DNA of 64,000 nt from Cymodocea nodosa (lineage: Eukaryota > Streptophyta > Magnoliopsida > Alismatales > Cymodoceaceae): NCBI GenBank assembly GCA_036874045.1, contig JAZBRI010000008.1:6773001-6837000 (forward strand), given 5' to 3'. Positions 1-64,000 of this stretch are shown here, piece by piece. The position numbers were made by a program, and so were the translations under genes. How positions within the stretch are numbered: position 1 is the stretch's first letter; each line of letters opens with the position of its first letter. The notes below the pieces were generated by a model that saw only the letters and a program-made list of their open reading frames with translations, was not told the origin of the DNA and made no database searches.

Positions 1-640
1 GTTCTCCTATCATACTCATTTCAAACTGACTAGTCATCTCTTCAAAAAATATTTTTATCAGTTTATCAAAAGTTGCTCCAAAGATTATATCATCCACATA
101 TATTTGAACAACAATCTGATTGTTATCATCTCTCTTGATAAATAGAGTATGGTATACTTTTCCCATGATATATCCTTGTTCTATTAGAAAAGTAGATAAC
201 CTTTCATATCACGATCTAGGTGCTTACTTCAAACCATATAAGGCTTTCTTCAATTTATACACATAGTTAGGATTTTTAATATCTTCAAATACAGGTGATT
301 GTTTTACATAAACTTCTTCATTAATTAAACCATTTAGAAATGCACTCTTTACATCCATTTGATATAGTTTAAAATCCATATAACAAGCATAGGCCAATAA
401 TATTCTAATACTTTCTAACCTAGCCATAGGAGCAAATGTTTCATCATAATCTTGTCCTTCTTCCTATATATACCTTTGTGCAACTAATCTAGCTTTGTTT
501 CTTATAACTTGACCAGTCTCATTAGTTTTGTTTCTAAAGATCCACTTTGTACCTTTTATGGACTGATGTTCTAGTGGAGAGACTAATTCCCAAACATCAT
601 TTCTGATGAATTGATTTAGTTCTTCTTACATTGCCACTAT
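1..640 (-). pseudogene. copia reverse transcriptase region (fossil)
   Basis: The minus strand encodes recognisable copia RT: MDVKSAFLNG (the palm aspartate motif, near 340-370) and YVDDIIFG (the catalytic YVDD box, near 75-100). Both are diagnostic of plant Ty1/copia RT. The window edge cuts the domain, so the rest of RT, RNase H and the 3' LTR are not visible. RT would copy element RNA into DNA in the virus-like particle. This copy is a broken fossil. Confidence 0.9.
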
Positions 641-802
641 CCAATTTTCATAAGATAATGCTTATTCTTTATTCTTTGGTTCCACCATAGAAACAAATAT
701 ACACATACTATTTAAATTTACTGAAGCTCTAGTTTTAACTCCCTCATTAATGTTACCAATGACTTGAGTGATGGGATGTGATGAAGAATAACGCTAATTT
801 CT

Positions 803-2209
803 CTAATTTTCCTTAATATTCTCATCAACATCTGAAGGTCCATCACTTTCATCATTAGTTTGATCATTTAAGTTCATATTTTTGATTTTCTCAGATAAAT
901 CTTCAATCTCTCTATTGATATCTAATTCTTTTGGAAAATTGATCATATCATCATTATCAACTTTAGATTGAGATTCTCTAAAAGAATTTTCATTGAAGCT
1001 TACATATAGGGTTTCTTCAATAGTTTTAGAAGTCTTGTTATATACTCTATAGGCTTTACTTCTAGTAGAGTAACCTACAAAAATTCCTTCATCCACTTTG
1101 GCTTGAAATTTGTCCTTTTTATCCTTAGTATTAAGAATAAAACATTTGCAGCCAAATTGTTTCATATAGGAAATTTTTGGAACCCTATCAAACATAATTT
1201 CAAAAGGAGTTTTATTAACAAGAGATCTTAAGTGACTTCTGTTAATAATATAACAAGCTGTATTTACTGCTTCTGCCCAAAGATTTTGAGGTAAATTATG
1301 TTCATTTAACATAGTTCTGGCCATTTCTTAAAGTGATCTATTCTTTCTCTCAACAACACCATTTTGAGACGGTGCTCTTGGAAAAGAATATCTGTGATCA
1401 ATGTCATGATCTATATAGTAATTATCCATTTGATCATTATCAAATTCATTACCATGATCACTCCTAAGTTTTTGAACAGAAACACTTTGTTCATTTTGAA
1501 CAAGATTGCAAAACATTTTAAACTTTTCAAAAACTTCTATCTTAGATGCTAGAAAATATACCCAAGTGTATCTAGAAAAGTCATCTACTAAAATAAATAC
1601 ATACCGTTTACCACCAAGACTCATGATTCTTGTTGGTCCAAATAGATTCATATGTATAAGTTCTAAGACTCTCTTGCTTGATATATCAGTTTTGGATTTA
1701 AAAGAGTTTTTATGAAGTTTACCTAACTTACATGTATTACACATAAAGTCCTTTGAGTATTTAATCTTTGGTAAACCTCTCACTAAATGTTTTCTAGATA
1801 ATTTATGCAATAATTTCATATTTATATGCTTGATCCTTCTATGCCATAGATATGCATCACTAGTTTCAGCTAGCAAACATGAATTTAAATCAACTACACT
1901 AGAAGGTAAAGATAAAATACATACAGAACATTTTCTTTTAGCAATAAACTTAAGTTCATCTATACTTTTATCAATAATTTTGCATATATCATCTTCAAAT
2001 AATACATAATATCCATTATCAGTTAGTTTTATATCACTCAGCAAATTAAATCCTAGGTTTTCTACATATAGAACATTCGAAATAACACAAGTAGGAGTTA
2101 TTTGAACATTGCCCATACCTATGATTTTATCCTTGCTTTTGTTTCCAAATGTAACATTTCCTTTCTTAGTATTTGCAAAATTTTTCAGTAGATTTTTTTG
2201 TCCGGTCAT
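803..2209 (-). pseudogene. copia integrase region with GAG-pre-integrase domain (fossil)
   Basis: From 2209 leftwards the minus strand shows the GAG-pre-integrase zinc-binding segment (LWHRRIKHINMK, then CNTCKLGKLHK), followed by the integrase core with GPTRIMSLGGKRYVFILVDD, LRSDHGNEF and SQNGVVERKNRSL. The last three blocks hold the spaced catalytic D, D and E region. From 1324 to 803 follow the integrase C-terminal part (PFEIMF) and an acidic linker towards RT. Integrase would insert the cDNA into host DNA. Relative CP2 at 8044-8905 encodes the same segments on the plus strand. Confidence 0.9.
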
Positions 2210-2293
2210 GTGACTTGATGCTCCATTATCTAAGATCCATTTTGATGTTGTTTCCTCTTGTAAAATAAATTAAGAAGAACTGTTCCTTGGTAC

Positions 2294-3429
2294 CTAGTGT
2301 TGTTGAAGACCAAGTTCATTAAACACATATTTCTTCTTTTTATTTAAAAACAGTTTAACATTGTCGTTTACATTCTTATTAGTTGTAAGTACTAATGATT
2401 TATCATTAGCATCATATTTACTTATAGCATTATTGCTCTTATAATCATTCTTTTTGTTTTCAGATGTAGTATAACCAAGACCAAATCGATTTTTATCCAA
2501 TGTTAATTTATTTTGGTCATGCTCATACATTTTAGTAAGTTCATACCAAGATTTTGTACTTGTATTTGAATTTTCAGTACATACAAAATCTTTTTCTACA
2601 CAAGGATTTTTAGATAAAGAACATATAGAATGAGTAATTGGTCTAACACCAGAGTTTTGAATTTCATGCTCAGATTTCTGAATTTTTAGTTTACTACAAT
2701 TGTTTGACATTTTTGAAACATTAGTGATTGAATTTCCAGAATAAGAAACAAGATTTTTAGAAACATTGATAGTCATGTTAGAAGTACATTTAGATAAATC
2801 ACATTGGTTTACATTATTGTTGCATGATTCATCTCTTGAATTAGCTACTTCTACATATTTATTACCTTGTTTCATGACAAAAGGAATTTTAGTCTTAGAT
2901 TTACTTGAAATACAACTAATAAATCCTTTATTGGCTTGAGATTCAGGATATTTAGGATAATCAAATCCTAAGCCAAATTTATATGACACCATAGGGGTAC
3001 TAGTTAGTTTGTCTAACTTAGTTTAACTTAAATTCCATTTCTCAATGGTGGAATTTAAATCTAGCTCTGTCATTTTTAATCTATCAATCTCTAACTCAAG
3101 ATCATTTATATTTTTTCTCAATTTTTCATTTTCAGATTCTATCTTTAATTTTTTAGCATTTGTATTTGTTCATGCAAGACACATTCATTAAATCTAAATT
3201 TATGCAAATCTCTAGCATGATTTTCATTATCACATTTAAACTTTTCTAAAGTAGTAGACAGGAAATAATTTTCTTCTTCCGTTATGGTCAAATAGTTTCT
3301 AATATTCTTATTTTCCAGTTTACAAGCTTTAAGTTTTTGTAATAATGCATGATAAGCACATAATAATTTATCAAAGTTAAAATCTGAATGACTTTTAGGA
3401 TCAGATATTACCTTAGACTCATCTACCAT
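2294..3429 (-). pseudogene. copia gag-pol linker region, no domain recognised (fossil)
   Basis: Two long minus-strand reading stretches (2992-2294 and 3429-3145) lie between the gag zinc knuckle and GAG-pre-integrase. The first is rich in N, S, K and T; the second is charged and heptad-like (near KLKACKLENKNIRNYL), suggesting a coiled coil. The position fits the extended gag C-terminus/protease interval of large-gag copia elements such as SIRE. No clear protease active-site triplet was found here. The region is assigned by context. Confidence 0.55.
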
Positions 3430-3528
3430 GAAGCATACATGAGCAACGTCTTCTAACTCTTGTTCTTCTTCTGAATGTGAAAATTTTGATGATGATTCCT
3501 TAGATTCAGACTCTTCTAACGTGTCATC

Positions 3529-4521
3529 CTAAGTGACCTTCAAAGCCTTTTTCTTGTAAAACTTTTTCTGAGTTTTTTGAGCCGTCTTCTTCTGATTTGT
3601 CCTATTATGCTTTTCATTTTTCCTTATAGGACAATCTAGAGAAAGATGTCTAAGTTTCTTACAGTTGTAACATACATACTTTCTGGATGAAGAATTCTTG
3701 TCATTCAGTGATTTTGATGTTGAGGGTTTATCATTTCTATTCATTTGCTGTTTCCTAGCTTTCCATGCTTTCTTGAATTTCCTAGTCAGCAAAATCAAAT
3801 CCTTGTTAGAATCAATAGATATATCAGAATCTAAATTAATTTTGAAGGCTATTTCTTTCTTCATTTTTAGTTTGTTGTGACTTAGTGATTCATTTAATTG
3901 AACTTCATAAGCAGTTAAGTTTCCTATAAGTTCATTTATGGTATAAACATTTAAATCTCGTGATTCCTCAATTAATATCACTTTCTAAGACCATTTAGAA
4001 CTTAGGGATCTTAGAATTTTCCTCACCAAATCTTTCTGTTCAAAATTCTTTCCTAAGCATTTTAAAGAGTTTATGATATCAAGGAATCTGGAAAACATCT
4101 CAGAAATACTTTCGTCTTCATGCATCTTAAAGAGTTCACACTTATGAATTAACATGTTAATGTTAGTCTCTTTAACTTGAGAAGTACCTTCATGTGAAAC
4201 TTCTAATGCATGCCACACCTCATAAGTAGATTTATATGCCGACACTTTACTGAACTGTTCATAACTCAATGCATAAAATAAAATATTTAACCCTTTAGAA
4301 TTCAGGGTTTCATTTTCCTTTTCAGTAATTGTCCAAGTATTATAAGGAGTAGTTAATAGAGTATAAGGTTTAGAGATCATGAACCACAACTTATGATCTA
4401 TACTTTAAAGAAAGACTGTCATCCTATTTTTCCAATATTCAAAATGTATTCCATCAAATAAAGGAGGATGATTAAGAATTTAACCTTCATACAAAGAAAA
4501 GTTACCAATTCTAGTAGCCAT
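3529..4521 (-). pseudogene. copia gag region with UBN2-type domain and zinc knuckle (fossil)
   Basis: The minus strand starts MATRIGNFSLYEG at 4521, a common start of plant copia gag. It continues with a gag-polypeptide (UBN2-type) region, with EVWHALEVSHEGTSQVKETN and MLIHKCELFKMHEDESISEM near 4210-4060. A lysine-rich tail follows, with a zinc knuckle (CYNCKKLRHLSLDC, CX2CX4HX4C) near 3670-3620. Gag would form the particle and bind RNA through the knuckle. It begins about 190 bases inside the primer binding site, as expected for gag. Confidence 0.87.
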
Positions 4522-4710
4522 CTTACCTTAGATTTTTTTCAACCTATTTGATTTTAAAACAGTCTAAAACAATAAAAACAATTTGAGCCTTAAATCGAGA
4601 AGGTTTAGAGAATGCTCAAATATTAAGTTCTATTTAAAAACAAGGAAGGCAGAATAAGCAATGATATTCAATAAGTTGGTATTGATTTTATATCAATGAT
4701 AATAAACAAA

Positions 4711-4722
4711 GCTCTAATACCA
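4711..4722 (-). other. primer binding site, initiator tRNA-Met type
   Basis: On the minus strand TGGTATTAGAGC begins two bases inside the LTR end. It differs by one base from TGGTATCAGAGC, the complement of the 3' end of plant initiator tRNA-Met used by most plant copia elements. It fixes 4725-6345 as the 5' LTR. Confidence 0.93.
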
Positions 4723-4724
4723 CT

Positions 4725-6345
4725 TGTAGGATCGTATGGTTACACAAGAGGGGGGTGAATTGTGTTTTTCAACATTTTTGATTATAAATGAACCTTCAAA
4801 ACTCAAAAACAAGTTGAGACACTATTTTCATAAAATCATTTTTATTCAAAATTTCAATTATAATATACAATTCAATTCTCCTCAAAAATTGTAGATGCAA
4901 TTATATATCGATACCATCTTTCATCTATACAATTTCATAACTACAAATAAAGAAAACTAATTTGTGGAATTTAAAATATTTCTCCCTGTTTGAGATCTTT
5001 CTTCTTCTTCTTCTTTTTCTTCTTCAGCAATTCTTCAGTGACGAATATCTTGTCTTTCTCTACTTCACTGAATTTGCTTTCTTCTGATACTTCAGATCTT
5101 CAATGACATAAATCTGACCCTTTCTGCTTCACTGAATTTTCTTCCATCTGAGAGCTTTTTCCACGAAAGGTGTTTTTGATTCCTGAAAAGATTTTTCGTT
5201 TGGTGTGTAGGGATAACTAATCAACGAGAATTCTATGCCTTTTATACTATATCTTCAATTCATGCATATCCTCCACGTTTAATCACTACTAGTTGTCTAC
5301 TTCTTCACGTCTTCTCTTTTTCCTTTATCGAAATACACACGTTCTAACCCACGTTTACATTTTGAATTTTCTTTAATCATCAATCCTGGATCTTTGAAAA
5401 ATTTCCTACAAAATAAACTTTCTCGTCCAAAATTTTTCATCAAGTGTAATAAGAAGTCTTTACTTTAATGTTAACTAAACGAGTAAAACAAGTAGATATA
5501 TAACTTAACGAATAATGATTTAACGAGTAACGATTAACGAGTAACTTAATGTTTCTAACTTAATAAGCTCCTCATGTGACAACTCACGTGACAAGTACTG
5601 TAGCTAACTCAACGAACTAAGTCCGTGGTGTTACGCTAACTCAACGAACTATCTTCGTGGTATTACGATAACTCAACGAACCAACTCTATTATGTTATAG
5701 ATAACTCGACGAACTAGTAATAAACAAATGTTTTTATAATAAGAATTTTACCACGTGCAATAATAACAACTTAAGTTTATAACGCTAACCTAACGCGTTG
5801 CCTTACTATTCAATATAGCAACTCAATGCGTGCAGTTATGTTAACTTAACGAGTTAAACATGTGCAACTCACATGATACAATATAACATTCGTAACCTTT
5901 AATTTCACCACGTGTACAACACTAACTTAACGAGTTTGTCTCTTCTTTTACTCACTAACTTAACGAGTTCTCACGTGACCTATTTTAACCTTTAAGCCTC
6001 TAACTTAACGAGTTCTCACGTGACCTCTATACCAATAACACTCTAACTTAACAAGTTGTCTAAAACGTGCACTATTCATGATATAGAAAATATAACTTTA
6101 AAACATATCATGCTTTTCAATAAAAACACACGTTAACTTAACGTTTAGTTAAATGAGAAATTACTGCAATGAAATGACTAGTTATTTAACTTAGTATAAT
6201 TTTAGATCTAATACAGACAAGTATTTATATCAGTAAACTTTTTCTGTATTAATTGATGTTCTTAATTTCCTTTCACAAGCAATAGTAATTGAGCAAATAT
6301 GATTACTTACATTCAGCACACATCATCAAAACAAAATACTCAACA
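4725..6345 (-). repeat. 5' LTR of copia element CP1
   Basis: In element orientation it starts TGTTGAGTATTTTGTTTTGA and ends CGATCCTACA, a TG...CA repeat of 1,621 bases. It aligns throughout with the solo LTRs at 18489-20138 and 21162-22740. Inside are many TAACTCAACGAA and TAACTTAACGAGTT words with CACGTG-type boxes (about 5560-6030), described in the findings. The five bases outside the LTR (6346-6350, AGGAG) should be half of the target duplication; the partner is off the window. Confidence 0.95.
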
Positions 6346-7172
6346 AGGAGGCAAGATTGTAAATGATTAAGTTTTTAGTGGTGTAATTGCGTCGCATGTA
6401 GTGATGGAAGTTTTTACTATCGATAGAGATTTTTTACATTTCACCTTTCGCTCATCTTTAGGAACATATCAAAACAAAAATACCCAAAAAAACTAATAAT
6501 TTGTGTTTACATTTAGTATTAATGTGTTGTATTGTTTGTTTTGTATCGTGATTAATGTTATCATTGTTAGTATTGTGATTGTTTTATGTTTGTCTGATTT
6601 AGAAAATAGAAAATAGTTTTATTATTTACTGAAATTGATTCGTCCAGAATACTTAAAAATCTTAGTGGTTACTATTTGAAATATCTGAATGTTAATGTTG
6701 CTTAATGACAAATCTCAGATTAACTAACATTAAAAAGCTTAATTGATGTTATTTACATTCTGTGGAATTGCCCAATGGATGGCTGAATTCCTTTGTGAAT
6801 AATAGTATTTAACTAGAAAGTTAGGCTTGTAAAGTTAACTTAAGTTCATAAGTTTAGTTTGTTGAGTTAGCTGTAACTCTACGAACTAAGTCCGTTGAGT
6901 TAATAGTAATTCAACGAAGTGCTTAATTAAACACATACAAACTCTGGTATAAAAATTAAAATAGTACACAATTCTTACTCAATCTTTGTGGGATCAACCT
7001 GTACTTGCACACAAATATAATATACACTATGCGCTTGTAGTTAAAAACACAAATTGGATTTAATATCAAATTTGTGTGAAAAGTTGTTTATTGCTTTAAA
7101 AGAATTTATAAATAGACAAGGTTTGATTGAACAATATAGGTATTCTAATTTAACATTACAAACAATCGAACA
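6346..7172 (+). repeat. 3' part of a Ty3 LTR, split by CP1
   Basis: 6353-7172 aligns along its length with 9939-10739, the 3' part of element B's 5' LTR. Shared blocks include GTAGTGATGGAAGTTTTTACT against GTAGTGACAGAAGTTTTTACT and the TGTGGGATCRACCT region. The LTR end is about 7172. Its 5' half must lie left of the window, beyond CP1. CP1 therefore inserted into an already resident Ty3 LTR. Whether this was a 5', 3' or solo LTR cannot be told. Confidence 0.85.
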
Positions 7173-8043
7173 TTCGATGCTAGCGGCTATCCTCTAGCAC
7201 GACCATATTCTCCACTCCCACCGCCCAGCCTCTAGTGCTCTAGTGCATGGGCAGACTGACGACATCACGACCTAAGGCATCGAGGCTTCGAGGTGAGAGA
7301 CACGAGGAAGTGCAACATCAGCATGGTGGAGCGATGATGAGCTACGATGAGGGAGCATCGAAGCTCGTGGTAGAGGTAGTGGAAGCTCACGATGGAGCAT
7401 GTCAGCATGGTAGATCAGTGTCACAAGCGATGGCATAGTGAAGAGTGATGGTGTGACTGAGTGACAAGACTGTCAAATTTAGATCTGATGGTTAGGATCG
7501 AATGACTCAAAGAACCACTAAATCAAGATCTGACGGTCCTCATCAGATTGAGATCATCTTCATTGATCAACTGAGATTTGTCGTAGTGAGATCCGATGGC
7601 TAGATCTTACATGACTAAAAGTAGAGGATTGAACGATCGTGACTTAATTGTCTAGATCCAACGACTTAGATCTATCACAAGAATATTCGATGGCCAAAAA
7701 GAAATCTTGACATTCGTCAGAATCCTGCGAAGCCTGTAGTAAAGACAACTTTTGTCTCTAGTGGCGGCAAGATTTCTCCAACGAACCTAAGAAGGGGAAA
7801 GAAAGTTGTTTGCAGCGAAAGAAGCTAGGTGCAAGGAGAAAGAGCTTTCCTACGTCTAGCAACAACAAAATCCTAGCCATCGAAGGTCGGGAAAAGGAAG
7901 AAAAGAAAGAAGAATAGTCACCGATGCTTGGCCGACTATTCAAACACGAAATGTGGCATTGAGCGTCGTACAAACTGGAAAAAGAAGCAAAAAACAAAAA
8001 ATAGGAAATCCAACGCATAGTAGTTGATTTCACGGTGGGTGAT
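7173..8043 (+). other. unassigned interval, less AT-rich than its surroundings
   Basis: This stretch follows the Ty3 LTR end and precedes a copia fragment. 7180-7440 is visibly GC-richer, with repeated GATGGAGCA/CATGGTGGAGC words and one 63-codon open frame (7247-7438) without a recognised domain. 7460-7700 repeats GATCTGATGGT-like words (TCTGATGGTTAGGATC, TCTGACGGTC, TCCGATGGCTAG). 7740-8030 is purine-rich. It looks like noncoding sequence of another retroelement, but no LTR boundary, primer site or domain supports a family. Confidence 0.4.
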
Positions 8044-8905
8044 GGACATGGTGCTTCAAAGCATATGACTGGAGATAAATTTGTCCTAAAAGACCTGAAG
8101 GAGATTGATGGAGGAAATGTCAAATTTGGTAATGATCAGAAAGGTAAAATTATTGGAATCGGATCTGTTTATGTAAATGATAAAATGATTATAGATAATG
8201 TTTTGTTAGTTGAAAATTTAGAGCACAATTTAATTAGTATTACACAGTTAGAAGATAAAGGATATATGGTTCTGTTTAAATCTAAGAAATGTTTAGTTAT
8301 TGATGAAAATTCTAATGAAATTAAATTTACTACTCATAGAATGAATGATGTCTATTTTCTAAATTTACCTAATGATGTTTCTACTATTGATTCTTGTTTA
8401 ATTGCAAATAATTTAGACAATGCATGGATATGGCAACGTAGACTAGGTCATATTCATATGAAGTAGCTAGATAAGTTAGCTAAGAAGAACCTAGTAGATG
8501 ATTTACCCAATTTGAGATTTAAAAAGGATAAAATCTATGATGCATGTGAATTAGGAAAACAAAAGAAGAGTTCTTTTAAATCAGGTAAGCAAATTATATT
8601 TGGAAGAATTTTGGAGTTAATTCACATGGATTTATTTGGTCCTACTAGAATTGAAAGTTTAGGTCGAAAGAGATATGTATTTGTTCTAGTTGATGATTTC
8701 TCAAGACATACTTGGGTAATTTTTCTAAGACATAAGAGTGATGTATTTGAGGAGTTTAAGATTTTTCTAAATCTGGTTCAAAATGAAAAGCAATTGAAAG
8801 TTCAGTAAATTAAAAGTGATCATGGAGGGAAATTTGAAAATGAAAATATGGAAAAGCTTTGCCAAGATCTAGGAATAGAACATAGATTTGCCTTTCCTAG
8901 AGCCC
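8044..8905 (+). pseudogene. Ty1/copia GAG-pre-integrase/integrase fragment CP2 (fossil)
   Basis: The plus strand reads HGASKHMTGDKF (end of the copia protease/linker region), QRRLGHIHMK and CELGKQKKSSFKSGK (GAG-pre-integrase zinc region), then GPTRIESLGRKRYVFVLVDD and an SDHGG block of the integrase core. It is the same segment as in CP1 but from a more distant copia lineage. Element B interrupts it exactly after AGCCC at 8901-8905, so CP2 is older than B. Its expected right-hand continuation after B is not found in the window. No LTR is attached. Confidence 0.85.
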
Positions 8906-10739
8906 TGTTTAGAATGAAAAAGTGCATAATACTAATGCTTAAATGATGGTTAATTGCATAATATTTAGCTTATCATATGAGAATTATGCCATTATGTTAT
9001 AATTGCACTATTATATGCTTTAATGAAAGAATCTACATAATTTCAGGAAATTAACGTTAATTAAGTATATTTCTGAACTATTGGTAAATTACAAGCTTTG
9101 AAATTCTTAAGTCTTTAAATTTTTTGTTATTTCAGAGAGTTATATTGCATGTACTGGACAGTTATGTTTTAAATGCTTAAAGAATATTTTATTGTTTCTT
9201 AGAGTGCACATGTTGAATTTAAATGCTTTATTATGTCACGTGAGTTGCACATGCATAACTTGTTAAGTTAGCATAACTATACGCGTTGAGTTAATTGAAT
9301 ATACACTAAGGTAACGCATTGTGTTAGTAAGCTTATAAGTTATTTCTTTATTGCATGTGTTTTATAGTTAAATCAACGAAGTAAGTCCGTTGAGTTACAC
9401 TAACTCCACAGACCATTTATTTTCTAATATGCCACTATAGTAGTTGCAGAAATAGGAAATTCAAATGAAAACCACGATTGCACGTATCACGTAAGAATTC
9501 ACTCATCGAATGAAGAAGAAATCACCATTGTTGAAATGAATGAAGGAAATCCAACCGATCATTTAAGCAGAAGCAGTTACTATTGAAAGAAATATAAAAT
9601 AAGAGGAGAAAGACAAAAAAAGTGTGTGTAGGTGGAGAACTATGCTAATTGCATGAAGTGTCGGTAGTTTCTTAAAGCTCCACACTACTACCAATATCAC
9701 CAACCATCAGAGGTTTGTAAGGATATTTTCTAGATGTCGAGTCGATTTCAAGCCAAAAACGGTGATTGACAACCACTATGAGGAGTAATCGTGTCGTAGG
9801 AAGGGAAGCCATTTTCACCAAGCACTGACTCATATCTTAGGAGATCGTAAGCTTCTAGCCTTGGTTTCGGGTTGATGCTAGTATGCTAAAGAGGAGATCA
9901 TCTTACAATTCTTGATTCTATAGGGAGAGGAGGCAATATTGTAAGTGATTAAGTTTTCAGTGGTGTAATCGGGTCGCATGTAGTGACAGAAGTTTTTACT
10001 GTCGATAGAGAATTTTTTACATTTCACCTTTTGCTCATCTTCAGGAACATATCAAAACAAAAATACCAAAAATAACAAATTATATTTGTTTGCATTTAGT
10101 ATTAAAGTATTGTATTGTTTGCTTTGTATCCTTGTTAGTATTTTGAATGTTTTATGCTTGCTTGATTCAGAAAATAGAAAATAATTTTACAATTTACTGA
10201 AAATTGAATTGTCCTAGATACTTAAAGATTTTAAAGGTTATTGTTTGAAATATCTGAATGTTAGTATTGCTTAATGACAAATCTAATATTAACTAATATT
10301 AAAGAGCTTAACTGATGTTATTTACATTCTGTAGAACCACCCAATGGTTGGTCGAATTCCTCTATAAATAACAATATTTAACAAAAAAAAAAAAGACTTA
10401 TGGAGTTAATTTAAGTCCATGAGGTTAGTTCGTTGATTAATTATAACTCTACGAACTAAGTCCATTGTATTAACTGTAACTCAACAGAGTACTTCACTAA
10501 ACACATATAAATTCCAATATAAAATCAGAACAGTACATAATTCTTACTCAATCTCTGTGGGATCGACCTATACTTGCATACAAATACAATATACATTGTG
10601 CACTTGTAGTTTAAAATACAAATCGGACTTCATATATAATTTGTGTGAAATGTTATTTGTTTACTTCTAAGAGAATTTATTAATATAGGCATAAAAAATT
10701 CAAGTCGGTTTTCTAATTTAACCTTTTACAACCTAAACA
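8906..10739 (+). repeat. 5' LTR of Ty3 element B
   Basis: It starts TGTTTAGAATGAAAAAGTGC and ends CAACCTAAACA (TG...CA, 1,834 bases), with the primer site just inside. The same start is seen at B's 3' LTR (27166), in C's 3' LTR (63605, TGCTTAGAATG) and, inverted, at 41890 and 56865 in A. It is about 300 bases shorter than the LTRs of A, so B belongs to a different subfamily. Words such as TAACTCAACG and CGTTGAGTTA occur at 9240-9420 and 10400-10500. Confidence 0.93.
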
Positions 10740-10746
10740 AGTTTTC

Positions 10747-10764
10747 TAGCGTCGTTGCGAGGGA
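10747..10764 (+). other. primer binding site of B, tRNA-Asp type
   Basis: TAGCGTCGTTGCGAGGGA resembles TGGCGCCGTTGCCGGGGA, the primer site of Athila/Tat-type Ty3 elements that is complementary to tRNA-Asp. It begins seven bases inside the LTR. Element A has a better-preserved copy at 54704-54721. Confidence 0.8.
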
Positions 10765-10821
10765 TTGAGAAGCTAAGCAACTATGAGTGCTGTTTTGTTT
10801 TAATATCAAAAGGAGTGTTTT

Positions 10822-12652
10822 GTGTCTTATTTTCTAATTGAGAATATGGCATATGCTTATGCTCAAATATTTCTGAAACTTGTAGTTAGGATATGTGAAT
10901 TTTGTAAGTTGGAAGGTCATGACATCTCTGATTGTTTGAAACTAAGACGATTGCAGATGGTTAGATCAAAAGAACAAAAAATGAATTATATTCAATATAA
11001 TAGAGCTGAGTATGAGAATCCTATAGTTTACCCAACTAATGGTCCATTTAGAATGTGTAACATGTTGAGAGACAAGGAAGTTTGGGATAGGTATGATAGA
11101 CTGGAACGTAGCTTAGAGCAAAACATGGAAAAACTGGAACAATACATGTATCAGCAACAAGAAGTCAACCAATTAAATTATAGGGAAGAATATTCAGAAC
11201 CTAAAATTGATATCATCTATGAAATTGAAAAAACCATAATAAAGATCGATCAAAAATTGAATGCAATAAGATTAGATGATTTGGAAAGAAAATTAAAAGC
11301 ATTGGATGACTTTACAATGAAATTACAAGTTATACAATAGGAAAACACAAATGAAAACTTTAATGTTACTGAAGTGCATAATTTGCAAGATGTTCAGACA
11401 AAAGAAAATACCAATGTAATAGAATTTAAAGAATGTAATTTAAAATTGAAAACAATTGAAAATCATACTCACGAAATTGAAATACAAGAACATTATGAAA
11501 GTAATGAAAATCTGGAAGATGTATGCATAACATTAAGATCTGGAACTAATATACCACCAAGAATTCAAAGAGAAAGTAATATGAAGGTGGACAAGAACAA
11601 AATTCAAAATGATAATGAAAACATAATATTTGAAAACTTAGAAATCAATGAAGAAAAATCTGAATCTGAAAATGAGATTAAAAATGATCAACCGAATCAA
11701 ATGAAAGAAAAAGAATCTTGTAAATTACAATCATTAGCACCCTATTCTGAAAGATTACAACAAACATTTCTTGAAAAACAAGAAAGAATTAGAAATTTTT
11801 TTGAAAACGTACAAGTTAACATACCTTTATTAGATTTATTGCAAAAAATGCTACCTTGTGCTAAATTTCGTAAGGATTGGTGTACTAAGAAAAAGAGAGC
11901 GAAAAGTTTTAAGGAAAGTCTTTTTAGCTAAGCAAAGTAGTTCCCTATTTCTGCCATAAATTCCTACAAAGTTATTTGATCTTGGAATTCCTGTTATATC
12001 ATGCACCATAGGAAATACCATTCTAGAAAGAACCTTAATAGACCTAGGTGCAAGTATAAATGTTATGCCTAGTGATATATTTGCATCCTTAGGATTAGAA
12101 GGCTTAATCCCTACTAGGACTGTCATTCAATTAGCTGATAGAAGTATAAGATACCCTAGACAAAAAATAGAAGATGTCCTAATTAAAATAAAAAATTTCA
12201 TATATCCCATTGATATTGTGATTTTGGATTCCCAACAAATTAAACATCAGAATCATGATACATCTTGAATTTTGGGAAGACCATTCTTAGCAACATCAGG
12301 AGCTGTTATAAATTGCAAAACTGGAGTGATGAGATTAGCATATGGTAATGAGGATACTCAATTAAACATTTTCAAACCAGAAAAGTTTGAGGAGTTAGAA
12401 ATGTCCTTACATACTATAGACTTTTTAGAGGATGAAGGAGATGTGCTAGATGATGTCATTCAAGAAGAATTAAATAGGCAACTAGATTCTGAAACTACAG
12501 AAGTAAGTGAAAGCATAGATGTAGGAGATCAAGAAGAGTTTAATATTGAAGATGAGAATGTTCAATTAGGAGCTCTAACTTCTGATGGTCAACATTTAGA
12601 ATTGAAACATTTACCTCCTGAATTAACCTATATATTTCTAGAAGAAAAATGA
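10822..12652 (+). pseudogene. Ty3 zinc knuckle, linker and aspartic protease region of B (fossil)
   Basis: The region begins MAYAYAQ at 10846, soon after the primer site. It is followed by a nucleocapsid knuckle CEFCKLEGHDISDC (CX2CX4HX4C, about 10890-10935), a charged coiled-coil linker to about 11800, a VNIPLLDLLQKM block typical of Athila, and the retropepsin segment with DLGASINVMPSDIFASLGLE (about 12040-12100). No capsid-type gag domain precedes the knuckle; in this family that domain lies downstream at 22863-24053. The same arrangement occurs in A and C. Broken copy. Confidence 0.87.
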
Positions 12653-12748
12653 ACATGTCCAATCATTATTGCTTCAGATTTAAAAGAGGATCAAATTTTT
12701 AAATTAAAAGATGTAGTAAAAGCGTATAAAGAAGCAATAGGATGGACT

Positions 12749-14298
12749 ATGGATGATATAAAAGTGTTAAGTGCAACTTTATGTTGTCACTATATATATT
12801 TAGAAGAAAATGCTAAACCTGTTAGAATTCTTGAGAGGAGATTAAATCCAAACCTTAAAGAAGTAGTCAGAAAGGAAATAGTAAAATGGTTAGATAATGA
12901 CATAATTTATCCAATTTCTGATAGCTCATGGGCTAGTCCAATCCATGTAGTCCCAAAGAAATCAGGATTAACAGTTATTAGGAATGAAAGTCAGGACTTG
13001 ATACCTACTAGAATTCAATTAGGCTAGAGAGTATGTATAGACTATAGAAAGCTAAATGGTGTTACTAGGAAAGATCATTTTCCCTTACATTTTATAGACA
13101 AAATGCTAGAGAAAATAGTAGGGCAAGAATATTTTTGTTTCCTAGATGGTTATTCAGGATATAAGCAAGTTCCTGTAGCATTAGAGGATCAAGGGAAGAC
13201 AACTTTCACATGTCCTAAGGGAACTTATGCTTTTAAGAGAATGCCATTCGGATTATGTAATGCACTAGCTACTTTTCAAAGGTGTATGCAAGGCATATTC
13301 ACTAGAATGACTGAAGACTATTTAGAAATATTTATGGATGATTTTACTGTATATGGAACTTCATATGAAGTGTGTTTAAACAATTTAAACTAAGTATTAA
13401 AATGTTGTGTGGAAAAAAATCTGGTTTTAAATTAGAAAAAATGTCATTTCATGGTTAAATAAGGAATAGTCTTGGGACATGCTGTTTCAAAGAAAGGGTT
13501 GGAAGTAGATAAAGCTAAATAGAAGTAATTTTTAATCTATCAGAACCTAAATCAGTAAAATATATTAGATCATTTTTAAGACTTGCTGGATTTTATAGAA
13601 GATTCATTAAAGATTTTAGCAAAATAGCTAGACGTTTAACTAATTTATTAAAAGATGTCTCATTCAACTTTGATAAGAATTGCAAAGAAGCATTTTTCAA
13701 GCTTAAAACTAGCTTAATTTCTACTACTATAATTCAAGCACCTGATTGGAGCCATCAATTTGAATTAATGTGCGATGCATCTGATTTTACTATAGGAGCA
13801 GTGTTGAGACAAAAGATAGAAAAATTTCCTAGAGTGATTCATTATGCAAGCAAAACTTTGAATGATGCTCAAATTAATTATACTACTACTAAAAAAGAAC
13901 TATTAGCTGTAGTGTTTGCCTTAGAAAAGTTTAGATCATATCTAATTGGAGCAAAAATGATAGTATACACGGATCATTCAGCTTTAAAACACCTAATAGC
14001 AAAGAAAGAGACTAAACCTAGATTGATTCGGTGGATATTATTATTACAAGAATTTGATCTAGAAATTAAAGATAAAAAAGGTTGTGAGAATGTAGTAGCA
14101 GACCATTTATCAAGATTACAAATAGAAAAATCAAATATTGAAATTAAGGATAATTTTCCTGATGGACAATTAATGACCATCAACACAATGCCTTGGTACG
14201 TAGACATAGTTAATTACTTAGTTATTGGTTTAACACCTAAAGATTGGAATAGACAATATAAGAAATTGTTCTTTTCAAGAGTAAAATATTACTACTAG
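12749..14298 (+). pseudogene. Ty3 reverse transcriptase and RNase H region of B (fossil)
   Basis: RT blocks seen in order: ERRLNPNLKEVVRKEIVKWL, FCFLDGYSGYKQV, PFGLCNALATFQRCM and the catalytic EIFMDDFTVYG (about 13320-13355), then the thumb and tether. RNase H follows: [16 protein letters not shown] (about 13755-13800), [17 protein letters not shown] and [10 protein letters not shown], ending with the VADHLSRL motif. FMDD rather than YVDD and RH following RT mark Ty3/Athila. Broken copy. Confidence 0.92.
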
Positions 14299-14299
14299 G

Positions 14300-15483
14300 A
14301 AGACCCATACTTTTTTAAGAAATGTCTTGATATGGTTTTAAGGAGGTGTGTCCCAAAAACTAAATATCAGAGCATATTGTCTTTCTACCATGACCAAGTA
14401 TGGGGAGGACATTTTGGTTCAAGGAAAACTACTGCCAAAATTCTGCAATGTGGATTTTTTTGGCCAACACTATTCAAAGATACTCATATATATTACTTAA
14501 GTTGTTTAAGATGTTAACAAATAGGAAGAATATCAAAGAGGAATATGATGCCTCTAAACCCTATTGTTGAGTTTGAAATCTTTGATGTGTGGGGAATAGA
14601 TTTTATGGGTCCATTTCCTATGTGTAATCAATTTAATTATATATTGTTGAGGGTGAATTATGTATCTAAATGGATAGAAGTTATTCCTACAAAAACTAAT
14701 GACAACAAAGTGGTAATACATTTTATAAGAACTAATATAATTGCTAGATTTGGAATACCTAAAACTATTATTAGTGATAGAGGAACTCATTTCTGTAATA
14801 GAAGTTTTGAAGCCTTAATGAAGAAATATGGAGTAAATCACAAAATTGCAACATCATATCATCCACAAACAAGTGGACAAGTAGAAAGTGTAAACAAATA
14901 AATTAAGTTAATCTTAGAAAAAGTAGTAAATACTACTAGAATAGATTGGGCTAATAGATTAATAGATGCACTGTGGGCTTATAGAATTGCTTATAAGACA
15001 AGCTTAGGTATGTCACCTTTTAGAATAGTATATGGAAAAAGTTGTCATTTACTAGCTGAAATTAAACATAAAGCTTATTGGGCATTAAAAACTCTGAACA
15101 CTAATTTGAATGAAGTTGCTGAAAACAGAAAAATACAATTAATTGAATTAGAAGAATTTAAGAATGAAGCTTATTAGAAAACTGTAAAAGAAAAAGAGAA
15201 AATAAAGTTTTGGCATGACAAGAAAATTATTCCAAAAACTTTTGAAATTAGACAAGAAGTATATCTTTACATGACTAGACTTCATAACTATCCAAGAAAA
15301 TTGAGATCTAGATGGGCAGGACCTTACATAATTCGAAATATCTATCCCTATGGAGCAATTGAAATTGAAAATCCTAAAAATCAGAATATATTTAAAGTAA
15401 ATGGACATAGACTTAGACCTATTCTAAAAATTCCAAAAAGTTCCTTTGGAATTATAGAAGAAGTAAAAGTAGAGGACCACTAA
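14300..15483 (+). pseudogene. Ty3 integrase region of B (fossil)
   Basis: It contains the HHCC zinc module (HDQVWGGHFGSRKT to CLRC, about 14390-14515), the catalytic core with [10 protein letters not shown] (first D), ISDRGTHF (second D) and SGQVESVNK (E), and a C-terminal GPY/F-type module ([20 protein letters not shown], about 15300-15360). It would join cDNA ends to the target. The coding region ends at 15483 and is followed by a spacer rich in GGTTTNACCGAAA words. Broken copy. Confidence 0.9.
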
Positions 15484-16198
15484 AGCTTTGCTTAAAAACA
15501 AAAAAAAAAAACTTATTTTGAAGTTAGTCACAATTCAACCGAAAGAAATTATCGGTTTTACCGAAACATATATTAAAAGAAAAATATTGTTACGATCCCA
15601 CCGAAAGAATCCATCAGTTTGACTGAAACATAAAAATATAAAAAATCTGTATATTATATTAAGTAAAATGTCGGTTTCATCGAAGTATGGTATCGATTCA
15701 ATCGATAGGCAAAAAGAAGAAGAACTAAGTATTTAATTTTGGTTCAATCGAGGAATATAATGGTTTGACCGAAATTCTAAAAGGTGGAAAAATTAAGAGT
15801 CGATCAGATTGAAAATTCTTTGGTCTAGACTAAATTAAAAATTATTATTTTAAGTACTTTTATTAGTTATAACTTTACGGGAAGTTCGTTGAGTTACGCT
15901 TAACTCAACGAACTTACTCCGTTGAGTCTAGGATAAGTTAACGAGCTTACTCCATTGAGTTGACTATAACTCAATGGAGTACTGTAGTTAAGTCCATGAA
16001 CTTAGTCCGTGCAGTTAACCGTAACTTCACGGAGAAGTGAGTGAGATAGCGAGAGTTTGTGCTGGAAAATGACTTGATTACCTGCTTAAAACTTAGGGTT
16101 TATTTATACTAAAACTTAGGGTTTGAGGGCATTATTCGCAAAATCATTTAGAACTTAGAACAATGAAGATCAGAGTGATTCCGTTCTGTTCCGTCACA
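15484..16198 (+). repeat. integrase to ORF-1 spacer of B with CG-word arrays
   Basis: 15530-15840 carries repeated CGGTTTTACCGAAAC/CGGTTTGACCGAAAC-like words and their reverse complements. 15860-16040 carries TAACTCAACGAAC, CGTTGAGTTA and related words in both orientations. A short run with the LTR-like phrase AAAACTTAGGGTTTATTT precedes ORF-1. The same two blocks in the same order occur in C (36740-37090) and inverted in A (49600-49900). No coding sequence seen. Confidence 0.75.
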
Positions 16199-18430
16199 CC
16201 ACGAGGTCAAGATGACGCTAGAGTTCTAGGAGGAAGTTAACACCACGAGATTTCTTAAAGAATTAGAAGAATGACATACAAGACAAAAGATCAGGAACAG
16301 AACTCAGGAAAAAGAACTACAAAAGGTAGAATTTGACATCTTCTACTAGAGAAAAATTTTAGTAGATTTAGATATTAAGATACCTCAGATTGTGGAAACA
16401 AGGATTAAGGTGTCAACAGAAGTTGTAGTAAATAGAGAAAGAAAAATAAGACGAAACAATGAAGTTTCCTTAGAATTGATCCGACGCAAGTCCAGATTAT
16501 GGTTCATACGACATATTGGTAGACATGCCCAGTGGGCAATCTAGGAGTAGCAGAGGAAGGCAACTGAAGAACCTGCAACTGAAGAGCCAGCTGCTGAAAG
16601 ACTTGTTATTGAGGAACAACAGGTAGGACCTTCAATTCCACCACCTAAACCACTAGAAAGGGTGGTAGTTATGGGGCCTTCTACTGAAGAAGAGTTAAAA
16701 GAATTTGAGGAACTAGTTTGAGTTGGGAAAAACTAAGGAGAATCAGAAGATTTGGTAGTAGCTAAAGCACATATGGTGTTTGATGCACTTTACAAAAGGA
16801 GGGCTACAGAAAAGTTGAAGGCCCAATACAAAGTTAAAGTCGAACAACATCAAGAAGCCACTACCATACCTACTACAAGAGAAACTGAAACTAGTCTTTC
16901 AAGACCAATAATTATAGAAAGAGTAAAATAGGAAGAGTCAGTACCTATGGCTCGAGGGCCTATAGAGCCTATTTTTGTAGATTTAATCTTAGAGGAGGAA
17001 GAGGAAGACCAAGCACAACTATTTAGAATAAGGAAAGGAAAAGAGATAGTGCCTGAAGCTCCTATAGAGAATAAACTTGAGCTTAAAATATTAGAAGGGC
17101 TTGTAGAGCCCATTTTTGTAGACCTACTATCTAAATCTTAGGAAGAGTAGAAGTAGCAGCAACAAAAGCAAAGAGAAGAAGGAAAATAGGCTGAAATTAG
17201 TCTGCAACTTATACAAATAGAAGAAACTAAAGTAAGGGCAGAAACTGATTTGCTTGCAAATCCATCCCAATCTGCCATAGAATTAGAAACAATGACAATG
17301 CAGATTGGTAGTTAGGAGGAAGAAGAAATAGAAGAAGCTGAACAAGTACATATTGAACAAAAAAGAAATGACTCAACAAATTCCATTGAAGATGGAGAAA
17401 CTCTTTAGCAATTAATTGAAAGAATTCAAGATAGAGTGGAAAGTTCTGTGGGCTCTCCACCACAGATTGAAAGAGGAGCTGAAATGCAGGAATCTCTGTA
17501 TCATCTCCAACAAATTCAAGTTCAGCAAATGGAAGAAGAAATTCAAGAACAAACCCCTCTAGAGCAACAAATGTAGATTACTGACTTGGTTGAAGCAACA
17601 GTTCTAAATGAAGTTTACTTTTAGAATCAAGAAGCTTATAATAATTATCAAGAGATAAAGGGGTATGACATTATACATAGTAGACTAGTAAACTAGGACG
17701 ATATGTAGGAAATTAAAGAATTATTTGAGTTTCAGGGTCTACTACAATTTATTTCTCAATAGAGAGGGCATGCAGTATATGAAAATTTAGTGCCCTACTT
17801 TTATGCAAACTTGAGAGAGAAAGAAGAAAGTTTAATTTCCAACATGGAGCAAGCTGATGTACAGATAACACCAGAGCTTCTCCACAATATTTTTGAATTG
17901 AAAAATGAAGGATTAGAAATCTTGGAAAACACAACTGCAATCGTGTGGATAGAACAAGAAATAAAAGACTGTTTAGCTATCAATCTTGGTGTGCCACTAT
18001 TAAATAGAACGAAGTACTTAAATGGTAAAGCACACATGTAGCTAACATTTTGATTAAAAATGTCTACTAACGACAAGGCCATGATATAGAACTTAGTCAA
18101 TTTGTCAAGTGGACTACATATGTAGTTGCGAATAGAATTCAAATTAATTGGTACAAAGTTTTTATCTCCAAACTAAGAGCAGTAAAGAAGAAATTATATT
18201 ATGGAGATTTGATTCTACTACTGATGGTGGATAGCATCAATTTCACAAAATAGACATCTAAAAGGATAAGATCAAGAACCATTTTAGTGAAAGAATACAT
18301 AAATTATGCTACTGCTGAGATTGTTGGACCTTTTGGAGGCATTACAAGGGCTATTGAGTGGATAAATCAATTAGAACAACAATTAGAAAAGCTCTAGAAG
18401 GAAGTAGATGAACTTAGGAAGAAAGATTAA
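16199..18430 (+). pseudogene. Athila ORF-1-like gene of B (putative plant transposon protein domain; fossil)
   Basis: This third gene lies between integrase and gag. The N-terminal half is charged, Q/E-rich and contains two repeats of the type EPIFVDLL/EPIFVDLI followed by acidic residues (about 16960-17010 and 17105-17150). The C-terminal half (about 17690-18430) has FEFQGLLQFIS and LVPYFYANLREKEE, the pattern of the 'putative plant transposon protein' domain of Athila ORF-1, sometimes called env-like. No transmembrane segment is evident. The role is unknown. Broken copy; cognates at 37249-39459 (C) and 49433-47227 (A). Confidence 0.75.
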
Positions 18431-18488
18431 AATGTATTGTTCATCTACTTGTATTGAAAATTTTTTATTGTACTGTAAACGATATATA

Positions 18489-20138
18489 TGTAGGATCGTA
18501 TGGCTACACAAGAGGGGGGTGAATTATGTTTTTCAACATTTTTGATTATAATTGAAACTTCAAAACTCAAAAACAAGTCGAGACACTATTTTCATAAAAT
18601 CATTTTTATTCAAGGTTTCAATTACAATATAGAATTCAATTCTCCTCAGAAATTGTAGATGCCATTATATATCAATACCATGTTTCATCTATACAATTTC
18701 ATAACTACAAACAGAGAAAATTAATTTGCAAAATTTAAAACATTTCTCCCTGTTTGAGATCTTTCTTCTTCTTCTTCTTTTTCTTCTTTAGCAATTATTC
18801 AGTGACGAATATTTTGTCTTTCTCTGCTTCATTGAATTTGCTTTCTTCTGATACTTCAAATCTTTAGTGACATAGATCTTACCTGTTTCTGCTTCACTGA
18901 ATTTTCTTCCATCTGAGAGCTTTTCCCCGAAAAGTGTTTTTGATCCCTGAAAAGATTTTTCATTTGGTGTGCAGGGATAATTGATCAACGAGAATTCTAT
19001 GCCTTTTATACTGTATTTTCATTTCATGCATATCCTTCACGTTTAATCACTACTAGTTTTCCACTTCTTCATATCTTCTCTTTTTCCTTCATCGAAATAC
19101 ACACGTTCTAACCCACGCTTACATTTTGAATTTTCTTTAATCACCAATCCTAGATCTTTGAAAAATTTCTTGCAAAATACACTTTCTCGTCCAAAATTTT
19201 TCATCAAGTGTAATAAGAAGTCGTTACTTTAATGTTAACTAAACGAGTAACATAAGTAGATATATAGCTTAACGTTTCTAACTTAATGAGTTCCTCATGC
19301 GCCAACTCACGTGATAGGTACTGTAGCTAACTCAACGAACTAAGTTTGTGGTGTTACACTAACTCAATGAACCAGCTTTGTGGTGTTACGATAACTCAAT
19401 GAACCAGCTTAACCTTTCTTTCGAAAGGTTAAATGCTAACTCACCAATAACAGTTTAAGTTTCGGATAGTTACGGTTGTAAGTCTTCGAAAAACTTTAAC
19501 TCACCGATTCAGTAATAAACAAATGTTTTTATAATAAGAATTTTACCACGTGCAAAAATAACAACTTAAGTTTATAATGCTAACCTAACGCGTTGCCTTA
19601 GTGTTCAATATAGCAACTCAACATGTTTAGTTATGTTAACTTAACGAGTTAAGCATGTGCACCTCACGTGATACAATATAACATTCGTAACTTTTAATTT
19701 CACCATGTGTACAACACTAACTTAATGTATTCCTTTCTTCTTTTACTCACTAACTTAATGAGTTCTCACGTGATCTATTTTAACCTTTAAGCCTCTAACT
19801 TAACGAGTTTTTACGTGATCTCTATACAAATAACACTCTAACTTAACGAGTTGTCTAAACGTGCACTATTCATGATATAGAAGATATAACTTTAAAACAT
19901 ATCATGCTTTTCAATAAAAACAAGCGTTAACTTAACGTTTAGTTAAATGAGAAATTAATGCAATGAAACGACTAATTATTAACTTAGTATAATTTCAGAT
20001 CTAATACAGAAAAGTATTTATATCAGTAAACTTTTTCTGTATTAATTGATGTTCTTAATTTCTTTTCACAAGCAATAGTAATTGAGTAAATATGATTACT
20101 TTCATTCACCACACATCATCAAAACAAAATACTCAACA
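18489..20138 (-). mobile_element. solo copia LTR (CP1 family) with ATATA target duplication
   Basis: It is a 1,650-base repeat, inverted, starting TGTAGGATCGTATGGC and ending ACTCAACA on the plus strand. It aligns with CP1's LTR and has no internal copia sequence. The five bases on both sides are ATATA (18484-18488 and 20139-20143), a perfect target-site duplication. This is the signature of unequal recombination between the two LTRs of a full insertion. It lies just after ORF-1 of B and is absent from A and C at that place. Confidence 0.95.
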
Positions 20139-21161
20139 ATATATATATTAATGTTTGAACATCAATTTATTTCTAAAATTATGTGATTGCAAATGAATGA
20201 TTTAATTGAGAACTATATTGAATATTATGTAATTGTTTAAAGATGTGCAAGACTGTTTAAAAGTTTACAATTTTATGAAGGACATGATTAAATGCACGAT
20301 AATTGGTTAATGCTTGAGTATATCTATATGTTGAAAAGTAAAATGTAACTTCTGCATAACAGAAAATAAACTGTAAGTTAAATATGCATATAATGTTCCG
20401 ATCTAAATGAGTTTAAATTAAAACACTGCATTACTGACATATATTTAACTTTATTTAAGTTGACAAGATGTAGGAGAAGAAAAAAATATAAAAGTTAATA
20501 CAAAGAGTAAGTTTTAGAAATTTGCTAAGTGTTAACTCAATGAAGTAAGTCTATTGAGTTAACCTTAACTCCACGAGGTCAGTAATAAATAGAAGGTCAC
20601 TTCATTGAGTTATCTGTAACTCAACGAGGTTAGTCCGTCGAGTTAGTAAATAGGCAACGAAGCTAGTCCGTTGAGTTAGTTGTAACTCAACGAGATTAGT
20701 TCGTTGAGTTAGAACAATAACCGAAGCTAGTCCGTTGAGTTAACTGTAACTCAACGAGGTTAGTTCGTGGATTAAGTTGAATGATTATTCTTTTAGCCAC
20801 GAACGAACTTCTTCCGTTTAGTGGTTGCGAAAATTTGGAATTAAAAGTGGAACACGTATCCATAAAAATAGGAACCATATTGCACGTTACAAGACACGTT
20901 CTTGCAATGAGATCCATTGACCTTATAGACGTGCATTATAAATATAGAACAAAATGTTATTTATGAGTTTCCAGCACTTGAGGAAAGAAAAGAAAATTCA
21001 TTAGGGAACTGGAAGGAGAAGCAGTTGATTCAACTTCATTTGTCAACAACTACTTATTGAAAACAAAGCATCAGTCTAGTATGTAATTAATTTTCTACTA
21101 TTTTACTTTATGTTAAGAGTTTATGAGCACATGGATTCATTTTCCTAGCACTAAATGATTA
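20139..21161 (+). other. ORF-1 to gag spacer of B
   Basis: 20520-20765 is a dense cluster of TAACTCAACG/CGTTGAGTTA words, including a perfect 10-base-stem hairpin at 20733-20756. An inverted repeat of TTCGTGG...CCACGAA-like arms follows (from 20765), then the promoter elements listed separately. After the TATA box comes a leader and a GTATGT splice-donor-like site near 21080. Short open frames here have no recognisable domain. The spacer is conserved in A and C. Confidence 0.65.
20887..20944 (+). promoter_or_regulatory. candidate internal promoter of B: palindrome plus TATA box
   Basis: An inverted repeat (TTACAAGA, CACGT, TCTTGCAA; one arm mismatch) at 20887-20907 is followed, with its end exactly 30 bases upstream, by TATAAATA at 20937-20944. 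A and C hold the same pair with perfect arms and the same 30-base spacing. CACGT is the core bound by plant bZIP/bHLH factors. It would start a transcript covering gag and F-box. Inference from conservation; no expression data. Confidence 0.6.
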
Positions 21162-22740
21162 TGTTGAGTATTTTGTTTTGATGATGTGTGCTGAATGAAA
21201 AATAATCATATTTGCTCAATTACTATTGCTTGTGAAAGGAAATTAAGTACATCAATTAATACAGAAAAAACTTACTAATATAAATACTTGTCTGTATTGG
21301 ATTTGAAATTATACTAAGTTAATAACTAGTCATTTCGTTGCATTAATTTCTCATTTAACCAAACGTTAAGTTAACGTGTATTTTTATTGAAAAGCATGAT
21401 ATGTTTTAAAGTTATATTTTCTGTACACGAACAATGCACGTTTAGACAACTTGTTAAATTAGAGTTTTGTTCATATAGAGATCACGTGAGAACTCGTTAA
21501 GTTAGAGGCTTAAAGGTTAAAATAGGTCACGTGAAAACTCGTTAAGTTAGTGAGTAAAAGAAGAGACGAACTCGTTAAGTTAGTGTTGTATACGTGGTGA
21601 AATTATAAGTTACAAATGTTATATTATATCACGTGAAATGCACATGTTTAACTCATTAAGTTAATATGACTAAACACGTTGAGTTGCTATATTGAACACT
21701 AAGGCAACACGTTAGGTTAGCGTTATAAACTTAAGTTATTATTTTTGCACGTGATAAAATTCTTATTATAAAAACATTTGTTTATTACTTGTTCGTTGAG
21801 TTAGCGTAACACAATGGAGATGGTTCGTTGAGTTATTGTAACACAACGGAGATAGTTCATTGAGTTAGCGTAACACCATAGAGATAGTTCGTTGAATTAG
21901 CTATAGTACTTGTCACGTGAGTTGGCACATGAGAAACTCATTAAGTTAGAAACGTTAAGTTATATATATATACTTGTGTTACTCGTTTAGTTAACATTAA
22001 AGTAACAACTTCTTATTATACTTGATGAAAAATTTTGGAAGAGAAATTTTATTTTGCAAGAAATTTTTAAAAGATCCATGATTGATAATTAAAGAAAATT
22101 CGAAATGTAAACGTGGGTCAGAATGTGTGTATTTCGATGAAGGAAAAAGAAAAGACGTGAAGAAATGGAAGACTGATAGTGATTAAACATGGAGGATATG
22201 CATGAAATGAAGATATTATATAAAAGGCATAGAATTCTTGTTGATCAGTTATCCCTGCACACCAAAAGAAAAATCTTTTTAGGGATCAAAAACACCTCTT
22301 TGGGGAAAAGCTCTCAGGTGGAAGAAAATTCAGTGAAGCAGAAAAGTTCAGATTTACATCATTGAAGATTTAAAGTATTAGAATAAAGCAAATTCAGTGA
22401 AGTAGAGAAAGACAAAATATTCGTCACTAAAGAATTACTGAAGAAGAAAGAGAAGAAGAAGAAGAAAGATTTCAAATAGGGAGAAATGTTTTAAATTCCG
22501 CAAATTAGTTTTCTCTGTTTATAGTTATGAAATTGTATAGATGAAACATGGTATTGATATATAATTGCATTTACAATTTTTGAGGAGAATTGAATTGTAT
22601 ATTGTAATTGAAACCTTGAATAAAAATGATTTTATGAAAATAGTGTCTCGATTTGTTTTTGAGTTTTAAAGTTTCAATTATATTTGAAAATATTGAAAAA
22701 CACAATTTACCCCCCTCTTGTGTAGTCATACGATCCTACA
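21162..22740 (+). mobile_element. solo copia LTR (CP1 family) with GATTA target duplication
   Basis: It starts TGTTGAGTATTTTGTTTTGA and ends CGATCCTACA (1,579 bases), in the opposite orientation to the neighbouring solo LTR. GATTA flanks it on both sides (21157-21161 and 22741-22745). The interrupted Ty3 sequence is intact at the matching site in C (57627, AATGATTAATAAGAAC). It sits in the leader between the internal promoter and gag of B. Confidence 0.96.
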
Positions 22741-22862
22741 GATTAGTAAGAATACCTACATAGGATTATTCAACATAGAAGTATACTAAAATATTTTCTG
22801 AATTGGACTTTAACAAAATCCTTAGGGGTGTAGCTTACATTTCTTTAAAGGAGAATGAAGAT

Positions 22863-24053
22863 ATGGCTGCTCTAGTAGAAAAACCATTAGGGGAAATTTT
22901 GTATCCTAAATTAGTTGATGAACCTTCATGTATTTGATTGCCAAACTTTAAGGGAGATAGGTTTGAATTGAAATCTAATTATATTAGTCAATTGCCACAC
23001 TTTCATGGATTAGAAAGAGAAGATGTGTATTATTTCCTTAGAGAATTTAATGAAGTTTATCAAATGTTGAAAATGCCGAACATGAGTATTGATGCTATTG
23101 AACTTAGATATATTCCTTTTGCTTTAAAAGACATAGTTAGGAGATGGTTATATACTTTGTCGCCTGATTCAATTTCTGCATGGACTGAATTTTGCTCTAT
23201 TTTTCTGAAAAAATATTATCCAACACATTAAACGATTAAAAAGAAAAAGGAAATATTAATGTGTACCCAAAAACTAGGAAAATAATTCTGAAAATATTTT
23301 GAAAGATTTAAAGATTTACTGACTCAATGTCCACATCATGCAATGAGTAAAGCACAATTAATATGTATAATTTATGAGGGCATAGATGTTTCAACTAAAT
23401 CTTTATTAGAATCTACATGCTAGAATGGATTTTTAAAACTGTATAGTGAAGAAGCATGGGTATACTTAGAAAACTTTGCAAAAAGAACTGTACAGTGGGA
23501 AAACTTGGTTGAAGCTATTACAGATAAAAGAATATTGCCAAGGGGAATGCATGAAATAGATTCAAGCACTATGCTTGAAGTTAAATTAACTGAGTTAACG
23601 AAGAAAATCAAAGAGTTATCATTAAATCAAAAACTAGCAAAAAAAAGTGCAAATATTAATGACTTAGATATTATTTATGTTAGAAACCAGAAAGATAACT
23701 TTGGAAATTCTTATAACCCTAATTGGAGAAATCACCCGAACCTATCTTAGAGAAATAACAATTTCCAAGGAGGAGAAAATATAAATGACAAAAATGTAAG
23801 TTATGAAGTATTAATTGAACAAGGATCTAGAATAGAGAAGTTAGAAAAGATAATTCAACAATTAAATAATCGTCTAGATCTTGTATTTGGAAATGCTACC
23901 ATTCACAATCATAATATGAATAGAATATACCCCCTAGAGAGAAGGAATCAATAGAAGTTAGACCTACTAGAGGATTGCTAATGCAAGCAGTGTCTAACCC
24001 TATCAATAGAACTATTAATGAAATTGATACCTCCTTTCGGAGGGAAACTAAAT
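22863..24053 (+). pseudogene. Ty3 gag capsid-type domain of B, located downstream of pol (fossil)
   Basis: The domain has the Athila/Tat gag pattern: LPNFKGDRFELKSNYISQLP, EREDVYYFLREFNEVYQMLK, RWLYTLSPDSISAWTEFCSI (about 22940-23230), a CPHH block, and the tail GNSYNPNWRNHPNL (about 23700-23745) that in Athila gag usually precedes the zinc knuckle. Here no knuckle follows; it sits 12 kb upstream at 10890. Gag would assemble the particle. A (46119-44932) and C (57742-58929) hold it at the same place. Broken copy. Confidence 0.87.
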
Positions 24054-24268
24054 GAAATAGTATAACTTCAACAATTATGTATAATATAGTAAATAGAAAA
24101 ATATAAAAAGAAAAATATGTAAGTTTAATTATAGTTAGTAATATCGTAGAGTTATCACTTAACTTAACAAACTTAGACCGTTGAGTTATGACCTAACTCC
24201 ACGAGAGTAAGTAAGTAGCTAGGTTAATTTTATCTCTACTAAATTTTATTTTTACAGAATTACAACAG

Positions 24269-25409
24269 ATGGAGTTGATGAAATTACCACTAGATGCATT
24301 AAGGGAAGTACTGAGTAACCTGTCAGCTAAAGATCTGTGCAGATTGTGTTGTGTATCAAAGGAAATTAAAGAATGTGTTAGAGGAAAATATTTTCATGAA
24401 CTACAAGTTGCAAAAATGACTAATATTAGAGATGGGTTTTTATGGAAGTCATTTAATCGTAGTTCAATCAGCTATGAATATCTAAATATGGAAGAAACTA
24501 TTGGAATTCCACCTAATACATTAGAAGGAATAGATCATATTATGGGGATAAATGAAGGATTAATTATTTATAGAACCAAATCTAGGTATGCAATTCTGTT
24601 ACTCGATATTTTGATTAGAAATCCTATCACTAGAGAAGAATGGAATCTAGGAAGGCCTAATAGATTTGAAGTACCAATTGAAAATTGTGGGTCGGCATTA
24701 CTCTTTTCTAACAAAAATTCAACCATTCCTAGAAAAATTGTATTACTGGAGACCAACTGAAAATTGGGATGAAGATTTATGTTTAAGTGTGTATAATTTT
24801 CTAAATAGATCTTGGACTGAAAATACTAGAATATATCTAGGATAGAAAACATTAATTAACAACATACATGTCATACTTGATGGATATATATATCTAGTCA
24901 CAGATATATCAGTTGCATTTAGATCTAATTTATACATAGTGAGTATAGATAGTTATGATGATGACTTTATAGAAATATTGCCTATACCTAGTGGTATAGT
25001 TGAACCATCATCTACGGAACATGATGAAATTTAATTAGGAATGTGGTACAATGAATATGATGATCCTACTTTATGTTTAATAAGATGGCGGGATGAATTG
25101 ATGAAATTTCAAATATGGATTATGAAATATCTAAATGAATGGAAGTGGGAAGAGGAATATATTGAAATATATGTAGAAATAGAAACAACTACATTATCTT
25201 GGAACAGAAAAGGATCCCTTTCTACATTTTAAATTATTAATGGTAATACACTTATATTTAGTATTGATAACATACTACAAGTTTACAAGTTAAAAAAGAG
25301 AGAATATTGCATTAAAACAGAATTAATAGCAAGGAGAATTATGCCTAAAAAGTTTGCTTGGACTAGCATGTTTATTTCATTTGTCATAACTTTTCAATCA
25401 TGTTCTTAA
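24269..25409 (+). pseudogene. F-box/F-box-associated protein gene carried by element B (fossil)
   Basis: The N-terminus has an F-box, LPLDALREVLSNLSAKDLCR followed by LCCVSKEIK (about 24280-24370), matching the plant consensus LPxxLxxEILxRLPxKxLxRxxCVSKxW. An F-box-associated-like domain follows: RNPITREEWNLGRPN, YWRPTENWDED, VILDGYIYLVTDISV and FQIWIMKYLNEWKWEE. In host proteins the F-box binds SKP1 in SCF ubiquitin ligases and the rest chooses the target. The start is the ATG after a TTTTTACAG acceptor-like site. The gene is retained in A, C and D at the same position, so it belongs to the element. Broken copy. Confidence 0.85.
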
Positions 25410-25509
25410 ACTGTGATTTTGTACTTTTAATGTTGTGTGAATCCTGCATTTATGTTTAAAAAATATATATATATATATCAATCCAGTTTATTGGTATTTA
25501 TTTTGGGAA

Positions 25510-25570
25510 ACCAATTGCCTTGCTTGTGAGCCACCAAAGGCATAAGAGTCTGGGTTCCACACAAGACACT
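25510..25570 (+). repeat. tRNA/SINE-like block after the F-box gene (B)
   Basis: The block contains TTGCCTTGCTTGTGAGCCACC and GGGTTCCACACAAGAC. The best-kept copies (C 61930-61992, D 31012-31075 inverted) have TNGCTTGCTTG, close to the pol III A box TRGYNNANNNG, and GGTTCCACAC, close to the B box GWTCRANNC, each off by about one base and about 40 bases apart. It may be a remnant of a tRNA-derived SINE. There is no foldable tRNA that I can support. Confidence 0.35.
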
Positions 25571-27152
25571 AATTTAACAATTTATGTTTTATTATTTTGT
25601 TATATATTCTACTTTTATTTGTGAATTAAAAGTTTTTTAGAATCAAAAGTTGGAAGATATCAAAAGAGATACAAAAGAACAAGGTATGTAATTAATTATT
25701 TAGCTTGAATTTACATTTAAACTCAGTTCATGGAGTTATTCATTAACTCAACAAATTAAGTTCGTTGAGTTAGGTGCTAAATCAACGAAACAATATTCAT
25801 GCTTGCTAACATTTATTGTATTTACTGTAGGTATGGGGGGGGAGGTAATTAGATTAAAGCCAAGTCATTTTGTTAATTAGAGGAACTAAGATGGTGCTAC
25901 AAAATTCAGTGGAAATTGAAATTTTTTTTTATGAATTTGTTATAACTAACTACAATTTCCTATAATTATCCGATAATTGAAACTGTAAAAAAACAACACT
26001 GTAACTGTTTGAATGTATATTTAGAATTTTATAGAAGATGCTACAAATTTTACTATTATACAAATTTGGATATAGTATCTTATGTTTTTGCTAAATTTTA
26101 TGAGTTTAACAGTTTCACAATTTTAAAAGAAATCAGAGTACTTAATTGAAACTGAATAAATGATTTGAAATCCTGAAAGATCTAAAATGTTGATTTTTGG
26201 ATTAAATGAGATGCATATGATCAAGGATACATTCAATTTGATTGATTAAACTTGTAGAATGATTTATGTGTAAATCTTATTAAATTACAGAAAAAGTGTG
26301 AGCTTGTTGATATAGATTCATGTTTTTAGTAAATTATAGAAGTAGGATTATATGAGATTTGTGTTTTATAGCATCTGTATTAATGAAATACGAATATATA
26401 TTGTGTTGAAAAGAAAAAGAAAAAAAAGAGAAAAACTTTGAGAGTTTATTGACTTGTTTGATCACGAGCCTTTTGTACTTGAGCAGATAAGTATGTAAGG
26501 ATTATTCACCTAAAAAAGGACTCTTTAAATCTAGCAACCTATGATCCTAATCAGATCTGAGATTGTTGATTGAAAGCTCGATACATGGGTACACTAGAAA
26601 GCTCTTGTATGATTCAAGCTTTTCAAATTAACTTTTAAAGTACAAATATGCATATACTGTTTTGAAAAGATAAAAATGTTTTGTGAAATACAGATATCTT
26701 TTGAATCAAGAATATTTTCTATTATCTAAGATTATTGAAATATGAATCTAGATTAGACTTTTAAAGTTGTTTATTTGAGATACAATTTATTATTCTTCTT
26801 GTTTTAATCATATTGAGTTGGATTGTGTTTTGATTCGTATGTAGTTGAAATTTATTTTGGAAATCATATTGGAAAATTCAGGATAACAGATGTTGAGAAA
26901 AAAATGATAATATAATTACCACCTATGTGAAGCTAATATATTTTGTATGTAATTTACATATGTTTTAAATATATTTGCAGGTTGAAGAGGAGAAAACAAT
27001 GTCAAATTAGATTACTAAATTAATACAGAATATCTTTACATTAATCTAATTTATGTATTTTGAAGAAAAAATGAATGAAGAATTAGTTCTAGCACTTTAG
27101 AATGTCCAACTAGTTAGATCTTAGTAGTTTGCTAAGGGACTAGCAAAATTTA

Positions 27153-27165
27153 AGTATGGGGGAAG
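27153..27165 (+). other. polypurine tract of B
   Basis: GTATGGGGGAAG ends exactly at the first base of the 3' LTR (TGTTTAGAATG at 27166). It is the plus-strand primer site expected next to a 3' LTR, and matches the tracts of A and C. Confidence 0.88.
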
Positions 27166-27226
27166 TGTTTAGAATGAAAAAGTGCATAATACTAATGCTT
27201 AAATGATGGTTAATTGCATAATATTT
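27166..27226 (+). repeat. start of B's 3' LTR
   Basis: 61 bases identical or nearly identical to 8906-8966 of the 5' LTR, then copia element E begins. The remaining LTR is not found to the right of E. Confidence 0.9.
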
Positions 27227-29449
27227 TGAAAGGATTGAATGGCACACTAGAGGGGGGGGTGAATAGTGTCCTAATTAAATTTATTTTGCTTTTAAGTTTT
27301 TCAGAAGTTGTTGACACTAATGAACCTTGATTAATTGATTTTGGAATTAAAACTTGCAGTGCAGAAAGTAAAGAACACAAAGAGATTTATAGTGGTTCCC
27401 TAAATTGGGTAGTCCACTCCTCAAGGCCACAACATTGAGAATTTCACTAAGTACTTTTAAGGCTAAGCACAAACCTTAAACAAGTTGCTTTTGTAGGCTA
27501 AGCAACAACCTTATAGATGTTTTTAAAGACTAAACAAAAACCTCACACAAAGCATCAACTTTGTGTACTCAAGACCCCAATCTTGAGCAAATGAAGTATC
27601 ACACTTCACTCTCTTCACCAAGGCCCCAACCTTATGAAGGTATACTCACAACACCCTTGTGAGTTAGGGTTTTGAAGCAAACGAGAATATAGTTTAAAAC
27701 TAGGAGTCATTGACTCAAAATGAAAATGACACACAACACCAGATCAACTCCTATGAAGAGTTGACTTAAGAAGCTTTGAGGAGAATTCTTGATTGATCTA
27801 CAGCTTTTGATCTTCTAGGCTTTGTTGCAGACGAATCTTCAAAATGTTTGTAGAATTGCTGAGCAGACAATTTCTCCTTTCGAGTGTTGAAAAATTCTGT
27901 GTATATTTTTTTTTGTTTCAGTTTTATGCAAATCCTTTTTATTCTTCCTTTGAGATTTGCATAGGTGGAAAGAATTCTGAAATGGTCAAATGCCTTATGT
28001 AGTAATTCATTTCCAACAACCTTCAATCATAATAAAGTCAAGATCTGCAATCAAAAGATATCTTGCCACAATGGTTAGTCAATTAATAATAGTTGTAGTT
28101 TCTATAAAAATAAAATCTTCGGAAGCTTTTAGAAAATCAGAGACTTAGAAAGATAACTTGCCGAAACTAAAAAACATTTCAGATAGATAGAACTCCATTC
28201 CGAAAGACCACTTAAGTCATGTATTAAAATTGAAACACGTGTTCTTCTGAAACAACATCATAAAATATTAAAAATAAACTATCTGATAAAGAAGGCATGT
28301 TTCAGATACTTATAAAAGATAACTCTCCGATCCTTAAGTCATTTCAGATAGTTACATAAGTAACCTTCTGAAAAGTCACTTAAGTCAGAAAAAAAAAAAA
28401 AAAAAACTATCAGAAGCTTAAAACCAATTTCAGTTACTAAAGGTAACTCTCCGATTCTTAAGAGTTTTCAGATAGTTACATCATAGCCTTCCGAAAAGTC
28501 ACTTAAGTTAAGCGATGAGAGAATGACACGTGTCCTTTAGAAGAAAGTAACCGAAAATACATTAAATCATAGAAACAGCTAACTATTTGGAATGAAAATC
28601 CTTAACTATCCGAAACTGAAGGGATTTTGGATACTTACCATAAAATATATATATCTAGACATAAAAAAAACTTAACTCACTAAAGATAAATACTTTTCAG
28701 ATAGTTACTGATATAACTATTCGAAAAGCCAAGAGAGAAGCTTAACCATCCGATTTGTCTTGTTTTGTTTGGTGACTTATAAAATAACTCTCTGATCAAT
28801 TCACTGTAGAGATAACAACCTGCCAAAATCTAATTTAAAAAGTTCTAAGTACATAGCAGTTAGACAATTTTCATTTTAGTAAAAAGACTGCTAAAGTATG
28901 ACAAAAGTAATTAAACCACACGTTTTTCATCATCAAAATTAACTGATAACATAATTGAACTAACAATCTCCCCCTTTTTGATGATGACAAAACTATAAAC
29001 AGATATATTCTCCCCTTTTGTCAAAATTAAAAAGTGAAGACAGTTATTGAAAGATACTCGGAGATAAATAAAATGTAAATTCATTGATGAAGAGTAAGAA
29101 AAATATGGAGACAGAGTGAAACAACAAAGAAAATTACATCAAAAGAAAACAAAAAGACTAAGGTTCGGTTGACTTTTTCTATAACAAATCTTGAATTAAA
29201 TTATCTCTCTCCCTCAGAAGTTGTTCTAAATGAGCTACTTGATCCAAAAACATCTGATTATGTTGAAGTAGAAGCTCATTCTGTTTTAAGAGGGTAACAG
29301 AATTGTCAACTACTGTAGATGGAGCTACTGGAGCTGGAGTAGGTGCTGTAGGAGGTGGAGTTTCTGTAGAAAGAGGTGTGGCAGGAGGTGAAGCTACTGT
29401 AGAATGAGATGCTGAATTCTGAGTTGTAGAGGTTGAAAAGGAGGGGGCA
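27227..29449 (-). mobile_element. 3' end of a Ty1/copia-type element E (LTR, polypurine tract, ORF tail)
   Basis: Inverted. 27227-28965 is the 3' LTR (TG...CA, 1,739 bases; in element orientation TGTTAGTTCAATTATGTTAT to CAATCCTTTCA). 28966-28980 is the polypurine tract (CAAAAAGGGGGAGAT in element orientation). 28981-29449 is the end of the internal region. The element then stops at Ty3 fragment D; its 5' part is missing. The LTR carries many AACTATCCGAAA and CTTAAGT words (28130-28800), shared with the LTRs of A and F. Confidence 0.85.
29179..29449 (-). pseudogene. C-terminal tail of a copia extra ORF (SIRE-like; fossil)
   Basis: The minus strand reads a proline/threonine/alanine-rich tract (TPLSTETPPPTAPTPAPVAP, about 29395-29335), then a leucine heptad stretch (LLKQNELLLQHNQMFLDQVA and onwards, about 29300-29200) ending just before the polypurine tract. 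A proline-rich segment followed by a C-terminal coiled coil is the pattern described for the extra, env-like ORF of SIRE elements. The rest of the gene is absent here. Confidence 0.5.
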
Positions 29450-32290
29450 ACTTGCTAGTCCCTTAGCAAACTAAGATCTAATTAATTGGTATTTCTAAAA
29501 GTGCTAGAATTAATTCTTCCTTTTTTGTTCTATTCAGCATAAGAACTTGTATTATTATATAGATATTCTTGTATGTTTTAGTAATCTGTTTTAACATTGT
29601 TTTCTCCTCTTCAACCAGCAAATATACTTAGAATATATGCAAATTACATACAAAGTATATCATCATCACATAGGTGTTAATTATATTATCGTTTATTCTT
29701 CTTTTCATCATTTATCATCCTAAATTTTCCAATAAGATTTCTAGAAGAAATTTCAATAACATACGAATCAAAGTACAATCCAATTCAATATGATTAAAAC
29801 AAGTAGAATAAAGAATTGTATCTCCATAAAACAACTTCAAAAGTCAATTCTAGATTCATATTTTAGCAATTCTAGATAACAGAAAATATACTTGATTCAT
29901 AAGATATCTGTATTTCACAAAACACTTGTATCTTTTCAAAATAGTATATGTATTTTTGTACTTTAAAAGTTAATTTGACAAGCTTGAATCATACAAAAGC
30001 TTTCTAATGTACCCATGTAATGAGCTTTTAGTCAACAATCCCAGATCTGATCAGGATCTTAGGTTGCCAGATTTCAAGAGTCCTTTTTCAAGTCAACAAT
30101 CCTTACATATCCATCTGCTCAAGTACAAAAGGCTCGTGATCAAACAAGTCAATAAACTCTCAAATTTTATTTTATTTTTCAAAACAAAAAACATTAATCA
30201 CATACTGTATATGTACGTATTTCATTAATATAGATGTAATAAATCACCAATCTCATATAGTCTTACTTCTATCATTTACTGAAAATATGAATCCATAACA
30301 ATAAGCTCATACTTTTTCTGTAGTTTAATAAGATCTACACATAAATCATTCTACAAGTTTAATCAGTCAAATTAAATGTATCTTTAATCATATGTGTTTT
30401 ATTTAATCTAGAATTCACATCTCAGCTCTTTCAGGACTTCAGATAATTTACTGATTTTTCATTAAATACTCTGATTTCATTTTAAAATCGTGAAACTGTT
30501 AAACTCATGAAATTCAGAAAAAACATAAGATACTATATCTAGATTTGCATAAATAGTAAATTCTATAGTATCTTATATAGTCTTCTAAATATAACATTCA
30601 AGCAGTTACAGTTTATAAAAATTTTACAGTCTCAATTATCGGATAGTTACAACAAGTTCATAAAAAAAAATTTTCAATTTCCACAAAACTTTGCAGTACC
30701 ATTCTAATTCCTTTAATTAACAAACTTACATGGCTGTTACTTTAATTACCTCCCCCCATACCTACATTTTGCATTGTCCTCAATGTAAAAGATTTGACAA
30801 TAAATACGATGAATACAGTTTTGTTGGTTTAACACCTAACTCAACGAATGAGTTTAAATCTAAATTCAAGATAAGTAATCAGTTACATACCTTGTTTCGT
30901 TTGTAACTCCTTTTGTATATTCCAATTTTTGATTATGAAAAACTTTTTATTCACAGATAAAAGCAAAATATATAACAAAATAATAGTTAATAAATATTTA
31001 TAAATCATTGTCTTGTGTGGAACCTAGGCTCCTACGCCTTTGGTGGCTCACAAGCAAGCCAGTTGGTTTCCCAACATAGATACCAACAAACTGGATTAAT
31101 ATATATTTTTTATTTTATAAAATAAACTAAAACTAAAATTTTTCTAAAGTAAATGCAGACAACACACAACATTATAAGCACAAAATCACAGCTTAAGAAC
31201 ATGATTGAAAAGTAGAAACAAATGGAATAAACGTGTTAGTCCAAGCAAACTTTTTAGGCATAATTCTTCTTACTATTAATTCTATTTTAATGTAGTTCGT
31301 GTTCCTTCTTAATTTGTAAACTTGCAATATATTATTAATGCTAAATACAAGTGTATTACCATTAATGAAATGAAATGCAGAAAGGGATCCTTTTCAGTTC
31401 CAGGATAATGTAGTAGTTTCTATTTCTACATCTATTTCAATATATTCCTCTTCCCACTTCCATTCATTTATGTCTTTCATGATCCATATTTGAAATTTCA
31501 TCAACTCATCCCACCATCTTATCAGATATAAAGTAGGATCATCATATTCATTATACCACATCCCTATTTGAATTTTATTAAATTCTGCAAATGGTGGTTT
31601 AGCTATTTCTCTCGGTATAGGCAAAATTTCTATATATTCATCATAACTATCTATGCTTACTATGTATAAATTAGATCTAAATGCAACTGATATATCTGTG
31701 ACTAGATATATATATCCATCAAGTATGACATGCATGTTGATAATTAATGATTTCTGTCCTAGATATATCATAGTGTTTTCAGTCCAAGATCTATTTAGAA
31801 AATTATACACACTCAAGCATAAATCTTCATCCCAATTTCCTATAGGTCTCCAATAATATAATTTTTTAGGAATGGTCAAATTTTTATCAGAAAATATTAA
31901 AGCCGACCCAAAATTTTCAGTTGGTACTTTATATCTATTAGGTCTTCCTATATTCCATTCTTCTCTTGTGATAGGATTTCTGATCAAAATATCAAGTAAT
32001 AGAATTGCATACCTTGGTTTGGTCCTGTATATAATTAATCCTTCATCCATCCCCATAATATGATGTATTCCTTCTAATGTATTGGGTGAAATTCTAGTAG
32101 TTTTTTCCATATTCAGGTATTCATGGCTAATTGAACTACAATTAAATGACTTCCATATGAATCCATCTCTAATCTTAGTCATTTTTGCAGCTTGTAGTCC
32201 CTGAAAATATTTTTCTCTGACATAGTCTTTAATTTCCTTTGATGCACAACACAACCTGCATAGATCTTTAGTTGACAAGTTACTAAGTAC
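29450..32290 (-). mobile_element. Ty3 fragment D: F-box gene and 3' noncoding block (A/B/C family)
   Basis: The inverted sequence corresponds to F-box plus 3' noncoding block of A (41901-44720) over its whole length. It includes CTAGTCCCTTAGCAAAC at 29455, the purine tract CCTCCCCCCATACC (inverted) near 30750 and the tRNA-like block at 31012-31075. It abuts copia E on the left and element C (opposite strand) on the right, so both edges are rearrangement points rather than element ends. No LTR remains. Confidence 0.88.
31193..32290 (-). pseudogene. F-box-associated protein gene carried by Ty3 fragment D (fossil)
   Basis: This is the best-preserved copy of the element-borne F-box gene, with a 294-residue continuous frame (32278-31394). 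It has the second half of the F-box (KDLCRLCCASKEIK), then RNPITREEWNIGRPN, YWRPIGNWDEDLCLSVYNFL, VILDGYIYLVTDISVAF and FQIWIMKDINEWKWEEEYIE. The last block resembles the kelch-like end of plant F-box-associated domains. The first residues of the F-box fall beyond the edge with element C. Homologous sequence continues to 31193. Fossil copy. Confidence 0.85.
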
Positions 32291-32299
32291 TCAGATCTT

Positions 32300-33620
32300 T
32301 TGTTGACTGGAGTGTAGTATAGAGCAAAACCTGGACAAACTAGAATACTTTATGTGTCAGCAACAAGAAGTCAACAAATTAAACTATAAGGAAGCATATT
32401 CAGAACCTAAAATGGATATAATTTACGAAACTGAAAAAAACATAATGAAAATTGATCAAAAATTGAACGCAATGAGATTAGATGATCTAGAAAGAAAACT
32501 AAAAGCATTGGACGAATATACAATGAAAATACAAGTTATGCAACATGGCAATGAAAATTATAATGTTATAGATCTGCATAATTTGCAAAATATACAGCCA
32601 AAAAAAAAAACTAATGCATGAGAATTTAAAGAATGCACTTTAAAACTAAAAACAATTGAAGATCTTAATCACAAAAATGATATACAAAAACATCATGAGA
32701 GTAACGAAAATCTAGAAGATGTATGTGTAATATTAAGATCTGGAACAGATATACCACCAAGAACTCAAAATGAAAATAATATGAAGGTGGATAAGAGTAA
32801 AAATCAAAATGATAATGAAAATGTAATAGCTGAAAATCTAGAAATCACTGAAGAACAATCTGAATCAACTAATGAGGCTAAAAATGATCAAAGAAATCAA
32901 TCGAGAGAAAAAGAATATTTTAAATCACAATCTTTAGTACCCTATCCTAAAAGATTACAACAAACAATACCTGAAAAACAAGAAAAAATTAGAGAAATTT
33001 TTGAAAAAGTGCAAGTTAACATTCCTTTGTTAGATCTATTGTAGAAAATGCCACCTTGTGCTAAATTTTTGAAGGATTCGTGTACTAAGAAAAGAGAGCA
33101 AAAAGTTCTTAGAAAGGTCTTTTTAAGTAAGCAAAGTAGTTCCCTATTCCTGCCACAAATTCCTAAAAAGTTATCTGATCCTGGAATCCCTGTTATATCA
33201 TGCACCATAGGAAATACCATTCTAGAAACAATCTTAATAGACTTAGGTGCAGGTATAAATGTTATGTCAAGTGATATATTTGCATCCTTAGGATTAGAAG
33301 TCTTAACTCCTACTAGTACGGTTATTCAATTAGTTGATAGAAGTATAAGATAGCCTAGAGGAAAAATAGAGGATGTCTTAATTAAAATCAAAAACTTTAT
33401 ATATCCTATTGATATTGTAATTTTGGATTCCCAACAAATTAAGCATAAAAATAGTGATACATCTTTAATTTTGGGAATGCCATTTTTAGCAACATCAAGG
33501 GCTGTTATAAATTGTAAAACTGGAGTAATGAAGTTAGCATATGGTAATGAGGATACTCAATTAAATATTTTCAAACCAGAAAGGTTTTAGGAGTTAGAAA
33601 TGTCCTTACATACCATAGAC
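32300..33620 (+). pseudogene. Ty3 linker and protease region of C (fossil)
   Basis: A charged linker with heptad-like KIDQKLNAMRLDDLERKLKA (about 32450-32510) is followed by the VNIPLLDLL block (about 33015) and the retropepsin segment DLGAGINVMSSDIFASLGLE (about 33240-33300). It is co-linear with 11100-12400 of B. The zinc knuckle part is not present in C as seen here. Confidence 0.85.
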
Positions 33621-35412
33621 TTTTTAGAGGATGAAGGAGATATGTTAGATGATGTGATTCAAGAAGAATTAAATAGGCAAATCAATTCTGAAACTTTAGA
33701 GAAAAGTGAAAGCATAAATATAGAAGGAGATCTGGAAGAAATTAATTTAGAAAATGATGATGTTCAATTAGGAGCTCTAACTTCTGATGGGCAATATTTA
33801 GAATTAAAACCTTTACCTCTTGAATTAACATATATATTTCTGGAAGAGAAACGAACATGTCCAATCATTATTGCTTCAGATTTAAAAGAGGATCAAATAG
33901 CTAAATTAAAAGATGTAGTGAAAAGTTATAAAGAAGCAATAGGATGGACTATGACTGATATAAAAGGGTTAAGTTCAACTTTATGCTGTCACCACATATA
34001 TTTAGAAGAGAATGCTAAACCTGTTAGAATTCCTGAGAGGAGATTAAATCCAAACCTTAAAGAAGTAGTCAGGAAAGAAATAGTGAAATGGTTAGATAAT
34101 GACATAATTTATCCGATTTCTAATAGCTCGTGGGTTAGCCTAATCCATGTAGTTCCCGAGAAATCAGGATTAACAGTTATTAGGAACGAAAGTCAAGACT
34201 TGATACCTACTAAAATTCAATCAGGCTAGAGAGTATGTATAGACTATAGAAAGCTGAATGCTGTGACTAGGAAAGATCATTTTCCTTTACCTCTTATAAA
34301 TCAAATGTTGGAAAGATTAGTAGGGTAAGAATATTTTTGTTTCCTAAACGAGTATTCAGGTTATAATCAAATTCCAGTAGCACTAGAGGATCAAAAGAAA
34401 ATAACTTTCACCTGCCTTAATGGAACTTACGCTTTTAAGAGAATGCCATTCAGATTATGCAATGCACCAGCCACCTTTCAAAGGTGTATGTAGGGCATAT
34501 TTACTAGAATGACTGAAGATTTCTTAGAAATATTTATGGATGATTTTACTATTTATGGCAACTCATATGAAGTTTGTTTAAAAAATTTAGACCAAATATT
34601 AAAATGCTGTGTGGAAAAAAAATTTGGTTCTAAATTGGGAAAAATGTCACTTCATGGTTAAATAAGGAATAGTCTTAGGGCATGTTTCTAAGAAAGGGTT
34701 GGAAGTAGGTAAAGCTAAAATAGAAGTAATTTCTAATCTATCAGAACCTAAATCAGTAAAAGATATTAGATCATTTCTAGGACATGCTAGTTTTTATAGA
34801 AGATTTATTAAAGACTTTAGCAAAATAGCTAGACCTTTAACTAATCTATTAAAAGATGTCCCATTTAACTTTGATAAAAATTGCAAGGAAGCATATTTTA
34901 GACTTAAAACTAGCTTAATTTCAACTCCTATAATTCAAGCACCTGATTGGAGCCATCCATTTGAATTAATGTGTGATGCATCTAATTTTGTTGTAGGAGT
35001 AGTGTTGGGATAGAAGATAGAAAAATCTCCTAGAGTGATTCATTATGCAAGCAAAACCTTAAATGATGCTCAAGTTAATTACACAACTACTGAAAAAGAA
35101 CTATTAGTCGTTGTGTTTGCTTTGGAAAAGTTTAGATCATATTTGATTGGAGCTAAAGTAATAGTATACACGGATCATGTAGCTTTAAAACACCTAATAG
35201 CAAAAAATGAAACTAAGCCTAGATTGATCCGTTGGATATTATTATTACAAGAATTTGATCTAGAAATTAAAGATAAAAAAGGTTGTGAGAATGTAGTAGC
35301 AGATCATTTATCAATATTACAAATAGAAAAATCAAATATTGAAATTAAGGATAATTTTCCTGTTGAACAATTAATGACCATCAACACAATACCTTGGTAT
35401 TCAAACAGTTAA
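33621..35412 (+). pseudogene. Ty3 reverse transcriptase and RNase H region of C (fossil)
   Basis: An acidic linker (33600-33850) leads into RT with [36 protein letters not shown]-type and EIFMDDF blocks (catalytic site about 34528-34545), then the [20 protein letters not shown] tether. RNase H follows with [30 protein letters not shown] and [10 protein letters not shown] (34960-35200). The domain order is that of Ty3/Athila. Broken copy. Confidence 0.9.
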
Positions 35413-35464
35413 TTACTTAGTTACTGGTTTAACACCTAAGGATTGGAATAGACAGGATAAGAAA

Positions 35465-36694
35465 TTGTTTTTCTCAAGAGTAAAATATTACTATTGGGAA
35501 GACCCATACTTATTTAAGAAATGTCCTGATCTGGTTTTAAAGAGGTGTGTTCCAGAAACTAAATATCAGAGCATATTGTCTTTCTGTCATGACCAAGCTT
35601 GTGGAGGGCATTTTGGCTCAGGGAAAACTACTACAAAAATTCTGCAATGTGGGTTTTATTGGCCAACACTATTCAAAGATGCTCATAAATATTGCTTAAG
35701 TTGTTTAAGATGTCAACAAATAGGAAGAATATCAAAGAGGAATATGATGCCTCTTAATCCTATTGTTGAGGTTGAAATCTTTGATGTGTGGGGAATAGAT
35801 TTTATAGGTCCATTTCCTATGTCTAATCAATTTAATTACATATTGTTGGGGCTGGATTATGTATCTAAATGGATAGAAGTTATTCCTACAAAAACTAATG
35901 ACAACAAAGTGGTAATACAATTTATAAGAACCAATATATTTGCTAGATTTGGAATACCTAAAGCTATTATTAGTGATAGAGGAACTCATTTCTATAATAG
36001 AAGTTTTGAAGCTTTAATGAAGAAATATGGAGTAAACCACAGAATTGCAATATCATATCATCCGCAAACAAGTGGACAAGTAGAAAGTGCTAACAAACAA
36101 ATTAAGTTAATCTTAGAAAAAGTAGTAAATCCTACTAGATCAGATTGGGCTAATAGATTGATAGATGCACTTTGGGCTTATAGAACTGCTTATAAGACAA
36201 GCTTAGGTATGTTACCTTTTAGACTAGTATATGGAAAAAGTTGTCATTTACCAATTGAAATAGAACATAAAGCTTATTGGGCATTAAAAACTTTGAACAC
36301 TAATTTAAATCAAGCTGTTGAAAATAGGAAAAGGCAATTAATTGAATTAGTAGAATTTAGAAATGAAGCTTATTTGAAGACTATAAGTGAAAAAGAGAAA
36401 ATGAAATTGTGGCATGATAGGAAAATTATTCCAAAAAGCTTTGAAATAGGACAAGAAGTATATCTTTACATGGCTAGACTCCATAACCATCCAAGAAAAT
36501 TAAGATCTAGATGGGCAAGACCTTACATAGTTCGAAATATTTATCCCTATGGAGCTATTTAGATTGAAAATCCTAAAAATTAGAATATCTTTAAAGTAAA
36601 TGGACAAAGGCTTAGACCTATTTTGAAAATACCAAAAAGCTCCTTTGGAATTATAGAAGAAGTAAGAGTAGAGGACTACTCGAGCTTTACTTAG
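35465..36694 (+). pseudogene. Ty3 integrase region of C (fossil)
   Basis: The longest integrase frame in the window (365 residues, 35465-36562). It shows the HHCC module ([14 protein letters not shown] to CLSCLRC), [18 protein letters not shown] and [11 protein letters not shown] for the D, D, E core, and a GPY/F-type end ([20 protein letters not shown]). Homologous sequence continues to 36694. Part of a broken element. Confidence 0.92.
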
Positions 36695-37248
36695 TAAGAA
36701 ATTAGTTTTTATTTTATTTTCATTTTGATAAAAAAAATTATAAAATATAAAATATAAAAATTGTTGCGGTTCAACTGACTAGATCCATCGGTATGATTGA
36801 AACATAAAAAAAATTTATATTAATTTTTAGGAAAAAAAATTCGGTCTGACCGAAACATATTATCGGTTAAACCGGTAAAAACCGAAAGAAAAAAAAAACT
36901 TTTATCTCAAGTATTTTATTATTATATCTGTCTATACGGGAAGTCTGTTGAGTTACACTTAACTCAACGAACTTACTCCGTTGAGTCTTGAGTTAGTCAA
37001 TGAGCTTATGCCGTTGTGTTAACTGGAACTCGACGGAGTACTATAGTTAAGTCCACGGACTTAGTCTGTGGAGTTATCCATGATTCCACGGATGAGAGAG
37101 CGAGAGTTGGTTCAGGAAATGACCTGATTACCTGCCTAAACTTAGGGTTTATTTTAAAACCTAGGGTTTTGGGGGCATTATCCGATAGATCAGTTAGAAC
37201 TTAGAATAGAAAGATTAGAGTGATTCTGTGCCGTTGTGTAATTCCACG
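36695..37248 (+). repeat. integrase to ORF-1 spacer of C with CG-word arrays
   Basis: 36740-36890 has CGGTTTAACC/ACCGAAAC-like words; 36930-37090 has CGTTGAGTTA, TAACTCAACG and CCACGGAC words in both orientations. It is co-linear with B (15484-16198) and A (49434-49950, inverted). Confidence 0.72.
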
Positions 37249-39459
37249 ATGAGGAAGATGATGCCCGAGTTCTAGGAAGATGTTGTTGACACATCAGAAT
37301 TTCTGAAACAGTGAGAGGAATGGCACATGTGATAGAAAATCAGGAATACGACAAGAGAAAAAGAGCTACAGAAGGTAGAATCTGAAATTTTCAACTTGAG
37401 AAGATTTTTAGTAGATTTGGGTATACAAATACCTCAAATAGTGGAAACAAGAATCAGAGTAGCAACAGAAATTGCTGTTAGTAAAGAAAGGAAAATCAGG
37501 CCAAACAATGAAGTAGCCCTAGAGCTAATCCAGCGTAAGGCTAGATTATGGTTCAAAAAGTACATTGCTGGTCGTGCAATGGGTGCAATAAGGCGACAAC
37601 AAGAAGAAGAAGAAGAGCAAGAGGTGCCGACTGCTGAAAGACCTATTCCTGAGGAACAATAGCCAGGACCTTCAGTTCCACCATTCAGGCTGTTGGCACG
37701 AGCAGAAATGTTGGGGCCTTCAACTGAAGAGGAATTAAGAGAATTCCAAGGACTGGTTCAAGTTGGGAAAAACCAAGGAGAACTAGAAGATTTGGTAGTA
37801 GGTAAAGCACACCTGGTATTTAATGTACTTTGCAAGAGGAGGGCTGTAGAAAAATTGAAAGCCTAATACAAAATTAAAGTTGAATAGCATCAAAGAACCA
37901 CTATCAGATTTGCTGCAAGAGAAGAAGCTAAAGCTGGTCCTTCGAGACCAGCAAATATTGAAAAAATTAAACAGGAAGAGCCAGTACCTATGGCTCAAAG
38001 GCATGTAGAGCCTTTGTTTGTAGATTTAATCTCAGAAGAAGAAGAGGAAGACCAGGCATAATTAATTAAACAAAGGAAAGGAAAAGAGATAGTGTTTGAA
38101 TGTCAAAAGGAGATTAAATCTGAAGTACCAACATCAACAAGGCCTGTAGAGCCAATTTTTGTAAACCTACTATCTGATTCTGAGGAGGAGTAGGAGCAAC
38201 AGTAGCAAAAGCAAAGAGACGAAGAAAAATAGGTTGAAATTAGTTTGCAACCTGTACAAGAAGAAGAAACAGAAATTAGGGCAGAAACTGAATTGCCTGT
38301 GACTCCATCCTAATTTGCCAAAGAATTAGAAAGAATAGTGACAATGCAGATTGGTAGTCAGGAGGAAGAAGAAAGAACAGATAATGAACAAGAAGCTGAA
38401 CAAAGCCATTTGGACAAAAATGACTTTTTAGATTCGACTGAATTTAATGAAACACTTCAAGACAGAGTGGAGAGTTCTGCCGGCTCACCACCACAGACAA
38501 AAGCAGAAGCAAATGTTCAGGAATCTGTAGAACATTTTCAGCAAGTTCAAGTTCAGCTTATGGAAGAGGAAGATCAAGAACAAACCCCTCTAGAACAACA
38601 AAGTCGCATTCCTGACCCAACTAAAGCAACAGTTCCGAATGAAGTACACTTTTGGAGTCAAGAAGCTTATAATAAATACCAAGAGATTAGGGGTTATGAT
38701 ATCATATACAGTAGACTAGTAAATTGGGATGGAATGCAAGAAATTAAGGAATTATTTGAATTCCAGGGTCTACTACAATTTATTTCTCAACAGAAAGGGC
38801 ATGCAATATATGAAAATCTAGTGCCCTACTTCTATGCTAATTTAAGAGAAGAAGGACAATTAATTTCCAGCGTGGAGGAAGTTGATGTATAGATAACACT
38901 AGAGCTTCTCCACAACATTCTTGAATTGAAGAATGAAGGAAAAGAAATTTTGGAAAGCACAACTGCCGTTGAATGGATAGAGTAGGAAATCAAGGACAGT
39001 TTGGCTATCAATTCTGGTGTGCCATTATTAAATAGACTGAAGCATTTAAATGGTAAAGCACACATGATAGCTAATATCTTGATTAAAAATGTCTACCAAC
39101 GACAAGGCCATGATATTGAACTGAGTTAATTTGTCAAATGGGCCACTTATGCAATTGTGAATAGAATTCAAGTTAATTGGTGTCAAGTCTTCCTATCCAA
39201 GATGAAGTCTACAAAGAACAAATTATTTTATGGAGATTTGATACCTATATTGATGGTAGACTGTATTGATTTCACGAAATGGACATCCAAAAGGATAAGA
39301 TCAAGAACCATTTCAGTGAAAGAATTCAGAAATTATGCTGCAGCTAAAGTATCTATACCTTCTGGAGGCATTATTGGAGCTGTAGAAAAGATAGAATAAT
39401 TAGAGCAACAATTAGAAAAACTCCAAAAGGAAGTAGATGAACCTAGGAATAGAGGCTAA
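37249..39459 (+). pseudogene. Athila ORF-1-like gene of C (fossil)
   Basis: It starts at the ATG in CCACGATGAGG (37249). It has a basic N-terminal segment (RRFLVDLGIQIPQIVETRIR), a Q/E-rich middle with two motifs, PLFVDLISEEEEED (about 38011-38052) and PIFVNLLSDSEEE (about 38152-38190), and the C-terminal plant transposon protein domain (LFEFQGLLQFIS, NLVPYFYANLREEG; 38750-39400), ending in a coiled-coil-like tail. No signal peptide or membrane span is seen. Function unknown. Broken copy. Confidence 0.77.
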
Positions 39460-39712
39460 TTGTATAGTTCGTCTACTTGTACTTGTATATATTTGTATGA
39501 AAAATATCTGATTTGATTGTACTGTAATTTATTCATATGAATGAATATATGTTTTTGAGATATATTTTTCATGCGTGTTTAGAATGATGAAATAGATGAA
39601 CTATATTGAATGCTATATAATTTGTGAAACATTATGCATGAATGTTTAAAAAGATTTAGAGTTGTTGAATGATAGGATTAAATAATAGATGCTTGAAAAT
39701 ACCTACATGTTG
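39460..39712 (+). other. start of ORF-1 to gag spacer of C
   Basis: 253 AT-rich bases after ORF-1, ending at the insertion point of A. The same sequence appears after ORF-1 in B on the far side of its solo LTR (20144 onward). No gene seen. Confidence 0.6.
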
Positions 39713-41890
39713 TGTTTGGGTTTTCCCAGCACTACACTAGAAAAACTTGGATTTGTTACTTATATTTTTACTTAGTTAATTTATCTTTATGCCTATTCCT
39801 TCTTTTAGAAGTAAACAAACAACCTTTAATACAATTTAGATATTAATTTCAATTTGTACTTCAACTGCAAGTACACAGTGTCTATTGTATCAGTGTGCAA
39901 GTACAGGTCGATCCCATAGGGAATTGCTGAAAAGTTTAGAACTGACCGTTTGTTAACAATCAAAATTATATATTCAATAAGCTCTCCATTGAATTACAGT
40001 TAACTCAACGAATAAAGTTCATTGAGTTATGGCTAACTCAACAAACTAACCTCGTGGACTTAACTTAACTCCACGAGTCTGTCTTTTCTTTTTAATACTA
40101 CTATTTACAGATGAATTCGGCCATCCATTGGGCGATTCCACAGATTGTAAATAACAACAATTAAGCTATTTAATGTTAGTAAACACTGGATTTATCATTA
40201 AGCAATACTAACATTCAGATAATTCAAACAGTAACCATTAAAATCTTTAAGTCTTTTGAACGAACCAATTTCAGTAAACTGTAAAACTAAAACAAACATA
40301 AAACAATCACAACACTGATGAAGATAACATTAATCACAATACAATACAAACAATACAACACTCAAATACAACCTACAAACATAGATAAATTGTTTTTGGT
40401 ATTTTTGTTTTAATATGAAAATGGAATGGGGCGAAAGGTGAAATGTAAAGTAATCTCACTCGACAGTAAATACTTCCGACACTACTTGCAACGCGATTAT
40501 ACCACTGAAAATTAAACCACTTATAATTCTGTCTCCTCTCCCTATAGAATCGCGAGTCCAGAATTGCAAGATAATCTTCTCTTCAGCATATAGGCATCAA
40601 CTCGAAGCCAAGGCTAAAAGCTTTACGATCTCTTGAAATATGAGTCGGTGCTTGGTAAAAATGGCTTCCTTTCCCGCGACGCGATCACTCCTCATAGTGG
40701 TTGTCAGGCACTATGTTTGGCTCGGAATCGACTCGACATCAAGAAAGTATTCTCACAGAGCTCCGATGGTTGGTGATTATGGTGGATATGGTGGTGGTAA
40801 CGATGGTTGGTGTGATACTTTGGAGAATCGCCGATACTATCTGCAGAAAGCTCGGTGCTCCTCCTCTGTATACACTGGCCGTCCATCGATCACACACTAG
40901 ATTTCTTTTTCTTCTTTTCTTTTATACTTCTTCAGTAGTAACTACTTCTACTTGAATGATCGGTTGGATTTCCTTCATTCATATCAACGGCGATGATTTC
41001 TTCTCCCTACGCAATACATGCAATCGTGGTTTTTCTTCCAACTATCCTGTTTTTACAACCGCTATAGTGGCATATTAGAAAATAAATAGTCCGTGGAGTT
41101 ACAGATAACTCAATGGACTTTCTTAGTTGATTTAACTATAAAACACGTGCATTAAAGAAATAAGCCGCTAACATAACACGTTACCTTAGTGTGTATTCAT
41201 GTAACTCAATGCGTACAGTTATGCTAACTTAACGAGTAAAACATGTGCATCTCATGTGATATACTAAAACACTTAAATTCAACACATGCATAAATTTAAC
41301 TATCTGATGCTCAGGTGCATTTCGGATACTTATAAACTTAACTATCCGATGCTCAGATGCATTTCGGATAGTTACAACTAACTCACCGATATATAACTTA
41401 AGTAAATCTACCAAATCTTGACACGTGTCAGCAACAGTTTAATAATAAAATACCCATTTCGGAGAGTTACAAGTCTAACTATCCGATTCTCAGCTGCAAT
41501 TTCGGATAGTTAGAGATAACTCACCGAAAGTTCACTTAAGTCATGCATTATGGTTTCGACACGTGTACTTCTAGAAATAATAAAATATTCTTTCAAAACA
41601 TAATTGTTCGGCAATTTAAACATAACTATTCGACATATTCGGTCTGTTAAACATAACTGTCTGAAATATCAGAAAATTCAGAAACTTAAGAATTTCACAG
41701 CTTGCAACTTACCGATAGTTCAGAAATGTACTAAATTGACATTAATTCCTCAAAATTAAGTAGATTCTTCAATTAAAGCATATAACAGTGCAATTATAAC
41801 ATAAAGGCTTAATTCTCATATGATAAGCTAAATATTATGCAATTAACCATCATTTAACCGTTAATAATATGCACTTTTTCATTCTAAACA
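39713..41890 (-). repeat. 3' LTR of element A
   Basis: TGTTTGGGTTTTCCCAGCAC to CATTCTAAACA on the plus strand (2,178 bases). Contains CGTTGAGTTA-type words at 39960-40080 and 41090-41240, and AACTATCCGA/TTTCGGATAGTTA words with ACACGTGTC boxes at 41290-41580. A low-identity open frame at 40640-40900 also appears in the other LTR, but only because the LTRs are copies. Confidence 0.95.
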
Positions 41891-41905
41891 CTTCCCCCAT
41901 ACCTA
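41891..41905 (-). other. polypurine tract of element A
   Basis: In element orientation GGTATGGGGGAAG directly precedes the 3' LTR. It is equivalent to 27153-27165 in B and 63592-63604 in C. Confidence 0.88.
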
Positions 41906-43600
41906 AATTTTGCTAGTCCCTTAGCAAACTAAGATCTAATTAATTGGTCTTTCAAAAAGTGCTAGAATTAATTCCTCTTCTTCTTTTTTTCTTCTGTTCA
42001 GCATAAAAATATATATTCTGTATGTTTCAGTAATCAACCTGCAAATATACTTAGAATATATGTCAATTACATACAAAGTATATTATCTTCACATAGGTGT
42101 TAATTATATTATTGTTTGTTCTTCTTTTCATCATTTGCTATCTTGAATTTTCCAATAAGATTTCTAAAAGAATTTTCAACAACATACGAATCAAAGTACA
42201 ATCCAATTCAATATGATTAAGACAAGTAGAATAAAGAATTGTATCTCTATTAAAACAACTTCAAAAGTCGATTCTAGATTCATATTACAGCAATTCTATA
42301 TAACAGAAAATATACTCGATTCATAAGATATTTGTATTTCACAAAACACTTGTATCTTTTTAGAACAGTATACGTTTTTTTTTCTTTTCTTTTTTTTCCT
42401 TTAAAAGTTAATCTGACAAGCTTAAATCATACAGAAGCTTTCTAATGTACCCATGTAACGAACTTTTAGTCAACAATCCCAGATCTGATCAGGATCTTGG
42501 GTTAGATTTCAAGAGTCCTTTTTCAGGTCAACAATCCTTACATACTTATTTGCTCAAGTACAAAAGGCTCGTGATCAAACAAGTCAATAAACTCTCAAAT
42601 TTTTTCTTTTTCTTTTTTTCTTTTTTTTTTCAATCAAAATACACACAAAACAAAGCATTAATCACATACTGTATATGTACGTATTTCATTAATACAGATG
42701 AAGTAAAACACCAATCTCATATAGTCCTGTTTCTATCATTTACTAAAAATATGAATCCATAACAATAAGCTCATACTTTTTTTGTAGTTTAATAAGATCT
42801 ACACATAAATCATTTTACAAGTTCAATCAGTCAAATTAAATGTATCTTTAATCATATGTGTTTCATTTAATCTAGAATTCACATCTCAGCTCCTTCAGGA
42901 CTTTAGATAATTTACTGATTTTTCATTAAGCATTCTGATTTCATTTTAGAATCGTGAAACTGTTAAACTCATGAAATTCAGAAAAATCATAAGATATTAT
43001 ATCTAGATTTGCATAAATAATAAATTCTATAGCATCATATATAGCCTTCAAAATATAACATTCAAGCAGTTACAATTTATAAATTTTACAGTCTTAATTA
43101 TCAGATAGTTACAGCAAGTTCATAAAAATTTTTAATTTCCATAACTTTGCAGTACCATTTTAATTAACAAACTTACATGGGTGTTACTTTAATTACCTCT
43201 CCCCCATACCTACATTTTGCATTGTCCTCAATGTAAAAGATTTGACAATAAGTACAGTAATTGTAGCAGACATGAATATGGTTTTGTTTGATTTAAAATT
43301 CAGGGTAAGTAATTGGTTACATACCTTGTTCCATTTGTATCTCCTTCTGCATATTCCGATTTTTGATTCTGAAAACTTTTCATTCACAGATAAAGGCAAA
43401 ATATAAAACAAAATAACACTTAACAGATATTAATAAATCAGTGTCTTGTGTGGAACCTATGTTCCTATGCCTATGGTGGCTCACAAGCAAGCTAGTTGGT
43501 TTCCCAAAATAGATACCAACAAACTGGATTGATATTTTGTTTTTTTTTTTTTTATACTTAAACGTAGAATACATACAACATTAAACACACAAAATTACAG
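41906..43600 (-). other. 3' noncoding block of A
   Basis: It is conserved with B, C and D. It contains a polypyrimidine run (42601-42632), the conserved segment at 42440-42600, an inner purine tract (CCTCTCCCCCATACC inverted, about 43195-43210) next to CATTGTCCTCAATGTAAAAG, a donor-like GGTATGTAACC (inverted, about 43316-43326) and the tRNA-like block at 43445-43510. No supported gene. Confidence 0.62.
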
Positions 43601-43601
43601 C

Positions 43602-44741
43602 TTAAGAACATGATTGAAAAGTAGGAACAAATGGAATAAATGTATCTGTCCAAGCAAACTTTTTAGGCATCACTCTTCTTGCTATTAATTCTATTTTCAT
43701 GTAGTTCTTATTTCTTCTTAATTTGTAAACGTGTAATATATTATAAATTCCAAATACAAGTGTATTACCATTAATGATATGAAATGCAGAAAGGGATCCT
43801 TTTTGGTTCCAAGGTAATGTAGCAGTTTCTATTTCTACATCTAGTTCAATATACTTCTCTTCCCACTTCCATTCATTAATGTCTTCCATAATCCATATTT
43901 GAAATTTCATCAGTTCATCCCACCATCGTATCAGACATAAAGTAAGATCATCTTCTTCATTATACCACATTCCTATTTGAATTTTATTAAATTCTACAGA
44001 TGGTGGTTTAGCTATATCACTCGATACAAGTAAAATTTCTATATATTCATCATAACTGTCTATGCTCACTATGTATAAATAAGATCCAAATGCAATTGAA
44101 ATATCTGTAACAAGATATATATATCCATCAAGTATGACATGTGTTTGGTTAATTAATGATTTCTATCCTAGATATATCACAATATTTTCATTCCAAGATC
44201 TATTAAGAAAATTATATACACTTAAGCGTAAATCTTCACCCCTATTTCCTGTAGGTCTCCAATAATATAATTTTTAAGGAATTGCAGAATTTTTATTAGA
44301 AAATATTAAAGCTGATCCACAATTTATAGTTGGTACTTCAAATCTATTAGGTCTTCCTATATTCCATTCTTCTCCAGTTATAGGATTTCTTATCAAAATA
44401 TTAAGTAATAATAAACTTGCATACCTTGGTCTCGTCTTGTATATGATTAATCCTTCATCTATCCCTATAATATGATTTATTCCTTCTAATGCATTGGGTG
44501 GAATTCTAGTAGTTTCTTCCATAGCCAAATATTCATGATTAATTGAACTACGATTAAATGACCTCCATATGAATCCATCTCTAAACTTAGTCATTTTTGC
44601 AGCTTGTAGTCCCTGAAAATATTTTTCTTCAATACAGTTTTTAATTTCCTTTGATACACAACACAGCCTGCACAGATCTTTGGCTGACAAGTTACTTAGT
44701 ACTTCCCTTAGTGCATCCAACGATAATTGCATCAATTCCAT
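43602..44741 (-). pseudogene. F-box/F-box-associated protein gene carried by element A (fossil)
   Basis: The start is the ATG at 44741, just after an acceptor-like TTATACAG. The F-box reads LSLDALREVLSNLSAKDLCR then LCCVSKEIK. It continues with RNPITGEEWNIGRPN, FQIWIMEDINEWKWEEKYIE and an RRVMPKKFAWTDTFIPF end. It is co-linear with the copies in B, C and D. It lies between gag and the 3' noncoding block. If it was once functional, the F-box would have recruited SKP1/cullin; the target is unknown. Broken copy. Confidence 0.85.
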
Positions 44742-44931
44742 TTGTTGATTCTGTATAACACAAACAAAAATTTAGCAAAGACTAAAAATTAACATAACTA
44801 CTGCACACCCTCGTGGAGTCAAGGAATAACTCAATGGACTAAGTTTGTTGAGTTAAGAACTAACTCTACGATACTATTAACTAAAAATAAAAACATATAT
44901 ACATACAGATAGTTGCTTCAGATATGCTGCT
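44742..44931 (-). other. gag to F-box spacer of A with candidate intron
   Basis: On the minus strand CTGTATGTATATATG (donor-like GTATGT, about 44905) and TTTGTGTTATACAG (acceptor-like, ending about 44752) bracket an AT-rich stretch of about 150 bases. Between them lie TAACTCAACG-type words (44820-44870). The acceptor is kept in B as TTTTTACAG before the F-box ATG. Prediction only. Confidence 0.4.
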
Positions 44932-46119
44932 TCATTCAACTATCCTCCTAGAAGAGGTATCAATTTCATTGACCTTTCTATTGACAGGATTAGGTATAGC
45001 TTGTATTGGCAATCCTCTAGTAGGTCTACCTTCCATTGGTTCCTTCTGTCTAAGTGGTATATTTCTATTCTGATTTTGAATTGCAGCACTTCCAAATACA
45101 AAATCTAGACGATTGTTTAATTGTTGGATTATCTTTTCTAATTTCTCTATTCTAGATCCTTGTTCCAATAATGCTTCATAACTTATATTCTTCTCATTTA
45201 TATTTTCTCCTCCTTGGAAATTGTTGTTTCTCCAAGATAAATTCGGGTGATTTCTCCAATTAGGATTATAAGAATTTCCCAAGTTATCTCTCTAGTTTCT
45301 AGCATAAATAATATCTAAATCATTTATGTTTGCATTCTTTTCTGCTAGCTTTTGATTTAATGATAACTCTTCTATTTTCTTTGTTAATTCATTTAATTTC
45401 ACCTCAAGCATAGTATTTGAATCTATTTCATGCATTCCTCTTGGCAATATTTTTTTATCTGCAATAGCTTTAGTCGAATTTTCCCATTGTGTAGTTCTTT
45501 TTGCAAAGTTTTCTAAATATGCCCATGCTTCTTCACTATATAACTTTAAAAATCCATTTTGACAAGTAGATTCTAATAAAGATTTCGTTGAAACATCTAT
45601 GCCTTCATAAATTATACCTATTAATTGTGCTTTATTCATTGCATGATGTGGACATTGAGTCAATAAATCTTTAAATCTTTCAAAATATTTCTAGAATGAT
45701 TCACCCTGTTTTTGGCTACACAATAAGATTTCTTTCTTCTTTTTAATCGTTTAATGTGTTGGATAATATTTTTCCAAAAATATAGAGCAAAATTCAGTCC
45801 ACGTAGAAATTGAATCAGGCGACAAAGTATATAACCATCTCTTAGCTGTGTCTTTTAAAGAAAAAGGGATATATCTAAGTTTAATAACATCTACACTCAT
45901 GTTCGGCATTTTCATCATTTGACAAACTTCATTAAATTCTCTAAAGAAATAATAGGCATCCTCTCTTTCTAATCCATGAAAATGTGGCAATTGACTAATA
46001 TAATTAGATTTAAGTTCAAACCTATCTCCCTTAAAGTTTGGCAATCGAATACATGAAGCTTCATCAATTAATTCTAGATACAGAATCTCTCCTAATGGTT
46101 TTTCTACTGGAACAGCCAT
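44932..46119 (-). pseudogene. Ty3 gag capsid-type domain of A, located downstream of pol (fossil)
   Basis: From 46119: MAVPVEKPLGEILYLEL, LPNFKGDRFELKSNYISQLP, EREDAYYFFREFNEVCQMMK and RWLYTLSPDSIS (the Athila-type retrotransposon gag core), then a CPHH block, a coiled-coil-like stretch (TMLEVKLNELTKKIEELSLN) and the tail NSYNPNWRNHPNL. No zinc knuckle follows. The matching knuckle is at the other end of the element (about 54550). Same place in B and C. Broken copy. Confidence 0.88.
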
Positions 46120-46434
46120 CTCTACGTTCTCCTTGAAAGAAAGGTTAGCTACACCCCAAAGAATTTCGTTAAAGTTCAGTTCAAAAAATTTTTCAGTACT
46201 CCTCTACAATGAAAATTTCTAGATAGGTGTTCTTACTAATCGCTTAGTGCTTAGAGAACAAGTCCATGTGCTCATAAATAAATATTTGAAGATTAATTAC
46301 ATACCAGCCTGAAGCTTTCCATTTAGTAAATATTCGTTGTCGGATGAAGTTGAATTAGTTGCTTCTCCTTCCAATTCCTCCAACGCATTCTCCTTTCTTT
46401 TAAAAGTGCTAGTAACTCATAAATAACATTCTGG

Positions 46435-46496
46435 TTTATATATATAATGTACATCCATAAAGTGAATAAATCTCGTTGCAAGAACGTGTCTTGCAA
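46435..46496 (-). promoter_or_regulatory. candidate internal promoter of A: palindrome plus TATA box
   Basis: On the minus strand a perfect inverted repeat (arms TTGCAAGA/TCTTGCAA, core CACGT) at 46496-46476 is followed 30 bases later by TATATATATAAA (46446-46435). The leader then runs to gag at 46119. Spacing and sequence match B and C. Confidence 0.65.
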
Positions 46497-47226
46497 CATG
46501 CATCGTGGTTCCTATTTTTATGGGTACGTGTACCACTATTAATTTTAAATTTTGGTAACCGCTAAACCGACGAAGTTTCATTCGTGGTTAAAAGAATAAC
46601 CGTTCTGCTTAATCCATGAACTAACCTCGTTGAGTTATAGATAACTCAATGGAACACAGTCAGTTACTGTTGCTAACTCCACGGACTAACTTCGTTGAGT
46701 CACAAATAACTCAATGGAGTGACCTTATATTATATTACTGACTTTGTGGAGTTACGGTTAATTCAATGGACTTACTTCGTTGAGTTAACACTTGGCAACT
46801 TCTAAGTTTACTCCTCGTATTAACTTATCTACTTTTTTCTTTTTCTTTTTTTCATTCTGCTAACTGAAATAAAGTTAAATCTCTGTCATTAATGCATCAT
46901 TATAATCAAAATTCATTTAAATCTGAACATTATATAAAGATTTAACTTGCAGGTCATTTTATGTTATGCAGAATTTACATTTTACCTTGCAACATGCAGA
47001 AATTTTTAAGCATTTATCCTCTCATTCAGCAAATTGTAAATCTGTTACATATTCATTCATAAAGTTTCACAAATTATATAATATTCAATAAATTCCATTC
47101 ATTTCATATTCACAACATGTATGAAAATTGCATCTGAAAAATTATATTCATTAATATGAATCAATTACATTACAAATACATCATACAATTTCATACAATT
47201 TTACACAAATAGACGAACAATACAAT
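46497..47226 (-). repeat. ORF-1 to gag spacer of A with hairpin-word cluster
   Basis: 46540-46620 holds the TTCGTGG...CCATGAA inverted repeat upstream of the promoter palindrome. 46625-46800 holds TAACTCAATGGA, CGTTGAGTTA and related words. 46810-47220 is AT-rich and resembles 56866-57050 of C and 20270-20510 of B. No gene seen. Confidence 0.65.
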
Positions 47227-49433
47227 TTAATCTCTATTCCTAAGTTCATCTACTTCCTTCTGGAGTTTTTCTAATTGAAGTTCTAATTGATTAATTCTTT
47301 CTACAGCTCTTGTAAAGCCTTTAGAAGGTACAACTATCTCTACAACTACAAAATTTCTATATTCTTTCACTGAAATGGTTCTTGATCTGAATTTTTTTGA
47401 TGTCCATTTAGTGAAATCGATACAGTCCACCATAAGCAGTGGAATCAAATCTCCATAAAACAATTTTTTCTTGACTGCTTTCAGCTTGGAGATAAAAACT
47501 GCAAACCAATTTATTTGAATTCTATTTACAACTACATACGTGGCCCATTTGACAAATTGACTCAGTTCTATGTCATGGCCCTGTTGTTGATAGACATTCT
47601 TAATTAAAATGTTAGCTACCATATGTGCTTTACCATTTAAATGCTTCAGTCTATTTAATAAAGGCACACTAGGATTGATAGCCAAACTATCCTTGATTTC
47701 TTGTTCTGTCCACTCGACGGCAGTTGTACTTTCCAAAATTTCTTGTCCTTCATTCTTTAATCCAAAAATGTTGTGGAGAAGCTCTGGTGTTATTTGTACA
47801 TCGACTTCCTCCACGTTGGAAATTAATTTTCCTTCTTCCTCTCTCAAATTTGCATAAAAATAGGGCACTAGATTCTCATACACTACATGCCCTCTTTCTT
47901 GAGAAATAAACTGCAGTAGACCTTGGAATTCAAATAGATCTTTTATTTCTTGCATTCCATCCTAATTTACTGGTCTACTGTAAATAATATCGTAACCCCT
48001 TATTTCTTGATATTTGGTATAGGCTTCCTGACTACAAAAATGTACTTCATTCAAAATTGTTGTTTCAGTCGGGTCAGGAAGGTGACTTTGTTGTTCCAGA
48101 GGGGTTTGTTCTTGCTCTTCCTCTTCTATAGGCTGCATTTGAACATTCTCTACAGATTCATGAATTTTTGCTTTTGCTTCTGTCTGTGGTGGTGAGCCGG
48201 CAGAACTCTCCACTTTGTCTTGAATTCTTTCCATATATTGTTGAAGAGTTTCTTACTCTTCAGTGGAATCTGTGAAATTATTTTTGTCCAAATGGCTTCT
48301 TTCATTCTCTTCATTTTCTACTCTTTCTTCTTCCTCCTGACTACCAATCTGTTCTGTTACTGTTCTTTCCGATTCTGTAACAGATTGGGATGGAGTCCTA
48401 GGCAATTCAATTTCTACCTTAATTTCTGTTTCTTCTTGTACAGGCTGCAGACTAATTTCAGCCTGATTTTCTTCTTTTCTTTGCTCCTACTACTCCTCAG
48501 AATCGGATAGCAAGTTGATAAAAATTTTCTCCACAGGCCTTGTAAAAATTGGTACTTCTGATTTAATTTCCTCATTTTCAGGCATTTTTTCTTTTCCTTT
48601 CTTTTTTTTGATTAGTTGTGCCTATTCTTCCTCTTCATCTTCTGAAATTAAATCTACAAAAGTAGGCTCTGCAAGCCCTCGAGCCACAGGTACTAGCTCT
48701 TCCTATTTAACCTTTTCTATAATTGCTGGTCTCGAAGGACCAGCTTCATCTCCTTTTGCAGCAGGTTTGGCAGTAGCTTCTTGATGCTGTTCAATTTTGA
48801 TTTTATATTGGGCTTTCAACTTTTCTACAACCCTTTTTTTTGTAAAGTGCATCAAACACTAGGTGTGCTTTAGCCACTGCCATATCTTCTGATTCTCCTT
48901 GGTTTTTCCCAACTTGAACTAGTGCTTGAAATTCCTTTAACTCTTCTTCAGTTGTAGGCCCCATCATTTCTGCTCGTGCCAACGGCTTAAATGGTGGAAC
49001 TGAAGGTCCTGGCAACTATTTCTTCAGGAACAGGTCTTTCAGCAGTCGGCTCATCTTGTTCTTCAGTTGCCTCTTGTTATTCCTACCGCCATATTTCCCA
49101 ACTTCCACGACCAACAATGCACCTTTTGAACCATAATCTGGCCTTGCGCTGGATTAGCTCTAGGGCTACTTCATTGTTTGGCCTGATTCTTCTTTCTTTA
49201 CTAACTGCAATTTATGTTGCTACTCTAATTCGTGTCTCCATTATCTAGGGTATTTGTATACCACAATCTTCTAATATTCTTCTTAATCTAAAAAGTTCAG
49301 ATTCTACCTTCTGTAACTCTTTTTCTCTCGTTGTATTTCTGATCTTCTACCGCATGTGCCATTCTTTAGATTCCTTTAGGAACTGTGCGGTGTCCACTAC
49401 ATCTTCCTAGAATTCAAGCATCATTTTCCTCAT
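47227..49433 (-). pseudogene. Athila ORF-1-like gene of A (fossil)
   Basis: The gene runs from the ATG at 49433 to 47227. The last 242 codons (47955-47227) are one frame containing FEFQGLLQFIS, NLVPYFYANLREEE, WTEQEIKDSLAINP and LSQFVKWATYVVVNRIQINW, the 'putative plant transposon protein' domain, then a leucine heptad tail (INQLELQLEKLQKEVDELRN). Upstream are E-rich segments and two motifs, PTFVDLISEDEEEE (about 48672-48627) and KIFINLLSDSEE (about 48530-48495), resembling SUMO-interaction motifs. Broken copy. Confidence 0.8.
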
Positions 49434-49956
49434 CGTGGAGTTACACAACAGCACGGAATCGCTCTGATTTCTACTGTTCTAGATTCTAAATGATTTGCTG
49501 GATAATGCCCCAAAAACCCTAGGTTTTAGATAAATAAGCCCTAAGTTTAGGCAGGTAATCGGGTCATTTCCCGAACCAACTATTACTATTTTATCTACAG
49601 CCTTAGCTACAGTACTCTATTGAGTTATAGTTAACTCAACGGAATAAGTTCGTTAACTAACTCAAGACTCAACGGAGTAAGCTCGTTGAGTTAAGCATAA
49701 CTCAATAGACTCCCCGTACAAACAAATATAATAATAATAATACTACAGATAATAGTTTTTTTTTTTTTCTCGATTTAACCGATACTATGTTTCGGTCAGA
49801 CCTAATTTTTCCAAAAATTAATATACATATTCTTTTATGTTTCGGTCATACCGATGGATCCGGTCGGTTGAACCGTAATGACTTTTATATTATATATATA
49901 TATATTTAATGTATGTTTTTTTTTAAAAAAATTTAAACATAAAAACTGATTTCTTA
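49434..49956 (-). repeat. integrase to ORF-1 spacer of A with CG-word arrays
   Basis: 49600-49720 has TAACTCAACGGA/CGTTGAGTTA words; 49760-49890 has GGTTTNACCGA-type words; 49888-49910 is a TA run. Co-linear with the spacers in B and C. Confidence 0.7.
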
Positions 49957-51277
49957 CTAAGTAAAGCTCGAGTAATCCTCTACTCTAACTTCTTCTATAA
50001 TTCCAAAGGAGCTTTTTGGTGTTTTCAGAATAGGTCTAAGTCTTTGTCCATTTACTTTAAATATATTCTGATTTTTAGGATTTTCAATTTCAATAACTCC
50101 ATAAAGATAAATATTTCGAACTATGTAAGGTCCTCCCCATCTAGATCTTAATTTTCCTTGATGGTTATGGAGTCTAGCCATATAAAGATATACTTCTTGT
50201 CTTATTTCAAAGCTTTTTGGAATAATTTTTCTATCATGCCAAAATTTAATTCTCTTTTTCTCTTACAATCTTCGAATAAGCTTCATTTCTAAATTCTTCT
50301 AATTCAATTAGTTGCATTTTTCTATTTTCAGTAGCTTGATTTAAATTAATGTTCAGAGTTTTTAATGCCCAATAAGCTTTATGTTCAATTTCAGCAGGTA
50401 AATAACAACTTTTTCCATATACTAGCCTAAAAGGTAACATACCTAAGCTTGTTTTATAAGCAGTTCTATAAGCCCAAAGTGCATCTATCAATTTATTAGC
50501 CCAATCTGTTCTAGTAAGATTTACTACTTTTTCTAAGATTAACTTAATTTGTTTGTTTGCACTTTCTACTTGTCCACTTGTTTGCGGATGATATGATGTT
50601 GCAATTTTGTGGTTTACTCCATATTTTTTCATTAAGGCTTCAAAACTTCTATTACAGAAATGAGTTCCTCTATCACTGATAATAGCTTTAGGTATTCCAA
50701 ATCTGGTAAATATATTTGTTCTTATAAATTGTATTACCACTTTGTTATCATTAGTTTTTGTAGGAATAGCTTCTATCCATTTAGATACATAATCCACCCC
50801 CAACAATATGTAATTAAATTGATTAGACATAGGAAATAGACCCATAAAATCTATTCCCCACACCTCAAAGATTTCAACATCAACAATAGGATTAAGAGGC
50901 ATCATATTCCTCTTTGATATTCTTCCTATTTGTTGACATCTTAAACAACTTAAGCAATATTTATGAGCATCTTTGAATAGTGTTGGCCAATAAAACCCAT
51001 ATTACAGAATTTTTGCAGCAGTTTTCTCGGAACCAAAATGCCCTCCACAAGCTTGGTCATGACAAAAAGATAATATGCTTGGATATTCAGTTTCTGGAAC
51101 ACACCTCTTTAAAATCAGATCAAGACATTTCTTAAATAAGTATGGGTCTTCCCAATAGTAATATTTTACTCTTGAGAAAAACAATTTCTTATCTTGTCTA
51201 TTCCAATCCTTAGGTGTTAAACCAGTAACTAAGTAATTAACTATGTTTGCATACCACGACACTATATTGATGGTCAT
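49957..51277 (-). pseudogene. Ty3 integrase region of A (fossil)
   Basis: From right to left: the HHCC zinc module ([14 protein letters not shown] onward, about 51060-50930), the core with [18 protein letters not shown] and [11 protein letters not shown] (50905-50560), and a C-terminal GPY/F-type module, [20 protein letters not shown] (about 50150-50095). It ends at 49957. It is the standard Ty3 integrase that would insert the cDNA. Broken copy. Confidence 0.92.
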
Positions 51278-51280
51278 TAA

Positions 51281-52600
51281 TTATTCATCAAGAAAATTAT
51301 CCTTAATTTCAATATTTGAATTTTCTATTTGTAATCTTGATAAATGATCTGCTACTACATTCTCACAACCTTTTTTATCTTTAATTTCTAGATCAAATTC
51401 TTGTAATAATAATATCCATCGGATCAATCTAGGTTTAGTCTCTTTTTTCTTTATTAGATGTTTTAAAGCTGAATGATCCGTGTATACTATCACTTTAGCT
51501 CCAATCAGATATGATCTAAACTTTTCTAAGGCAAACACAATAGCTAATAATTCTTTTTCAGTAGTTGTGTAATTAAGTTGAACATCATTTAAGGTTTTGC
51601 TTGCATAATGAATCACTCTAGGAGATTTTTCTATTTTTTGTCCTAACACTACTCCTACAGTAAAATCAGAAGCATCGCACATTAATTCAGATGGATGGTT
51701 CCAATCAGGTGCTTGAATTATAGGAGTTGAAATTAAGCTAGTCTTAAGTCAGAAAAATGCTTCCTTGCAATTTTTATCAAAGTTAAATGGGACATCTTTT
51801 AATAGATTAGTTAAAGGTCTAGCTATTTTGCTAAAGTCTTTAATAAATCTTCTATAAAAACCAGCATATCCTAGAAATGATCTAATATCTTTTACTGATT
51901 TAGGTTCTGGTAGATTAGAAATTACTTCTATTTTAGCTTTATCTACTTCCAACCCTTTCTTAGAAACAACATGCCCTAAGACTATTCCTTGTTTAACCAT
52001 GAAGTGACATTTTTCCTAATTTAAAACCAGATTTTTTTCCACACAGCGTTTTAATATTTGGTCTAAATTGCTTAAACAAACTTCATATGTGTTGCCATAT
52101 ACAGTAAAATCATCCATAAATATTTCTAAGAAATCTTCAGTCATTCCAATAAATATGCCCTGCATGCACCTTTGAAAGGTAGCTGGTGCATTGCATAATC
52201 CATATGGCATTCTTTTAAAAGCATAAGTTCCATTAGGACATGTGAACGTTGTTTTCTCTTGTTCCTCTAATGCTACTGGAATTTGATTATAACCTGAATA
52301 CCCGTCTAGGAAACAAAAATATTCTTGCCCTACTAATCTTTCCAGCATTTGATCTATAAAAGTTAAGGGAAAATGATCTTTCCTAGTCACAGCATTCAGC
52401 TTTCTATAGTCTATACACACTCTCCAGCCTGATTGAATTCTAGTAGGTATCAAGTCTTGACTTTCATTCCTAATAATTGTTAATCCTGATTTCTTGGGAA
52501 CTACATGGATTAGACTAACCCACAAGCTATCAAAAATCAGATAAATTATGTCATTATCTAACCATTTCACTATTTCCTTCTTGACTACTTCTTTAAGGTT
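51281..52600 (-). pseudogene. Ty3 reverse transcriptase (C-terminal part) and RNase H region of A (fossil)
   Basis: RT blocks in element order: [48 protein letters not shown] and EIFMDDFTVYGNTYE (about 52415-52085), then [20 protein letters not shown] and the RNase H segment with [45 protein letters not shown] and VADHLSRL (51682-51330). RT copies element RNA and RNase H removes it. Broken copy. Confidence 0.92.
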
Positions 52601-54603
52601 TGGATTTAATCTCCTCTCAGGAATTCTAATAGGTTTAGCATTCTCTTCTAAATATATGTGGTGACAGTATAAAGTTGAGCTTAACCCTTTTATATTAGTC
52701 ATAGTCCATCCTATTGCTTCTTTATAACTTTTTACTATATTTTTTAATTTAGCTATTTGATCCTCTTTTAAATCTGAAGCAATAATGATTGGACAGGTTC
52801 GTTTATCTTCCAGAAATATATAGGTTAATTTAGGAGGTAAAGGTTTTAATTCTAAATGCTGCCCATCAGAAGCTAGAGCTCCTAATTGAACATCATCATT
52901 TTCTAAATTACTTTCTTCCAGATCTCCTTCTATATTTATGCTTCCACTTTCCTCTAAAGTTTTAGAATTGATTTGCATATTTAATTCTTCTTGAATCACA
53001 TCCTCTAACATATCTCCTTCGTCCTCTAAAATGTCTATGGTATGTAAGGACATTTCTAATTCCTCAAACCTTTCTGGTTTGAAAATATTTAATTGAGTAT
53101 CCTCATTACCATATGCTAGCTTCATTACTCCAATTTTACAATTTATAATAGCCCCTGATGTTGCTAGAAATGGCATTCCCAAAATTAAAGCTGTATCACT
53201 ATTTTTATGCTTAATTTGTTGGGAATCTAAAATTACAATATCAATAGGATATATAAAGTTTTTGATTTTTATTAAGACATCCTCTATTTTTCCTCTAGGG
53301 TATCTTATACTTCTATCAGCTAATTGAATGACCGTACTAGTAGGAGTTAAGCCTTCTAATCCTAAGGATGCAAATATATCACTTGGCATAACATTTATAC
53401 CTGCACCTAAGTCTACTAAGGTTCTTTCTAGAATAGTATTTCCTATGGTGCATGATATAATAGGGATTCCAGGATCAAATAACTTTTTAGGAATTTGTGG
53501 CAAAAATAGGGAACTACTTTACTCAGCTAAAAAGACCTTTCTAAGAACTTTTCGCTCTCTTTTCTTAGTACACCAATCCTTCAAAAATTTAGCACAAGGT
53601 GGCATTTTCTGCAATAGATCTAACAAAGGAATGTTAACTTGTACTTTTTCAAAAATTTCTCTGATTTTTTCTTGTTTTTCAGGTATTGTTTGTTGTAATC
53701 TTTCAGAATAGGGTGCTAAAGATTTTGATTTCAAAGATTCTTTTTCTTTCATTTGATTAGTTTGATCCTTTTTAGATTCATTAGCAAATTCAGATTGTTC
53801 TTCAATGATTTCTAGATTTTCAGCTATTACATTTTTATTATTATTTTGATTTTTACTCTTATCCACCTTCATATCATTTTCATTTTGAGTTCTTGGTGGT
53901 ATATCAATTCCAGATCTTAATGTTACACATACATCTTCCAGATTTTCATTACTCTTATGATGTTTTTATATATCATTTTCGTAATTATGATCTTCAATTG
54001 TTTTAAGTTTTAAAGTGCATTCTTTAAATTCTCTTGCATTAATATTTTCTTTTGGCTGTGTATTTTGCAAATTATATAGGTTTATAACATTATAATTTTC
54101 ATTGTCCTGTTGCATAACTTGTATTTTCATTGTATATTCATCTAATGCTTTTAGTTTTCTTTCCAGATCATCTAATTTCATTGCACTCAATTTTTGATCA
54201 ATTTTCATTATGGTTTTTTCAGTTTTGTAAATTATATCCTTTTTAGGTTCTGAATATGCTTCCTTATAGTTTAATTGGTTGACTTCTTGTTGTTGACACA
54301 TAAAGTATTCCAGTTTGTCAAGGTTTTGCTCTATACTATGCTCCAATCTGTCATACCTATCCCAAACTTCCGTGTCTCTCAACATATTACACATTCTATA
54401 CTGACCATCAGTTGGGTAAACTATAGGATTCTCATACTCGGCTCTATTATATTGAGGATAATTCGTTTGTTGTTCATGGGATCTAACCATCTGTAAACGT
54501 CTCAGTTTCAAACAGTCAGAAATGTCATATCATTCAGAATTGTAGAATTCACATATGCTAATTACAGGTTTCAGAAATCTTTGAGCATAAGCATATGCCA
54601 TAT
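52601..54603 (-). pseudogene. Ty3 zinc knuckle, linker and protease region of A (fossil)
   Basis: It begins MAYAYAQ at 54603, about 100 bases inside the primer site. It contains a zinc-knuckle region (about 54560-54515), a charged coiled-coil linker, the VNIPLLDLLQKMPPCAKFLK block (about 53645-53585), the retropepsin segment DLGAGINVMPSDIFASLGLE (about 53415-53355) and an acidic linker to RT. A single 495-residue frame (53503-52016) spans protease into RT. There is no capsid-type domain at this end. Fossil. Confidence 0.88.
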
Positions 54604-54660
54604 TCTCAATTATAGAAGAAAACACAACTCTGGCTATTAAAATGAAACAACTCTAATAGT

Positions 54661-54703
54661 TGCTTATATTAATTCAATTCAATTCAAGTCAATTCAATTC
54701 AAT
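54661..54703 (-). repeat. AATTG pentanucleotide repeat in A's leader
   Basis: About eight copies of AATTG/AATTC-type pentamers lie between the primer site and the first codons of A. A simple repeat, not seen in B. Confidence 0.8.
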
Positions 54704-54721
54704 TCCCCGGCAACGACACCA
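54704..54721 (-). other. primer binding site of A, tRNA-Asp type
   Basis: TGGTGTCGTTGCCGGGGA on the minus strand, seven bases inside the LTR. It differs at two positions from TGGCGCCGTTGCCGGGGA, the tRNA-Asp-type site of Athila/Tat elements. It fixes 54729-56865 as the 5' LTR. Confidence 0.92.
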
Positions 54722-54728
54722 TAAAAAT

Positions 54729-56865
54729 TGTTTGGGTTTTCCCAACACTACACTAGAAAAACTTGGATTTGTTACTTCTATTTTTACTTAGTTAATTTAT
54801 CTTTATGCCTATTCCTTCTTTTAGAAGTAAACAAACAACCTTTAATACAATTTAGATATTAATTCCAATTTGTACTTTAACTGTAAGTGCATAGTGTCTA
54901 TTGTATCAGTGTGCAAGTACAGGTCGATCCCATAGGGAATTGCTGAAAAGTTCAGAACTAACCGTTTGTTAACAATCAAATTTATATATTCAATAAGCTC
55001 TTCGTTGAATTACAGTTAACTCAACGGATAAAGTTCGTTGAGTTATGGCTAACTCGACGGACTAACCTCGTGGACTTAACTCCACAAGTCTATCTTTTCT
55101 TTTTAATACTGCTATTTACAGATGAATTCGGCCATCCATTGGGCGATTCCATAGATTGTAAATAACATCAATTAAGCTCTTTAATGTTAGTAAACACTGG
55201 ATTTATCATTAAGCAACACTAACATTCAGATAATTCAAACAGTAACCATTAAAATCTTTAAGTCTTTCGAACGAACCAATTTCAGCAAACTGTAAAACTA
55301 AAACAAACATAAAACAATCACAACACTGATGAAGATAACATTAATCACAATACAACACTCAAATACAACCTACAAACATAGATAAATTGTTTTTGGTATT
55401 TTTGTTTTAATATGAAAATGGAATGGGGCGAAAGGTGAAATGTAAAGTAATCTCACTCGACATTAAATACTTTCGACACTACTTGCAATGCGATTACACC
55501 ATTGAAAATTAAACCACTTACAATTCTGTCTCCTCTCCCTATAGAATCGTGAGTCCAAAATTGCAAGATAATCTTCTCTTCAGCATACAGGCATCAACCT
55601 GAAGCCAATGCTAAAAACTTTATGATCTCCTGAAGTATGAGTTGGCGCTTGGTGAAAATGGCTTCCCTTCCTGCGACGCGATCACTCCTCACAGTGGTTG
55701 TCAGGCACTATGTTTGGCTTGGAATCGACCCGACATCAAAAAAGTATTCTCACAAACCTCTGATGGTTGGTGATTATGGTGGATATGGTGGTGGTAATGA
55801 TGGTTGGTGTGATACTTCGGAGAATCGCCGATACTGTCTGCAAAAAGCTCGGTGCTCCTCCTCTGTATACACTGGCCATCCATCGATCACACACTAGATT
55901 TCTTTTTCTTCTTTTCTTTTATATTTCTTCAGTAGTAATTGCTTCTGCTTGAATGATCGATTGGATTTCCTTCATTCATATCAATGACGATGATTTCTTC
56001 TCCCTGCACAATACATGCAATCGTGGTTTTTCTTCCAACTGTCTTATTTTTGCAACCGCTACAATGACATATTAGAAAATAAATAGTCTATGGAGTTACA
56101 GATAACTCAACAGACTTTCTTAGTTGATTTAACTATAAAACACGTGCATTAAAGAAATAAGCCGCTAACATAACGCGTTACCTTAGTGTGTATTCATGTA
56201 ACTCAACGCGTACAGTTATGCTAACTTAACGAGTTAAACATGTGCATCTCACGTGATATACTAAAGCACTTAAATTCAACACGTGCATAAATTTAACTAT
56301 CCGATGCTCAGGTGCATTTCGGATACTTATAAACTTAACTATTCGATGCTTAGATGCATTTCAGATAGTTACAACTAACTCACCGATATATAACTTAAGT
56401 AAATCTACTAGATCTTGACACGTGTCAGCAGCAGTTTAATAATAAAATACCCATTTCTGAGAGTTACAGGTCTAACTATTCGATACTCAGCTACAATTTC
56501 GGATAGTTAGAGATAACTCACAGAAAGTTCACTTAAGTCATGTATTATGGTTTCGACACGTGTACTTCTGGAAATAATAAAATATTCTTTCAAAACATAA
56601 CTATCTGACATATTCGGTTTGTTAAACATAACTATCTGAAATATCAGAAAATTCGGAAACTTAAGAATTTCACAGCCTGCAACTTACCAACAATTCAGAA
56701 ATGTACTAAATTGACATTAATTCCTCAAAATTAAGCAGATTCTTCAATTAAAGCATATAACAGTGCAATTATAACATAATGGCTTAATTCTCATATAATA
56801 AGCTAAATATTATGCAATTAACCATCATTTAACCGTTAATAATATGCACTTTTTCATTTTAAACA
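54729..56865 (-). repeat. 5' LTR of element A
   Basis: It pairs with 39713-41890, with the same termini (TGTTTGGGTTTTCCCA... to ...TTTTAAACA) and 2,137 bases. Differences between the two LTRs are mainly C/T and G/A, as expected for methylated, silenced DNA. The part at 56165-56290 is strongly similar to the CP1 copia LTR (5780-5905). Confidence 0.95.
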
Positions 56866-56870
56866 TGCTA

Positions 56871-57741
56871 CAAGGTAAAATGTAAATTCTGCATAACATG
56901 AAATGAATTGCAAGTTAAATATTTATATAATGTTTAGATTTAAACGAATTTTGATTAAAATGCTTCATTAATGACATGTATTTAACTTAATTTCAGTTAG
57001 CAGAATGTAGGAGAGAAAAAAAAAAAAACATAAAAATATTTACGAGGAGTAAACTTAGAGGTTGCTAAGTGTTAACTCAACGAAGTAAGTTCGTTGAGTT
57101 AAACTTAACTCCACGAGGTTAGTAATATAATATAAAGTCACTCCGTTGAGTTACCTATAACTCAATGAAGTTAGTCTGTGGAGTTAGCAACAGTAACCTA
57201 CATTGTTCCGTTGAGTTATCTGTAACTCAACGAGGTTAGTTCGTGGATTAAGAAGAATGGTTATTCTTTTAACCACGAACGAAACTTCGTCGGTTTAGCG
57301 GTTACCAAAATTTGAAATTAGTAGTGGTACATGTACCCTTAAAAATGAGAACCACGCTGCGCATTGCAAGACACGTTCTTGCAACGAGATTTATTTACTT
57401 TATGGATGTGCATTATATATATATAACAGAATGTTATTTACGAGTTACTAGCATTGTTAAAAGAAAGGAAAATGTGTTGGGGGAACTGGAAGGAGAAGCA
57501 GCTGATTCAACTTCATCCGTCAACAAATATTTACTGAATGGAAAGCTTTAGACTGGTATGTAATTAATCTTCTACTATTTTATTTATGAGCACATGGACT
57601 CGTTCTCTTAGCACTAAATGATTAATAAGAACACCTACCTAGGAATATTCAACACAGAGGCATACTGAAACATTTTCTGAACTGGATTTTAACGAAATCC
57701 TTTGGGGTGTAGCTAAACTTTCTTTAAAAGAGAACGTAGAT
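56871..57741 (+). other. ORF-1 to gag spacer of C
   Basis: 57060-57260 has CGTTGAGTTA/TAACTCAACG words, including a perfect hairpin at 57209-57232 (10-base arms, loop TCTG). 57240-57279 is an inverted repeat (TTCGTGG...CCACGAA with further pairing inside). Promoter elements follow. A GGTATGTAATT donor-like site lies at about 57555. A 79-codon frame (57312-57551) has no known domain; its end is partly similar in B and A. Confidence 0.62.
57364..57426 (+). promoter_or_regulatory. candidate internal promoter of C: palindrome plus TATA box
   Basis: A perfect inverted repeat (TTGCAAGA, CACGT, TCTTGCAA) at 57364-57384 lies 30 bases before TATATATATATAA at 57414-57426. Same spacing as in A and B. 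Gag starts at 57742. Confidence 0.65.
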
Positions 57742-58929
57742 ATGGCTGCTCCAGTAGAAAAACCATTAGGAGAAATTCTGTACCCTGAATTAGTTGATGA
57801 ACCTTCATGTATTTGATTGCCGAACTTTGAGGGAGATAGACTTGAACTAAAATCTAATTATATTAGTCAATTGCCACATTTTCATGGGTTAGAAAGAGAA
57901 GATGCTTATTATTTCCTTAGAGAATTTAACGAAGTTTGTCAAATGATGAAAATGCCGAATATGAGTATAGATGCTATTAAACTTAGATATATCCCTTTTG
58001 CTTTAAAAGACACAGCTAAGAGATGGTTATATACTCTGTCGCCTGATTCAATTTCTGCATGAACTGAATTTTGCTCTGTTTTTTTGGAAAAATATTATCC
58101 AACACATCAAACGATTAAAAAGAAGAAAGAAATATTAATGTGTAGTCAAAAATAGGGTGAATCATTTTAGAAATATTTTGAAAGATTTAAAGATTAACTA
58201 ACTCAATGTCCACATCATGCAATGAGTAAAGCATAATTAATAGGTATAATTTATGAATGCATAGATGTTTCAAGAAAATCTTTATTAGAATCTACTTGTC
58301 AAAATGGATTTCTGAAACTACGTAGTGAAGAAGCATGGGCATATTTAGAAAACTTTGCGAAAAGAACTGCATAGTGGGAAAACTCAGCTAAAGTTATTGT
58401 AGATAAAAGAATATTGCCAAGAAGAATGCAAGAAATAGATTCAAGTACTATGCTTGAAGTGAAATTAACTGAATTAACAAAGAAAATAGAAGAGTTATCA
58501 TTAAATTAAAAGCTAGTAGAAAAGAATGAAAACATTAATGATCTAGATATTATTTATGCTAGAAACCAGAAAGATAACTTTGGAAATTCTTATAATCCTA
58601 ATTGGAGAAATCACCCAAATTTATCTTAGAAAAACAACAATTTCCAGGGAGGAGAAAATGTAAATGAGAAGAATATAAGTTATGAAGCATTAATTGAACA
58701 AGGATCTAGAATAGAGAAATTAGAAAAGATAATCCAATAATTAAACAATCGTCTAGATTTTGTATTTGGAAATGCTGCAATTCAAAATCAGAATAGAAAC
58801 ATACCACTTGGACAGAAGGAATCAATAGAGGTTAGACCTACTAAAGGATTGCCAATGCAAGCAGTACCTAACCTTGTCAATAGAACTGCTAATGAAATTG
58901 ATACCTCTTCTGGGAGGATAGCTGAATGA
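57742..58929 (+). pseudogene. Ty3 gag capsid-type domain of C, located downstream of pol (fossil)
   Basis: It starts MAAPVEKPLGEILYPELVDE at 57742. The gag core follows (LKSNYISQLPHFHGLEREDA, FNEVCQMMKMPNMSIDAIKL, TAKRWLYTLSPDSIS), then a CPHHAM block, a coiled-coil-like segment, the NSYNPNWRNHPNL tail (about 58585-58625) and an end at 58929. No knuckle follows. Co-linear with A and B. Broken copy. Confidence 0.87.
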
Positions 58930-59009
58930 AATAGTATAACTAAAGTAACTATATATATATATATATATAAAAGTTTATTTGTAGTTAATAGTATCGTAGA
59001 GTTAGTCCT

Positions 59010-59038
59010 TAACTCAACGAACTTAGTCCGTTGAGTTA
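59010..59038 (+). repeat. perfect hairpin before the F-box gene of C
   Basis: Arms TAACTCAACG and CGTTGAGTTA enclose a nine-base loop. Equivalent but more diverged words precede the F-box in B (24155-24190) and A (44820-44870). Confidence 0.75.
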
Positions 59039-59125
59039 TGCCCTAACCTCACGAGGGTGTGCAGTAGTTATGTTAATTTTTGTCTCTGCTAAAATTTTTG
59101 TGTTTATGTTATACAAAATCAACAA

Positions 59126-59532
59126 ATGGAATTGATGCAATTACCGATGGATGCACTAAGGGAAGTACTAAGTAACTTGTCAGCTAAAGATCTATGTAGG
59201 TTGTGTTGTGTATCAAAGGAAATTAAAGACTGTATTAGAGAAAAATATTTTCAGGGACTATAAGCTGCAAAAATGACTAAGGTTAGAGATGAATTCATAT
59301 GGAAGTCATTTAATCGTAGTTCAATTAGCCATGAATATCTGAATATGGAAGAAACTACTGGAATTCCACCCAATACATTAGAAGGAATAGATCATATTAT
59401 GGGGATGGATGGAGGATTAATTATATACAGGACCAAACCAAGGTATGCAATTCTATTACCTGATATTTTGATCGGAAATCCTATCACAAGAGAAGAATGG
59501 AATATAGGAAGACCTAATAGATATGAAGTACC
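59126..59532 (+). pseudogene. F-box gene of element C, first part (fossil)
   Basis: It starts at the ATG at 59126 after ATACAAAATCAACAA. The F-box reads LPMDALREVLSNLSAKDLCR then LCCVSKEIK. It continues to RNPIT-type and EEWNIGRPNRYEV blocks, where a solo copia LTR (59533-61375) is inserted. Continues at 61376. Confidence 0.83.
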
Positions 59533-61375
59533 TGTTAGAACCCAAGTATTTTGATAATGCAAAACCTATGTGAGGAAACATATTGTATTTCACAGTTAAG
59601 TCAGTGCACCATTAGATCAGAAGGTAGATAGAACAAATTCCAAGTAGACGAACAGATGGAGAAGGTTCCAGATGATACTGCCTTAAAGTTATAGAAAATT
59701 AGACAGCTACAGGTCCAAGTATCCGAAGAGTAAAATAGTAGCAAGTCCATCGAACAATTAGAAGGATAACTATCTGATTTTACAAAGTCTTCAGAGAGTT
59801 ATTTAATTAGATAATTAAGTTGGTTGAATGATCGGAGGGTTATGGAGTTAACTATCTAAAAGAAAAAGGAAAATCAGAAAGTTAGAAAGGCTAACTATCC
59901 GAAACTTAAGTCATTCAATTAACCACGTGCAGAAATACAAAACAGAATCTTAAAGGACTTTTCCGGAGAGTTAGATAACTATCTGAGTTTTCTTTTAGAG
60001 AGTTTGATAACTATTCGAGTTTTTTAGAGAGTTATAGGTATAACTTTCTAGAACTTAAGTCATCTTATTACGCACGTGTAGAATGGAGAAGCCGGCAGTT
60101 GAAAGCTTAAAAGGGAAAATTGGAGAGTTAGATAACTATCCAAATTTTCAGAGAGAGTTTCGGTAAGTTACAGTTTAACTATCCGAAACTTAAGTTATTG
60201 AAATTGCCACGTGTAGAATTCTAGAAATAAGATCATTTAAGTTTTCAGAGAGTTAGAAAGATAACTATCCGAAATCTCAAGAGAGTTTTGGTGAGTTACG
60301 GTTTAACCATCTGAAACTTAAGTTAGTGAATTTCCCACGTGCAAAATTCCAGATAGATGTTCAAATGGGTTTTTGGAGAGTTAGAAAGATAACTATCTGA
60401 AAAATGGGAAGGTTTCAGTGAGTTAAATTATTAACTATCCGAAACTTAAGTTATGATTTTATGCACGTGTAGATTTGAAGGGACAGTTGTCGGAGACTTA
60501 AAAGAAAGTTCAGAGAGTTACAGTAATTAACTATCCGAAAGTCAGGAGCTCTTTCGGTAAGTTAAATACAAGACTCCGAACACTTAACATTACACGTGAG
60601 CAACTTAAAATCCTCACGTGACTTAGATAACAGAATATGAGTGATGAATCGGTAAGTTATGGATGCTTTTCGGTAAGTTATTTTTATAACCATCCGAAAG
60701 CTTGAGATTTTCGGAAGGTTACTTACTAAACATTAGACAGAACGGTAACTTACCATATTTAGGTCTGATTATTTACCAAGTATAGCAGAATACATCTGTT
60801 GAAAGAAAAATATGATCGTTATACCTTTGGTATAAATATGAGGAGTTTAAGAGAAGAAAATACTGAGATAACATATATACCATATACAGTGAGCTACACT
60901 CCAATTTCAATTACACTCAAGTCTGCAAATAGTGAAGCATACTTTAAATATCTACTGTAGAAAAAGCTCTGTGCATCAAAACTCTGATTGAAAGACTCAA
61001 GCTGTTGGTTTGTGGCTTCAACCTAAAAGCTGCATTCAGTTGTTGGTTTGAGTTTTGACTTGAAAACTCTAGAGGTTGGTTTACTGAAGTTTATACCTAA
61101 AAACTTCTATGTAGTTGGTTCTTGCTTTGACTTGAAAGTAAGTGTGTAAGTATTGAAACACTTAGTGAAGCCCAAGTGAATCTTGGGGGTGGACTAGCTA
61201 AGTTGGTGAACCACCTAAAATTTGCTGTGTGTTACCTTTCTTTACTGCTTTGTATTCGTTCAGTTTCATCTCATTTCATTTCTATTGAATCATTCGATTC
61301 AACAATCAAAAGAATATAAAAAATTACATACATTCACCATTCATCCTCCCTCTAGTGAGTCTACCGATCCTAACA
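59533..61375 (+). mobile_element. solo LTR F (Ty1/copia type) with GTACC target duplication
   Basis: It starts TGTTAGAACCCAAGTATTTT and ends CGATCCTAACA (1,843 bases), flanked on both sides by GTACC (59528-59532 and 61376-61380). The termini and the CCCTCTAGTGAGTCTACCGA end resemble copia LTRs, but it is a different family from CP1. From 59700 to 60720 it is a dense array of AACTATCCGAAA, CTTAAGT and CACGTG words. There is no internal sequence, so it is a recombination remnant. Confidence 0.94.
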
Positions 61376-61870
61376 GTACCAACTAAAAATTGTGGGTCGG
61401 CTTTAATATTTTCTAATAAAAATTCAACCATTCCTGAAAAATTATATTATTGGAGACCTACAGGAAATTGGGATGAAGATTTATGCTTGAGTGTGCATAA
61501 TTTCCTAAATAGATCTTGGACTGAAAACACTATGATATATCTAGGACATAAATCATTAATTAACAGCATGCATGTCATACTTGATGGATATATATATCTA
61601 GTCATAGATATATCAATTGCATTTAGAGCTGATTTATACATAGTAAGCATAGATAGTTATGATGAATATATAGAAATTTTGCCTATACCAAGAGAAATAG
61701 CTGAACCACCATTTGTAGAATTTGATAAAATTCAAATAGGGATGTGGTATAATGAATATGATGATCCTACTTTATGTCTAATAAGATGGTGGGATGAATT
61801 GATGAAATTTCAAATATGGATTATGAAAGACAAATGAATGGAAGTGGAAATAGGAATATATTGAAAATTT
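61376..61870 (+). pseudogene. F-box gene of element C, second part (fossil)
   Basis: Continues the F-box-associated domain: YWRPTGNWDEDLCLSVHNFL, VILDGYIYLVIDISIAF and FQIWIMK (61440-61830). It is shorter at its 3' end than in B, A and D. Broken copy. Confidence 0.83.
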
Positions 61871-63604
61871 TAGTTTTAGTTTATTTTATAAAAAAAATAT
61901 ATATCAATCCAGTTTCTTAGTATCTGTGCTGGGAAACCAACTAGCTTGCTTGTGAGCCACCAAAGGCGTAGGAGCTTGGGTTCCACACAAGATAATGATT
62001 TATAAATATCTGTTAACTGTTATTTTGTTATATATTCTACTTTTATCTGTGAATAAAATGTTTTTCAGAATCAAAAATTGGAATATGCAGAAGGAGATAC
62101 AAACGAAACAAGGTATGTAACTGATTACTTATCCTGAATTTAGATTTAAATTCATTCGTTGAGTTAGGTGTTAAACCAACAAAACTGTATTCATGCCTAC
62201 TACAATTATCGTATTTATTGTCAAATCTTTTACATTGAGGATAATGCAAAATGTAAGTATAAGGGGGAGCTAATTAAAGTAATAGCCATGTAAGTTCGTT
62301 AATTAAAGGAATTAGAATGGTATTGCAAAGTTTTGTGGAAATTGAAAATTTTTTTTTATGAACTTGCTATAACTATCTGATAATTGAGACTGTAAAATTT
62401 TTATAAATTGTAACTGCTTGAATGTTATATTTAGAATGCTATATAAGATGCTATAGAATTTATTATTTATGCAAATCTAGATATAGTATCTTATGTTTTT
62501 TCTGAATTTCATGAGTTTAACAGTTTCACGAATTTAAAATGAAATCAGAGTACTTAATGAAAAATCAGTAAATTATCTAAAGTCCTGAAAGAGCTGAGAT
62601 GTGAATTCTAGATTAAATGAAACACATATGATTAAAGATACGTTTAATTTGACTGATTAAACTTGTAGAATGATTTATGTGTAGATCTTATTAAACTACG
62701 AAAAAAGTATGAGCTTATTGTTATGGATTCATATTTTTAGTAAATGATAGAAGTAGGACTATATGAGATTGGTGTTTTATTGCATCTGTATTAATGAAAT
62801 ACGTACATATACAGTATGTGATTAATGTTTTTTGTTTTGAAAAAAAAAAAAAAAAGAGAATTTTTTTTTTTTTTTGAGAGTTTATTGACTTGTTTGATCA
62901 CGAGCCTTTTGTACTTGAGCAGATAGGTATGTAAGGATTGTTGACCTGAAAAAGGACTCTTGAAATTTGGCAACCTAAGATCCTGATCAGATCTGGGATT
63001 GTTGACTGAAAGCTCATTACATGGGTACATTAGAAAGCTCTTGTATGATTAAAGCTTGTCAAATTAACTTTTAAAGTACAAAAATACATATACTATTATG
63101 AAAAGATACAAGTGTTTTGTGAAATACAGATATCTTATGAATTGAGTATATTTTCTGTTATTTAGAATTGCTGAAATATGAATCTAGAATTAACTTTTGA
63201 AGTTGTTTTATGGAGATACAATTCTTTATTCTACTTGTCTTAATCATATTGAATTGGATTGTACTTTGATTCGTATGTTGTTGAAATTTCTTCTAGAAAT
63301 CTTATTGGAAAATTCAGGATGACTAATGATGAAAAGAAGAATAAATGATAATATAATTAACACCTATGTGATGATGATATACTTTGTATGTAATTTGCAT
63401 ATATTCTAAGTATATTTGCAGGTTGAAGAGGAGAAAACAATGTTAAAATAGATTACTGAAATATACAAGAATATCTATATAATAATACAAGTTCTTATGT
63501 TGAACAGAAGAAAAAAGGAAGAATTAATTCTAGCACTTTTAGAAAGACCAATTAATTAGATCTTAGTTTGCTAAGGGACTAGCAAAATTTAGGTATGGAG
63601 GGAG
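61871..63604 (+). other. 3' noncoding block and polypurine tracts of C
   Basis: It contains the tRNA-like block (61930-61992), a donor-like AAGGTATGTAACTG (about 62110), an inner purine tract GTATAAGGGGGAG next to TTTTACATTGAGGATAATGC (62228-62270), A and T runs (62840-62877), a conserved segment (62875-63070) and the final tract GTATGGAGGGAG (63592-63604) next to the LTR. No gene supported. Confidence 0.65.
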
Positions 63605-64000
63605 TGCTTAGAATGAAAAAGTGCATAATATTAACGGTTATAAGATGGTTAATTGCATAATATTTAGCTTATCATATGAGAATTAAGACATTATGTTACA
63701 ATTGCACTGTTATATGCTTTAATGAGAGAATCTGCTTAATTTCGGGGAATTAATGTTAATTTAGTGTATTTCTGAACTATCGGTAAATTACAGGCTGTGA
63801 AATTCTTAAGTATCTGTATTTTCTACTATTTCGGACAATTATGTTTAATGTACCGAAGAGTTATGTTTAAATTACCGAACAGTTGTGTTTTAAAAGAATA
63901 TTTTATTATTTCCTAAAGTACACGTGTCGAAACCATAATGCATGACGTAAGTGGACTTTCGGTGAGTTATCTCTAATTATCCGAAATTGCAGCTAGGCAT
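63605..64000 (+). repeat. 3' LTR of element C (cut by window edge)
   Basis: TGCTTAGAATGAAAAAGTGC onward aligns with the LTR start of A (from 56865 or 41890, inverted) and includes TTCGGTGAGTTA and ATTATCCGAAATTG words near the edge, as in A. Confidence 0.92.

Follow-up and report, generated by a model that had tools for sequence, protein, structure and literature searches.

Background

Cells use F-box genes to tag proteins for degradation. The polerovirus protein P0 is an F-box protein of an RNA virus, and its target is AGO1. Among plant retrotransposons, few accessory genes are kept and their function is mostly unknown. Acquired host domains are described as rare, the AlkB domain of orchid elements being one case (PMC9289625). 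The Athila elements of Arabidopsis include non-autonomous forms with gag only or with gag and env, as well as recombinant lineages, according to PMC2410132, and the use of a tRNA-Asp primer by Diaspora and the Calypso group is described in PMC1142308. The reverse exchange has also been reported, in that F-box genes took up a transposase domain (PMC12062965).

Among the open-licence PMC matches listed, judged by titles and the starts of abstracts, none reported an LTR element bearing an F-box gene, or gag placed after pol or an env-like ORF. The word F-box is absent from the main text of a 121-genome screen (PMC9289625), one section of which names 9 of that screen's 15 domains, and a word search of PMC6317226 returned no mention of an F-box, an extra ORF or a rearranged gene order.

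Here we analyze a 64,000-nucleotide stretch of Cymodocea nodosa DNA (hereafter, the window), in which an F-box ORF recurs inside several related retrotransposon copies. The best explanation of the whole, to which we assign a probability of about 0.6, is a resident accessory F-box gene of an Athila-related Ty3 lineage, with a product that would serve as an SCF adaptor.

Results

Nested Ty3-type elements in the window

Self-comparison resolves the window into nested elements. Copy A (39713-56865, minus strand), a complete Ty3-type element, lies inside copy E and is flanked by TGTTG (39708-39712) and TGCTA (56866-56870). Its 5' LTR (54729-56865, minus strand, 2137 bp) and 3' LTR (39713-41890, minus strand, 2178 bp, with the PPT GGTATGGGGGAAG in front) start with TG and end with CA; they are 5.3% diverged over 2127 aligned bases, or 93.0% identical counting gaps. 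The PBS, TGGTGTCGTTGCCGGGGA (54704-54721, minus strand), is set seven bases inward from the end of the 5' LTR and appears to be tRNA-Asp-like. The pol region of A (49960-54529, minus strand) holds a TLRSG motif, protease (PR), reverse transcriptase (RT), RNase H and integrase, the profile matches for the last two having been obtained with the corresponding pieces of E and B. The best full-length relatives of the RT are 52% identical (P0005-P0007), and the named matches are plants. A further ORF at 47230-48252 (minus strand) matches Transposase_32 weakly (PF20167, 28.3 bits against a cut-off of 45); judging by its place, it is presumably the Athila env-like ORF. The gag of A (44935-46203, minus strand) matches Retrotrans_gag (PF03732, cut-off 24.1 bits) with 26.5 bits for its first piece and 21.7 for its second, and carries the motif YNPNWRNHPNLSW.

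Copy B (8906-27226, plus strand) comprises a 5' LTR from 8906, a PBS-like sequence, pol (10918-15494), the env-like ORF (17397-18427), gag (22779-24043), the F-box ORF and the start of a 3' LTR (27166-27226), all on the plus strand. It contains two LTR-like insertions, at 18489-20138 (flanks ATATA) and 21162-22740 (flanks GATTA). These belong to a 1.6-kb LTR-like sequence present in three copies, of which the other lies at 4725-6346; the two within B have 5-bp flanking repeats. Copy E is divided by A into a left part (32305-39712, plus strand) with pol and the env-like ORF, its 5' end missing, and a right part (56866-64000, plus strand) with gag (57658-58926), the F-box, 3' noncoding sequence and a 3' LTR from 63605. 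Fragment D (29452-32291, minus strand) holds the F-box and 3' noncoding part only, and stands head to head with E, 13 bases apart (32291-32305). A separate retroelement at 1328-2269 (minus strand), with Pol_BBD, gag_pre-integrs and integrase domains, is presumably of Copia type.

An F-box ORF at one internal place in four copies

An F-box heads an ORF of ~380 codons that occupies the identical internal place in four copies: B (24269-25409, plus strand, with its ATG at 24269 and its TAA ending at 25409), A (43602-44741, minus strand, 379 codons), D (31193-32290, minus strand, 298 codons open) and E, called C in the original prediction (59126-59532 and 61381-61866, plus strand, located by alignment). 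The alignment gives a start common to A, B and E and a stop common to A, B and D. The curated PF00646 cut-off of 20.5 bits is passed by B (42.1 bits, E=6.5e-11) and A (37.2 bits for the N-terminal piece, E=2.2e-09; 35.7 bits for the whole protein); D, with the start of the domain missing, falls slightly below it at 18.4 bits, and 61289-61837, the piece of the E ORF that was scanned, matched no family. The profiles and the alignment together bear out the original prediction of an F-box at 24269-25409 and at the same place in the other three copies. They do not bear out its claim of an F-box-associated-like second half: in the C-terminal piece of A, FBA_1 reaches 13.4 bits where its cut-off is 21.1, and it is not among the matches of the full-length A protein at E<=10. 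No substrate domain attains its Pfam cut-off in the pieces of A or in the whole A protein.

Although the copies diverge by up to 16%, two indels in the ORF alignment are 3 nt long; B and E each have one frame-breaking indel. As had been predicted, the copies are fossils, with the F-box ORF broken in all four: A has two in-frame stops, B a mid-ORF frameshift and further stops, D lacks ~13 first codons and has one internal stop, and E is split by an insertion (59533-61375, with GTACC on both sides) and has lost its 3' end. The insertion has TG...CA ends and an internal ~200-bp repeat.

Searches for relatives of the F-box protein were negative. The D ORF found none at E<=0.001 among 392 candidates scored, and the A protein none at E<=10 among 1751 candidates scored, all of them proteins sharing 5-residue words; the 'host-type' origin once proposed for the gene thus drew no support from that comparison. 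There was likewise no match in PDB sequence searches, whether with B or with a profile built from the A, B and D sequences, nor in PHROGs for the D ORF or the Transposase_32 piece, and a scan of IMG/VR gave 82 pattern matches with 0 confirmed. The RT search showed that plant proteins are present in the collection, so the gap for the F-box reflects either limited sensitivity or true divergence. An AlphaFold model of the protein (mean pLDDT 35.6) was unusable. The protein and structure collections having yielded no relative, SKP1 binding is predicted from the F-box profile.

gag lies downstream of pol

On one strand, A carries PR-RT-RNase H-integrase, the Transposase_32-like ORF, Retrotrans_gag and the F-box ORF. 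In A, B and E alike, at the coordinates given above, gag follows both pol and the env-like ORF. The F-box therefore closes a series of pol, env-like, gag and F-box. The canonical Athila order of gag-pol-env was found in none of the three; since E lacks its 5' end, an upstream gag is possible there. The gag pieces of A had no other match in the window at E<=1e-4, and upstream of A pol no capsid match was found in the ORF before PR (187 codons) or in the TLRSG stretch. The PBS of A is separated from the ORF preceding PR by ~175 bases, and the leader of B is comparably short. The original prediction was right to place the F-box after gag, and missed the position of gag itself downstream of pol and the env-like ORF.

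Among 120 listed relatives of the RT piece, which are partial proteins (the search covered candidates up to 875 aa), six match the A gag pieces. In all four relatives examined (P0006, P0050, P0093 and P0095), the gag tail stands upstream of T(L/T)RSG, PR and RT, which implies that gag was moved, or joined on, downstream in the present lineage. This is not the usual arrangement of genes in an LTR element, and how it allowed enough Gag to be made is a question that follows from it.

Expression signals and palindromic repeats

In A and B, candidate 3' splice sites, TTATACAG and TTTTTACAG, stand directly ahead of the F-box start codon; in E, the AG of the acceptor candidate is lost. A donor-like GTATGTAATTAAT followed by AG precedes gag in A (46150-46330, minus strand), B (21020-22800, plus strand) and E (57540-57680, plus strand), kept as though gag had an intron. 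Spliced or other subgenomic RNAs probably served for translation of the two distal genes, gag and F-box.

Gene junctions and LTRs repeatedly contain a palindrome with a 33-34-bp period, TTGAGTTA n3-5 TAACTCAA. With overlaps counted, the window contains 53 units, against a mean of 1.6 and a maximum of 5 in 30 first-order Markov sequences. As we read the coordinates, the units of A, B and E lie in LTRs and gene junctions, outside ORFs: at 46630-46787, 49620-49705 and 44827-44868 of A; at 15889-15974, 20533-20754, 24147-24201 and 25731-25785 of B; at 36948-36967, 57073-57230 and 58997-59038 of E; and in LTRs. Both LTR-like insertions of B have the palindrome too.

The F-box transposed with its element

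The left part of E (32305-39712) corresponds to positions 2518-9876 of A, and from 56871 onward E resumes the match at A position 9877. The target flanks of A are identical at three of five bases, and where A itself has the corresponding site without an interruption, the sequence is TGTTG; on our parse, the flanks fit a 5-bp duplication followed by two later changes in one copy. Because a complete element, A, sits nested inside E, the F-box transposed together with its element.

In each of the five segments compared (pol, post-pol/env-like, gag, F-box and 3' noncoding), A is less diverged from E than from B; the F-box thus has the same history as the rest of the genes. The A-E divergence is uneven, from 6.2% in pol to 16.6% in the post-pol/env-like segment (A 47230-49900 vs E 36760-39453), which may reflect recombination among copies. 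In the F-box, B-E (11.4%) is close to A-E (10.7%), unlike in pol (10.0% vs 6.2%), a hint of mosaicism.

Purifying selection on the F-box

All the copies compared derive from the one 64-kb window. The A-B dN/dS by NG86 is 0.29 for the F-box, 0.28 for gag, 0.25 for PR-RT, 0.27 for RNase H-integrase and 0.19 for the env-like ORF. We rejected simple NG86 as sole evidence: noncoding stretches gave 0.39-0.97 and shifted gene frames 0.24-1.71. Since noncoding sequence and shifted frames also give low values, we ran 500 neutral simulations for each comparison, using the substitution matrix seen in noncoding DNA of the pair (A-B, A-E) and scaling it to the divergence of the gene; the A-D simulation was calibrated on the first noncoding stretch only.

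For A-B, the F-box value of 0.29 compares with a neutral 0.91 (0.62-1.36), and no simulation in 500 was as low; new stops numbered 2 against 11.5 expected (0/500), and amino-acid divergence was likewise extreme (0/500). This is the comparison between copies that had been proposed along with the original prediction, and it came out in favor of a selected gene. For A-E, dN/dS was 0.38 (0/500), with amino-acid divergence at 23/500 and a modest deficit of stops at 24/500; for A-D, it was 0.40 (1/500), with amino-acid divergence at 22/500 and stops at 1/500. The N-terminal half alone gave a weak signal (28/500 simulations at or below the observed value for A-E, 19/500 for A-D), and the D-E dN/dS by plain NG86 was 0.80 (0.43-1.83). 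A-B changes at codon positions 1, 2 and 3 numbered 67, 31 and 75. The +1 frame of the F-box has an A-B NG86 dN/dS of 0.31, as low as the in-frame value, and the two frames are told apart only by the scarcity of changes at position 2, the numbers of stops and the simulation calibrated on noncoding DNA. Between A and E, gag has 8 stops against 6.0 expected (419/500) and PR-RT 5 against 5.2, which indicates the extent of decay after insertion. Purifying selection acted on the F-box during the active period of the lineage, as it did on gag, pol and the env-like ORF.

Discussion

The insertion of A into E and the purifying selection uphold the original view of a resident gene that spread with its Ty3 Athila-related family, and we are confident that the F-box is a real gene of the element. 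Might these instead be members of a host F-box cluster, or the products of a segmental duplication, with retroelements inserted around them? Every copy does lie in one window, with D head to head with E. Yet the F-box lies between A's own LTRs, both halves of the interrupted E are colinear with A, and the LTRs of A are less diverged than A is from E in each of the five segments; we therefore regard such an origin as extremely improbable, and the local segmental duplication raised as a challenge in the original prediction is contradicted by the insertion of A into E. Hardly more credible is a passenger, a functionless host transcript picked up in a single transduction and then copied with the element: purifying selection is seen in A-B, A-E and A-D, A-B shows the deficit of stops described above, and B, like A and E, has kept the gene. 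The permuted order could also mark a defective composite of pol/env-like and gag/F-box elements, moved in trans by ordinary gag-pol elements. The non-autonomous and recombinant Athila forms of Arabidopsis (PMC2410132) offer a precedent, and the junction palindromes could be switch points. Against it, pol, the env-like ORF, gag and the F-box all carry purifying signals in the permuted arrangement, although with three copies selection before a fusion is inseparable from selection after it; on balance we doubt the composite origin.

A resident accessory gene, the reading we prefer, would give the lineage the order LTR, PBS, pol, env-like, gag, F-box, PPT, LTR. Judged by its domain, the F-box product is probably an SCF adaptor: the F-box end would bind SKP1 and the C-terminal half would take the substrate, so that the element would exploit the SCF ubiquitin ligase of its host to dispose of a protein hindering its replication. 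By analogy with polerovirus P0, host silencing factors would be the first candidate targets, and an anti-silencing role is a guess that we hold to be rather unlikely. The product may instead have acted on the element's own proteins, through turnover of Gag or the env-like protein, or on the cell cycle, by promoting S phase. The F-box has a selection signal equal to that of gag and adjoins gag in A, B and E, and viral F-box proteins with other purposes exist; still, we think these targets improbable too. The most elaborate scenario, a once autonomous lineage with permuted order, spliced gag and F-box RNAs, palindrome-aided gene shuffling and F-box counter-defence against silencing, is speculative and as a whole not likely.

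An F-box gene kept by selection would let elements turn the host protein-destruction machinery to their own use, and it offers a named protein interface at which the conflict between host and transposon can be tested. The closest viral likeness is to P0, which is also an F-box protein carried by an element, a likeness of description. Retand elements (PMC11963269) likewise have an additional gene between pol and the 3' LTR; they differ in that their ORFs are antisense and carry a TRP28 domain. The AlkB elements of Phalaenopsis (PMC9289625) are, as here, large plant Ty3/Gypsy elements with an acquired regulatory domain, there with a proposed bearing on host surveillance; their m6A RNA demethylase is active in vitro, whereas the present F-box is known from sequence alone. 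With Athila and Calypso, the lineage shares a putative tRNA-Asp-like PBS, long LTRs, a TLRSG-PR-RT-RH-INT series, a post-pol ORF in the env-like place and a gag tail motif like that of the relatives, and it differs from them in having gag after the env-like ORF, followed by the F-box ORF.
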